37,338 nt of DNA from a virus (IMGVR_UViG_3300005914_000029:1-37338), one strand, 5' to 3'. Shown: positions 1-37,338, counted from the first letter of the stretch. The notes: generated by a model from the letters alone, not told the origin. Program-made: numbers and translations.

Positions 1-1173
1 TTAGCAACTACAGCAGGTACAGTATCAACTGCCGCACAACCTAACATAACAAGTGTAGGTACATTATCAGGTTTAACTGTATCATCGACGATCACTGGTT
101 CAGTAAGTGGCTCAGCCGCAACAGCGACATCAGCAACTACAGCAGGTTCTGTAACAACAGCGGCTCAAGGAAATATCACATCAGTCGGTGTACTCACTTC
201 ATTAAATTCAAGTGGTACTATAACTGCACCAGCATTTACTGCTAACACTGGCGTCTTTACTGGTGATGGCTCAGGCTTATCAACACTAAATGCATCGAAC
301 GTTTCAAGCGGAACATTAGCACAAGCAAGACTTGCAAATGATTCTGTGACAGTTAACGGTTCAACTGTTGCATTAGGTGCATCAACCACAATTACAGCCA
401 GTACAACCCAATCAGTTACATTTAATAATAGTGGTTCAGGTGTATCTTCAGGAACAACGTTTAATGGTGGTACAGCTAGAATTATATCGTACAATACTAT
501 CGGTGCACCAAGTACTAGTGGTTCAGGAGCATCAGGATCATGGGGAATCAGTGTTACAGGGACCGCGGCGTCAGCGACTGGGACAGCGGCTACAGTAACA
601 ACTGCGGCACAACCAAATATTACATCAGTAGGTACTTTAAGTTCATTAACTGTATCAGGTATAACTAATACAGGTACTATGCAATCAACAATTATCACTA
701 CAGGCTCTAATTCAACAGCAGGTACGATCACTGGTGACTATACACTAACATCAGGCTCAACTCTTAACGCAACTTATGCGGATTTGGCTGAGAAATATAC
801 TGCGGACGCTCAATACGAAGCAGGAACAGTTGTTACGTTCGGTGGAGAAGCAGAATGTTCTATAGCAGGTGTCAAAGGACTCCATGCAGTAGCGGGTGTT
901 GTAACAACTAACCCTGCTCAAGTGTATAACGCAGGATGTGTTGCACCAGAAGGACAGTTTGTTATTGAACTAGCACTGATCGGAAGAGTACCGTGCAAAA
1001 TTATTGGCCCGATTGAAAAAGGTGACTTGATTATTACTTCTGATCAAGCTGGTTATGGTTGTGCAGGCAATCCTGCTACGGTTAAAGCTGGTACTATCAT
1101 CGGCAAAGCATTAGAAGCATTCAACGGACCAACCCCAGAAGGTGTCGTCGAAGTATTAGTCGGTAAAACCTAA
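1..1173 (+). CDS. Tail fibre / receptor-binding-type structural protein (5' end outside window)
   Basis: The frame is open from base 1, so the N-terminus lies upstream; 390 residues are visible. The first 250 or so are low-complexity Ser/Thr/Ala/Gly, with a recurring unit of the form AAQxNITSVGxLxSL near residues 11-25, 54-68 and 202-216. This is typical of marine phage tail fibres. From about residue 258 the composition changes to a compact domain beginning YADLAEKYTAD, with GTVVTFGGEAECS and a C-terminal TIIGKALEAF segment; this is the C-terminal domain often found on such fibres. Inference: it is a trimeric fibre or fibre-tip protein. No SGNH or S74 chaperone catalytic motif was noticed. 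Fibre identity is fairly certain; the exact attachment point on the virion is not. Confidence 0.8.
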   Translation, partial: LATTAGTVSTAAQPNITSVGTLSGLTVSSTITGSVSGSAATATSATTAGSVTTAAQGNITSVGVLTSLNSSGTITAPAFTANTGVFTGDGSGLSTLNASNVSSGTLAQARLANDSVTVNGSTVALGASTTITASTTQSVTFNNSGSGVSSGTTFNGGTARIISYNTIGAPSTSGSGASGSWGISVTGTAASATGTAATVTTAAQPNITSVGTLSSLTVSGITNTGTMQSTIITTGSNSTAGTITGDYTLTSGSTLNATYADLAEKYTADAQYEAGTVVTFGGEAECSIAGVKGLHAVAGVVTTNPAQVYNAGCVAPEGQFVIELALIGRVPCKIIGPIEKGDLIITSDQAGYGCAGNPATVKAGTIIGKALEAFNGPTPEGVVEVLVGKT

Positions 1174-1216
1174 TTCTAACTACCTTAGAATCGTGACGTT
1201 GCAAAGCGCCACACCG

Positions 1217-1240
1217 AAAGGGCAACGAAAGTTGCTCTTT
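1217..1240 (+). terminator. Hairpin after the tail fibre gene, possible terminator
   Basis: AAAGGGCAAC and GTTGCTCTTT pair over ten positions (one G-U) around a GAAA tetraloop. It lies 44 bases after the fibre stop and before the next gene. The trailing T-run is short (TCTTT), so a processing or stabilising hairpin is also possible. Confidence 0.5.
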
Positions 1241-1289
1241 CAACCTAGAGAATTTATAACACGTACATAAAAATAAGATAAGTAGCTAT

Positions 1290-1727
1290 ATGAATGTTTT
1301 TACAATGAATTTCGAACAAAGACTCGCGGAATGGCATAGACTAAGACAATCACTTGACCAACTTGATCTGGAATATACATGCGTAGAAGTTGACAAGTTT
1401 TGGCAACAATGCCCATTAAACAAATATTATTTACATCCACACGACATAGCAATCTGGCCAAAGCCTTGGCAGTTACTACACGATAACATATATTGTTACT
1501 ATTCCAGAGCGTTAGGAATGATATACACATTAGCTTTGTTGGGTATAAAAGAGGTTGACTTGGTATCAGCAACCGATTACAATGGCATAGATGTGGTATT
1601 AGTCTTGGTAGACAACGCAAAGTATGCATTGAATTACTGGCCAGACTGCGTGTTAAATACTCAGTTGGAAAAATTCACAAATATCAAGCATATTGACATA
1701 ACGACAATACACCACAATACAGACTAG
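1290..1727 (+). CDS. Conserved-looking phage protein of unknown function, 145 aa
   Basis: The product is rich in Trp, Tyr and His, with no recognised catalytic motif. The N-terminus is helical and charged (FEQRLAEWHRLRQSL), followed by an aromatic centre and a hydrophobic beta-like segment (DVVLVLVDN). An alternative start is Met6 at 1305. No Shine-Dalgarno is visible before ATG 1290, but a degenerate late-promoter-like ATAAGTA ends exactly five bases before it, as seen at several other unit starts here. It ends seven bases before nrdA and is probably co-transcribed with it. Function unknown. Confidence 0.7.
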   Translation: MNVFTMNFEQRLAEWHRLRQSLDQLDLEYTCVEVDKFWQQCPLNKYYLHPHDIAIWPKPWQLLHDNIYCYYSRALGMIYTLALLGIKEVDLVSATDYNGIDVVLVLVDNAKYALNYWPDCVLNTQLEKFTNIKHIDITTIHHNTD

Positions 1728-1734
1728 GATAAGA

Positions 1735-4065
1735 ATGAATATAAAAGTTACTAAACGATCAGGTAAGGTAGAAGAACTAGCCTTAGAAAAATGGCAAGCG
1801 CAAATAGCAAAAATATGTGAAGGAGTATCAGACGTATCTCAGTCGATGATTGAAATCACTTCGCAACCACATTTTTTTGACGGTATTACTACCAGAGAAA
1901 TCGATGGTCTTACGTTACGTGCTATCGTTGATCTAATCGATGTAGAACAAAATCCAGAAACAGGGCATACCAATTATCAATATGTGGCAGGCAAACAACG
2001 TTTGTCCATGTTGCGAAAAGATGTATATGGTGGTTATACTCCTCCGCACCTCTACGAAATAGTAAAAACAAATGTCAGTTCTGGATTATATACCCCAGAA
2101 CTATTAGAATGGTACTCAGAAGATGAATGGAATAAGATGAATACCATCATCGATCATGAAAAAGATGAAGGGTATTCATATGCCGCAGTAGAGCAAATGA
2201 TCGGTAAATATCTTGTTCGCAATCGTTCAACCGGCCAGATATACGAGACACCGCAGGTAAGATATATAATTGCGGCGGCCACTGTTTTTCATAAAGAAGA
2301 ACCACAGATAGCAAGAATGCGATTTGTCAAAGAATACTATCAATGTGCTAGTGACGGTTTATTTACATTAGCAACACCTGTACTTGCTGGACTCGGTACG
2401 CCTACTAAACAGTTTAGCTCTTGTGTTCTCATTAAAAGTGACGATGACTTAGACAGTATATTCGCATCTGGCGAGATGATGGCAAAGTATGCGAGTAAAC
2501 GGGCCGGCATTGGTCTTGAAATAGGACGATTAAGGCCCTTGGGATCACCGATAAGAGGCGGAGAGATCATGCATACAGGCATGATACCCTTCTTGAAGAA
2601 ATGGTTTGGAGACTTGCGTTCATGTTCACAGGGTGGCATTCGAAATGCAAGTGCAACAGTCTTTTACCCCATATGGCATCATCAGTTTGATGATTTGATT
2701 GTGCTTAAAAACAACCAAGGGACAGACGAGACAAGAGTTAGACACATGGATTACGGTGTTATTCTATCTTCGTTCTTTTGGAAACGGTTTAAAAACAAAG
2801 AAAATATTACATTCTTTGATCCAAATGAAGTACCTGATCTTTATGAAGCATTCTACTCAGATACTCCGTTATTCGAAGAACTCTATGTAAAATATGAAAA
2901 GAGTCGCAAACTCCGTAAGAAAACAATGTCAGCAGAAGAAGTATTTAAATCTGGTATCTTAAAAGAAAGAACAGACACCGGTAGAATCTATCTAGTCTAT
3001 ATAGATAACGTAATGAATCAAGGCCCGTTCGATCCCAAAGTAAATCCGATCTATCAAAGTAATCTTTGTTTAGAGGTATTATTGCCAACAAAGCCCTTTA
3101 AACGATTAGATGATGATAAGGGTCGCATTGCCCTCTGCACACTTGGCTCGATCAACTGGGGCGCATTCCGCCACCCTGAGGACATGCGGAGAGCATGTCG
3201 CATACTACACCGTAGTTTGTGTAATATTTTAGAATACCAAGACTTCTTATCGATTCAAAGTAAATTAAGTAACGACGAAATATCTCCATTGGGTATTGGG
3301 GTAACTAATCTGGCATACTGGCATGCAAAGCGTGACTACAAATATGGAGATAAAGATGCTCTTCAAGATGTTAAATCTTGGATGGAACACCAAGCATTCT
3401 TCTTGACTCAAGCAACAGTAGAACTTGCAAAAGACCGAGGGCCTTGTTTAGATTCACATAAAACATTTTATGGTCAGGGAGTTTTCCCATGGGAACGCAG
3501 AGCAAAAGGAGTTAACGAGTTAGTAAACTTTAAGCCTGAATGTGATTGGGAAACACTTAGAACAGATATGAAAGAGTACGGAGTCAGAAATGCAACGCTA
3601 ATGGCGATTGCTCCTGTGGAATCTTCATCAGTTGTTATTAACTCTACGAACGGCATCGAAATGCCAATGAGTTTGATTTCGGTTAAAGAAAGCAAAGCAG
3701 GATCATTAACGCAAGTAGTACCTGACTATCACATCAAACGAGTAAGAAACTCTTATCAGATGATGTGGGAACAAACAGATTGTATAGATTATATTAAAAC
3801 AGCATCGGTGTTAGCGGCCTATGTGGATCAAAGTATTTCAACAAATACATTCTACAACCCTGCTTTCTTCGACAACCAAAAAGTACCAACAACATTAATC
3901 GCTACAAACTTGATGAAGGCCCATCATTGGGGATTGAAGACTTTTTACTACAGTTTGATAAACAAAGCAGGCGTAAAAAGACAAGATGACGTAGTACAAA
4001 TAGCAAAACAATACATAGACGATCCGGCATTTGATGATGATGACTGTGAATCCTGCAAATTATAA
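1735..4065 (+). CDS. nrdA: Ribonucleoside-diphosphate reductase class Ia, large (alpha) subunit
   Basis: It reduces ribonucleoside diphosphates to deoxyribonucleotides for phage DNA synthesis, in complex with NrdB. The 776 residues match the family length. An ATP-cone-like region occupies about residues 1-95. Redox cysteines C230 (SSCVL) and C468 (ALCTLGSIN), the catalytic triad N443/C445/E447 (NLCLE) and the tandem tyrosines of the radical path (FYYSL near residue 740) are all present. The C-terminal tail ends CESCKL, the CxxC pair that is re-reduced by glutaredoxin or thioredoxin. An AGGAT ribosome site precedes the ATG. The stop abuts the start of an oxygenase gene, and nrdB and a glutaredoxin follow, so the whole reduction system is encoded together. 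Confidence 0.97.
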   Translation: MNIKVTKRSGKVEELALEKWQAQIAKICEGVSDVSQSMIEITSQPHFFDGITTREIDGLTLRAIVDLIDVEQNPETGHTNYQYVAGKQRLSMLRKDVYGGYTPPHLYEIVKTNVSSGLYTPELLEWYSEDEWNKMNTIIDHEKDEGYSYAAVEQMIGKYLVRNRSTGQIYETPQVRYIIAAATVFHKEEPQIARMRFVKEYYQCASDGLFTLATPVLAGLGTPTKQFSSCVLIKSDDDLDSIFASGEMMAKYASKRAGIGLEIGRLRPLGSPIRGGEIMHTGMIPFLKKWFGDLRSCSQGGIRNASATVFYPIWHHQFDDLIVLKNNQGTDETRVRHMDYGVILSSFFWKRFKNKENITFFDPNEVPDLYEAFYSDTPLFEELYVKYEKSRKLRKKTMSAEEVFKSGILKERTDTGRIYLVYIDNVMNQGPFDPKVNPIYQSNLCLEVLLPTKPFKRLDDDKGRIALCTLGSINWGAFRHPEDMRRACRILHRSLCNILEYQDFLSIQSKLSNDEISPLGIGVTNLAYWHAKRDYKYGDKDALQDVKSWMEHQAFFLTQATVELAKDRGPCLDSHKTFYGQGVFPWERRAKGVNELVNFKPECDWETLRTDMKEYGVRNATLMAIAPVESSSVVINSTNGIEMPMSLISVKESKAGSLTQVVPDYHIKRVRNSYQMMWEQTDCIDYIKTASVLAAYVDQSISTNTFYNPAFFDNQKVPTTLIATNLMKAHHWGLKTFYYSLINKAGVKRQDDVVQIAKQYIDDPAFDDDDCESCKL

Positions 4066-4629
4066 ATGATTTTAAGTGTTGATAATTTTTTAGACAACGA
4101 AACGTTTGACATACTAAACGCTTCTATGTTGTCAAAAATTGATAGTGCTAAATCCAGAAAGGCAGATGATGTAGGAAATGAAAAATCATATTCATTAGCA
4201 TACACAGAACTACACGGTGATATTTTGTTTCCAAGTATGCATTTAGGCGCCCATATAGGACCTATTATTAATAAAGTTAGAAACTATATTGAGACTGCAA
4301 TTGACAAGTCAATTCCAGATGTAGAAAGTACACATTATGCTTTTATGAATCAAGGTTATATTATTAGAAGGCATGTAGATTCAAAATCAATACCAATTGA
4401 TTTTGATGAATTAGCAAAGAATTATAAAGCATTTCTTTTTAGTCACAATGAATGGGAAGAAGAATGGGGAGGGCATCTGTGTTTTAGTACAGAGGAAGAA
4501 TATTTACCTTTACCTAACAGACTAGTAGTATATACGACAGATGAACCACACTGGACTATATTGATGAATGAAAAAAGCGGTGATGCTACACGAATGATTA
4601 TGGGCATTAGATTTGGAAACTATTATTAG
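4066..4629 (+). CDS. 2-oxoglutarate/Fe(II)-dependent oxygenase (prolyl-4-hydroxylase-like)
   Basis: The 187-residue protein has the facial triad of the family: H103 and D105 (RRHVD), then H162 (DEPHW), with a basic 2-oxoglutarate-anchoring candidate at R176 or R182. The EEWGGHL segment at 132-138 matches the WGGxL strand of P4H-type oxygenases. Such enzymes couple O2 and 2-oxoglutarate to hydroxylation; the substrate is unknown. The ATG directly follows the nrdA stop (TAA then ATG, no gap) and no ribosome site is seen, suggesting reinitiation after nrdA. Its position between nrdA and nrdB is unusual, and it looks more AT-rich than either neighbour, suggesting a later insertion. At least two similar oxygenases occur further on. 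Confidence 0.85.
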   Translation: MILSVDNFLDNETFDILNASMLSKIDSAKSRKADDVGNEKSYSLAYTELHGDILFPSMHLGAHIGPIINKVRNYIETAIDKSIPDVESTHYAFMNQGYIIRRHVDSKSIPIDFDELAKNYKAFLFSHNEWEEEWGGHLCFSTEEEYLPLPNRLVVYTTDEPHWTILMNEKSGDATRMIMGIRFGNYY

Positions 4630-4638
4630 GAATATATA

Positions 4639-5742
4639 ATGAGTAAAGAACAATACGATTTAACAAAGCAAACAGACTATCTGGACAGAAAGATGTTTTT
4701 AGATCCAGCTGGTCCAGTAACAATTCAGCGGTTTGAAGAAGTTAAATATGATAAAATTGCCAACTTTGAAGAAACAGCAAGAGGATTCTTTTGGATCCCA
4801 GAAGAAATTAGTTTAACAAAAGATGCAAGTGACTTTAAAGAGGCAAGTGATGCAGTTAAACACATATTCACCAGTAACGTCCTGAGACAGACCGCACTAG
4901 ATAGTTTACAAGGCAGAGGCCCTGTGCAAGTGTTCACGCCTGTTGTTAGTCTTCCTGAACTAGAAGCGTTGATGTACAACTGGTCGTTCTTTGAAACAAA
5001 CATACACTCGCGTTCATATAGTCATATTATTAGAAATATATATAATGTACCAAAAGATATATTCAATACGATACACGACACACAAGAAATTGCTGATATG
5101 GCATCTAGTGTGGGTGATTATTACGAGGGACTGCATCAATTGAATTGCAAGAAAGAATTGGGTAAAAAAGTTTCTGAAGATGCTCATATTAAGGCAATCT
5201 GGCTGGCTCTACATGCTAGTTATGCCTTAGAAGCATTGCGATTTATGGTATCATTCGCTACCTCACTGGCAATGGTTGAGAATCGAATCTTTATGGGTAA
5301 TGGCAACATTATTTCATTGATCTTACAAGATGAACTATTGCACAAGGGTTGGACAGGCTGGATCATTAATCAAGTTGTCAAAGAAGATGACAGATTTGCC
5401 AAAATTGCAAGAGAATGCGAAACAGAAGTATATAAGATGTACATGGATGTTATACGCGAAGAAAAAGAATGGGCTGATTACTTATTCCAGAAAGGGCCGG
5501 TCATCGGCCTTAATGCAAATATACTCAAAGACTTCGTAGACTACACCGCACTTGACTCACTCAAGTCAATTGGTATCAAATACCAAGAACCTGCGGCTAG
5601 AAATAGTCCAATACCGTGGTTTAATAAACACAGTGATACTAGTAAAAAACAGACAGCATTACAAGAAAACGAATCTACTAATTACGTAGTGGGCGTGATG
5701 TCTGAATCGTTAGACTACGGTGCGTTACCAGAATTAAATTAA
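4639..5742 (+). CDS. nrdB: Ribonucleoside-diphosphate reductase class Ia, small (beta) subunit
   Basis: This is the diiron-tyrosyl radical partner of NrdA, 367 aa. Metal ligands D88 (ALDSLQG), E119, H123, E198 (YALEALRF), E232 and H235 (DELLHKGWT) are visible, and the radical tyrosine is Y127 in IHSRSYSHIIRNI. One oddity: the E119-to-H123 step reads ETNIH, four residues apart, whereas the E. coli enzyme has E115/H118, three apart. The DNA reads cleanly there. An AGGA ribosome site lies before the ATG. It is the third gene of the nrdA-oxygenase-nrdB unit. Confidence 0.96.
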   Translation: MSKEQYDLTKQTDYLDRKMFLDPAGPVTIQRFEEVKYDKIANFEETARGFFWIPEEISLTKDASDFKEASDAVKHIFTSNVLRQTALDSLQGRGPVQVFTPVVSLPELEALMYNWSFFETNIHSRSYSHIIRNIYNVPKDIFNTIHDTQEIADMASSVGDYYEGLHQLNCKKELGKKVSEDAHIKAIWLALHASYALEALRFMVSFATSLAMVENRIFMGNGNIISLILQDELLHKGWTGWIINQVVKEDDRFAKIARECETEVYKMYMDVIREEKEWADYLFQKGPVIGLNANILKDFVDYTALDSLKSIGIKYQEPAARNSPIPWFNKHSDTSKKQTALQENESTNYVVGVMSESLDYGALPELN

Positions 5743-5767
5743 ATATAATTCGACCAGTCAGAACTGC

Positions 5768-5777
5768 ATTAAATATA
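5768..5777 (+). promoter_or_regulatory. Possible T4-type late promoter before glutaredoxin
   Basis: ATTAAATATA resembles the T4 late -10 element TATAAATA and lies in the 69-bp gap after nrdB. It leaves a normal leader with an AGGAG ribosome site before ATG 5812. The region is AT-rich, so chance occurrence is possible. Confidence 0.35.
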
Positions 5778-5811
5778 GATATAATAACATTAAACTAATC
5801 CAGGAGATACA

Positions 5812-6036
5812 ATGAAAGCAGTAGTATGGAGTAAAGATAGTTGCACCTATTGTGATCAAGCAAAGAAATTACTTGACACACATAATATTGAAATTGAAGA
5901 AAAGCAGATCGGCTCTGTCTACACATTGAAAGACTTGTTAGAAGTTGTGCCGAATGCTCAGACGGTACCTCAAATCTTTTTAAATGAAGAATATATCGGT
6001 GGCTACACTGAATTAAAAATAAAATTAGCGGGATAA
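5812..6036 (+). CDS. grxC: Glutaredoxin
   Basis: The 74-residue thioredoxin-fold protein has the dithiol active site CTYC (C11, C14), the cis-proline motif TVP at 51-53 and the glutathione-binding GGY at 63-65. Family role: it transfers electrons from glutathione to ribonucleotide reductase, here most plausibly to the CESCKL tail of the NrdA encoded upstream. It is slightly short for the family but complete. AGGAG lies at good spacing before the ATG. T4 carries a functionally equivalent gene (nrdC). Confidence 0.93.
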   Translation: MKAVVWSKDSCTYCDQAKKLLDTHNIEIEEKQIGSVYTLKDLLEVVPNAQTVPQIFLNEEYIGGYTELKIKLAG

Positions 6037-6037
6037 G

Positions 6038-6352
6038 ATGAATATAGCAGATATAAAAATAAATACAGTTTACACATTTAAACTAAGCAGTGGTGAAGAA
6101 TTAATTGCAAAAGTAACTGACCTTGACAGTCAAGGTGGCGATATTATTATCGAACATCCTGTTTCTTGTGCACCAGGTCCACAAGGTATGGGACTTATCC
6201 CTAGTCTGTTCACCTACGATCCGCTGTTACCCGTAACACTAAATAGTACTAGCGTGTCACTCTTTGCCGAAACTGAGACCTCAGTTAGAGACAAATACAG
6301 AGAAGCAACAACAGGTATAACAGTACCAAATAAGCAAATAGTAATGGGATAA
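6038..6352 (+). CDS. Small conserved phage protein with Sm/SH3-like beta-barrel appearance
   Basis: The 104 residues begin with a beta-rich segment (YTFKLSSGEELIAKVTD, about 12-28) that resembles the strand-turn-strand of Sm-like or SH3-like barrels. A Pro/Gly-rich centre (APGPQGMGLIPSLFT) and a conserved-looking tail follow. I recall similar proteins beside PAAR genes in marine myoviruses but can give no function. It starts one base after the glutaredoxin stop, with a GGGAT ribosome site inside the glutaredoxin gene. It could belong to the baseplate or be regulatory. Confidence 0.7.
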   Translation: MNIADIKINTVYTFKLSSGEELIAKVTDLDSQGGDIIIEHPVSCAPGPQGMGLIPSLFTYDPLLPVTLNSTSVSLFAETETSVRDKYREATTGITVPNKQIVMG

Positions 6353-6358
6353 CACTAC

Positions 6359-6637
6359 ATGGCTAAACTAAGTCGAGAAGGAGATAAGAATACTACAGGT
6401 GGAAAAATCCTTAAAGGTGCATCTACCGTATTCGCCAATGGCAAACCTATAGGCTTACATGTTAGTGATATCAGTCCTCACGGACCCAAACCAAACAAAA
6501 AACCGCACAAAGCCGCAAAGACCACCGACGGCAGTCCTACTGTATTTTGTGAAGGTAAACCTGTTCTTAGGGTAGGCTCAAGTAATGATTGTGGTCACCA
6601 GATCGTTGAAGGCTCTGACAATGTGTTTGTACCTTAG
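6359..6637 (+). CDS. PAAR-motif protein, tail-spike tip
   Basis: The 92-residue protein has the two-lobed PAAR layout: an N-terminal half with GDKNTTGGKILKGASTVFANG, and a C-terminal half repeating the turn pattern (DGSPTVFCEGKPVLRVGS, then GSDNVFVP). Candidate zinc ligands are H64-type histidines and the cysteines in VFCEG and NDCGH. PAAR proteins cap the beta-helical cell-puncturing spike of contractile tails. It sits between a small barrel-like protein and the giant virion protein, so the three probably belong to the baseplate/spike group. Start chosen at the only ATG, six bases after the previous stop. Confidence 0.88.
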   Translation: MAKLSREGDKNTTGGKILKGASTVFANGKPIGLHVSDISPHGPKPNKKPHKAAKTTDGSPTVFCEGKPVLRVGSSNDCGHQIVEGSDNVFVP

Positions 6638-6646
6638 AGGTAATTA

Positions 6647-9600
6647 ATGGCGCATACAGGTAAACAAAGTCCGATTGGAATAAACGTTTTAGGCGGAATA
6701 CTACAAAATAGATGTCTTCAGATCAATAAAAATGCTGAATACTATATGGGAATTAGTCGGTCTAATAGTACTTACACCTTTGGCCATCTCATAGAAGGCA
6801 CAGTACTTCGAATGTTGACGTGGTCTATCAATGATGCATTTATTAGAGGCCAAGTCTCAGATGCAACTTACAACAATCTTATATCAATTAGTGGTGATGG
6901 AGCATGCCCAGCACTGGGGAATGCAAAACCACCTACTTATGTTATCGAAGATTCTTCTGGGATATGGACTGAAAAATCTTTAGCATTTGCTGGACTAACG
7001 ACAGCAAACGTAGGCAGTTTTCTAATTGGTCCTACATATACTATTGTGACCGTCGGCAATACTGACTTTACTGCTTTAGGCGCCGCAGACAATATCATAG
7101 GAATTGAATTCGTAGCAACTGCTAGTGGGCTTGTAAATAGTGGTAATTTTGTTGTTACACAAGAATATATAATAGCCTCTTTAGGAACAACTGATTGGGA
7201 AACTGCTGGAGCAACAGAAGCCTCAGAATTCACAGCAGAAATAGTAGACACTACCATGACAGTAACGGCCATGGCAGAACTATATACTCCTCAAAATCTT
7301 GCTGTAGGAGATCAATTATATGGTCCAAATGATCTTGAGCCTGGAACTATTATTACAGCACAAGTTTCTGGAGCTCCTGGTGGAGTAGGAGAATACACAG
7401 TAGACATCGATCAATCAGTATCTACTGATACATTTAAGTCATTTAAAGTAGGACAGCGGTTGTATGCGGTAGATGTGGGTGACGGAACTGGAACAGCAAC
7501 CCAAGGTACAGGAACAGTAACATCTCCAGCTTTGGTAGGTCCAGCAAACGCAGGCTACTCAGTAGAAGGCGATACTAATTACGGACAATCAGCAACCTGG
7601 GCTCCATATGATACTACTAATACCAACAAAAGCATTACTCAGTGGGGTTGGATAAGATGTCATGCTCTACAAGCACACAACGAATTTAATTGGCACGCCT
7701 CAGAGGCTTTAGAAGGACAAGCAACTCCTAAATATGAAGATTTTACCGCATCTTTTTCTACTGTAGATGGGTATATTAACTACACTAACTCTACCATTCA
7801 AACTGCTCTAAATGCTGACACCTTTTTAGAAGGCTCGTTTAGTAACATGGATGATTTGATGACCAGTGATTTTGCTGGCGTCAGTAAAGCACTTAAAGAA
7901 TTTGGACTGGGATTAGAACATACCGGCAAACTAATAGATTTAAAGAGATTGGATAGATTTGGTTATCCTTCGACTTTGTTGCAACAATTATACGTGAACG
8001 GTGGAATAACACAAGATTTAAACTTGTTATTGGGTGGAGCCGGTCTACCAGCTACGGCGATCAAAAAGATTTCTAAAGGACAGCGGGCCGCATCTGTCCT
8101 ACAAGAAAAACAAATATACAGTGCATTCTTGGCAATCACTGGAGAGAATCTATACAATTGTATTGCGCCATTAACGTCATACTGGCAACTTTTAACGAGT
8201 GATGCCTCTGATTATCCTATTAGGACTTTGGCTGATTGTTTAGATGTGAAACGATTGTTTCAATGGCAAAATGTATGGTCAACTCTAACTGTTCCTGTAT
8301 ACAATACCACTCTTAATATGCCTACTGGTTCAAAAACATATTACTTAATATATAACAGCGACGGATCAGTCAATTCAGCCATTAACACGAACGGTGTCAA
8401 GAAAATTGTCGGAACATTAGTTGTTTCAGGCACCCCTACTGTTAGAGATGACCGACCAGAAAATATTATTACAGAGACAGTAATTGGATTTGATTCTTAT
8501 TTAGGTGGCCCTAATATAGTTATACCAACAGCTATTGGTCTGGCCGCCGCCGCATTTAGATACACCATGCTACAGATTAGTAATATCGAACAAATTACTC
8601 CAGGTAATATTGGTGGGTGTATTTCTGGATTAGAAATAAATTCTAATAATGGCTCAGGCGCAAACGGCACTGCACCTGAAACAACAGTTAACGATGACGG
8701 AACTACTACCACTACTCTTGCGAAACCCATTAACGAAACTTTGCAATCAGAAGTTGCATTAAAAATAGCACAAGGCAGTGGAGTAGGAGGATTGTTTACT
8801 CATTCAGACTTCTTTGGTTGTATGTCTGGTCTGCCTTATGCTTGGAATATTATATACAGAGAAATTAATAAAACAGGTGTTACTCAAACAACAAACCGTT
8901 CAACTCTTGCAAGGATTTATCAACAATTATATCTAGCAGTGGCATGGGAGCAAGCCACTATTGCACCTATATATACTGGTACCGGTCCATACACTATTAC
9001 TGGCTGGACTATCGTTGATTCTGGTGGAGGTTATGGACGAGCAGGCGCGGCTACCCCAACTATAGCATTCTCTGACGGTCTCACGGGTACCGCGACTATT
9101 GGTAGAAGTGATAAAGATACTGGTTCAAATGGTGCAGGCACTTTTGGTAGAGTAACAACCATCACCGGAGCAACAGGTACTATCGCGAATATCCCGACAG
9201 CAACAATTGAATCTCCACCATCTGCTCAATACACTGCTTTTTCAACGAGTGGAGTTAATGGCGGAACTATAAACTATGACACAGTTGTACAAGATTACAT
9301 CGATGAAGCAAATGCCGAAATTATAAATATCGTGGATCCAGATGTAGGTTATACCGGCGGAGTGGAACAATTAAACTTAGCTTGGAATGTTTTGGGAAGA
9401 CAACTCAAAGTAGAACAAAGATCGAGATATATAGCATTAAATCCAGTTGAAGTTCCCAGAGATGGATTCGTAAATAGTAATCAAAATATAATTAGTTTTG
9501 TTGATAGCATGCCCGAATACTCGCAAGATGTGAGGCCTCACATGTCAGCACAGACAATCGAAATGATTGTAGACAGAGATTGTGACGTAGGCCAGAACAT

Positions 9601-10123
9601 GGTTGCTATGATGAGACAAGAACGAAATCAAATGAAACTGACCGACTGTGGCATCCCGATGAACAACAATATTCCTGATCAGATGCCAGATGATCTTGCG
9701 CTAACACTAATTGTCAATAACACAGCTCCAGGGGCAATTGAAGGGATCAAGACCCCTGCAGGCATTGAATACACTAATCCTTCGTGGCCTGTTGTTGAGG
9801 GGAATTATATAGCACCTGAAGGAATATACGTGGCCCCTATTTTCTACCCAGTACCTGCAGTAACTGAAGGCGACTATACGCCTATTATCGAAGGGGTAGA
9901 CAATCCACAAGTTTCTTCGTGGGTGACGGTTGGTCCTCCGAGTGCCCAGACCCAACCCCCTACTGTTGCTCAACCAGCATCAACAGCCGAGCCCGTTGTC
10001 ATAAAAGCACCTAAATTCATTAACCCGAAACCATCAACTATTCCTGTTGGCCAACCAACAATTGATGAAGCAATAGAGACAGTGATACACTGCAATTGCG
10101 ATTGTTGGGAATTAATTAATTAA
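6647..10123 (+). CDS. Very large virion structural protein, probably baseplate or tail associated
   Basis: The product has 1158 residues and no enzyme motif. The N-terminal 120 and the helical middle (about 390-560, 'FSTVDGYINYTNSTIQ' and onward) look like the core. About residues 130-290 hold beta-rich insertions, including two copies of a Y-x-I-x-(T/S)-(V/L)-G-x-T-D-(F/W) unit (YTIVTVGNTDF, YIIASLGTTDW) that recurs in many marine phage virion proteins. A second Gly/Thr-rich insertion lies near 770-870. The C-terminus is Pro-rich with repeated PxVxE/PxIxE phrases and ends with a Cys-containing tail (CNCDCWELIN). An AGGT ribosome site precedes the ATG. The neighbouring PAAR gene suggests a baseplate position. 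Confidence 0.78.
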   Translation: MAHTGKQSPIGINVLGGILQNRCLQINKNAEYYMGISRSNSTYTFGHLIEGTVLRMLTWSINDAFIRGQVSDATYNNLISISGDGACPALGNAKPPTYVIEDSSGIWTEKSLAFAGLTTANVGSFLIGPTYTIVTVGNTDFTALGAADNIIGIEFVATASGLVNSGNFVVTQEYIIASLGTTDWETAGATEASEFTAEIVDTTMTVTAMAELYTPQNLAVGDQLYGPNDLEPGTIITAQVSGAPGGVGEYTVDIDQSVSTDTFKSFKVGQRLYAVDVGDGTGTATQGTGTVTSPALVGPANAGYSVEGDTNYGQSATWAPYDTTNTNKSITQWGWIRCHALQAHNEFNWHASEALEGQATPKYEDFTASFSTVDGYINYTNSTIQTALNADTFLEGSFSNMDDLMTSDFAGVSKALKEFGLGLEHTGKLIDLKRLDRFGYPSTLLQQLYVNGGITQDLNLLLGGAGLPATAIKKISKGQRAASVLQEKQIYSAFLAITGENLYNCIAPLTSYWQLLTSDASDYPIRTLADCLDVKRLFQWQNVWSTLTVPVYNTTLNMPTGSKTYYLIYNSDGSVNSAINTNGVKKIVGTLVVSGTPTVRDDRPENIITETVIGFDSYLGGPNIVIPTAIGLAAAAFRYTMLQISNIEQITPGNIGGCISGLEINSNNGSGANGTAPETTVNDDGTTTTTLAKPINETLQSEVALKIAQGSGVGGLFTHSDFFGCMSGLPYAWNIIYREINKTGVTQTTNRSTLARIYQQLYLAVAWEQATIAPIYTGTGPYTITGWTIVDSGGGYGRAGAATPTIAFSDGLTGTATIGRSDKDTGSNGAGTFGRVTTITGATGTIANIPTATIESPPSAQYTAFSTSGVNGGTINYDTVVQDYIDEANAEIINIVDPDVGYTGGVEQLNLAWNVLGRQLKVEQRSRYIALNPVEVPRDGFVNSNQNIISFVDSMPEYSQDVRPHMSAQTIEMIVDRDCDVGQNMVAMMRQERNQMKLTDCGIPMNNNIPDQMPDDLALTLIVNNTAPGAIEGIKTPAGIEYTNPSWPVVEGNYIAPEGIYVAPIFYPVPAVTEGDYTPIIEGVDNPQVSSWVTVGPPSAQTQPPTVAQPASTAEPVVIKAPKFINPKPSTIPVGQPTIDEAIETVIHCNCDCWELIN

Positions 10124-10141
10124 TATTTTTTTATAGCCCAC

Positions 10142-10170
10142 TTGATCTATGTTAAATACTAGTATATAAT
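10142..10170 (+). promoter_or_regulatory. Sigma70-type promoter for metK
   Basis: TTGATC, a 17-base spacer and a perfect TATAAT. It follows the large structural gene and gives metK its own host-polymerase promoter with a leader of about 20 bases. An overlapping late-like GTTAAATAC (10151-10159) could add late expression. Confidence 0.8.
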
Positions 10171-10182
10171 GTACTGAGTACA
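10170..10182 (+). promoter_or_regulatory. Operator-like palindrome over the metK transcription start
   Basis: TGTACTGAGTACA is a perfect 13-base palindrome with a single central base, beginning at the last base of the -10 box and covering the expected start site. This is a classic repressor position. No cognate regulator is identified in the window. Confidence 0.45.
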
Positions 10183-10195
10183 GGACCTACCAAAC

Positions 10196-11329
10196 ATGAG
10201 TTATTATTTTACAAGTGAAAGTGTAAGTGAAGGACATCCTGACAAAGTATCAGATGCTATTAGCGATGCAATTTTAGATTCGTTCATGCAACATAAAAAT
10301 CCTGCATTAAGATGTGCATGCGAGACATTGGTTACAACTAATCAAGTCACCGTTGCTGGAGAATACAAAGGCGAAATCGACAACCTAGATGTTGAATATC
10401 TAGTCCGAAGAGTAGTCAAGAACATCGGCTACGAGCAACCCGGCTTTCATTGGAACAACTTACAAGTGACTAATCTATTACATGGTCAGTCACCTGATAT
10501 TGCTTTAGGCACTGATAAATTCGGTGCCGGAGATCAAGGCATAATGTTTGGTTATGCATGCAATCAAACAGATAATTACATGCCTGCACCTCTATACTAT
10601 TCTCATAGAATTGTAGAAATGTTAGCTGTTGTTAGAAAGCAAGGACTTCTTCCATGGCTGGGTCCAGATTCAAAATCACAAGTAACTATCGAATACAATG
10701 ACGATTCCACAGTCAGGCGTATAGACAACATAGTATGCTCTACTCAACACGCAGAAGAGATAGATATTGATACAGTGAGAGAACAAATTAAAGAACTTAT
10801 TCTTAAAACTGTACCAGAAGAGTTGGTTGATGACCAGACAAAATTCTTAATCAACCCTACAGGAAGATTTGTGATCGGTGGACCAGATGGAGACACAGGC
10901 CTGACAGGTAGAAAGATTATTGTTGACACATATGGGGGAAGTGCCCCGCATGGAGGTGGAGCATTCTCAGGAAAAGACCCTTCGAAAGTAGATCGATCTG
11001 CGGCATACATGGCTCGTTATCTAGCAAAGAATATCGTAGCATCTGGTCAGGCTGACTGGGCAACTATTCAATTAAGTTATGCAATTGGAGTAGAACAACC
11101 TACAAGTGTCTATGTCGAAAGTGACAAAGATAGCAGAGGCTTGACTAAGTGGATACGAGAAAATGTAGACTTGTCACCTATGGGTATTATTGATAGGTTT
11201 GATCTATTTTCTCCTATCTACAGTGCAACTACAAACTACGGTCACTTCGGCAAACCTTATTTGCCTTGGGAACAGATTGATCTTTTTCCTAAAACACCAA
11301 ATAAAAAGAAGAAGACCAAGACTAAATAG
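10196..11329 (+). CDS. metK: S-adenosylmethionine synthetase
   Basis: It makes SAM from methionine and ATP. The 377 residues match bacterial MetK. The N-terminal SEGHPDK holds H14, D16 and K17; the ATP motif GAGDQG is at 110-115; the P-loop-like GGGAFSGKD is at 253-261; PTGRFVIGGPDGDTGLTGRK is intact. The C-terminus has a Lys-rich extension (KKKKTKTK). A full active-site set suggests an active enzyme, uncommon in phages. It has its own sigma70 promoter and is followed 21 bases later by iscU. SAM could feed the radical SAM enzyme and methyltransferase encoded nearby, or DNA methylation. Confidence 0.96.
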   Translation: MSYYFTSESVSEGHPDKVSDAISDAILDSFMQHKNPALRCACETLVTTNQVTVAGEYKGEIDNLDVEYLVRRVVKNIGYEQPGFHWNNLQVTNLLHGQSPDIALGTDKFGAGDQGIMFGYACNQTDNYMPAPLYYSHRIVEMLAVVRKQGLLPWLGPDSKSQVTIEYNDDSTVRRIDNIVCSTQHAEEIDIDTVREQIKELILKTVPEELVDDQTKFLINPTGRFVIGGPDGDTGLTGRKIIVDTYGGSAPHGGGAFSGKDPSKVDRSAAYMARYLAKNIVASGQADWATIQLSYAIGVEQPTSVYVESDKDSRGLTKWIRENVDLSPMGIIDRFDLFSPIYSATTNYGHFGKPYLPWEQIDLFPKTPNKKKKTKTK

Positions 11330-11350
11330 TATAATACAAAGGAGTTAATT

Positions 11351-11743
11351 ATGGCTTACAGTGAAAAATTATTAGATCATTATGAAAATCCTCGCAATGT
11401 CGGTACGATGGATGATGCTGACAATAACGTAGGTACTGGGATGGTGGGCGCACCAGCATGCGGAGACGTAATGCGATTACAAATAAGAGTTAACGACGAT
11501 GGAGTCATAGAAGATGCTAAGTTTAAAACGTACGGGTGCGGGTCTGCAATTGCATCAAGTAGTCTCCTCACAGAATGGGTCAAAGGACAGCACATCGACC
11601 AAGCAGAAGCAATTAGAAACACTCAAATCGCACAAGAACTCGCACTCCCGCCAGTCAAGATCCATTGTTCGGTCTTAGCAGAAGATGCGATTAAAACAGC
11701 AGTAAATAATTATCGGAAAAAACACGAAAGGTCCGAAGATTGA
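11351..11743 (+). CDS. iscU: IscU-type iron-sulfur cluster scaffold
   Basis: The 130-residue protein has all three cluster cysteines C37, C63 and C106, the regulatory D39 (PACGD), H105 and the LPPVK chaperone-recognition motif (99-103) bound by HscA. Family role: transient assembly of [2Fe-2S]/[4Fe-4S] clusters on the scaffold before transfer. It should be functional if the host supplies the cysteine desulfurase IscS, which is not in the window. A GGAG ribosome site precedes the ATG. Its stop overlaps the probable ATT start of a DUF1289 gene. Fe-S assembly genes have been reported in marine viromes. Confidence 0.95.
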   Translation: MAYSEKLLDHYENPRNVGTMDDADNNVGTGMVGAPACGDVMRLQIRVNDDGVIEDAKFKTYGCGSAIASSSLLTEWVKGQHIDQAEAIRNTQIAQELALPPVKIHCSVLAEDAIKTAVNNYRKKHERSED

Positions 11744-11894
11744 ATCACCCTGCATTAAACAATGTCAAATGACAGCAGAAGGAATGTGCTTAGGTTGCAA
11801 AAGAACCTCCAACGAAATCGCAGGTTGGCTCTCTTACAGCACCCTTCAGAGACACCAGATAATGACCCTCCTGAAATTACGAAAACCGAAGTAG
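11739..11894 (+). CDS. DUF1289-type four-cysteine protein, apparently starting at ATT
   Basis: The translation contains SPCIKQC, then GMCLGCKRTSNEIAGW, matching DUF1289 (two Cys pairs, then R-T-x-x-E-I-x-x-W). The reading frame upstream contains no ATG, GTG or TTG before the first cysteine; the first ATG is residue 11, inside the domain. The best start is ATT at 11739: AAAGG lies seven bases upstream, and ATTGA overlaps the iscU TGA just as ATGA overlaps do elsewhere in this genome. This gives 51 residues beginning (M)ESPCIKQC. An alternative is a +1 frameshift at the iscU stop that would fuse the two. Function is unknown; the cysteines and position suggest a role in metal or Fe-S handling. 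Confidence 0.75.
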   Translation: MESPCIKQCQMTAEGMCLGCKRTSNEIAGWLSYSTLQRHQIMTLLKLRKPK

Positions 11895-11917
11895 ATACCC
11901 CGGAAAAAAAAGTATAA

Positions 11918-12853
11918 ATGGATATGACTCCCGCGGGCTTTGGCCTACCAAAAAAACTCTGGCGTCAATTATTAAAATATAGAAACAAAACGGTAACTCA
12001 TTGTGCATCTGATCTGATGTTCAGGCAACTGCCTTTCTATAGTGCGTATATGAAACTATACCCTGTCCAAGATTTTGACTATACATTTAACTCATGGGGA
12101 TTTCGTGCGGACTACAACTATGAAGACTTAAACCAAGACGGTAAGAAAGCAAAAATCATATTAGCTATTGGTGACAGTTTTACAATGAATGTTGGTGGTC
12201 CGTTAGAACATAGCTGGCCTAGTTTGTTACAAAAAAAAGTTAAACTACCAGTTCTGAATGGGGGAGTAGACGGACTAGGACCCGATTCGTATCACCTGAT
12301 CGTAGAGAAGATGCGAAAATATTTTGACGTACAACATACGTTTTGTTTGTTTAATTTACATGGTGGTGCGACAGCAGACCAACTTGCGGACGCTAACACA
12401 ACTGAACAAAAAATACACATTCTTAAATCCTATGAATGGCCACATGGGTCTGAGATAGCATTTATTCCACCATGGTGCTGGGAGAAGAATCAATCAGACA
12501 TTTTATTTCGGCATTTTCCAGATGCACACGACTATATAAAGGATATAAACCTTAACTTTTCAGAAATACCATATGACATTTTTATGTTTTTACTCACCCC
12601 AGATTATATAATGATGTCCACATCTAAATGGCCATCATTGGACGCTATCTATCAACAGTTGGCTGTACATAACGAAATCGGTAATTTGTTAAGTGATGTG
12701 GATGGATATTTCTTTTTAAAATTGATAACACCTAAGTGTAAATCATATTTTTATCGCAATCGAGACTATAGACATATGAGTAAAATGTCCAATCAAATGG
12801 TATCTGATTATTTTTGTAGTAAAATCAGTGACACTGTGATAAATCTTAGTTAG
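11918..12853 (+). CDS. SGNH/GDSL-family hydrolase
   Basis: The 311-residue protein has block I GDSFT (85-89, nucleophile S87), a block II-like glycine (NGGVDGLG, 114-121) and a C-terminal D-x-x-H (D283, H286; RDYRHMS), the catalytic Asp/His arrangement of the family. SGNH hydrolases cleave esters, often O-acetyl groups on glycans. No signal peptide or membrane segment is seen. The first 80 residues are an extra N-terminal part. An alternative start is ATG 11924. It may remove acetyl groups from host or virion glycans. Its end overlaps by eight bases a small gene on the other strand. Confidence 0.82.
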   Translation: MDMTPAGFGLPKKLWRQLLKYRNKTVTHCASDLMFRQLPFYSAYMKLYPVQDFDYTFNSWGFRADYNYEDLNQDGKKAKIILAIGDSFTMNVGGPLEHSWPSLLQKKVKLPVLNGGVDGLGPDSYHLIVEKMRKYFDVQHTFCLFNLHGGATADQLADANTTEQKIHILKSYEWPHGSEIAFIPPWCWEKNQSDILFRHFPDAHDYIKDINLNFSEIPYDIFMFLLTPDYIMMSTSKWPSLDAIYQQLAVHNEIGNLLSDVDGYFFLKLITPKCKSYFYRNRDYRHMSKMSNQMVSDYFCSKISDTVINLS

Positions 12854-12965
12854 ATGGTATAACTGTTTTCTTTGGTAAGATTGAATTTTTCCAAACTTTG
12901 TGGAGTCTCCCACTTTTCATTATTTTATTAAATTTCTTGTATTTTTTACGTAACACTTCTAGCAT
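12846..12965 (-). CDS. Small basic protein, 39 aa
   Basis: A short frame is preceded by a strong ribosome site (AGGAG, nine bases before the ATG). It encodes a Lys/Arg-rich peptide starting MLEVLRKKYKKFNKIMKSG and ending KKTVIPSN. It lies 45 bases downstream of the radical SAM gene on the same strand and can be its last operon member. About 12 of 39 residues are Lys or Arg, suggesting nucleic-acid or membrane contact. It could be a short substrate or leader-like partner of the radical SAM enzyme, but that is speculation. It contains no cysteine. Confidence 0.6.
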   Translation of the reverse strand: MLEVLRKKYKKFNKIMKSGRLHKVWKNSILPKKTVIPSN

Positions 12966-13010
12966 ATTGTATTTTTCTCCTTATGTACTATATATGCCAG
13001 CCTGCTTATA

Positions 13011-14153
13011 TTATAGGTATTGTTGTGTGAAAGCATCATTTGTACCGCATGTCTTTGCACACACTTGCAACTTTCCTTCGTTACAACTAGGCTTATTCCA
13101 ACTATTTTCTATCGATTCAAAATAGTTATTTTCTAAAATTTCTTCTATTGTATAATTCAATGCACTGATGTTGGTTTTCCCTACGGCGTTGATGTATTTC
13201 CAAATCTGGCTCCCTTTTGGGGTATGATACCAATTGTACATTTGTCCAGCGACCCAACAACAAGGTTGCAGTATCCCTTCAGCACTGACGTATATACTTT
13301 TTTCTTCTTTAACTTTACATTTGATTGTAGTTGTGTCATAGTGGTGCTGAACTTTAGACCTAGGATCAAATAATTCTGGGTTTAATTTCCCTAATAAATC
13401 TACCTTTTTCGTTGGAAAAATCATGTCCTTTTCTTCGGTCATACTCGACATCTTTTTAGTCGATAAGTTCTCGTAGGATGCGCCTCTGGGCGGTCTGATA
13501 TCTATTTCAGAGCCATGCCTGTCGATAGTTTTGATATATGATTTAGTAGTTCCCGAGACACTAGAAAAGAACCTAGAAGATGTTTTAACTTGGAATTCAG
13601 CAAAGCCTAGATACTCAGATAATGCTCTTGCTTCCTCCACTTGATGCTCGTTGTGTGCAAAAACAATGTATTCCCAACGTGCAATGCCGCCAGCCTCTAT
13701 AAAGGCCCTAGCATTATCCATGATTTTCTTCCAAATTGTGTTCTTGCGATAAAGATGGTTGGTGTCTTCTAATCCATCGATGCTAAACACAACGTATCCA
13801 TGGCTTCCTATAGTAGACGCCAAGTCCTTCCACCAGTCTTTTGTTCTAGCAGATGCATTTGTATTCATGCTTAAAAAGATATTTGGATTGATACTTCTAA
13901 AATGCTTCATAGTTTTTAATGTGTCTTTTGCTACGATAGGATCACCATAGTTACCGCACATAAACATATGATTTAATTGTTTGATAAAATCATCTGGAAA
14001 GATAGTTTGTATATCTGACAACGATAGTTCAGCATTCTTAAGCCATGGATTGTCTTCTCCTCCATTGATATTTCTAGCACACATCGGACAAGCGGCATTG
14101 CATTTTTCAGTAATCTCTAAATGAACAGTTCTAATGTCTGGGTACAAATACAT
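13011..14153 (-). CDS. Radical SAM enzyme with SPASM-like C-terminal cysteines
   Basis: The 380-residue protein has the radical SAM cluster motif CNAACPMC (C18, C22, C25) following HLEITEKC, then a TIM-barrel region with CGNYGDPIV and FSIDGLEDTNHLYR. The C-terminal third carries further cysteines (IKCKVKE, QPCCWV, SCNEG, VCAKTCG), as in SPASM or twitch proteins that bind auxiliary clusters. Family members modify peptides or cofactors; the substrate here is unknown. It starts in a TAATG overlap with the upstream methyltransferase, so the two are translated together. The phage also encodes a SAM source (MetK), an Fe-S scaffold and a candidate NADPH electron donor within 3 kb either side. Confidence 0.9.
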   Translation of the reverse strand: MYLYPDIRTVHLEITEKCNAACPMCARNINGGEDNPWLKNAELSLSDIQTIFPDDFIKQLNHMFMCGNYGDPIVAKDTLKTMKHFRSINPNIFLSMNTNASARTKDWWKDLASTIGSHGYVVFSIDGLEDTNHLYRKNTIWKKIMDNARAFIEAGGIARWEYIVFAHNEHQVEEARALSEYLGFAEFQVKTSSRFFSSVSGTTKSYIKTIDRHGSEIDIRPPRGASYENLSTKKMSSMTEEKDMIFPTKKVDLLGKLNPELFDPRSKVQHHYDTTTIKCKVKEEKSIYVSAEGILQPCCWVAGQMYNWYHTPKGSQIWKYINAVGKTNISALNYTIEEILENNYFESIENSWNKPSCNEGKLQVCAKTCGTNDAFTQQYL

Positions 14154-14704
14154 TACTTTCGACCGATTAGCATATACCTGTCATAGGAGAAACTTCCATA
14201 ATCAAAGTGTATTTTTTCTAATAACATCGTTCGACTCATTGGGAATCTTTTTGCAAAGTCATCAAGTGTCGTAACAGGATTGGTAACGAGCCAGGGTGCT
14301 TCCGGCTCGTTCACGTTGCTAGTTTGGATGCACACCAGTGTTGATGGATCGACGTTACCAAACCAATCATCAGTCATATGTTCGGCACTGCAATTGATGA
14401 CCACTTGCTGTCCTTGCAAGTTAACGGTTCCTGCATCAGCACAATCGTTTCGGAGTCGCGCATCATCTCCGATCATAAAGCCTTGACATATCTTGTCTGC
14501 CCCTGCAATCGCTTCCGGCGAAATATCTATCCCTAATATGTGTTGATACTTGCTTTTGCATCTAGTCAATAACATAAAACCAAGCACATTGTACCAGCAT
14601 CCCAATACAGCAACAACTGCGTTATCTGGTAGAAGTGGTTCTAGCTTTTCACACAACCAAAGTTTACTTTGTGTTTGTCCGTGCGAGAATGACGTTGTAT
14701 CCAT
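14153..14704 (-). CDS. Class I SAM-dependent methyltransferase-like protein
   Basis: Starting at ATG 14704 it has 183 residues. The nucleotide-binding loop VAVLGCW (31-37) is followed by GIDISPEAI with acidic D60 after strand 2, the layout of Rossmann methyltransferases; GDDARL and INCSAEHM fit strands 3 and 4. The longer reading from 14752 adds hydrophobic residues encoded across the promoter and is not favoured. The chosen ATG sits exactly five bases after a late-promoter-like AATTAAATA, with no ribosome site. It overlaps the radical SAM start by one base. Substrate unknown. Confidence 0.78.
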   Translation of the reverse strand: MDTTSFSHGQTQSKLWLCEKLEPLLPDNAVVAVLGCWYNVLGFMLLTRCKSKYQHILGIDISPEAIAGADKICQGFMIGDDARLRNDCADAGTVNLQGQQVVINCSAEHMTDDWFGNVDPSTLVCIQTSNVNEPEAPWLVTNPVTTLDDFAKRFPMSRTMLLEKIHFDYGSFSYDRYMLIGRK

Positions 14705-14709
14705 AATAG

Positions 14710-14718
14710 TATTTAATT
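14710..14718 (-). promoter_or_regulatory. Late promoter element giving a predicted leaderless mRNA
   Basis: On the minus strand AATTAAATA, then CTATT, then ATG 14704. T4 late promoters start transcription about six bases after this element, which would be the A of the ATG. No Shine-Dalgarno is present. Confidence 0.6.
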
Positions 14719-14788
14719 GGATAAATAGGTTGTTGATAAAAAAAAATAACATGTTATAATAACTCTAAATATAAATGGAAGAGGAAGG

Positions 14789-14817
14789 TTGACTTTACAT
14801 ACTGCTAGTTGTATACT
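14789..14817 (+). promoter_or_regulatory. Sigma70-type promoter for the 75-aa gene and tRNA-Leu unit
   Basis: TTGACT, 17 bases, TATACT. An eight-base inverted repeat (AGGAAGGT at 14782-14789 and ACCTTCCT at 14832-14839) flanks the core promoter, and CTAGT/ACTAG repeats surround the -10 box, so a repressor site or leader hairpin is possible. Confidence 0.8.
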
Positions 14818-14856
14818 AACGTACTAGAGAGACCTTCCTTCATATAAGGATAGTCT

Positions 14857-15084
14857 ATGAATTTAAGAGAAAAGTTAAACGGCAGAATGGATCAACTACA
14901 AGCATGGATGGAAAGCAATCATCACTTAGTAGACCCAGACGAATGTACCACTTTGATTGATGATAAACTGAGTTTTGCATGGGAAATATTAAGTGAAGAA
15001 GACAGAGACTATATCCAAGGATCACGGTATGCTATTGAAAAACAGATGCACTGGGAAGTCCCGTCTAAGGAGACGGACCAATAG
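14857..15084 (+). CDS. Conserved T4-like phage protein of unknown function, 75 aa
   Basis: The product is helical and acidic (MNLREKLNGRMDQLQAWMES, then DEC and EILSEEDRDYIQGSRYAIE). I recall related small proteins in cyanophages and other marine T4-like phages, without known function. AAGGA lies at good spacing before the ATG. It is the first gene behind a strong sigma70-type promoter and is followed ten bases later by tRNA-Leu. Confidence 0.8.
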   Translation: MNLREKLNGRMDQLQAWMESNHHLVDPDECTTLIDDKLSFAWEILSEEDRDYIQGSRYAIEKQMHWEVPSKETDQ

Positions 15085-15094
15085 TACGAATTTT

Positions 15095-15180
15095 GCTCGG
15101 GTGGTGGAAGGGTATACACAGGAGACTTAAAATCTCCCGCCTTAACGGGCTTGCGAGTTCGAATCTCGCTCCGAGTACCA
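15095..15180 (+). tRNA. tRNA-Leu (anticodon UAA), CCA encoded
   Basis: The acceptor strands GCTCGGG and TCCGAGT pair (two G-U) with discriminator A and CCA. The anticodon stem GGAGA/TCTCC encloses loop CTTAAAA with anticodon TAA at 15128-15130. A long variable arm follows (GCC TTAAC GGG), as expected for class II tRNA-Leu, and the T arm GCGAG/CTCGC encloses TTCGAAT. The 86-base tRNA reads UUA and UUG codons, common in an AT-rich genome, so it probably supports late translation. It is transcribed with the 75-aa gene and the reductase gene. Confidence 0.96.
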
Positions 15181-15196
15181 TGCATGGAAAAAATAG

Positions 15197-15922
15197 ATGT
15201 TAAAAGAAAGAATCACTAAAGTAACACACTGGTCAGATCGCACTTGTAGTATTAGAACAACAAGAAGCGATACGTTCAGATTCAATTCTGGTGAGTTCGC
15301 AATGATCGGACTCTACAGTGAAAAATACAAACGGAACGTTATCAGAGCATATAGTATTGTTAGTCCACCATGGGCTGACTACCTAGAATTCTTGAGCATT
15401 AAGAACGTTGGTCCGTTAACGAACGAATTATCAAAGGTAGAATTCGGTGATGAGTTATTACTTTTACCAAAATGCACAGGCACTTTGCGCAATGACTTTC
15501 TTAGTGATGGTGGTAAGCGATTATTATTATTAGCAACTGGTACAGGCCTTGCTCCGTTCATATCCACTATCAATGACTTAGCCATCATGGAACGATTCGA
15601 CCACATACATTTAGTTCATAGTGTTAGAGACCGCAAAGACTTGGCCTACTATGACGAACTTACTGAGGCATACCAATATACTGAGCCAGATATATATGAT
15701 TATCTCAAAGACAAACTTGAATACACTGCGATAGTTACTGGAGAAGGTGATGCTCGAATTGACGCTAGATTCTTAAAAGAAGATGACAGGGTAATGGCAT
15801 GTGGCAATCTTCAATTTAATTATGCGGTAGTTGAATGGTGCAACGAGATGGGCATGACTGAGGGTTCGAATAGAGCAAGAGGCGAATTTGTAATAGAAAA
15901 GGCATTTGTGGACACTCGGTAA
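15197..15922 (+). CDS. fpr: Ferredoxin/flavodoxin-NADP+ reductase
   Basis: The 241-residue flavoprotein has the FAD-binding RAYS motif (50-53), the NADP-binding ATGTGLAPF (113-121), a MACGN motif and the C-terminal EGSNRARGEFVIEKAFV stretch typical of bacterial Fpr. Family role: electron exchange between NADPH and ferredoxin or flavodoxin. In bacteria Fpr with flavodoxin drives radical SAM enzymes, so together with the nearby radical SAM, MetK and IscU genes this is a plausible electron supply. No ferredoxin or flavodoxin is in the window. It begins 16 bases after the tRNA CCA; the ribosome site is weak. Confidence 0.92.
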   Translation: MLKERITKVTHWSDRTCSIRTTRSDTFRFNSGEFAMIGLYSEKYKRNVIRAYSIVSPPWADYLEFLSIKNVGPLTNELSKVEFGDELLLLPKCTGTLRNDFLSDGGKRLLLLATGTGLAPFISTINDLAIMERFDHIHLVHSVRDRKDLAYYDELTEAYQYTEPDIYDYLKDKLEYTAIVTGEGDARIDARFLKEDDRVMACGNLQFNYAVVEWCNEMGMTEGSNRARGEFVIEKAFVDTR

Positions 15923-15940
15923 CACAAAAAATTAATAAAC

Positions 15941-15948
15941 GATAAATA
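15941..15948 (+). promoter_or_regulatory. T4-type late promoter
   Basis: GATAAATA followed by a 49-base leader with a small ACAGA/TCTGT hairpin and a strong AAGGAGG ribosome site. It drives the 47-aa membrane protein gene at 15998. Confidence 0.65.
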
Positions 15949-15997
15949 TTAATACAGAGATTAATTTTCTGTGTGAAAAGACCAAGGAGGAAATATA

Positions 15998-16141
15998 ATG
16001 GATTTTCAAATATTTATAGCAATAGCTCTTATCAGCGGAGTTGTATATTACGTTGTGAAAAAAAGAAAAGATGGTAAATCTGGATCAGGCAGTAATGTGA
16101 CTCCTCGCGAGGACACTTCCAACAATAAACATCGAAAGTAA
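15998..16141 (+). CDS. Small single-pass membrane protein, 47 aa
   Basis: A perfect AAGGAGG lies seven bases before the ATG. Residues 2-20 are hydrophobic (FQIFIAIALISGVVYYVV), followed by KKRK and a polar Ser/Gly/Asn-rich tail, so the protein is probably N-out/C-in. It has its own late promoter and terminator, suggesting high late expression as a single-gene unit. It could be a holin- or spanin-like lysis factor or a minor virion protein, but no family is recognised. Confidence 0.75.
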   Translation: MDFQIFIAIALISGVVYYVVKKRKDGKSGSGSNVTPREDTSNNKHRK

Positions 16142-16156
16142 AAATAGACCTATCTT

Positions 16157-16184
16157 AAAAAGCACTGTACAGTGCTTTTTTTTT
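16157..16184 (+). terminator. Bidirectional intrinsic terminator
   Basis: AAGCACT-GTAC-AGTGCTT is a perfect stem with a T9 run on the plus strand and a T5 run on the minus strand. It lies between convergent genes, ending the 15998 unit (+) and the GNAT unit (-). Confidence 0.92.
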
Positions 16185-16193
16185 GTCATAAAA

Positions 16194-16763
16194 TTAGTCA
16201 GGATTAGACCATTGTTTAGAAAGTTTTTCTTCCAGAAGATTAAGTTCTGTTCTGTTAAAAACGAACACCACTCTCATGTTCATGCCAGTCTCTCCGTCCT
16301 CCCAGCCTGAATCCCAACTGTGACCGATCGGATAAAAACCTGTATTTACATACGTATGGTGGCTGTCACGTTTTGGATAACTCCATGTTGCGATGGCACC
16401 TTCGTGTACTCCTTGTGCAATTGTTTTTGTTAACAACTTGGTGCCAAGTCCACAACCTCTATATTCTGGAAACACATACAGGCCACGTGATCTGTACAGT
16501 TTATCCATACACATATGACCCGAATTAACTCCGATTAAAGTGTCATCTTTAAACACGCCCCAGAATGTAGGAAGATACTCCATGTTTTTCAAGTCATATG
16601 CTGGAAAACTTTCCCATTGATGTGGATAGTGTTCTTGTGTTCTCCGTCCTAGGAACAGACACATGGCACTGGTTGATTCTATGACTGATTTTCTTTCTAT
16701 CCATAGATGATCCCTCCAGACTGGTAAAATTTCTTCCCATGTTATCTTTTTAATAATGTGCAT
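16194..16763 (-). CDS. GNAT-family N-acetyltransferase
   Basis: The 189-residue protein has the core GNAT pattern: strand FWGVFKDDTLIGVNSGH, strand GLYVFPEYRG and the acetyl-CoA loop RGCGLG (102-107), then helix TKLLTKTIAQG and the YVNTGFYPIG ending typical of motif B. Substrate unknown. Its ATG shares a base with the stop of the upstream oxygenase (TAATG), so the two are coupled. It ends ten bases before a bidirectional terminator. Confidence 0.87.
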   Translation of the reverse strand: MHIIKKITWEEILPVWRDHLWIERKSVIESTSAMCLFLGRRTQEHYPHQWESFPAYDLKNMEYLPTFWGVFKDDTLIGVNSGHMCMDKLYRSRGLYVFPEYRGCGLGTKLLTKTIAQGVHEGAIATWSYPKRDSHHTYVNTGFYPIGHSWDSGWEDGETGMNMRVVFVFNRTELNLLEEKLSKQWSNPD

Positions 16764-17548
16764 TACTTCTCCGGAAAGTCTATAGTATACATTGCTTTAT
16801 CAGGATGTCCTGGTAAATACAAATCATCTTTATGTGCCCAACGTATAGAGAATGCTAGACGTGGTTCTTTATCGGGGTCCATATTGGAATTAACACCATG
16901 ATAACATGCGTTACCGTTAATTGATATTGCTTCATTCTGCTTGGGCTTATAAACATAGCCACCCATCGTGTAAAACTCACCTCCATGGCCTTCTACATGA
17001 TCATGTAAATAAAAGGTTGTTGTTCTTGCTCTTGCATCTTGACTTGTGGGCGTGTTAAAATACTGAGGATTCATGTCACCGTGTACCTGCAGATATTCGG
17101 TATACTCCATGTAATTGATGTGCCACCTATACGGCACCCAACATTCAGGATCAGCTAAGAATGGTGATTCGTTGTTAAATGTTGTGAGTACATGAAAGAA
17201 CAACGGATGAATACTATTTTGCAAGGTAGCCCATGTCCATGCATGGATAGTATCAGATGTCTGGTACCACCAATCCCTTTCAAAGGTAAGATCGTATATA
17301 ACTTCTTGTTGTCTACCATTTTGTTTATGAGATACAATGTGCAAACGTCTATCATTGTGTGTGAAAGATGATCGGTGTGTCTTGTAGGTTAATTTGTTGT
17401 TTGTGGTTAGGTGCGAGATTATCGCATCCTTGATCTGTTGGTAGACTGTCGGAGGAAACACATCTGAATAAGTATAAAGACTCAATGGTTGTTGAGTCCC
17501 TATATAATGTTTATTTGGTTTGTTATCCAAGTAATGATCTACGTTCAC
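16763..17548 (-). CDS. 2-oxoglutarate/Fe(II)-dependent oxygenase
   Basis: The 261-residue protein has HGD (H156, D158) and the distal CYHGVN (H217), with R230 or R236 to bind 2-oxoglutarate. GGEFYTMGG (189-197) matches the family's central strand. The start is GTG, placed exactly five bases after TAATAAATA with no ribosome site, so its mRNA may be leaderless. It is coupled to a GNAT acetyltransferase. Together they may modify a protein or small molecule in two steps; the target is unknown. Confidence 0.85.
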   Translation of the reverse strand: MNVDHYLDNKPNKHYIGTQQPLSLYTYSDVFPPTVYQQIKDAIISHLTTNNKLTYKTHRSSFTHNDRRLHIVSHKQNGRQQEVIYDLTFERDWWYQTSDTIHAWTWATLQNSIHPLFFHVLTTFNNESPFLADPECWVPYRWHINYMEYTEYLQVHGDMNPQYFNTPTSQDARARTTTFYLHDHVEGHGGEFYTMGGYVYKPKQNEAISINGNACYHGVNSNMDPDKEPRLAFSIRWAHKDDLYLPGHPDKAMYTIDFPEK

Positions 17549-17553
17549 TACTC

Positions 17554-17562
17554 TATTTATTA
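17554..17562 (-). promoter_or_regulatory. Late promoter element giving a predicted leaderless mRNA
   Basis: Minus-strand TAATAAATA, then GAGTA, then GTG 17548. Same five-base geometry as at 14704, 19481, 21896, 21924 and 26472. Confidence 0.65.
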
Positions 17563-17581
17563 ACAGACTACCAACGTTCTT

Positions 17582-19363
17582 TTATTTTAAGAACCTGGCC
17601 CAATAAGCAAAGAAACTAATACTGTTGACATCTGATAGTGCTAATGTAACATCTGATTCCGATGTGTCACTATGATCTGCGTTGCTGTGGAAGTAAAAAA
17701 TAGTATTTGATGTTACTGTTACTCTACTAGTCGTAGCAATTCCCCTAAATTCAACCATTTCCAACCTAGTATCATTAGGTAACTCAACACCGGTTGCCAA
17801 CTCAATTGTAACTATACCAGTCTCGCTGTCAATAGATACATAGTCTTCGTATTCTTCTTTAATCACATCATCTATGAATGCGAGAGAATACACCGGCGTA
17901 TCATCGGGATACATCTCTTTCCACGTGGCTATGTCAATGTTCGAGTTTAAATCTATGACTAAGGGCTCTTCAGAACTAACACCTAGATATGATACCATGT
18001 CTGCATTTTTGTAAGACGCCATTGGGTCAGCAGTAAAAATGTATGCTAAATTGTTTTGATTAGCACTAAAGGTTGTGTCTTCGAATAGCAACGCATTTTT
18101 AGTTGATGTAGACATAACTATATTTTTCATTTCATTTGCTGTTACTAATGACTCGTTCATAGAACCAATCACAACGGCAACACCTGCTACAAGAGGAGCC
18201 GCAAACGATGTACCAGATGATATACCATATGCACTTGCACTACCAGTCGGATGAGCTATCATAACTTCATCACCAGGAGCAAATAAATCTAAATTTAAGC
18301 CAGGTGATGTAGCAAGGCCTGAATCACTTGGTGAAATGTTGTTATATCCAGCTGGGATATCGTACTTGTCAGTTGCACCAACAGTTAAACAACCACTGAT
18401 TCCAGCTGGAGTGACTAAATCAACGTCAATGCCATTGTTACCCGCCGCCGCGATGATAGTAACACCCGCATCTATTAATGCTTGGAACTTACGATCTAGG
18501 AATGCTGATCTTGAAACACCCCAAGAAACATTAAGAATACGTGTCTTTAACGGGTCTGCTACGATTGTTTGTTCGAGCAAATCAAGTGCTTCACCTAGCT
18601 GTGTCATAGTTGCAGTAACAGTAGCCGCATCAGGTGCTAATGTTACATTGTCTGATGCTTTACCTTGAATTTTAATTATTTTGAGTTTTACGTTATCTGC
18701 GATACCCAAGTTAGCGCCTACTGCCATTGATGCTACACCAGTACCGTGACCCATTTGATCATCCGCTACCCAAACACCTGGCATACACCAGAATGTTGAC
18801 ATTTCTAAATCTGCGCCTTGAAATTCGGCATGTTGTGAATCAACACCTGTATCCATAATATATAATTCAGGTTTTGAAAGGTAATTTGTATCATGCATTG
18901 CATACGATGTTGCCAATGGACGATAATGTGATGCTACTCGTATGCGGGCCCATTGTCCTTCTGAACTTGTTGGATCGATTGCAGAATCAGCAGAATCCAT
19001 CCCTGTCATGCTACTTACGCCCAAAAACGCTAATGGGGTATCAGAAACATCGATGCTTGTAACTGCTTTTGCTAAAACCAGGCCAGACTTAGATGTAACT
19101 CTAAAAAATCCGCTACCCAAATCTTCTTCGACAGTACAATCATCCAACACTTCGAGGTTGTACAGTGTGCTTTCAACGATGAACTCGTGTTCATCAGTAT
19201 CTAATTGTGTGTGCGTGATAACAGTAGGATCCTTGACTGCATCCTCTGCTAAATGCCAATCAATATCTAATGAATTGCTGACTGGTACGTCAGACAGTTT
19301 CCACTTATTTGCAAATGCTAATGCATCTGCATCACTGTCAAATGTAACTTTTAATTTACTCAT
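17582..19363 (-). CDS. Subtilisin-like (S8) serine protease
   Basis: The 593-residue protein carries the full catalytic set: D171 (MDTGVD), H206 (GHGTGVAS), the oxyanion N309 (AAAGNNG) and S386 (GTSFAAPLVAG). An N-terminal 110 residues may act as a propeptide-like domain; no signal peptide is present. After the catalytic domain (to about 430) comes a 160-residue beta-rich C-terminal region ending SFFAYWARFLK. It has its own late promoter (GATAAATA) with a normal leader and a GGAG ribosome site. The late timing and lack of an export signal suggest a virion-associated or assembly protease, or one released at lysis. Substrate unknown. Confidence 0.92.
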   Translation of the reverse strand: MSKLKVTFDSDADALAFANKWKLSDVPVSNSLDIDWHLAEDAVKDPTVITHTQLDTDEHEFIVESTLYNLEVLDDCTVEEDLGSGFFRVTSKSGLVLAKAVTSIDVSDTPLAFLGVSSMTGMDSADSAIDPTSSEGQWARIRVASHYRPLATSYAMHDTNYLSKPELYIMDTGVDSQHAEFQGADLEMSTFWCMPGVWVADDQMGHGTGVASMAVGANLGIADNVKLKIIKIQGKASDNVTLAPDAATVTATMTQLGEALDLLEQTIVADPLKTRILNVSWGVSRSAFLDRKFQALIDAGVTIIAAAGNNGIDVDLVTPAGISGCLTVGATDKYDIPAGYNNISPSDSGLATSPGLNLDLFAPGDEVMIAHPTGSASAYGISSGTSFAAPLVAGVAVVIGSMNESLVTANEMKNIVMSTSTKNALLFEDTTFSANQNNLAYIFTADPMASYKNADMVSYLGVSSEEPLVIDLNSNIDIATWKEMYPDDTPVYSLAFIDDVIKEEYEDYVSIDSETGIVTIELATGVELPNDTRLEMVEFRGIATTSRVTVTSNTIFYFHSNADHSDTSESDVTLALSDVNSISFFAYWARFLK

Positions 19364-19401
19364 GTGTTAGGGCTCCAAAATTTGTTATGCTTAACTTTAT
19401 G

Positions 19402-19409
19402 TATTTATC
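19402..19409 (-). promoter_or_regulatory. T4-type late promoter for the protease
   Basis: Minus-strand GATAAATA, leaving a leader of about 30 bases with GGAG before ATG 19363. It contrasts with the leaderless-type promoters of neighbouring units. Confidence 0.6.
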
Positions 19410-19468
19410 ACTATTTGCTGGGAATAAAGAATAACTGTAAAAGAATTGTACAACAGTATTTATTGTTA

Positions 19469-19475
19469 CTAAATA
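19469..19475 (+). promoter_or_regulatory. Late promoter element giving a predicted leaderless mRNA
   Basis: CTAAATA, then TTAGC, then ATG 19481. No Shine-Dalgarno is present. Confidence 0.65.
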
Positions 19476-19480
19476 TTAGC

Positions 19481-20296
19481 ATGTCCTTTAAAGTACACCT
19501 AATACATGATCTTTATTATGGTTTTAACGAACCAACAGAACCTGCAGACTTAGCATTACCCGACGTTGATTTAGTAATCTTCAACGGCAACTTGGCACAT
19601 CACGGCAAACGAAGTATATATTATGCATATCAATTGTGTGCCATGTACCCTGACATTCAATTTGTTTATAACGATGGATATAAAGAACGTTACCAGACAG
19701 TCGTAGACAAATGGAAAGATGAATATGAAAATTCAATGACCATACGTAGCTCACATGGGGATTGGCCAAAAAACTTGCATTGGCGAGACCCTAGGACAGA
19801 TGAAGGACTGAATATATTATTGCGGACGGGTCAAACTGTTTCTGTCTGGACATGTTTTGGTTTTCCGAATATTAAATCATACGATGGTGACTGGGAAGAC
19901 ACCTGGTTTTATTGCAATATCGGACTAGAGGCAACTCCCGTGCATAAATTAGAGTCTGATATTTATCCTGGCACCGATTTAAAACTATTTGGTGATTTGA
20001 CTACCTGGGCATCGCCTGAATGGGTGCATCAGAGATTTATTGAACAAGAAAACAAGATTAGAAACTGGGAAACTGGGTTAGAACATTACGGTATACTCGT
20101 AACACATTTAAATCCGTATAAAGATGATAGACTGAATGGCATAAAATACAGTGGATATAACATTCATTTAGCTAATCGTCTATGGGCCACGACTCAACTA
20201 GACCAGAATGTTAATTATGTAGGTGCTATGTTACGTTCGAATCCAGGAAGAGGATCAATCGCTAGAGGGAAAGTGCTTGAAGTAGATATTGTCTAG
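19481..20296 (+). CDS. Divergent calcineurin-like phosphoesterase-like protein
   Basis: Starting at ATG 19481 (MSFKVHLIHDLYYGF) the protein has 271 residues. DVDLVIFNGNLAHHGKR resembles the GD/GN metal motif, VYNDGYKER sits where GNHD is expected, and GILVTHLNPYKDD resembles the later His motif. The usual DxH and GHxH are not clean, so catalysis is uncertain. A longer reading from 19364 crosses the promoter and is rejected. The start lies five bases after CTAAATA without a ribosome site. Its last 42 bases overlap the convergent PP-loop gene. It could also be an unrelated fold. Confidence 0.6.
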   Translation: MSFKVHLIHDLYYGFNEPTEPADLALPDVDLVIFNGNLAHHGKRSIYYAYQLCAMYPDIQFVYNDGYKERYQTVVDKWKDEYENSMTIRSSHGDWPKNLHWRDPRTDEGLNILLRTGQTVSVWTCFGFPNIKSYDGDWEDTWFYCNIGLEATPVHKLESDIYPGTDLKLFGDLTTWASPEWVHQRFIEQENKIRNWETGLEHYGILVTHLNPYKDDRLNGIKYSGYNIHLANRLWATTQLDQNVNYVGAMLRSNPGRGSIARGKVLEVDIV

Positions 20297-21274
20297 TGCG
20301 GTAAGTTGTTCGCTTGTCAAGCTTATCTTGTAAGTGTGTTGATCACTGTTATACTTGCCACCCTCCATTCTCGTCAGTGGATACCGAAATCGTTTCTCGA
20401 ATGCCCAACCATCACTAGCTTCTTCAGCAAAATGTTCTTTGACTAATTCAAACCCTGTATATTTTCGCGCTTGAGGGACAAGATCAAACCCTACTCGCCT
20501 GTAACCAATCAACTTAGCATCATACCTTTCTTTTTCTACCTCAAGTTGTACATCTATTTGAGTTAATTTTGTTGAATTTTGATCATACATGGTATTTTGA
20601 ATGTCTGGAGTAGATAATGATATTGCCCATGCTAATTCGGGTGAATAACTCAAAAAACTACCACAAACTGCGATTTCAAATTTGTCTGCGATCTTAGTCC
20701 AGTGAAATGCCACCTTTCCAATATTTTTACCGTATGTGCCTACGTTTCTATCAGGGGCAACTCCACCGAAACAGACACCAGTGTACCCCAACTGAGTTAA
20801 TATTTCAATAAATCTATAATGAGTGTTAAAATGAGGACTTACGCCTCCGTATTTCTCAGTCATAGATGCATTGTCTCTGGTCAAGAACTGAACAATATCA
20901 AACTCGATTTCTCTATACGGAATATCAAATTTTTGACAGTATTGTTTAGCATGTTCACAGTCTTGTTTGTTTAATCCATCCTTGAAGGTAAATATAATGA
21001 CATGTGCTTCTAAATCCGCTTCTGCGAAACAATGTAACATTGCTTGACTATCGATACCACCACTAAAACATAATGCAGGGAAAGGTCCCAATTCAGCATG
21101 ACATCTTCTAGCGGCATCCGTGCGCCATTTAGCTAACTTGGTGTCATTAAATGTCACCATCTCCGAGAACCATTCAGGAGTTAGATTTAACTTGTGATTT
21201 TGTCCATTACTGGCTGACAGTCCAGTGGTATCTAACCAGTTCTCATAAAATGAGTTTGCTTTAGATTGCAACAA
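20255..21274 (-). CDS. PP-loop ATP pyrophosphatase (asparagine-synthetase/QueC-like fold)
   Basis: The 339-residue protein has the PP-loop signature SGGIDS (71-76) in ALCFSGGIDSQAMLHCF, then a strand VIIFTFKDG, as in N-type ATP pyrophosphatases that adenylate a carbonyl or carboxylate before amination or thiolation. No glutaminase domain is attached. The likely start is TTG at 21274 (or 21271), with AAAGGATGG upstream inside the preceding gene; the first ATG lies only at residue 39. It overlaps the upstream hydroxylase-like gene by 14 bases and the convergent gene by 42. Substrate unknown. Confidence 0.8.
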   Translation of the reverse strand: MLQSKANSFYENWLDTTGLSASNGQNHKLNLTPEWFSEMVTFNDTKLAKWRTDAARRCHAELGPFPALCFSGGIDSQAMLHCFAEADLEAHVIIFTFKDGLNKQDCEHAKQYCQKFDIPYREIEFDIVQFLTRDNASMTEKYGGVSPHFNTHYRFIEILTQLGYTGVCFGGVAPDRNVGTYGKNIGKVAFHWTKIADKFEIAVCGSFLSYSPELAWAISLSTPDIQNTMYDQNSTKLTQIDVQLEVEKERYDAKLIGYRRVGFDLVPQARKYTGFELVKEHFAEEASDGWAFEKRFRYPLTRMEGGKYNSDQHTYKISLTSEQLTALDNIYFKHFPSSD

Positions 21275-21896
21275 TTTTCTTTACCATCCTTTTTAATATA
21301 TGTTCATCAGTGTTTATGTTTAACACAAGCATCAAGCAGTTATCAACAAAACTAAACAAACTATGCAGTCTACTGGTGTTGATAAAATACGTTGCACCTA
21401 ATTCTAATTTTAATACTTTGTCTTCGTGTATCCACTTCATATCATTGGGCCCAAAATTGTATATTGGCACAAGAATTCTAAATGTAGGCACTGCAACTAG
21501 TGCTCCGTTATCTCTGTGAGGCGGGAAATGTCCGCCTTGATCTAATCTGAGGAAATGTGTGCGGCCTAAATTAGGTTCCCAAAAGTTTAGAAACTGGTCC
21601 AGCTCTGGTAACAACGCACATACATTTGTGCGAGTTGCTATATCACCTTCCAAATAATCTTCCCCATACATTTTGGCCCATTCTCGTAAACTGTACAAAT
21701 CTGGCTCACCACTAAATCCACCATCTAAACTAGTGACACTTAATCCGTAACGATTGTTAGGTTTCTTGTGTGGCTGGTATTCTTTCCAGCCTGGATGGTT
21801 ATCACAGACATTTCTTATTCTGTTCAAATCCATTTTGGGGAAATCAAGTTCTACAATTTCTCCCCAATTAATAATAAAATCTGTTAGTGTGGCCAT
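21261..21896 (-). CDS. Aspartyl/asparaginyl beta-hydroxylase-like oxygenase
   Basis: Starting at ATG 21896 (MATLTDFI) it has 211 residues. FPPHRDN supplies H127 and D129, FRILVPI supplies R140, and LELGATYFINTSRLHSLF supplies the distal H178, the arrangement of the cupin-fold aspartyl hydroxylase family of 2-oxoglutarate oxygenases. The longer reading from 21929 would run through the divergent promoter and is rejected. The start is five bases after GCTAAATA with no ribosome site. It is coupled to the PP-loop gene, suggesting a joint pathway. Confidence 0.8.
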   Translation of the reverse strand: MATLTDFIINWGEIVELDFPKMDLNRIRNVCDNHPGWKEYQPHKKPNNRYGLSVTSLDGGFSGEPDLYSLREWAKMYGEDYLEGDIATRTNVCALLPELDQFLNFWEPNLGRTHFLRLDQGGHFPPHRDNGALVAVPTFRILVPIYNFGPNDMKWIHEDKVLKLELGATYFINTSRLHSLFSFVDNCLMLVLNINTDEHILKRMVKKIVAI

Positions 21897-21901
21897 ATGT
21901 A

Positions 21902-21909
21902 TATTTAGC
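21902..21909 (-). promoter_or_regulatory. Late promoter element (minus half of a divergent pair)
   Basis: Minus-strand GCTAAATA, then TACAT, then ATG 21896. It is two bases from the plus-strand element at 21912. Confidence 0.7.
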
Positions 21910-21911
21910 GA

Positions 21912-21918
21912 GTAAATA
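21912..21918 (+). promoter_or_regulatory. Late promoter element (plus half of a divergent pair)
   Basis: GTAAATA, then CAAGC, then ATG 21924. With the opposite element it forms the inverted repeat TATTTA-N5-TAAATA. Confidence 0.65.
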
Positions 21919-21923
21919 CAAGC

Positions 21924-22370
21924 ATGCAATTAAATTTTAAATTTCCCCGAACGAATGTCCTATGCGATGCAGAAGAAAACAAGTGTAAGATAGCAAAAAG
22001 TATTTGCGTTGCTTTAGGGGAGCTTATGCAACTGCCAGAGAAACTTACCATAGAGTTTGTAGAGATGCCCCCTCACACTTATGCAGATTCATCATTAGAT
22101 AACACAAGTTCAAATCTTATTCGTCTGAGTCTAGCCCTATCTGTTAACGAGTTGATGATACCGCTAGTGCATGAGCTAATACACGTTAATCAAATGTATG
22201 AGGGTAGACTGATGATTACGTATGCTGGTATATTTATATGGGATAAAGTACCTTATGAAATTGATCTAACAGAAATAGACTATAAAGAATACTTGATGTT
22301 ACCATGGGAACTAGATGTAGCACAAAAACAACCTGTATTGATGAAAGAGATTCTTAAATCTTACATGTAA
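21924..22370 (+). CDS. Small zinc metallopeptidase-like protein (HExxH)
   Basis: The 148-residue protein has HELIH at 83-87 (VHELIHVNQMYEG), and E129 in PWELDVA is a good third ligand for a gluzincin-type site. It lacks a signal peptide. The small size resembles minimal metallopeptidase domains of unknown substrate. It starts five bases after GTAAATA without a ribosome site, back to back with the hydroxylase gene. Its 3' end overlaps the convergent glycosyltransferase-like gene by 17 bases. Confidence 0.8.
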   Translation: MQLNFKFPRTNVLCDAEENKCKIAKSICVALGELMQLPEKLTIEFVEMPPHTYADSSLDNTSSNLIRLSLALSVNELMIPLVHELIHVNQMYEGRLMITYAGIFIWDKVPYEIDLTEIDYKEYLMLPWELDVAQKQPVLMKEILKSYM

Positions 22371-23229
22371 TTGAGTGCGTGTCTGTATAGTCTGAGACTG
22401 CAATACCATAATTTTCACATACTGCAATTTTAGTGTCTTTGTCTAGGTGAGGCCATTTCTTTGATTCCAGATCAATTGCTTCCCAATTATTTCTTTTATT
22501 CCAATCAAGTTCAAATGCATTCGGTCGCACCACAGTTGCAACCATCCAGTCTATTGTGCATATAGTAATGCCATAGCCTTCCGCTATTTCTCTGTACTCT
22601 ATTTGACTACCTGGTTGTTGGTTAGGTTCGTATATAAATTCATTGGGGCTATAACGTCTTGCCATTATTTCTAGTTCTTTACCACGAGACATGATGAGCC
22701 AATCTTTGATAGCAACATCTGGTTGTCCACCACGTGGATCGAATGGTGATTGGTTTTTGTGTATTTCTATTCCCAATACATATATAGAATCCTGTTCTGG
22801 TAATATACAAGACAGTTCTTTACCTGTATGTTTTCCGTACAATATTTTCTGACGTTGAGGCAAGACATCTGGTCTAGTATCAAAAAATGCATCGTATTTT
22901 TTGCCTAACCTTTTCTCTTGTATTTTTATATGCGGCATCAACAATGTTTGCATGAATGCAGGTCCAGTCCAGCCATTGTAAAATTGACCATCATCGCCAT
23001 CATCGCCCATACCGCCGTTGCTAAAGTTGTTTGGTGCCACTTGAAAATGAATTAAGTTTTTCCCTTCAAATGTTTCTTCTATCCCATTAGTATTGCTAGT
23101 GTCCCATGTAATAAAATAGTAGTCTACATTTTCTGCAATAGATTCGTAGAACTTAAACACTAGTGGATAAATAAAATGCCATGTGCGAACGTGGCCGCGT
23201 AGCACCACCGCTATGTGATTCCACTTCAT
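22354..23229 (-). CDS. Glycosyltransferase-like protein
   Basis: Starting at ATG 23229 (MKWNHIAVVLRGHVRTW) it has 291 residues. The N-terminal VVLRGHVRTW and VDYYFITWDT, and the central YDAFFDTRPDVL (a DxRPD-type motif), resemble a group of phage and bacterial surface-polysaccharide glycosyltransferase-like proteins. The start forms an ATGA overlap with the previous gene's TGA, which decides it over the upstream Met. It is the last gene of the seven-gene minus-strand operon. Acceptor and donor are unknown. Confidence 0.68.
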   Translation of the reverse strand: MKWNHIAVVLRGHVRTWHFIYPLVFKFYESIAENVDYYFITWDTSNTNGIEETFEGKNLIHFQVAPNNFSNGGMGDDGDDGQFYNGWTGPAFMQTLLMPHIKIQEKRLGKKYDAFFDTRPDVLPQRQKILYGKHTGKELSCILPEQDSIYVLGIEIHKNQSPFDPRGGQPDVAIKDWLIMSRGKELEIMARRYSPNEFIYEPNQQPGSQIEYREIAEGYGITICTIDWMVATVVRPNAFELDWNKRNNWEAIDLESKKWPHLDKDTKIAVCENYGIAVSDYTDTHSITCKI

Positions 23230-23426
23230 TTTTCTATATGATTCCAATCCGCAGAAAACAAACAGAAACGTTCAATACCGGCCGGGGTTTCGTATACAAA
23301 CTGCATGGCTAACATATGTACAATCTTACCTTCATTGACTTTATTAATCGCAGATTCTCTGTGTACAATATAGTCCCCTACTTCGGGTTTGTTTTTGCCT
23401 TTCTTTATTTTCTTTTTAGCTTTCAT
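23226..23426 (-). CDS. Small basic protein with SH3/KOW-like segment, 66 aa
   Basis: The start at ATG 23426 makes an ATGA overlap with the SGNH-like gene. The N-terminus is very Lys-rich (MKAKKKIKKGKNK), followed by VGDYIVHRESAIN and EGKIVHMLAMQFVYE, a KOW/SH3-like strand pattern. Function unknown; it may be an accessory or nucleic-acid-binding protein. It is coupled on both sides by ATGA overlaps. Confidence 0.7.
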   Translation of the reverse strand: MKAKKKIKKGKNKPEVGDYIVHRESAINKVNEGKIVHMLAMQFVYETPAGIERFCLFSADWNHIEK

Positions 23427-24259
23427 ATTAACTTTTTCTCTATGCAATGTTGATACAAGTAATCAGCCCAATGTTTATGTCCGTTAGCACTAGGATAAAA
23501 GATGATAAAAACTTCTTCGGCAGTTCCTTTAGATAACATATGTTGCCATGCGGTAGTATATCTTATGAATGCATCACTGTCAAGTGATTCCCATAATACT
23601 TTGTCGCCTGGTGTAATCTTATTGAAATTCTTTTCGTATTCTTCATCGTCCCAATCATAAATCATCTTTTCATGGTGATGATAAAATGCTTGGTGCATAA
23701 CATATTTGATCCCGTAGTTTTTTAATATCTTTTCTATCTGCCAAACTTGATTGATGTGCCTGTGAATAAACTCAGTCTCCGACCAGAACTTATCAAAGTA
23801 TAAACGAAAGAATTGATCTAATTCTTTGTCCTCGTGATCTTGATCCATACTCCAAGGACCAAATGCAATAAAATGATCATCGAATCCTGTCTCACTGTGT
23901 CTCCAAGGTTTTTTTGAATAGAACTCTCTGCGTTCAGGACTCGTCCAACCAATCGAGATGAATAAATCAGAAGTATCTCTGTCAGTTAGGTATCCTTCGG
24001 TAGATAGCCACTCCATCAATTTTCTTATTATAGCATCATTCGATAATGATGGGTCACTTAAGTCTACTAATTCATCAGCATTTAATTTTTCTGCGAGTTG
24101 GTTGATGTATCTGTGTTTTAATCTATATTCCATGTTAATAGGTTTAAACTGTCTTTCGAATCCACCACCTGGTAAATTCATAATAGGTGATGGCTCTTCA
24201 ATCGGGTCTACTAACTCAGCACCCCAACACCAACTATCACCACAGCCTATTAATCTCAC
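23423..24259 (-). CDS. SGNH-hydrolase-like protein
   Basis: The 278-residue protein opens LIGCGDSWCWGAEL with the GDS block (G7, D8, S9). DPSLSNDAIIRKL fits the block with the oxyanion Asn, DLFISIGWTSPERREF fits the central strand, and PSANGHKHWADYL near the C-terminus gives the catalytic His (NGHKH). It may act on acyl groups of glycans. It is the fifth gene of the operon, linked by four-base overlaps on both sides. A second SGNH gene lies at 11918. Confidence 0.75.
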   Translation of the reverse strand: MRLIGCGDSWCWGAELVDPIEEPSPIMNLPGGGFERQFKPINMEYRLKHRYINQLAEKLNADELVDLSDPSLSNDAIIRKLMEWLSTEGYLTDRDTSDLFISIGWTSPERREFYSKKPWRHSETGFDDHFIAFGPWSMDQDHEDKELDQFFRLYFDKFWSETEFIHRHINQVWQIEKILKNYGIKYVMHQAFYHHHEKMIYDWDDEEYEKNFNKITPGDKVLWESLDSDAFIRYTTAWQHMLSKGTAEEVFIIFYPSANGHKHWADYLYQHCIEKKLI

Positions 24260-24732
24260 TCCCTTGCTTCTTTGATGTACTCTACGTAGTCACTGCATAC
24301 CCCAAAGCATGTTGCTTTACACGTGTAATCTAACCAATCTTCTTCGTATGTTTCTGGCATCACCATAATACTACGATCAGCTAGTTCACACCCTGGACTA
24401 GTCCAGATATGTCCTTTGTTTGTCAACGTGTAATCATCGACATCATGCCAGAAATAATTTATTCTATCAAAGCCAAAATTGCCTGTCATGTAACTTAATG
24501 CTTCTATATTTTTGCAGTGGAACCAAACATGATTGTTCGTTAGTATTTCCTGAGGTGCTTCATATTGAGGTTCGAAGTGTCCCAGAAATAGTACTCCATC
24601 GATGACTCTAACATCGACTTCTACGTCAAACCCTTGAGTAAGTGCATATTTAATATGATCAGGGTGGTTCTCCATACTACTAGGTCCGTTTATGTTACCT
24701 CTATGTGCGATATATATTAGATTGTCATTCAT
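24256..24732 (-). CDS. Short glycerophosphodiester phosphodiesterase-like (GDPD) protein
   Basis: Starting at ATG 24732 it has 158 residues. IAHRG (H10, R11), E21-N22, EVDV (E38, D40) and LGHFE (H52) reproduce the GDPD active-site set, although HD is HF here. GDPDs usually have 230-250 residues, so the barrel's C-terminal half is shortened. FWHDVDDYTLT and the Cys-rich tail (CKATCFGVCSDY) replace it. If active it would release sn-glycerol-3-phosphate or a related phosphomonoester. ATGA overlaps on both sides tie it to the HAD and SGNH genes. Confidence 0.78.
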   Translation of the reverse strand: MNDNLIYIAHRGNINGPSSMENHPDHIKYALTQGFDVEVDVRVIDGVLFLGHFEPQYEAPQEILTNNHVWFHCKNIEALSYMTGNFGFDRINYFWHDVDDYTLTNKGHIWTSPGCELADRSIMVMPETYEEDWLDYTCKATCFGVCSDYVEYIKEARE

Positions 24733-25454
24733 AAGGATTTTAATATTCTCCATGTTTCTGTGTACCCATCAGCAACTTCAAAAACCACACATTGTGGCCA
24801 GGCCATCATTTTATCTGCTAGTGGCTTATCAATGCCATATTCATTGCATCTATCTCCAAAGAAGTATATCGTGTCATCATTTCCATGCAGATCAAGCCAG
24901 TCAGTAATCTGTCCTTTGTTCGCGCCTCTTAGTACAATATCTATACTGCAATCTCCGCCCAAGTAACAATCAAATCTAGGATATTCGTTGTTCAATTGAA
25001 TAACGAAGTTCTCTCTTTCCTTATACATGCTGTCATGTAACATGTATGCTTGTCTTTCTTTGGATGTGGCGTTTCTAGCACACAACGAATAGTTGTAACT
25101 GCCGTTTCTCCTCTCCAATACATTTTCCCATGATTGTTTTTTATTGAACAAACTGGATTGGTGAAAACCTTTTAAGTGTTCAAGATCCTTGTCTGTGAAA
25201 TGGGGTTGGTTGATGGCAACCTCGACTCCACTTTTTGTCCATATAGAATTACCTAAACAATGAAACCCTATTTTGGCTCCATGTGTTAGTTGTTGATCTA
25301 TTTGGTCGCATGTCTTTTGTCTATGGGATCCAGTCACTAGATAGTAATCTTTGTCTTGCAAAAAATCTTCTAACCAGTGTTGAAATTCAGTGTCCATCTT
25401 TTGTCCACGATTACATAGTACTCCATCAACATCAAATACAAATTTTGCACTCAT
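24729..25454 (-). CDS. HAD-superfamily phosphatase, phosphomannomutase-like cap type
   Basis: The 241-residue protein has motif I FDVDGVL (D8, D10), motif II LVTGSHRQ, lysine motif KGQITDWL and motif IV FFGDRCNEYGID. The SIDIVLRGANKGQ segment and the FGDxxxxxGxD ending resemble eukaryotic-type phosphomannomutase (HAD type IIB). It probably acts on a phosphorylated sugar or polyol. An ATAAATA-like sequence lies six bases before its start inside the cupin gene, so it might also be transcribed separately. Confidence 0.83.
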   Translation of the reverse strand: MSAKFVFDVDGVLCNRGQKMDTEFQHWLEDFLQDKDYYLVTGSHRQKTCDQIDQQLTHGAKIGFHCLGNSIWTKSGVEVAINQPHFTDKDLEHLKGFHQSSLFNKKQSWENVLERRNGSYNYSLCARNATSKERQAYMLHDSMYKERENFVIQLNNEYPRFDCYLGGDCSIDIVLRGANKGQITDWLDLHGNDDTIYFFGDRCNEYGIDKPLADKMMAWPQCVVFEVADGYTETWRILKSL

Positions 25455-25771
25455 ATGATATATTTATCCTGTGTGTCGCTTGGTGTTTTAATGCACACGA
25501 TGGTGCAATCTTTGTGAAATGTAGGATCAGCTACCTCATTAGGCTCTATGATAAATGTATCACCTGCGACTAGTTCAGTGTCGCACACATTCATTGAGCC
25601 TGATAATAAGATGTTATACTCTGTTCCAAGTTTGTGATAGTGAGCATCCCATTGTTCCCCTTCAAGGTGGGTTAGAATTCCTACTTCAAATTCCTTTGTT
25701 CTTAGTAGACTAGGTTCAAAATCGCCAATAACCCATCCTCGATGTGTATCGCTAAGTTTCCCTACGATCAC
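25451..25771 (-). CDS. Cupin-fold protein
   Basis: The 106-residue protein has a beta-barrel pattern with a metal motif in WDAHYHKLGTEYNILLSGS (HxH, then E) and AGDTFIIEPNEV, then a late histidine (FHKDC). Small cupins next to nucleotidyltransferases often act as sugar isomerases/epimerases or sensors; the specific role is unknown. It is linked by ATGA overlaps to the nucleotidyltransferase and HAD genes. Confidence 0.8.
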   Translation of the reverse strand: MIVGKLSDTHRGWVIGDFEPSLLRTKEFEVGILTHLEGEQWDAHYHKLGTEYNILLSGSMNVCDTELVAGDTFIIEPNEVADPTFHKDCTIVCIKTPSDTQDKYII

Positions 25772-26472
25772 TTTTCAAGATATGCTTTTAAATCTTCGGG
25801 TGTTCCGATAAAATTGATGAGATCACTTTTTAGTTCGTAGAATCCAGCGGAGCCATTAAATGAATTGTAAACTGGTCCGATATAGTATTCACCCAGTGAT
25901 CTTTTGCCAGATTGCATCATTAGTCTAGCAGAACTTACAAAGTCTTTACCATGTTTCCACCAATGCAGACCAGTTAATGCTTGGTCGCTAACTACTTCTT
26001 TTTCTACTATTTCACCTGTGTCTAGGTTGATGTAACTATGCTTGGGATCATCGCTCTTAACAGTAACAACTCCTGCATCATAATCCTCTAGTTTTTCAAA
26101 TACCAAATTCTTTTCAGCTAAATTCCATTCCATAATTTGATCAGAATTAACAATAAGTAGTTCTTCATCGTTGTTTATCAAGTCGGCCGCCCTCATTAAA
26201 GTATCTGCGGCACCTTCAGTGTCTCCCATTATGACAAATACTTTACAGTCTGGGAATTCTGCCTTTAGCCTTGCTCCCAGAGCGTTGTCCATTGGACTAG
26301 ATTCATCTTCTGGGATTAAAAAGATAAAGGTATTTACGGGGTTATACATCTGTAAACTTTTAGCAGATGCGATCAACATAGGATCACCCTTAACATCGAT
26401 TAGATTTTTGGGAGAGTCATAATGACCCTGGAAGCGTGTCCCTTTCCCAGCCGCTGGTATAATTATATTCAT
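25768..26472 (-). CDS. Nucleotidyltransferase (NDP-sugar or CDP-alcohol pyrophosphorylase type)
   Basis: Starting at ATG 26472 (MNIIIPAAGKGTRF) it has 234 residues. It has the GxGTR nucleotide loop (residues 9-13), a PKNL lysine, LLIVNSDQ for the metal aspartate, HSYINLD and the C-terminal FIGTPEDLKAYL typical of GlmU/RmlA/LicC-like enzymes. It would activate a phosphosugar or phospho-alcohol with an NTP. A longer reading from 26499 crosses the promoter and is rejected. It is the first gene of the operon and begins five bases after TAATAAATA with no ribosome site. Confidence 0.88.
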   Translation of the reverse strand: MNIIIPAAGKGTRFQGHYDSPKNLIDVKGDPMLIASAKSLQMYNPVNTFIFLIPEDESSPMDNALGARLKAEFPDCKVFVIMGDTEGAADTLMRAADLINNDEELLIVNSDQIMEWNLAEKNLVFEKLEDYDAGVVTVKSDDPKHSYINLDTGEIVEKEVVSDQALTGLHWWKHGKDFVSSARLMMQSGKRSLGEYYIGPVYNSFNGSAGFYELKSDLINFIGTPEDLKAYLEK

Positions 26473-26477
26473 AACTA

Positions 26478-26486
26478 TATTTATTA
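26478..26486 (-). promoter_or_regulatory. Late promoter element for the glycan-type operon
   Basis: Minus-strand TAATAAATA, then TAGTT, then ATG 26472. It lies four bases from the -35 box of the divergent early promoter, so early and late polymerases would compete here. Confidence 0.7.
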
Positions 26487-26490
26487 AGGA

Positions 26491-26519
26491 TTGACACACC
26501 GAATAAAAAAGTATATACT
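26491..26519 (+). promoter_or_regulatory. Strong sigma70-type early promoter
   Basis: TTGACA, 17 bases, TATACT: near-perfect consensus. The leader of about 22 bases holds AGGA before ATG 26548. It marks the left end of the early region. Confidence 0.9.
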
Positions 26520-26547
26520 ATGGTATATTAATAAATTAGGAACTACA

Positions 26548-27120
26548 ATGCATCAGAAAAAGTTTTTTATAGCAGACTTGCATTTTGGTCACAATAACAT
26601 TATCAAGTTCACGGATCATCATGATGGGACCAAACTGAGACCTTTTGATACATTAGAAGATATGGAAGACGCAATGGTGCAAATGCACAACGAAATCGTT
26701 AGCCCTATTGATAAAGTCTACATGTTGGGTGATATCGCGCTCACTCAGCAAGGCCTTGATAAAGTTAAACAGATGAATGGTATCAAAATTCTCGTTAAGG
26801 GTAACCACGACACCTTGAAATTACACAAATACGCAGAGGTGTTTAATGATATTAGAGGCTGTCATGTATCTAATGGATTAGTCTTTACCCATATACCTAT
26901 TCACCCTTCTCAATTGGGTAGATTTGGATGCAACGTGCATGGGCATTTACATGCAACTAGCGTATGGAAAGATGGCGCACGTGATCCTGGCTTCTTGTGT
27001 GTGTCTGCTGAACAGACAGGCTTGAGACCTATCGAATTTGAAGATGTGGTTGAGAGAATACTGGCACAAGGCGGTACGATCGGTATGTTGGACGGAAACG
27101 GAACCCAACCTAAAAAATAA
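26548..27120 (+). CDS. Calcineurin-like metallophosphoesterase
   Basis: Starting at ATG 26548 it has 190 residues, with the complete motif set: DLHFGH (D10, H12), GD (61-62), GNHD (85-88), TH (114-115) and HGHLH (131-135). The fold hydrolyses phosphomonoesters, phosphodiesters or cyclic nucleotides. Early expression suggests action on nucleotides or signalling molecules (for example cyclic or capped nucleotides), but the substrate cannot be read from sequence. The longer reading from 26491 begins in the promoter and is rejected. Confidence 0.93.
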   Translation: MHQKKFFIADLHFGHNNIIKFTDHHDGTKLRPFDTLEDMEDAMVQMHNEIVSPIDKVYMLGDIALTQQGLDKVKQMNGIKILVKGNHDTLKLHKYAEVFNDIRGCHVSNGLVFTHIPIHPSQLGRFGCNVHGHLHATSVWKDGARDPGFLCVSAEQTGLRPIEFEDVVERILAQGGTIGMLDGNGTQPKK

Positions 27121-27182
27121 TCTACCCAAAATGCTTTATTCAACTCCCACGAAATAGTATAATACGTAACACAAGACGCGAA

Positions 27183-27210
27183 TTGACAAATTGCTAACTA
27201 TTGCTATACA
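27183..27210 (+). promoter_or_regulatory. Sigma70-type early promoter
   Basis: TTGACA, 16 bases, TATACA. It drives the gene at 27256 and probably the structured region and genes beyond. Confidence 0.75.
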
Positions 27211-27226
27211 CAGCGTCTGAAACATC

Positions 27227-27250
27227 GAGGGTTCTCCCCTCTTAATTTTT
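27227..27250 (+). terminator. Leader hairpin followed by T-rich tract, possible attenuator
   Basis: GAGGG-TTCTC-CCCTC followed by TTAATTTTT, placed between the promoter start site and ATG 27256. As a five-bp stem it would be a weak terminator, suited to partial attenuation. Confidence 0.5.
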
Positions 27251-27255
27251 AAATC

Positions 27256-27603
27256 ATGGATTGTTCAATAATGCAAATAGAAAAACATACGCACGGAGAT
27301 GTATTAGTGAAAAATTGGGATGAATCTGATTGGATCATCTTCAGAGAAATTCTCCAAACTGCTTTGCTCACTAAAACTGCGGAAATAACCTTCACTAAAC
27401 TTGATGGTGATATACGAGTAATGACCTGTACACTTGATCCTGAAATCTTACCAGTAAAAGTAGTTAAAGAGGGAGAAGAAAAACCCACAAAAACACTTAA
27501 AAATCCTACTAACACTTTAGTAGTTTATGATGTCAATGCTAAAGGTTGGCGCAGTTTCGTTGTTAAAAACGTTACTCGGGTTTTATATAAAGATATAGAT
27601 TAA
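27256..27603 (+). CDS. WYL_2/DUF2693-like Sm/SH3-barrel protein
   Basis: The 115-residue protein has the pattern ITFTKLDGDIRVMTCTLDPEILP, then a linker, then VVYDVNAKGWRSFVVKNVTRV, which matches my memory of the phage family WYL_2 (Sm-like SH3 barrel). Such proteins may bind nucleic acid or ligands, but the function is not established. No Shine-Dalgarno precedes ATG 27256 or the alternative Met6 (27271), while a hairpin/T-tract sits just upstream, so expression may be controlled in the leader. Confidence 0.72.
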   Translation: MDCSIMQIEKHTHGDVLVKNWDESDWIIFREILQTALLTKTAEITFTKLDGDIRVMTCTLDPEILPVKVVKEGEEKPTKTLKNPTNTLVVYDVNAKGWRSFVVKNVTRVLYKDID

Positions 27604-27611
27604 CAGAACGT

Positions 27612-27772
27612 GTCTCTAACCGAGACTAGTAGTTGCTTATCCCCTCTACGACGAGAAGGAGGTTAGTTATCTCCAAATAGGGATACGATGACAGTAGTCC
27701 GTATACTTGGGTGCGTTAGTCCGAAGCGGTGGAGAGTTGGTGTCCCGACTTGTAGAAGCTCGTTAGGACACC
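27612..27772 (+). ncRNA. Putative structured RNA or 5' UTR between two early genes
   Basis: This 204-bp gap (27604-27807) has no convincing gene but several clear helices: GTCTC/GAGAC (27612-27626); TATCCC/GGGATA (27638-27643 with 27680-27685) enclosing CTC/GAG and GGAG/CTCC as a possible three-way junction; CTTGG/CCGAAG; and a strong final hairpin GGTGTCC...GGACACC (27739-27772) with inner CGA-CTT/AAG-TCG and a GTAG loop. It is transcribed with the flanking genes. It could be a stable small RNA, a regulatory leader of the 27808 gene, or a terminator-like barrier. No known riboswitch, ribozyme core or tRNA was recognised. Confidence 0.5.
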
Positions 27773-27807
27773 ATTATAATTTAACTTAACTAAAAGAGGT
27801 TAGCACC

Positions 27808-28185
27808 ATGGGATCTATGGTTAGCAATGCATTACGTACCCCAGACGGAACGATATTAGAAAGTTTTTTCCGACATGACTACAAGACATATATTGACGCC
27901 AATGGCAACGAGTATATGATTGACGGCGGGTTTGATTACGTGCGATCCAGTGGTAACGGAGACGAGGAATATTTAACGGTTACTTTGGAAGATGGACATG
28001 AGAAAGTTCGTGAAGCAATGACTTGGGGAAGTTACGGCATCAACGGTGACCAACCATTAAGACGAATTAAACTATCTGAGATGGACACCGATCACATACA
28101 AGCGTGTATTGATACGCAGAGTGGTATGTATCCTCAGATGAAGACAGCAATGTTAAATGAATTGGAGCATAGATCCAATGAATAA
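27808..28185 (+). CDS. Phage early protein, paralogue of the protein at 34921
   Basis: The 125-residue protein shares NALRTPDGTILESFFRHDY, YIDANG, MIDGG and WGSYGINGDQP with the protein at 34921-35367, so the two are paralogues about 7 kb apart. No domain of known function is recognised. A GAGG ribosome site is followed by the ATG. The preceding 200 bases are a structured noncoding region. Its end overlaps a small membrane-protein gene by eight bases. Confidence 0.78.
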   Translation: MGSMVSNALRTPDGTILESFFRHDYKTYIDANGNEYMIDGGFDYVRSSGNGDEEYLTVTLEDGHEKVREAMTWGSYGINGDQPLRRIKLSEMDTDHIQACIDTQSGMYPQMKTAMLNELEHRSNE

Positions 28186-28333
28186 CTTATTTGGCTTCAT
28201 ATACGTATGTATTTGGATAGCAGGCGTTGTTATTGCGAAGGGATTTTGGAGTACATGTTTTGCACTGGTCATTCCCTTCTGGTCTTTCTATTTAGTTATC
28301 GAGAAAGTGTTGATAGTATTAGGAATGATATGA
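28178..28333 (+). CDS. Small two-pass membrane protein, 51 aa
   Basis: A short frame starts inside the end of the previous gene. It is almost wholly hydrophobic (FGFIYVCIWIAGVVIA and STCFALVIPFWSFYLVI) with KG and EK between and after the segments. It probably makes a helical hairpin in the inner membrane. No ribosome site is obvious, so translational coupling is likely. It could be involved in exclusion or membrane takeover; no family is recognised. Confidence 0.62.
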   Translation: MNNLFGFIYVCIWIAGVVIAKGFWSTCFALVIPFWSFYLVIEKVLIVLGMI

Positions 28334-28339
28334 TTAATA

Positions 28340-28534
28340 ATGAGACAATTAAAAAAATCAGTCTGGCCACATAAGGTCTCACTTAAAACAGTAGATGTGG
28401 ATCAAATAGAAATTTGGTTAGGTAGTGTGTTTAAAAACAAGTGGCATGTAGTTTGTAGTCACCAGTCAACTGATTTTTATTTTAAAAAACAACAGGATGC
28501 GGTTTGGTTTGCATTGAGATGGAATACAGAATGA
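28340..28534 (+). CDS. Conserved small marine-phage protein, 64 aa
   Basis: It contains WPHKVSLKTVDVDQIEIWLG, then WHVVCSHQSTDFYFK and a DAVWFALRW ending. I recall similar proteins in marine phages. The basic N-terminus and beta-strand/helix alternation suggest a small alpha/beta fold. The ribosome site is weak. Its TGA overlaps the ATG of the exonuclease gene (ATGA). Function unknown. Confidence 0.72.
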   Translation: MRQLKKSVWPHKVSLKTVDVDQIEIWLGSVFKNKWHVVCSHQSTDFYFKKQQDAVWFALRWNTE

Positions 28535-28971
28535 GAATTTACATTGATACAGAATTTAACGACTTTAGAGGTGATTTAATCTCGATGGCATTGGTAGCTG
28601 AAGATGGCACCGAATTTTACGAAGTATTAGAGTGCGCAAATCCTAGCAGTTGGGTCGCCCAGCATGTTATGACATGCTTACTAAAAGAACCTATACCTAT
28701 AAATATTTTTCAACACCGCTTGTATATGTTTCTGCATCGGTATAACTATATTCATCTAATAGCAGATTGGCCCGAAGATATTCACCACTTCTGCGAAGCA
28801 TTGATAACTGGACCAGGCGAATGTTTAAACTTTCCGACAATCGTTATGGAGATGCGTCGAGATTTAAGTAGCGACAATAGCGCGGTACCCCACAATGCAT
28901 TACATGATGCGAGAGCAATTGCCCAACAAGATAAGGGCCAACAAACTATGAGGAATAATAATGCAAGTTAA
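28531..28971 (+). CDS. DEDDh-type 3'-5' exonuclease (RNase T/DnaQ-like)
   Basis: Starting at ATG 28531 it has 146 residues. Motif I YIDTEFN gives D6 and E8, IADWPED gives D79 for motif II, and HNALHDARAIA gives H121 and D126 for motif III (H-x4-D). It is short but complete for the fold, and probably trims RNA or DNA 3' ends. The ATGA overlap with the previous gene decides the start over upstream in-frame Mets. It overlaps the next gene by 11 bases. An early nuclease could act in host RNA turnover or DNA processing. Confidence 0.83.
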   Translation: MRIYIDTEFNDFRGDLISMALVAEDGTEFYEVLECANPSSWVAQHVMTCLLKEPIPINIFQHRLYMFLHRYNYIHLIADWPEDIHHFCEALITGPGECLNFPTIVMEMRRDLSSDNSAVPHNALHDARAIAQQDKGQQTMRNNNAS

Positions 28972-29614
28972 AATCGGACAGTACCCTAGTCGTTGGATTA
29001 GCAATATACACACTCGGCATATGGAGAAGAAATATGGATTCATGTGTGATAATGAGAATATTACTTTCACCGATCATGCACTAGAATACCTCGAAGGTAT
29101 ATTACAAACTGTTTATAACTGGACAGGTAACCTAGTACTAGACCGTTTAGAACAGCGTGTAATGGTTCGCATTGATCCGTGGGATACTTGGAGTATGGAT
29201 CACACTGTTGCTCTTATTATATTGCCTATGTTAGTGCAACTCAAAAAAGATAATCACGGTGGACCTATGGTAGACATGAAAGATGTTCCCAAAGAACTTC
29301 GTGCTACTAAGAAGCAAACGACAGAGGCCAGTTCAACTGGTCACCTAGACAATAATCACTTTGCTCGTTGGGAGTGGGTTATGGATGAAATGATCTTTGC
29401 ATTTCAAAGCAAAGTAGATGAAGATTGGGAAGAGCAGTTCCAATCAGGCGAAATGGATATTGTCTGGGTGCCTTGCGGTAATGGACATAGTGAAATGACT
29501 CATGGGCCCAATCACACTTTTAAAGTTGATCGTGTTGCTCGCGACAAATACCAAAAACGCATCAGCAATGGATTCCGACTGTTCGGAGTCTACTTCGAAT
29601 CACTTTGGGATTAA
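28961..29614 (+). CDS. Conserved T4-like phage protein of unknown function, 217 aa
   Basis: Recognisable features are the opening KIGQYPSRWISNIHTRHMEKKYG, the central VRIDPWDTWSMDHTVALIILPML and the ending RISNGFRLFGVYFESLWD. I recall close relatives in many T4-like and marine phages, always without function. No nuclease or ATPase motif is seen. It begins within the exonuclease gene with an AGGAAT ribosome site. Confidence 0.8.
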   Translation: MQVKIGQYPSRWISNIHTRHMEKKYGFMCDNENITFTDHALEYLEGILQTVYNWTGNLVLDRLEQRVMVRIDPWDTWSMDHTVALIILPMLVQLKKDNHGGPMVDMKDVPKELRATKKQTTEASSTGHLDNNHFARWEWVMDEMIFAFQSKVDEDWEEQFQSGEMDIVWVPCGNGHSEMTHGPNHTFKVDRVARDKYQKRISNGFRLFGVYFESLWD

Positions 29615-29623
29615 CATTAAAGA

Positions 29624-29652
29624 TTGACATTGGGGCATCTGTGTGCTAATCT
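29624..29652 (+). promoter_or_regulatory. Sigma70-type early promoter
   Basis: TTGACA, 17 bases, TAATCT, followed by a 28-base leader with AAGGA before ATG 29681. It starts the long run of small overlapping genes. Confidence 0.8.
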
Positions 29653-29680
29653 ATAACTTTACTAATAAGGAAAATACATT

Positions 29681-29833
29681 ATGCCATTAATATTAATAAT
29701 ACTTTGGGCGATAGCCGCCTGGTTTACTCATGTAATCTCGTGCTTTATTGCAGGTTCATGGGGATTCCTCATTGCAGGAGCCATCTTGTTTCCGATAGCA
29801 TGGGTACACGGCACTTGGCTTTGGTTTCAGTAG
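29681..29833 (+). CDS. Small two-pass membrane protein, 50 aa
   Basis: Two hydrophobic helices (PLILIILWAIAAWFTHVI and WGFLIAGAILFPIAWVHG) and a Trp-rich end (TWLWFQ). The C-x-x-x-x-x-W-G-F-x-I-A-G-A-x-x-F-P-x-x-x-x-H-G pattern is one I recall from many phage small membrane proteins of unknown role. AAGGA precedes the ATG. It is the first gene behind the promoter at 29624, and its stop directly abuts the next ATG (TAG then ATG). Confidence 0.75.
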   Translation: MPLILIILWAIAAWFTHVISCFIAGSWGFLIAGAILFPIAWVHGTWLWFQ

Positions 29834-30091
29834 ATGACTGACACCAAAGAAATAGAAATTGCAAAGGTTGGCGAATTCAGATTTGCAAAGGCTGGTGAAT
29901 TCACAGTTAAATCTGCGCCGGCTATAATCTGCAATAACGGCATTAAGATTGATTTTTCTGGTATAGTAGGCGAATCTGGGAATATTAATATTTCTCCGAT
30001 TTACCGTATATTGTCCAGAGCGATTTCTATGCTAGAGCTTATCGCGATAGAGCCTCCCACCACGGAATACATCGCAAAGGTGAAAAAATGA
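29834..30091 (+). CDS. Unknown early protein, 85 aa
   Basis: The N-terminus carries a near-repeat (KVGEFRFAK then KAGEFTVKS), then a beta-like segment NNGIKIDFSGIVGESGN and a helix IYRILSRAISMLELIAIE. No family recognised. Its TGA overlaps the next ATG (ATGA). Confidence 0.65.
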   Translation: MTDTKEIEIAKVGEFRFAKAGEFTVKSAPAIICNNGIKIDFSGIVGESGNINISPIYRILSRAISMLELIAIEPPTTEYIAKVKK

Positions 30092-30360
30092 GTGATGGTT
30101 ACGGTTGTACCTGTGCCGCTTACAGCCAATCTGAATGTGCCTGTGATGCTGACTGGACACCGCAAGAGATATACGACCTAAGAGATAAAGTCAAAGAACT
30201 AGAGGCAATGAACAATGTGACTCGATTTGAGGTGATAGATCAAAAAGGTCGTTCGTATGTTCACTATCTTGACAAAAATGAAAGCATTAGATATAGTTTG
30301 CAAGATGCAGACCGTACCCTAAAAGTGTTTATCGACGCGAAAAAAGGTGACAATTTATGA
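30088..30360 (+). CDS. Early protein: Cys-rich N-terminus joined to a conserved phage beta-domain, 90 aa
   Basis: Residues 1-22 contain four Cys (YGCTCAAYSQSECACDADW), a possible metal site. A helix (DLRDKVKELEAMN) leads to the C-terminal VTRFEVIDQKGRSYVHYLD and YSLQDADRTLKVFID, a module I recall as a separate small phage protein. The gene therefore looks like a fusion of two small modules. It is coupled by ATGA overlaps at both ends. Confidence 0.72.
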   Translation: MSDGYGCTCAAYSQSECACDADWTPQEIYDLRDKVKELEAMNNVTRFEVIDQKGRSYVHYLDKNESIRYSLQDADRTLKVFIDAKKGDNL

Positions 30361-30665
30361 ACAATGATTATTATCCAGACAGTTGGGTCGTCGTAAAGAT
30401 GGAAGCAGGTCTTTACAAAGTACTAGGCGGATGGAGTGGTGGATATACTACTGGCGGCAGTTGGAGGCTGAACAGTGGTATTACTAGAGTAGAGGATGCA
30501 GGAAAACATTGGCGCTTTTATGGAGAGAGCGGCAGTTGCTATGTAGTACACAAAAAAGGATACGCCATGCGCATGAGTATGTCTGGTTTATATAATCAAA
30601 TAAAAGACCGTGTGGAATTATTAGACAAAGATACTGATTGGATTATTAAGGAGTGGAGTACGTGA
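30357..30665 (+). CDS. Conserved small phage protein, 102 aa
   Basis: DSWVVVKMEAGLYKVLGGWSGGY, then SWRLNSGITRVE and GESGSCYVVHKKGYAMR form a beta-rich pattern known to me from many phage genomes without function. Its C-terminal TDWIIKEWST is the upstream edge of the tandem duplication that follows; copies of this tail are found at two repeat junctions. It overlaps the next gene through GTGA. Confidence 0.75.
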   Translation: MNNDYYPDSWVVVKMEAGLYKVLGGWSGGYTTGGSWRLNSGITRVEDAGKHWRFYGESGSCYVVHKKGYAMRMSMSGLYNQIKDRVELLDKDTDWIIKEWST

Positions 30666-30880
30666 ATTTGAGTTTTATTTTATTTGAAATAGAATGGGTA
30701 ACCAAGTATTCAATATATGCGTTTCATTTTATGGGCGTTAATAATTGGGATGAGGATATTCGTTGTTTGTTAGGCGTTGCCTGGGACCCAGGCGTGGACA
30801 TGCATACAGGCCAGCCCTTGTATGGCGGTGCCTATATAACCCTCGATTTATTTTATATGCAGTTCTTTATCTCGGTATAA
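30662..30880 (+). CDS. Tandem family protein copy 1, 72 aa
   Basis: GTG start eight bases after AAGGAG, overlapping the upstream TGA. LSFILFEIEWVTKYSIYAFHF, then NNWDEDIRCLLGVAW and a hydrophobic end (ITLDLFYMQFFISV). This is the longest copy, with an extra PGVDMHTGQPLYGG loop. Aromatic and hydrophobic; perhaps membrane-associated. No family recognised. Confidence 0.7.
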   Translation: MNLSFILFEIEWVTKYSIYAFHFMGVNNWDEDIRCLLGVAWDPGVDMHTGQPLYGGAYITLDLFYMQFFISV

Positions 30881-30927
30881 TGAAAAGACTAAACATTGAT
30901 TGGATTAACAAGGAGTGGAGCACATGA
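30880..30927 (+). CDS. Junction micro-gene 1, 15 aa (MKRL fused to NIDWINKEWST)
   Basis: ATG AAA AGA CTA, identical to the first codons of the gene at 31314, is fused to a copy of the C-terminus of the gene at 30357. It overlaps copy 1 (TAATG) and copy 2 (ATGA), so it keeps ribosomes coupled along the array. It may have no function beyond carrying the ribosome site for copy 2. Confidence 0.5.
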   Translation: MKRLNIDWINKEWST

Positions 30928-31106
30928 GTTTTATTTTATTTGTAATAAATTGGGTACCTAAGGATTCACTATATTCAGTTTTAATTGGGGCCATTAATAT
31001 TTGGGGGCCGGATGGCGAGGTTCGTTGTTTGTTGGGCGCTGATTGGTGCGCGGACTATATACTCCTCGATATATTTTTTATGAAATTCTTTTTCTCGTTC
31101 GAATGA
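30924..31106 (+). CDS. Tandem family protein copy 2, 60 aa
   Basis: ATG eight bases after AAGGAG. SFILFVINWVPKDSLYSV, then EVRCLLGADW and LLDIFFMKFFFSFE align with copies 1 and 3; RCL and the W-(V/I)-(P/T)-(K/S) turn are shared. The protein sequence has drifted more than the intergenic junctions. Confidence 0.7.
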   Translation: MSFILFVINWVPKDSLYSVLIGAINIWGPDGEVRCLLGADWCADYILLDIFFMKFFFSFE

Positions 31107-31150
31107 AAAGACTAAACATTGATTGGATTAACAAGGAGTGGAGTATATGA
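31103..31150 (+). CDS. Junction micro-gene 2, 15 aa (MKRL fused to NIDWINKEWSI)
   Basis: The same fusion as at 30880 with one residue change, again overlapping copy 2 (ATGA) and copy 3 (ATGA). Its near identity to micro-gene 1 suggests recent duplication or selection on the ribosome-binding segment. Confidence 0.5.
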   Translation: MKRLNIDWINKEWSI

Positions 31151-31314
31151 GTTTTGACTTATTTGGAATAGATTGGATACCTTCGGATTCAATATATGGG
31201 TGTTGGCTTTTGTCCGTCAATAATTGGGAGGACGAGGCACGTTGTTTGTTTTGCGTTCACTCGGAAGCAGGCTACATAAGAGTCCACATATTTTTTATGA
31301 CGTTTGTATTTTAA
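31147..31314 (+). CDS. Tandem family protein copy 3, 55 aa
   Basis: ATG after AAGGAG. SFDLFGIDWIPSDSIYGCW, then NNWEDEARCLFCVHSE and IFFMTFVF. It is the shortest copy. Its TAA overlaps the ATG of the next gene, whose MKRL start is the source of the junction copies. Confidence 0.7.
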   Translation: MSFDLFGIDWIPSDSIYGCWLLSVNNWEDEARCLFCVHSEAGYIRVHIFFMTFVF

Positions 31315-31571
31315 TGAAAAGACTAAGCGACCAGAACCTTAAGTGGAGTATCAAGGGATCAATCGAAATAACAAAGGTTACAGCAACTGCATTCTATACT
31401 TATGCGATTTTTGTACTCAATGACATGATTGTGCCCACATCTTCTTACAGACACATACACTGGTATTTGTGTGGAGCAGTGGCTATTTCTTTATGGACCA
31501 CCATTGCGTTAGTATTGACCAAATCCCATAGGGACCGTATGTCGGCTATATCAATGGAAATAGAGGGATAA
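31314..31571 (+). CDS. Two-pass membrane protein, 85 aa
   Basis: The start ATG 31314 (MKRLSDQNLKW) is fixed by the TAATG overlap with copy 3. Two hydrophobic segments (ATAFYTYAIFVLND and WYLCGAVAISLWTTIALVL) are separated by a polar loop. No family recognised. Confidence 0.7.
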   Translation: MKRLSDQNLKWSIKGSIEITKVTATAFYTYAIFVLNDMIVPTSSYRHIHWYLCGAVAISLWTTIALVLTKSHRDRMSAISMEIEG

Positions 31572-31576
31572 TAGAC

Positions 31577-31831
31577 ATGTCAAAAGAAACAGATTTGCAA
31601 AACGCAGTACGCATGAAAGACTTACTAAGATTTGATGAAATCAAACTAGTGCTCAAAGCTATAACAATGTTAATATTCTCGCCTATTGTCATACCTGTAG
31701 TAATTATATTAGAGGAGAGAGAAAAGATAAAAACCTTCTACTCTGAAAGCTGGGATATCCTAACGGGGGAGTCTTACATCTTCTCTGAAATCAAAGATAA
31801 ACGAGAAAGACGAAAGAAGAATGAAGATTAA
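31577..31831 (+). CDS. Membrane-anchored protein, 84 aa
   Basis: A charged N-terminal helix, then one strong hydrophobic segment (AITMLIFSPIVIPVVIILEE, about 29-48), then a charged C-terminal tail rich in Lys/Glu (KDKRERRKKNED). Function unknown. Confidence 0.68.
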   Translation: MSKETDLQNAVRMKDLLRFDEIKLVLKAITMLIFSPIVIPVVIILEEREKIKTFYSESWDILTGESYIFSEIKDKRERRKKNED

Positions 31832-31845
31832 ACAGAGGTGAAGTG

Positions 31846-32067
31846 ATGAAAAAATTAAGCTATTTTTGGGCAACAATGTTAACAAATATAACAGGCACTG
31901 TTCTGCTTACTCAGGGCATAGTGGTACTCACTGGATTAATCACATACGAAGCGCCTTACGAAAATATGCTCTGGTATTGTCTAGCGGCGTTTTTACTGTC
32001 ATGGGTGTATGCGGTTATTATTATGTCGATTAATGCTTACCGAATAGGCCGAATAGGCCGAGGGTGA
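31846..32067 (+). CDS. Two-pass membrane protein, 73 aa
   Basis: The ATG at 31846 follows AGAGG at good spacing; the GTG three bases upstream is less likely. Hydrophobic segments are TNITGTVLLTQGIVVLTGLI and LAAFLLSWVYAVIIMSI, with a C-terminal RIGRIGRG repeat encoded by two GGCCGAATA units. Function unknown. Confidence 0.68.
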   Translation: MKKLSYFWATMLTNITGTVLLTQGIVVLTGLITYEAPYENMLWYCLAAFLLSWVYAVIIMSINAYRIGRIGRG

Positions 32068-32083
32068 AGAATGAGGAAAGGTT

Positions 32084-32296
32084 ATGAAAATTATATGCCA
32101 CAAATGTGAAGGCCCATACGAAGAGGGCCGTTTACCACGCGAAAATGCACGTAAAAGCTACGTGTACGGCCCTTTTGAATGTGCCAAATGCGATTATCGG
32201 GGTCATTTTATAAAGGCAAGAAAAGAATTTTTGGCTAGTAACTATTTTAAGGCTTGGGATCGGAGAAGGGTCTCACTGCATTTTTATGGAAAGTGA
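32084..32296 (+). CDS. Small zinc-ribbon-like protein, 70 aa
   Basis: Two CxxC knuckles (ICHKCEG at 4-10 and ECAKCDYRG) are separated by 26 residues, then a basic helix (KARKEF, DRRRVS). It probably binds zinc and perhaps nucleic acid, possibly as an inhibitor or adaptor. GAGGAAAGG precedes the ATG. Confidence 0.7.
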   Translation: MKIICHKCEGPYEEGRLPRENARKSYVYGPFECAKCDYRGHFIKARKEFLASNYFKAWDRRRVSLHFYGK

Positions 32297-32450
32297 AGTG
32301 AAATATACCGGCAAGGTGAACGGCTTACAAGCGGATTGGATTATTTTTGATGAGCTTGAAGAAATAGAAAAAACACATAAAAAGACCAAAAACAAAAATA
32401 AAAATAAAACAGGCACTGTTCATAACTGGCTAGGAAAGAAATTCAAATGA
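32286..32450 (+). CDS. Small Lys-rich protein, 54 aa
   Basis: It overlaps the previous gene by 11 bases and the next by ATGA. DWIIFDELEEIEK leads to a Lys/Asn-rich run (KKTKNKNKNK) and TGTVHNWLGKKFK. An alternative start is GTG 32298. The clean fit between overlapping neighbours supports a real gene. Function unknown. Confidence 0.6.
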   Translation: MESEVKYTGKVNGLQADWIIFDELEEIEKTHKKTKNKNKNKTGTVHNWLGKKFK

Positions 32451-32701
32451 ATATGGAAGCAATCGTTGAGGCAAACAAACCCATAAGAGAGTTCTCAAGA
32501 ATTTATCATGTTCCCAGTGAACAGCTCCGTAGAGATAGTCCGCCTGCCCACAAAGGAGTTGCAGAGTGGTTCCATGATAGAACCATAGATGAGGTGGAGA
32601 GGTGTTATGGAGGGTACTGGTCTGTATTTGAATCCCGCCGAAAAGGGGAAAACTATACTGTGACATGCCGTTGCGATTTTTGGCCGGCAAAGGAGAAGTG
32701 A
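32447..32701 (+). CDS. Unknown early protein, 84 aa
   Basis: Mixed alpha/beta with a central HKGVAEWFHDRTIDEVERCYGGYW and a C-terminal CRCDFWPAKEK. An alternative start is Met3. Linked to its neighbours by ATGA and TGATG overlaps. No family recognised. Confidence 0.65.
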   Translation: MNMEAIVEANKPIREFSRIYHVPSEQLRRDSPPAHKGVAEWFHDRTIDEVERCYGGYWSVFESRRKGENYTVTCRCDFWPAKEK

Positions 32702-32955
32702 TGAACAAAGAACAAAGATATGTAGTACTTAAAATGTCAGATATAGAAGAGTTTCTTAACGAGAGTCAAAAAATACAGTTAAGTAACATATGCTTTCGGG
32801 TTGAGCAAAGCCGATTGTTACATAAAAAGGAATCTTTAAAGGCGGTAGTAGTCGAGCATGACTGGCCTGAGTATGAACCAACTTGGGACGCTATAGAGGC
32901 CCGCATCAATGCGGAGGATATTAACAACACCACTGAATCAGTGGAGGAGAAGTGA
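32701..32955 (+). CDS. Conserved small phage protein, 84 aa
   Basis: The start ATG 32701 overlaps the previous stop (TGATG), with GGAGAAG upstream. RYVVLKMSDIEEFL, then VVVEHDWPEYEPTWDAIEARI is a pattern I recall from many phages of Proteobacteria. Function unknown. Confidence 0.77.
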   Translation: MNKEQRYVVLKMSDIEEFLNESQKIQLSNICFRVEQSRLLHKKESLKAVVVEHDWPEYEPTWDAIEARINAEDINNTTESVEEK

Positions 32956-33086
32956 TGATGGGACCGGGTTTTGGAAATGAGGTAGGTAAACTAATGGTAA
33001 AGCGTGTTATACGAATTAGCTTGTATTTAAGCGTGTGTTTATTGGTAATAGGATGGATAATTGGCTATTCATTGGCGGTGAATTGA
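32955..33086 (+). CDS. Small single-pass membrane protein, 43 aa
   Basis: It starts in a TGATG overlap behind GGAGAAG and ends in another TGATG overlap. A Gly-rich, basic N-terminus (MMGPGFGNEVGKLMVKRVIR) leads to one hydrophobic helix (ISLYLSVCLLVIGWIIGYSLAV). Function unknown. Confidence 0.68.
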   Translation: MMGPGFGNEVGKLMVKRVIRISLYLSVCLLVIGWIIGYSLAVN

Positions 33087-33328
33087 TGGTTACGACAGCC
33101 GCCGCTGACTCAAGCGCGAGTATTAAAACACTTTCAATTGTAACAGAAGCAGGCGCTAAATCTTACTTTGTAGGTCAGCAACTTGCAGGAGGCGTGGTGG
33201 CGGGAATCAAGCATGATTTCCTGCATTACACTGGCGACCCCTATTCAACATATATAGGGCGTTCGGATACTGGGAAGATGTTGTTCAGCGTTAGCCCTCT
33301 TTGTCCGATTGAATGCGAATACTTATAA
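33086..33328 (+). CDS. Unknown early protein, 80 aa
   Basis: Start ATG 33086 by TGATG overlap. AKSYFVGQQLAGGVVAGIKHD and TYIGRSDTGKMLFSV give a beta-barrel-like pattern; the ending PLCPIECEYL has two Cys. No family recognised. Confidence 0.68.
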   Translation: MVTTAAADSSASIKTLSIVTEAGAKSYFVGQQLAGGVVAGIKHDFLHYTGDPYSTYIGRSDTGKMLFSVSPLCPIECEYL

Positions 33329-33350
33329 CTAAACAACTATGGAAATTACA

Positions 33351-33557
33351 ATGAAAATATCAAATTCTCAATTATTATTACTAATACATTATTTGACTAG
33401 TTCAACCGATCAAAACGTACATCAACGATACGCACTCCTAAACGAAATTATCGACCAGCAAAACGAGGATCTTGTTGATTTCGATTTCTCTAACATTGAG
33501 CAAAGTGTTCAGGCTAAGGAGGTTACGGCTCGCAAGAGACCAAAGGGGAAGTTATGA
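33351..33557 (+). CDS. Small helical protein, 68 aa
   Basis: Start chosen at ATG 33351 (MKISNSQLLLLIHYL) with GGAA upstream; ATG 33339 would add four residues. Helical N-terminus, acidic middle (NEDLVDFDF) and basic end (RKRPKGKL). ATGA overlap with the next gene. Function unknown. Confidence 0.66.
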   Translation: MKISNSQLLLLIHYLTSSTDQNVHQRYALLNEIIDQQNEDLVDFDFSNIEQSVQAKEVTARKRPKGKL

Positions 33558-33808
33558 TTACTGAAAGAGAAAAATATTTGATGGAAGCTTGGGCCTCCGA
33601 ACCGGCCACCGAGATCGAACTTAACCAATGGCTAAAATCTGATTATGGAGATGACACTGTAGAAAAGGCGCTTAGTAATGCGGCTGACAGGTACGTAGCC
33701 GCAAAGAACCCAGTGCCATCATTTACTGGATTATTCTTGGATACCGGAGACATGATTGCCATAGTATTGGTTATGTGTTGGTTTATGTGGATGCCATATG
33801 GAATTTAA
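33554..33808 (+). CDS. Tail-anchored membrane protein, 84 aa
   Basis: A soluble helical part (about 1-58, acidic) precedes one C-terminal hydrophobic helix (DMIAIVLVMCWFMWMPYGI), giving a tail-anchored layout. GGGGAAG precedes the overlapping ATG. Function unknown. Confidence 0.66.
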   Translation: MITEREKYLMEAWASEPATEIELNQWLKSDYGDDTVEKALSNAADRYVAAKNPVPSFTGLFLDTGDMIAIVLVMCWFMWMPYGI

Positions 33809-33829
33809 AATTTATTAGACGAGGATGAA

Positions 33830-34087
33830 ATGATGAAAAACGTCACACATGTATTGAATTATCTTAGCTCTGCCCCAGGTGGACAGACAACTCTAAACAA
33901 AGGGGAAGTTGAATTCCTGTTCGGTGAATATAGCGGGACTGTAATTTGTTGTGGACACTTGCGCGAGATAGTTGCTACACCAATAACGGACAATCTATTT
34001 AGCATTTCAACTAAAGCAATATCCTACAGGGAATGCGAGAGCGCCAGTCAGCGAGCAACAAGAAAATTAATGGGTGCAGGTGAGTGA
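33830..34087 (+). CDS. Unknown early protein, 85 aa
   Basis: GAGG ribosome site; ATG 33830 or 33833. TVICCGHLREIV and a basic C-terminus (SQRATRKLMGAGE). Its TGA overlaps the DUF551 gene start (TGATG). No family recognised. Confidence 0.63.
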   Translation: MMKNVTHVLNYLSSAPGGQTTLNKGEVEFLFGEYSGTVICCGHLREIVATPITDNLFSISTKAISYRECESASQRATRKLMGAGE

Positions 34088-34572
34088 TGAGTGAATGGAT
34101 AAGCATCAACGATAGATTACCAAAAGAAGGCGAACACGTTCTTGGATATATTCATTGTAGCAAGAGTTATGCCAGTGTAAGTCTTTATGTTGATAATGGG
34201 AATTATTTTAATCCTACTGAGACTTGGTGGATAGTACTAGATGATATTGATCAGATAGAAATCGATGATGTATCGCATTGGATGCCATTACCAACACCGC
34301 CGAAAGAATTTATATATGATGGTGGATATTACGAATGGGAAACAAAATACTCAACTGATATGGTTTTTAAAGTAGCCCCTTTTGGCACATTATTCGCAGT
34401 GAATGGATTTGTATATCGCAAAAGATCCAGAAGTACCGCCGCAATTGTGGAACATGAAGATGAGGATATGCATGGTAAATTACCTAAGGACTCCCCTCAT
34501 TATGGATATTGGCGCTACTTTACCCCAGATGAAATCATAGCAACTTTAAATACGGAGAAGGATCATGAGTGA
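34087..34572 (+). CDS. DUF551-containing protein with extra C-terminal domain, 161 aa
   Basis: Residues 1-75 match DUF551: EWISINDRLPKEGEHVLGYI at the start and DDVSHWMPLPTPPKEF at the end. The next 85 residues (YYEWETKY, then GTLFAVNGFVYRKRS) are not part of that family. DUF551 is common in phages and prophages with no established function. Start at ATG 34087 through a TGATG overlap. Confidence 0.83.
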   Translation: MSEWISINDRLPKEGEHVLGYIHCSKSYASVSLYVDNGNYFNPTETWWIVLDDIDQIEIDDVSHWMPLPTPPKEFIYDGGYYEWETKYSTDMVFKVAPFGTLFAVNGFVYRKRSRSTAAIVEHEDEDMHGKLPKDSPHYGYWRYFTPDEIIATLNTEKDHE

Positions 34573-34774
34573 ATGGATCAGTGTTAAAGACAGATACCCA
34601 ACTGAGGATCAAAGGGTTATATACTATTTTGAATTTGTGGGTATGCACTTTGGTACATATAGAACTTTCGTTGAGGAAGGTTACACCTGTCATCAATTTG
34701 GTGGGAGACATGGGTTCTTGACAGACGATGTTACTCACTGGATGCCTCAACCCCTTCCTCCAGTGTTAGATTAA
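34565..34774 (+). CDS. DUF551 protein, 69 aa
   Basis: A single DUF551 domain: MSEWISVKDRYPTEDQRVIY at the start and DDVTHWMPQPLPP at the end. It is a paralogue of the N-terminal domain of the preceding gene and overlaps it by eight bases. GGAGAAGG lies upstream of the ATG. Confidence 0.85.
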   Translation: MSEWISVKDRYPTEDQRVIYYFEFVGMHFGTYRTFVEEGYTCHQFGGRHGFLTDDVTHWMPQPLPPVLD

Positions 34775-34782
34775 TTAAGGTG

Positions 34783-34811
34783 TTGCATTGTATCCAAAAC
34801 TATGATATACT
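34783..34811 (+). promoter_or_regulatory. Sigma70-type early promoter
   Basis: TTGCAT, 17 bases, TATACT. The ATG at 34818 lies six bases after the -10 box, at the expected +1. Confidence 0.75.
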
Positions 34812-34817
34812 CTGTAT

Positions 34818-34934
34818 ATGAATATTGATGGATGGAATGGTAGTTGCGAGGACTGGTTGCACGGCGACGAAGATGGTTGTTGTGACATTGTTGAAGATGA
34901 AGAAGAGGAGGAGGATTCACATGTGGTACACTAA
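34818..34934 (+). CDS. Acidic peptide, 38 aa, possibly from a leaderless mRNA
   Basis: MNIDGWNGSCEDWLHGDEDG, then two Cys and an E/D run ending DSHVVH. The ATG coincides with the predicted transcription start of the promoter at 34783. Part of the acidic run is forced by the GAGGAGGAGG ribosome site of the next gene, which it overlaps by 14 bases, so it may act as a translated leader. About 15 of 38 residues are Asp or Glu. Could be a DNA mimic or only a leader. Confidence 0.5.
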   Translation: MNIDGWNGSCEDWLHGDEDGCCDIVEDEEEEEDSHVVH

Positions 34935-35367
34935 ACGTATTAAACACCCCGAGACAGAACACCGAACAAGAGTTGTGTACAGTGCACTACGTACACCTGA
35001 TGGTACTGTATTGGAATCTCGATATCGTCATGATTACAATGAGTACATTGATGCTAATGGTAAGTGGTATATGATCGATGGAGGTCTTACGTTCCTTAGG
35101 CGTTCTAATAATGGTGATGAGACAATGTTGTCTCTGAATAACGACGACGACCACGACTTGATACGATCAAAGGTTCGTTGGGGCAGTTATGGGATAAACG
35201 GTGATCAACCAGTAACTTATGTTCGGGTGATGGACATGACAACAAAGCATGTACAAGCTGTCTATGATCTATTGTTAAAGACAGACCCAAGCTTTGGGTA
35301 CCCAAAGCATAATGAGATGATGTTACTGGTTATGCAAAATGAATTATTAACAAGGATACCAGTATGA
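34921..35367 (+). CDS. Phage early protein, paralogue of the protein at 27808
   Basis: The start at ATG 34921 (MWYTKRIKHPE) has a strong GGAGG. The 148 residues share SALRTPDGTVLESRYRHDY, YIDANG, YMIDGG and WGSYGINGDQP with the 27808 protein; this copy has a longer, basic N-terminus and C-terminus. The longer reading from 34825 uses the wrong frame for the acidic leader and is rejected. ATGA overlap with the next gene. Confidence 0.78.
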   Translation: MWYTKRIKHPETEHRTRVVYSALRTPDGTVLESRYRHDYNEYIDANGKWYMIDGGLTFLRRSNNGDETMLSLNNDDDHDLIRSKVRWGSYGINGDQPVTYVRVMDMTTKHVQAVYDLLLKTDPSFGYPKHNEMMLLVMQNELLTRIPV

Positions 35368-35942
35368 AAAAACTTACAGACCCTAAAGCATTAGAGAATT
35401 ATTACGAGAGTTTATTCAGTGTCTATACTGCAACAAACAATTGTGGCGGTAGATCGACTCGTGCAGAGTTGTTAGCCATGACTATTGAAGAATTTCTTAT
35501 GCAATTCTCACCAAACGGTGTGCGTCTGATTGGTGATCACCAAGAATCCTATAAGATGTCCTATAAGATGAGTGAATTGGAAGATAAACAACAGCTAAAG
35601 CCGAGTTCAGCCGATAGGACCTATAATATAGGTGATCATGTCACTATCCATGGTGTATCCACAACTAACCCAAACCACGAGGGTCGGGTAGAGGATTACA
35701 ACGAAAGGGGAGTATACATTAATAATGTTAAGAGGCCCTATACTGGAGACTTTAAGCACCGCTTCGTTTTGTATGAAGCGTTAAACCATCCAAAACTGAA
35801 CCGTAAACACGACACACATGACACGATAACTGAGTATAAAGACCCTACTAAGGTTGGCATGATGCAACATGCAGGCTATACGCCACATACAGCGGGTGCC
35901 GAACAAACACCTAAGCCCCCTGGTGATGTGATGAATGAGTAA
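35364..35942 (+). CDS. Unknown early protein with KOW/SH3-like segment, 192 aa
   Basis: A helical N-terminus (residues 1-60) is followed by an in-frame micro-duplication YKMSYKMS encoded by a repeated CCTATAAGATG. DHVTIHGVSTTNPNHEGRVED and RGVYINNVKRPY form a KOW-like strand pattern; the C-terminus is polar with several His and Pro. Coupled by ATGA to the preceding paralogue. Function unknown. Confidence 0.68.
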   Translation: MKKLTDPKALENYYESLFSVYTATNNCGGRSTRAELLAMTIEEFLMQFSPNGVRLIGDHQESYKMSYKMSELEDKQQLKPSSADRTYNIGDHVTIHGVSTTNPNHEGRVEDYNERGVYINNVKRPYTGDFKHRFVLYEALNHPKLNRKHDTHDTITEYKDPTKVGMMQHAGYTPHTAGAEQTPKPPGDVMNE

Positions 35943-36129
35943 ATGGATAAGCAACATAACTAACTTAATAGACGGTCTAAGGAGTAAAATAATGTGGAAA
36001 ACCAAAACGTTGTTACCATTTAAGTCCGAGTCTGGAGATATGTTCTTAATTGATTCGACTAGGTATGTCGAAGAAACTATGATACATTATGAAGCTGGAT
36101 ATACTGGATGGAGATTACATGATGGATGA
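35935..36129 (+). CDS. Small protein with a DUF551-like remnant start, 64 aa (or 45 aa from 35992)
   Basis: The first codons (ATGAGTAAATGGATAAGCA) nearly match the two DUF551 genes upstream, but the rest of that domain is absent. An internal ATG at 35992 (MWKTKTLLPFKSESG) has AAGGAG upstream and is probably the main start. The body (GDMFLIDSTRYVEE, GYTGWRLHDG) is unlike DUF551. It overlaps its neighbours on both sides. Confidence 0.6.
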   Translation: MSKWISNITNLIDGLRSKIMWKTKTLLPFKSESGDMFLIDSTRYVEETMIHYEAGYTGWRLHDG

Positions 36130-36472
36130 TGGACAACTGGAAAGGGCAATAAAGAAATTGGAATGTGTGCAAGCACTGTTGATCACGGCAGAAAACGATC
36201 TATTAGAACAAGCTGAAGAGCATGCCCACAATTTAGCTATTGTAAAAACAATCGTACAAGATGTGCAGTTGACGATGGAGGGCCCAGACCCTGAGCATGA
36301 AGAATGTATGCAGTGCCATGATAGAGGATACATTCTCATTCCTCGGAAAGAATTGCCATTTCAGTTACATAAGTGTTATAAATGTAACAAGTATCCATCG
36401 ATGGAGAGCGCCACAGGGGCGTTTAAATATGACCAAAGAACAGAGCCAAGAAAAAAAGAGGACTCAATATGA
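36119..36472 (+). CDS. Zinc-knuckle protein with coiled-coil N-terminus, 117 aa
   Basis: Starting at ATG 36119 (or 36122, TGGAG upstream), the first 60 residues form a heptad-like helix (ERAIKKLECVQALLITAENDLLEQAEE). They are followed by CMQCHDRGYI and CYKCNKY, two CxxC pairs as in DnaJ or anti-TRAP zinc modules. It may bind a partner protein or RNA. ATGA overlap with the next gene. Confidence 0.72.
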   Translation: MMDDGQLERAIKKLECVQALLITAENDLLEQAEEHAHNLAIVKTIVQDVQLTMEGPDPEHEECMQCHDRGYILIPRKELPFQLHKCYKCNKYPSMESATGAFKYDQRTEPRKKEDSI

Positions 36473-36624
36473 ATCGCCACGAATACTTTAAACGAGAACG
36501 ACGACGGTTCATAGGAGCATGGACATTCAACATACTGTTGTTTATATTATACTGTGGTATTATTGTAGGCTTCTTCTCATTAGTAGACTATTTACTCATT
36601 GGAGGAACATCAATTGATAAATGA
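36469..36624 (+). CDS. Small single-pass membrane protein, 51 aa
   Basis: A basic N-terminus (HEYFKRERRRF) precedes one long hydrophobic segment (NILLFILYCGIIVGFFSLVDYLLI). Start fixed by the ATGA overlap with the zinc-knuckle gene. Function unknown. Confidence 0.7.
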   Translation: MNRHEYFKRERRRFIGAWTFNILLFILYCGIIVGFFSLVDYLLIGGTSIDK

Positions 36625-36859
36625 ATTATTTGTACAAACAGTATGTCAAATATGGGCATCGTATACTATCATAGCAGTATTCTATGCGATAGTCGCAGGA
36701 CTTTACCGATTCGAACCAGAGCAGATTCAAGACGAAGAAGGGTGTATGGTAGAAGTTCCGCCATCGATGCTTTGGGTTATAGTTGATCTTATAAACTTTG
36801 GTTGGTTCATAATCACACCAGTAACAGGTATAATCCTGGTATGGAGTATACCACAATAA
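36614..36859 (+). CDS. Two-pass membrane protein starting at TTG, 81 aa
   Basis: The best start is TTG 36614, nine bases after GGAGG and inside the previous gene; the frame has no suitable ATG. Hydrophobic segments are ASYTIIAVFYAIVAGLY and MLWVIVDLINFGWFII...GIILVW, with an acidic loop between. Function unknown. Confidence 0.67.
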   Translation: MINELFVQTVCQIWASYTIIAVFYAIVAGLYRFEPEQIQDEEGCMVEVPPSMLWVIVDLINFGWFIITPVTGIILVWSIPQ

Positions 36860-36883
36860 TTCTTTAGCGACAGGAGCAGAGCG

Positions 36884-37234
36884 ATGGATGAACACACAGA
36901 ACAAGAGTTGAGGGACAAACTGTTAATAGCCGAGAGTATCCATGAGAGAGCGACAGAACGGTTGTTGAAAGCAAATAAAGCCGCAGAGTATTCAAAAGTA
37001 CAAGGGCTAATCAACCAAGCGTGTTTGAACGTCGAGAGTGATTATGTGCCTGATTGGAGTCGATTCCGTCAAGTGTGGTGGCCTTCTTACTGCCGCATTG
37101 GGGGAGAGTGGGAGATTACCGAGGGCGGACATGAGACTCCTACAGGGATTATATACCAATCCACAGAAGCCAAGTGCCAACAAGTCTGCGACATCTTGAA
37201 TGACATTAAGTTAAAACCAGTGGGGGTGAAGTGA
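36884..37234 (+). CDS. Unknown early protein with helical N-terminus, 116 aa
   Basis: CAGGAGCAG precedes the ATG. Residues 1-45 are a charged helix (EQELRDKLLIAESIHERATERLLK). The rest has WSRFRQVWWPSYCRIGGEWEI and a helix CQQVCDILNDIK. Its TGA overlaps the next ATG (TGATG). No family recognised. Confidence 0.68.
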   Translation: MDEHTEQELRDKLLIAESIHERATERLLKANKAAEYSKVQGLINQACLNVESDYVPDWSRFRQVWWPSYCRIGGEWEITEGGHETPTGIIYQSTEAKCQQVCDILNDIKLKPVGVK

Positions 37235-37338
37235 TGTATATCTGCGATTTCAGATTGGAATATTGTGGCTGGTGTATTTTCTGGCAGAGTGAGGTTGGCG
37301 CTTTAACGATAGAATATGTATCTGGCGCATTTGAGTCT
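37234..37338 (+). CDS. Partial gene cut by the window end
   Basis: Thirty-five codons are visible: MYICDFRLEYCGWCIFWQ, then SEVGALTIEYVSGAF. Aromatic and Cys-containing beta-like start. Start fixed by the TGATG overlap behind GGGGGTGAAG. Function unknown. Confidence 0.6.
   Translation, partial: MYICDFRLEYCGWCIFWQSEVGALTIEYVSGAFES

Follow-up and report, generated by a model that had tools for sequence, protein, structure and literature searches.

The stretch of viral DNA under study (37,338 nt in full, referred to here as the window) contains 49 copies of the hexamer TAAATA, six of which are placed exactly five bases before a start codon. On the minus strand, the box at 14710..14715 is followed, after CTATT, by the ATG at 14704 of a 183-amino-acid gene (14153..14704), and the box at 17554..17559 is followed, after GAGTA, by the GTG at 17548 of a 261-amino-acid gene (16763..17548); both genes are of unknown function and have no Shine-Dalgarno (SD) sequence. 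On the plus strand, the box at 19470..19475 opens, through the spacer TTAGC, a 271-amino-acid gene (19481..20296) with its ATG at 19481. A head-to-head pair is formed by the minus-strand box at 21902..21907 on the left, with the spacer TACAT before the ATG at 21896 of a 211-amino-acid gene (21261..21896), and the plus-strand box at 21913..21918 on the right, with the spacer CAAGC before the ATG at 21924 of a 148-amino-acid gene (21924..22370); the two boxes are 5 bp apart and the two start codons 27 bp apart, an arrangement kept in five close relatives. The remaining box, again on the minus strand (26478..26483), is separated by TAGTT from the ATG at 26472 of a nucleotidyltransferase-like gene (25768..26472; IspD family by Pfam).

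A search of the whole window for TAAATA-N5-(A/G)TG returns these six matches only, such that the six sites of the original prediction, which had been made from the sequence alone, hold with exact coordinates. In dinucleotide shuffles of the window the pattern TAAATA-N5-RTG occurs on average 1.61 times (sd 1.29, largest value 5), and none of 100 shuffles reaches six. Random matches to the pattern need not open genes; the six in the window all do. The predicted degenerate case also holds, as GATAAGTA at 1277..1284 (plus strand) lies five bases (GCTAT) before the ATG at 1290 and is found again before the orthologous gene in contigs G001, G003, G004 and G013, at a gap of 5-6. A seventh candidate site, the TAAATA at 25461..25466 on the minus strand, has a gap of 6 to the ATG at 25454 and may be no promoter, since it overlaps the conserved Asp-Lys-Tyr codons of the upstream gene. 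Longer reading frames, beginning at 14752, 19364, 21929 and 26499, are probably not the true ones, because alignments with the orthologues begin at the ATG that follows the box; for the 271-amino-acid gene, for example, homology begins at ATG 19481 and not at GTG 19364.

The same box is also found further upstream of genes with a conventional leader. As had been described, the box at 15943..15948 (plus strand) lies 49 bases from the ATG at 15998 of a 47-amino-acid frame (to 16141), with AAGGAGG as its SD, and that at 19402..19407 (minus strand) lies 38 bases from the ATG at 19363 of a subtilase gene, with GGAG as its SD. With a match of at least 4 bases as the threshold, an SD is present in none of the six gap-5 genes of the window, as predicted, against 23 of 36 other genes, a proportion which shows the accompanying claim that almost all other genes have one to be overstated. 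The functions of the window genes are mostly unknown, and their late timing therefore rests on the promoter.

Conservation of the five-base gap

Relatives were collected by scanning IMG/VR with three window proteins, giving 18 whole contigs, with related contigs amounting to ~1.1 Mb in total. Two window proteins gave no pattern-level relatives in IMG/VR, but local tblastn did yield orthologues of the 17548 gene. When read by eye, the gap is 5 in 11 of 13 orthologues of the 14704 gene (40-66% identity), in 5 of 9 of the 17548 gene (where those with gap 5 use ATG), in 8 of 9 of the 19481 gene, the ninth having gap 4, and in 6 of 7 of the 26472 gene; it is 5 or 6 in 7 of 9 orthologues of the 21896 gene and 4-5 in all eight orthologues of the 21924 gene with a readable start. 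Across these orthologues the box is kept while the five spacer bases vary freely. Absence of the spacing in relatives would have refuted the original prediction; it is instead conserved, and is the strongest start signal of the clade.

This last point follows from a scan of the clade with every hexamer at every gap, in which TAAATA at gap 5 ranks first (87 observed against 6.5 expected, z 30), above the SD hexamer AGGAGA at gap 5; as a positive control, a hexamer-by-gap scan recovers the known late promoters of T4 at gap 28. Permuted A/T-rich hexamers give no comparable independent spike. When TAAATA-Nk-RTG is counted for each gap k, with the requirement that it open a frame of at least 60 amino acids, the peak is at k = 5 in almost all relatives, the exceptions being G010, which has no such peak, and G013, which has five sites each at k = 4 and k = 5. 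The large raw counts at the portal and bS21 loci were discounted, as they are inflated by homologues, and the excess at gap 5 per family is modest (portal 9, bS21 20, against ~4-6). With homologues collapsed, the number of protein families is 51 for a box at gap 5, 23 for gap 4 and 10 for gap 6, compared with ~7-8 for other gaps. In a set of 106 sites the start codon is ATG in 96% of cases, the window itself having one GTG (17548).

One contig, G011, is 99.97% identical to window positions 1-16107 over 16,107 bp and extends 31 kb further; at this level of identity it is taken as another piece of the phage population of the window. Judged from the portal and the late sigma factor, three jumbo phages (Phosso, PA5oct and Atu_ph07) are the closest relatives in culture. 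No host could be assigned with MetK as a pointer, for which the best hits are just ~56% identical and of mixed phyla.

The geometry recurs in cultured phages of a different branch, whose major capsid protein (HTVC008M type) is ~33% identical to that of the window type. In the Pelagibacter (SAR11) phage HTVC008M, each of the 12 gap-5 sites that open a reading frame falls at the start of an independently annotated CDS, and these CDSs include gp2, gp3, gp4, gp25 and gp48 homologues and a tape-measure gene; a count based on CDSs, short ones included, gives 13 annotated genes in which the gap is 5 or 6. The peak is weaker in Mosig and Melnitz, with 6 and 3-4 sites, respectively, and the geometry of gp2 and gp3 is kept in both. 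With homologues collapsed across the three phages, 18 families lie at gap 5 against ~3, with one at gap 4 and none at gap 6. No clear gap-5 peak was seen in T4, Syn9, S-PM2, X1, DLP6, PA5oct or the parts of Atu_ph07 and Phosso which were read, and pattern counts in nine more T4-like records were low and close to controls. The four gap-5 matches of T4 do not look like gene starts, and the one in an annotated region that was examined falls within gene 9. A large uncultured group related to T4 has the trait, as do, separately from it, phages of the marine bacteria SAR11 and OM43. As it occurs in two distant branches and is absent from other relatives of each, convergence and repeated loss cannot be distinguished here.

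Promoter type and Shine-Dalgarno usage

In T4 late promoters, a TATA box precedes the transcription start by one helical turn, a -35 element is absent and the downstream sequence is AT-rich (PMC2988020). The logo of the 106 sites has an NTAAATA core and no conserved -35, the first T of TATAAATA being mostly not kept. A late sigma factor of the gp55 type is encoded on G011 (phrog_12791, E 3.7e-74; phrog_234, E 5.7e-22), where the portal gene (phrog_213, E 6.9e-104) begins CTAAATACTAATATG and the next gene also has gap 5; in clade contigs, the portal and a head gene are preceded by the box geometry. The predicted T4-type late promoters draw support in this regard from two sides, a gp55 homologue encoded within the phage population of the window and late structural genes which carry the box. 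In HTVC008M, gp55 and the clamp are annotated and gp33 was found. Searches for gp33 and gp45 gave no match in the window clade, where fragments only are available, and the gp45 search (PF02916) also missed the annotated clamp of HTVC008M.

A test of the start position which does not depend on the start codon is offered by leadered late promoters picked by their own SD, for which the sixth base after the box was scored. Purines occupy this base in 91% of the 32 promoters from the HTVC group and in 76% of the 75 from the window clade, A being the commonest; at gap 5, this is the position at which the A of the ATG falls. The leaderless mRNAs of the original prediction are consistent with this, although leaderlessness remains an inference, as no 5' ends have been mapped.

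SD usage differs between the two sets of genes well beyond the window. In the window clade, an SD is present in 5 of 95 gap-5 genes against 101 of 199 leadered ones, and in HTVC008M in 2 of 13 genes with gap 5 or 6 against 15 of 18 whose box stands 12-60 nt ahead of the gene (Fisher 2.6e-4). One of the two HTVC008M matches at gap-5/6 genes sits upstream of the box. The presence of SDs in leadered genes and their absence from gap-5 genes support the suggestion that such phages run two translation modes. The predicted spacing of five is not absolute, since gaps of 4 and 6 occur and the portal family is broader still: all 73 portal orthologues with a readable start have TAAATA within ~36 nt, at gaps from 4 to 36, and the SD pattern was matched in none of the 73. 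SD-less initiation in the clade therefore extends to short leaders and need not mean leaderless.

Proposed leaderless initiation and its rivals

The geometry, its conservation, the missing SD, the gp55 homologue of the window's own phage population and the late structural genes bearing the geometry are direct observations. What probably accounts for them is a set of gp55-type late promoters in which a leaderless subset stands beside a leadered, SD-bearing subset, although the start position, the dependence on gp55 and the leaderless mode of initiation are each inferred. On this account, host RNA polymerase carrying the phage gp55-type late sigma factor would read the promoters and begin transcription at the sixth base after TAAATA, which in the gap-5 set would be the A of the start codon, giving a leader of 0 nt, or ~1 nt more or less at gaps 4 and 6. 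The ribosome would then initiate on the 5'-terminal AUG without SD pairing, whereas in other late units of the same phages this promoter lies 15-50 nt before the gene, and initiation would rely on the SD. The likely benefit, itself inferred, is that a late promoter may be fitted into a gap of 8-26 bp or into the space between divergent genes. In HTVC008M, distances to the upstream gene, read by hand from the annotation, have a median of 15 bp at gap-5/6 starts, shorter than the 41.5 bp at leadered late units (p 0.007), and a head-to-head arrangement like that in the window is present at 18916/18943 (26 bp). At gap 4, which is found in 23 families, the start would need to be one base earlier, a point which counts against this account.

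The rival closest to the leaderless reading, and one which appears unlikely, is that the late promoter starts transcription a few bases off, giving an SD-less leader of 1-8 nt which is not strictly leaderless. In its favour, gaps of 4, 6 and 7 exist beside 5, and gaps among the portal orthologues, in which no SD was found, extend from 4 to 36; against it stand the sharpness of the peak at 5, in the clade (51 families against 23 and 10 at the neighbouring gaps) as in the HTVC group (18 against 1 and 0), and the fact that in leadered promoters the enrichment of purines falls on base 6. A more distant rival would take TAAATA not as a promoter but as a translation element, either an A/U-rich site for binding the ribosome or S1 or a stop codon for reinitiation. 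A/U-rich sequence can help SD-less initiation, and at some HTVC008M sites the upstream gene takes its stop codon from the TAA within the box, from which it also follows that read-through transcripts could supply a leader. This rival is nevertheless very improbable, as the same heptamer (A/C)TAAATA is found further upstream of SD-bearing late genes, head-to-head boxes between divergent genes have no upstream frame from which to reinitiate, permuted A/T-rich hexamers lack a comparable spike, and boxes lie directly after terminator-like hairpins, as at Mosig gp2, where a hairpin with a T-run is followed by the box and then the ATG.

There is finally the possibility that the geometry is an artefact of AT-rich sequence combined with a free choice of start codon, TAAATA being common in such DNA, as its abundance in the window attests. 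The shuffles, the conservation in orthologues, the annotated starts of HTVC008M and the unbiased scan all refute it, and T4, Syn9, S-PM2 and PA5oct have no spike; it can be regarded as practically ruled out.

A bolder version of the leaderless reading would see two late translation programmes arising from one promoter class, with a late change in the host ribosome favouring the leaderless or SD-less set; phage-encoded bS21, for example, or another factor would then favour these mRNAs over host and leadered ones, as a late translational switch. This is doubtful. Phages encoding bS21 have been proposed to steer late translation (PMC9723584, PMC6375957), and bS21 is encoded by HTVC008M, Mosig, Melnitz and two contigs of the window clade (G007 and G013), while it is absent from T4, Syn9, S-PM2 and 12 further T4-likes. 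As a specific partner of leaderless translation it was nonetheless rejected, because PA5oct, Phosso and Atu_ph07 have bS21 without a clear gap-5 peak; in G020, the peak is present and bS21 was not found.

Relation to known systems

T4-type late transcription is a textbook system whose late mRNAs are assumed to have SD-bearing leaders. The promoters described here share with those of T4 (TATAAATA, dependent on gp55, gp33 and gp45) the box, the lack of a conserved -35, the AT-rich downstream sequence, the presence of a gp55 homologue and the position before late structural genes. They differ in that they usually lack the initial T of TATAAATA and in that the T4 gap peaks near 28 with SD leaders, whereas here a major subset has gap 5 and no SD. 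The consensus is nearly identical to that of cyanomyovirus late promoters (NATAAATA; S-PM2, Syn9), and taxonomy assigns HTVC008M, Mosig and Melnitz to the cyanomyovirus family Kyanoviridae, but cyanophage gaps are ~20-26 with no peak at 5. Mycobacterial leaderless genes, which are common in those bacteria (PMC4633059), offer a different likeness, in that the promoter abuts the ATG, an SD is absent and a 5'-terminal AUG is predicted. The cI gene of lambda is a phage leaderless gene with a -10 box just upstream of its start codon. Both of these systems, however, use host sigma factors and -10 boxes, unlike the phage late gp55 type here, where moreover the set takes in portal, baseplate and tail genes.

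According to one paper, leaderless transcripts are frequent among phages generally (PMC5312081). For T4-like phages, the open-access literature searched, from which subscription journals are largely missing, gave no account of late genes that are leaderless. If the leaderless reading is true, structural genes would be made from leaderless mRNAs, including in phages of very abundant marine bacteria. Methods for cyanophage late promoters failed to predict those of pelagimyophages (PMC7029224), a failure for which the fusion of promoter and start codon offers an explanation. With two distant lineages sharing the trait and other relatives of each lacking it, gain and loss can be studied. The geometry also gives a rule for the annotation of start codons, and cultured pairs of phage and host are available in HTVC008M/HTCC1062 and Melnitz/H5P1.

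Box spacing at portal genes and a variant box

Among the portal orthologues with a readable start (loci L362-L441), a TAAATA box lies no more than about 36 nt from the ATG in all cases (73/73), with the gap between box and start codon varying from 4 to 36. The Shine-Dalgarno pattern used matched none of these 73 genes, the leadered ones included. Ahead of the ATG at 1290, the window carries a variant box, GATAAGTA (1277-1284), which is repeated at a gap of 5-6 in four relatives and may represent a second class of late promoter.

The late sigma factor

The gp55-type late sigma factor of the related contig G011 (45336-46244; L069:5324-6313, minus strand) has a long N-terminal part. It is matched along its length by the profile phrog_12791 and, in its C-terminal third only, by phrog_234. 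Relatives of this protein are encoded by the jumbo phages PA5oct, Phosso and Atu_ph07.

Other genes of the window and its relatives

Several phages of the T4-related superfamily that includes the window encode ribosomal protein bS21: the contigs G007 (37195-37350) and G013 (17387-17539), together with PA5oct (170985), Atu_ph07 (489120) and Phosso (389762).

Within the window, a leadered late promoter precedes the gene for a Subtilase-family protease (Peptidase_S8; 593 aa; 17582-19363). At 10196-11743, metK (S-adenosylmethionine synthetase) adjoins, in phage DNA, a gene for a NifU/IscU-type iron-sulphur scaffold; genes for class I ribonucleotide reductase lie on one side of the two and a radical-SAM gene on the other. 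The right-hand cluster contains three pairs of small genes (27808-28185 and 34825-35367; 34084-34572 and 34565-34774; 30653-30880 and 30915-31106), and the likeness of the products within each pair suggests local duplications here.
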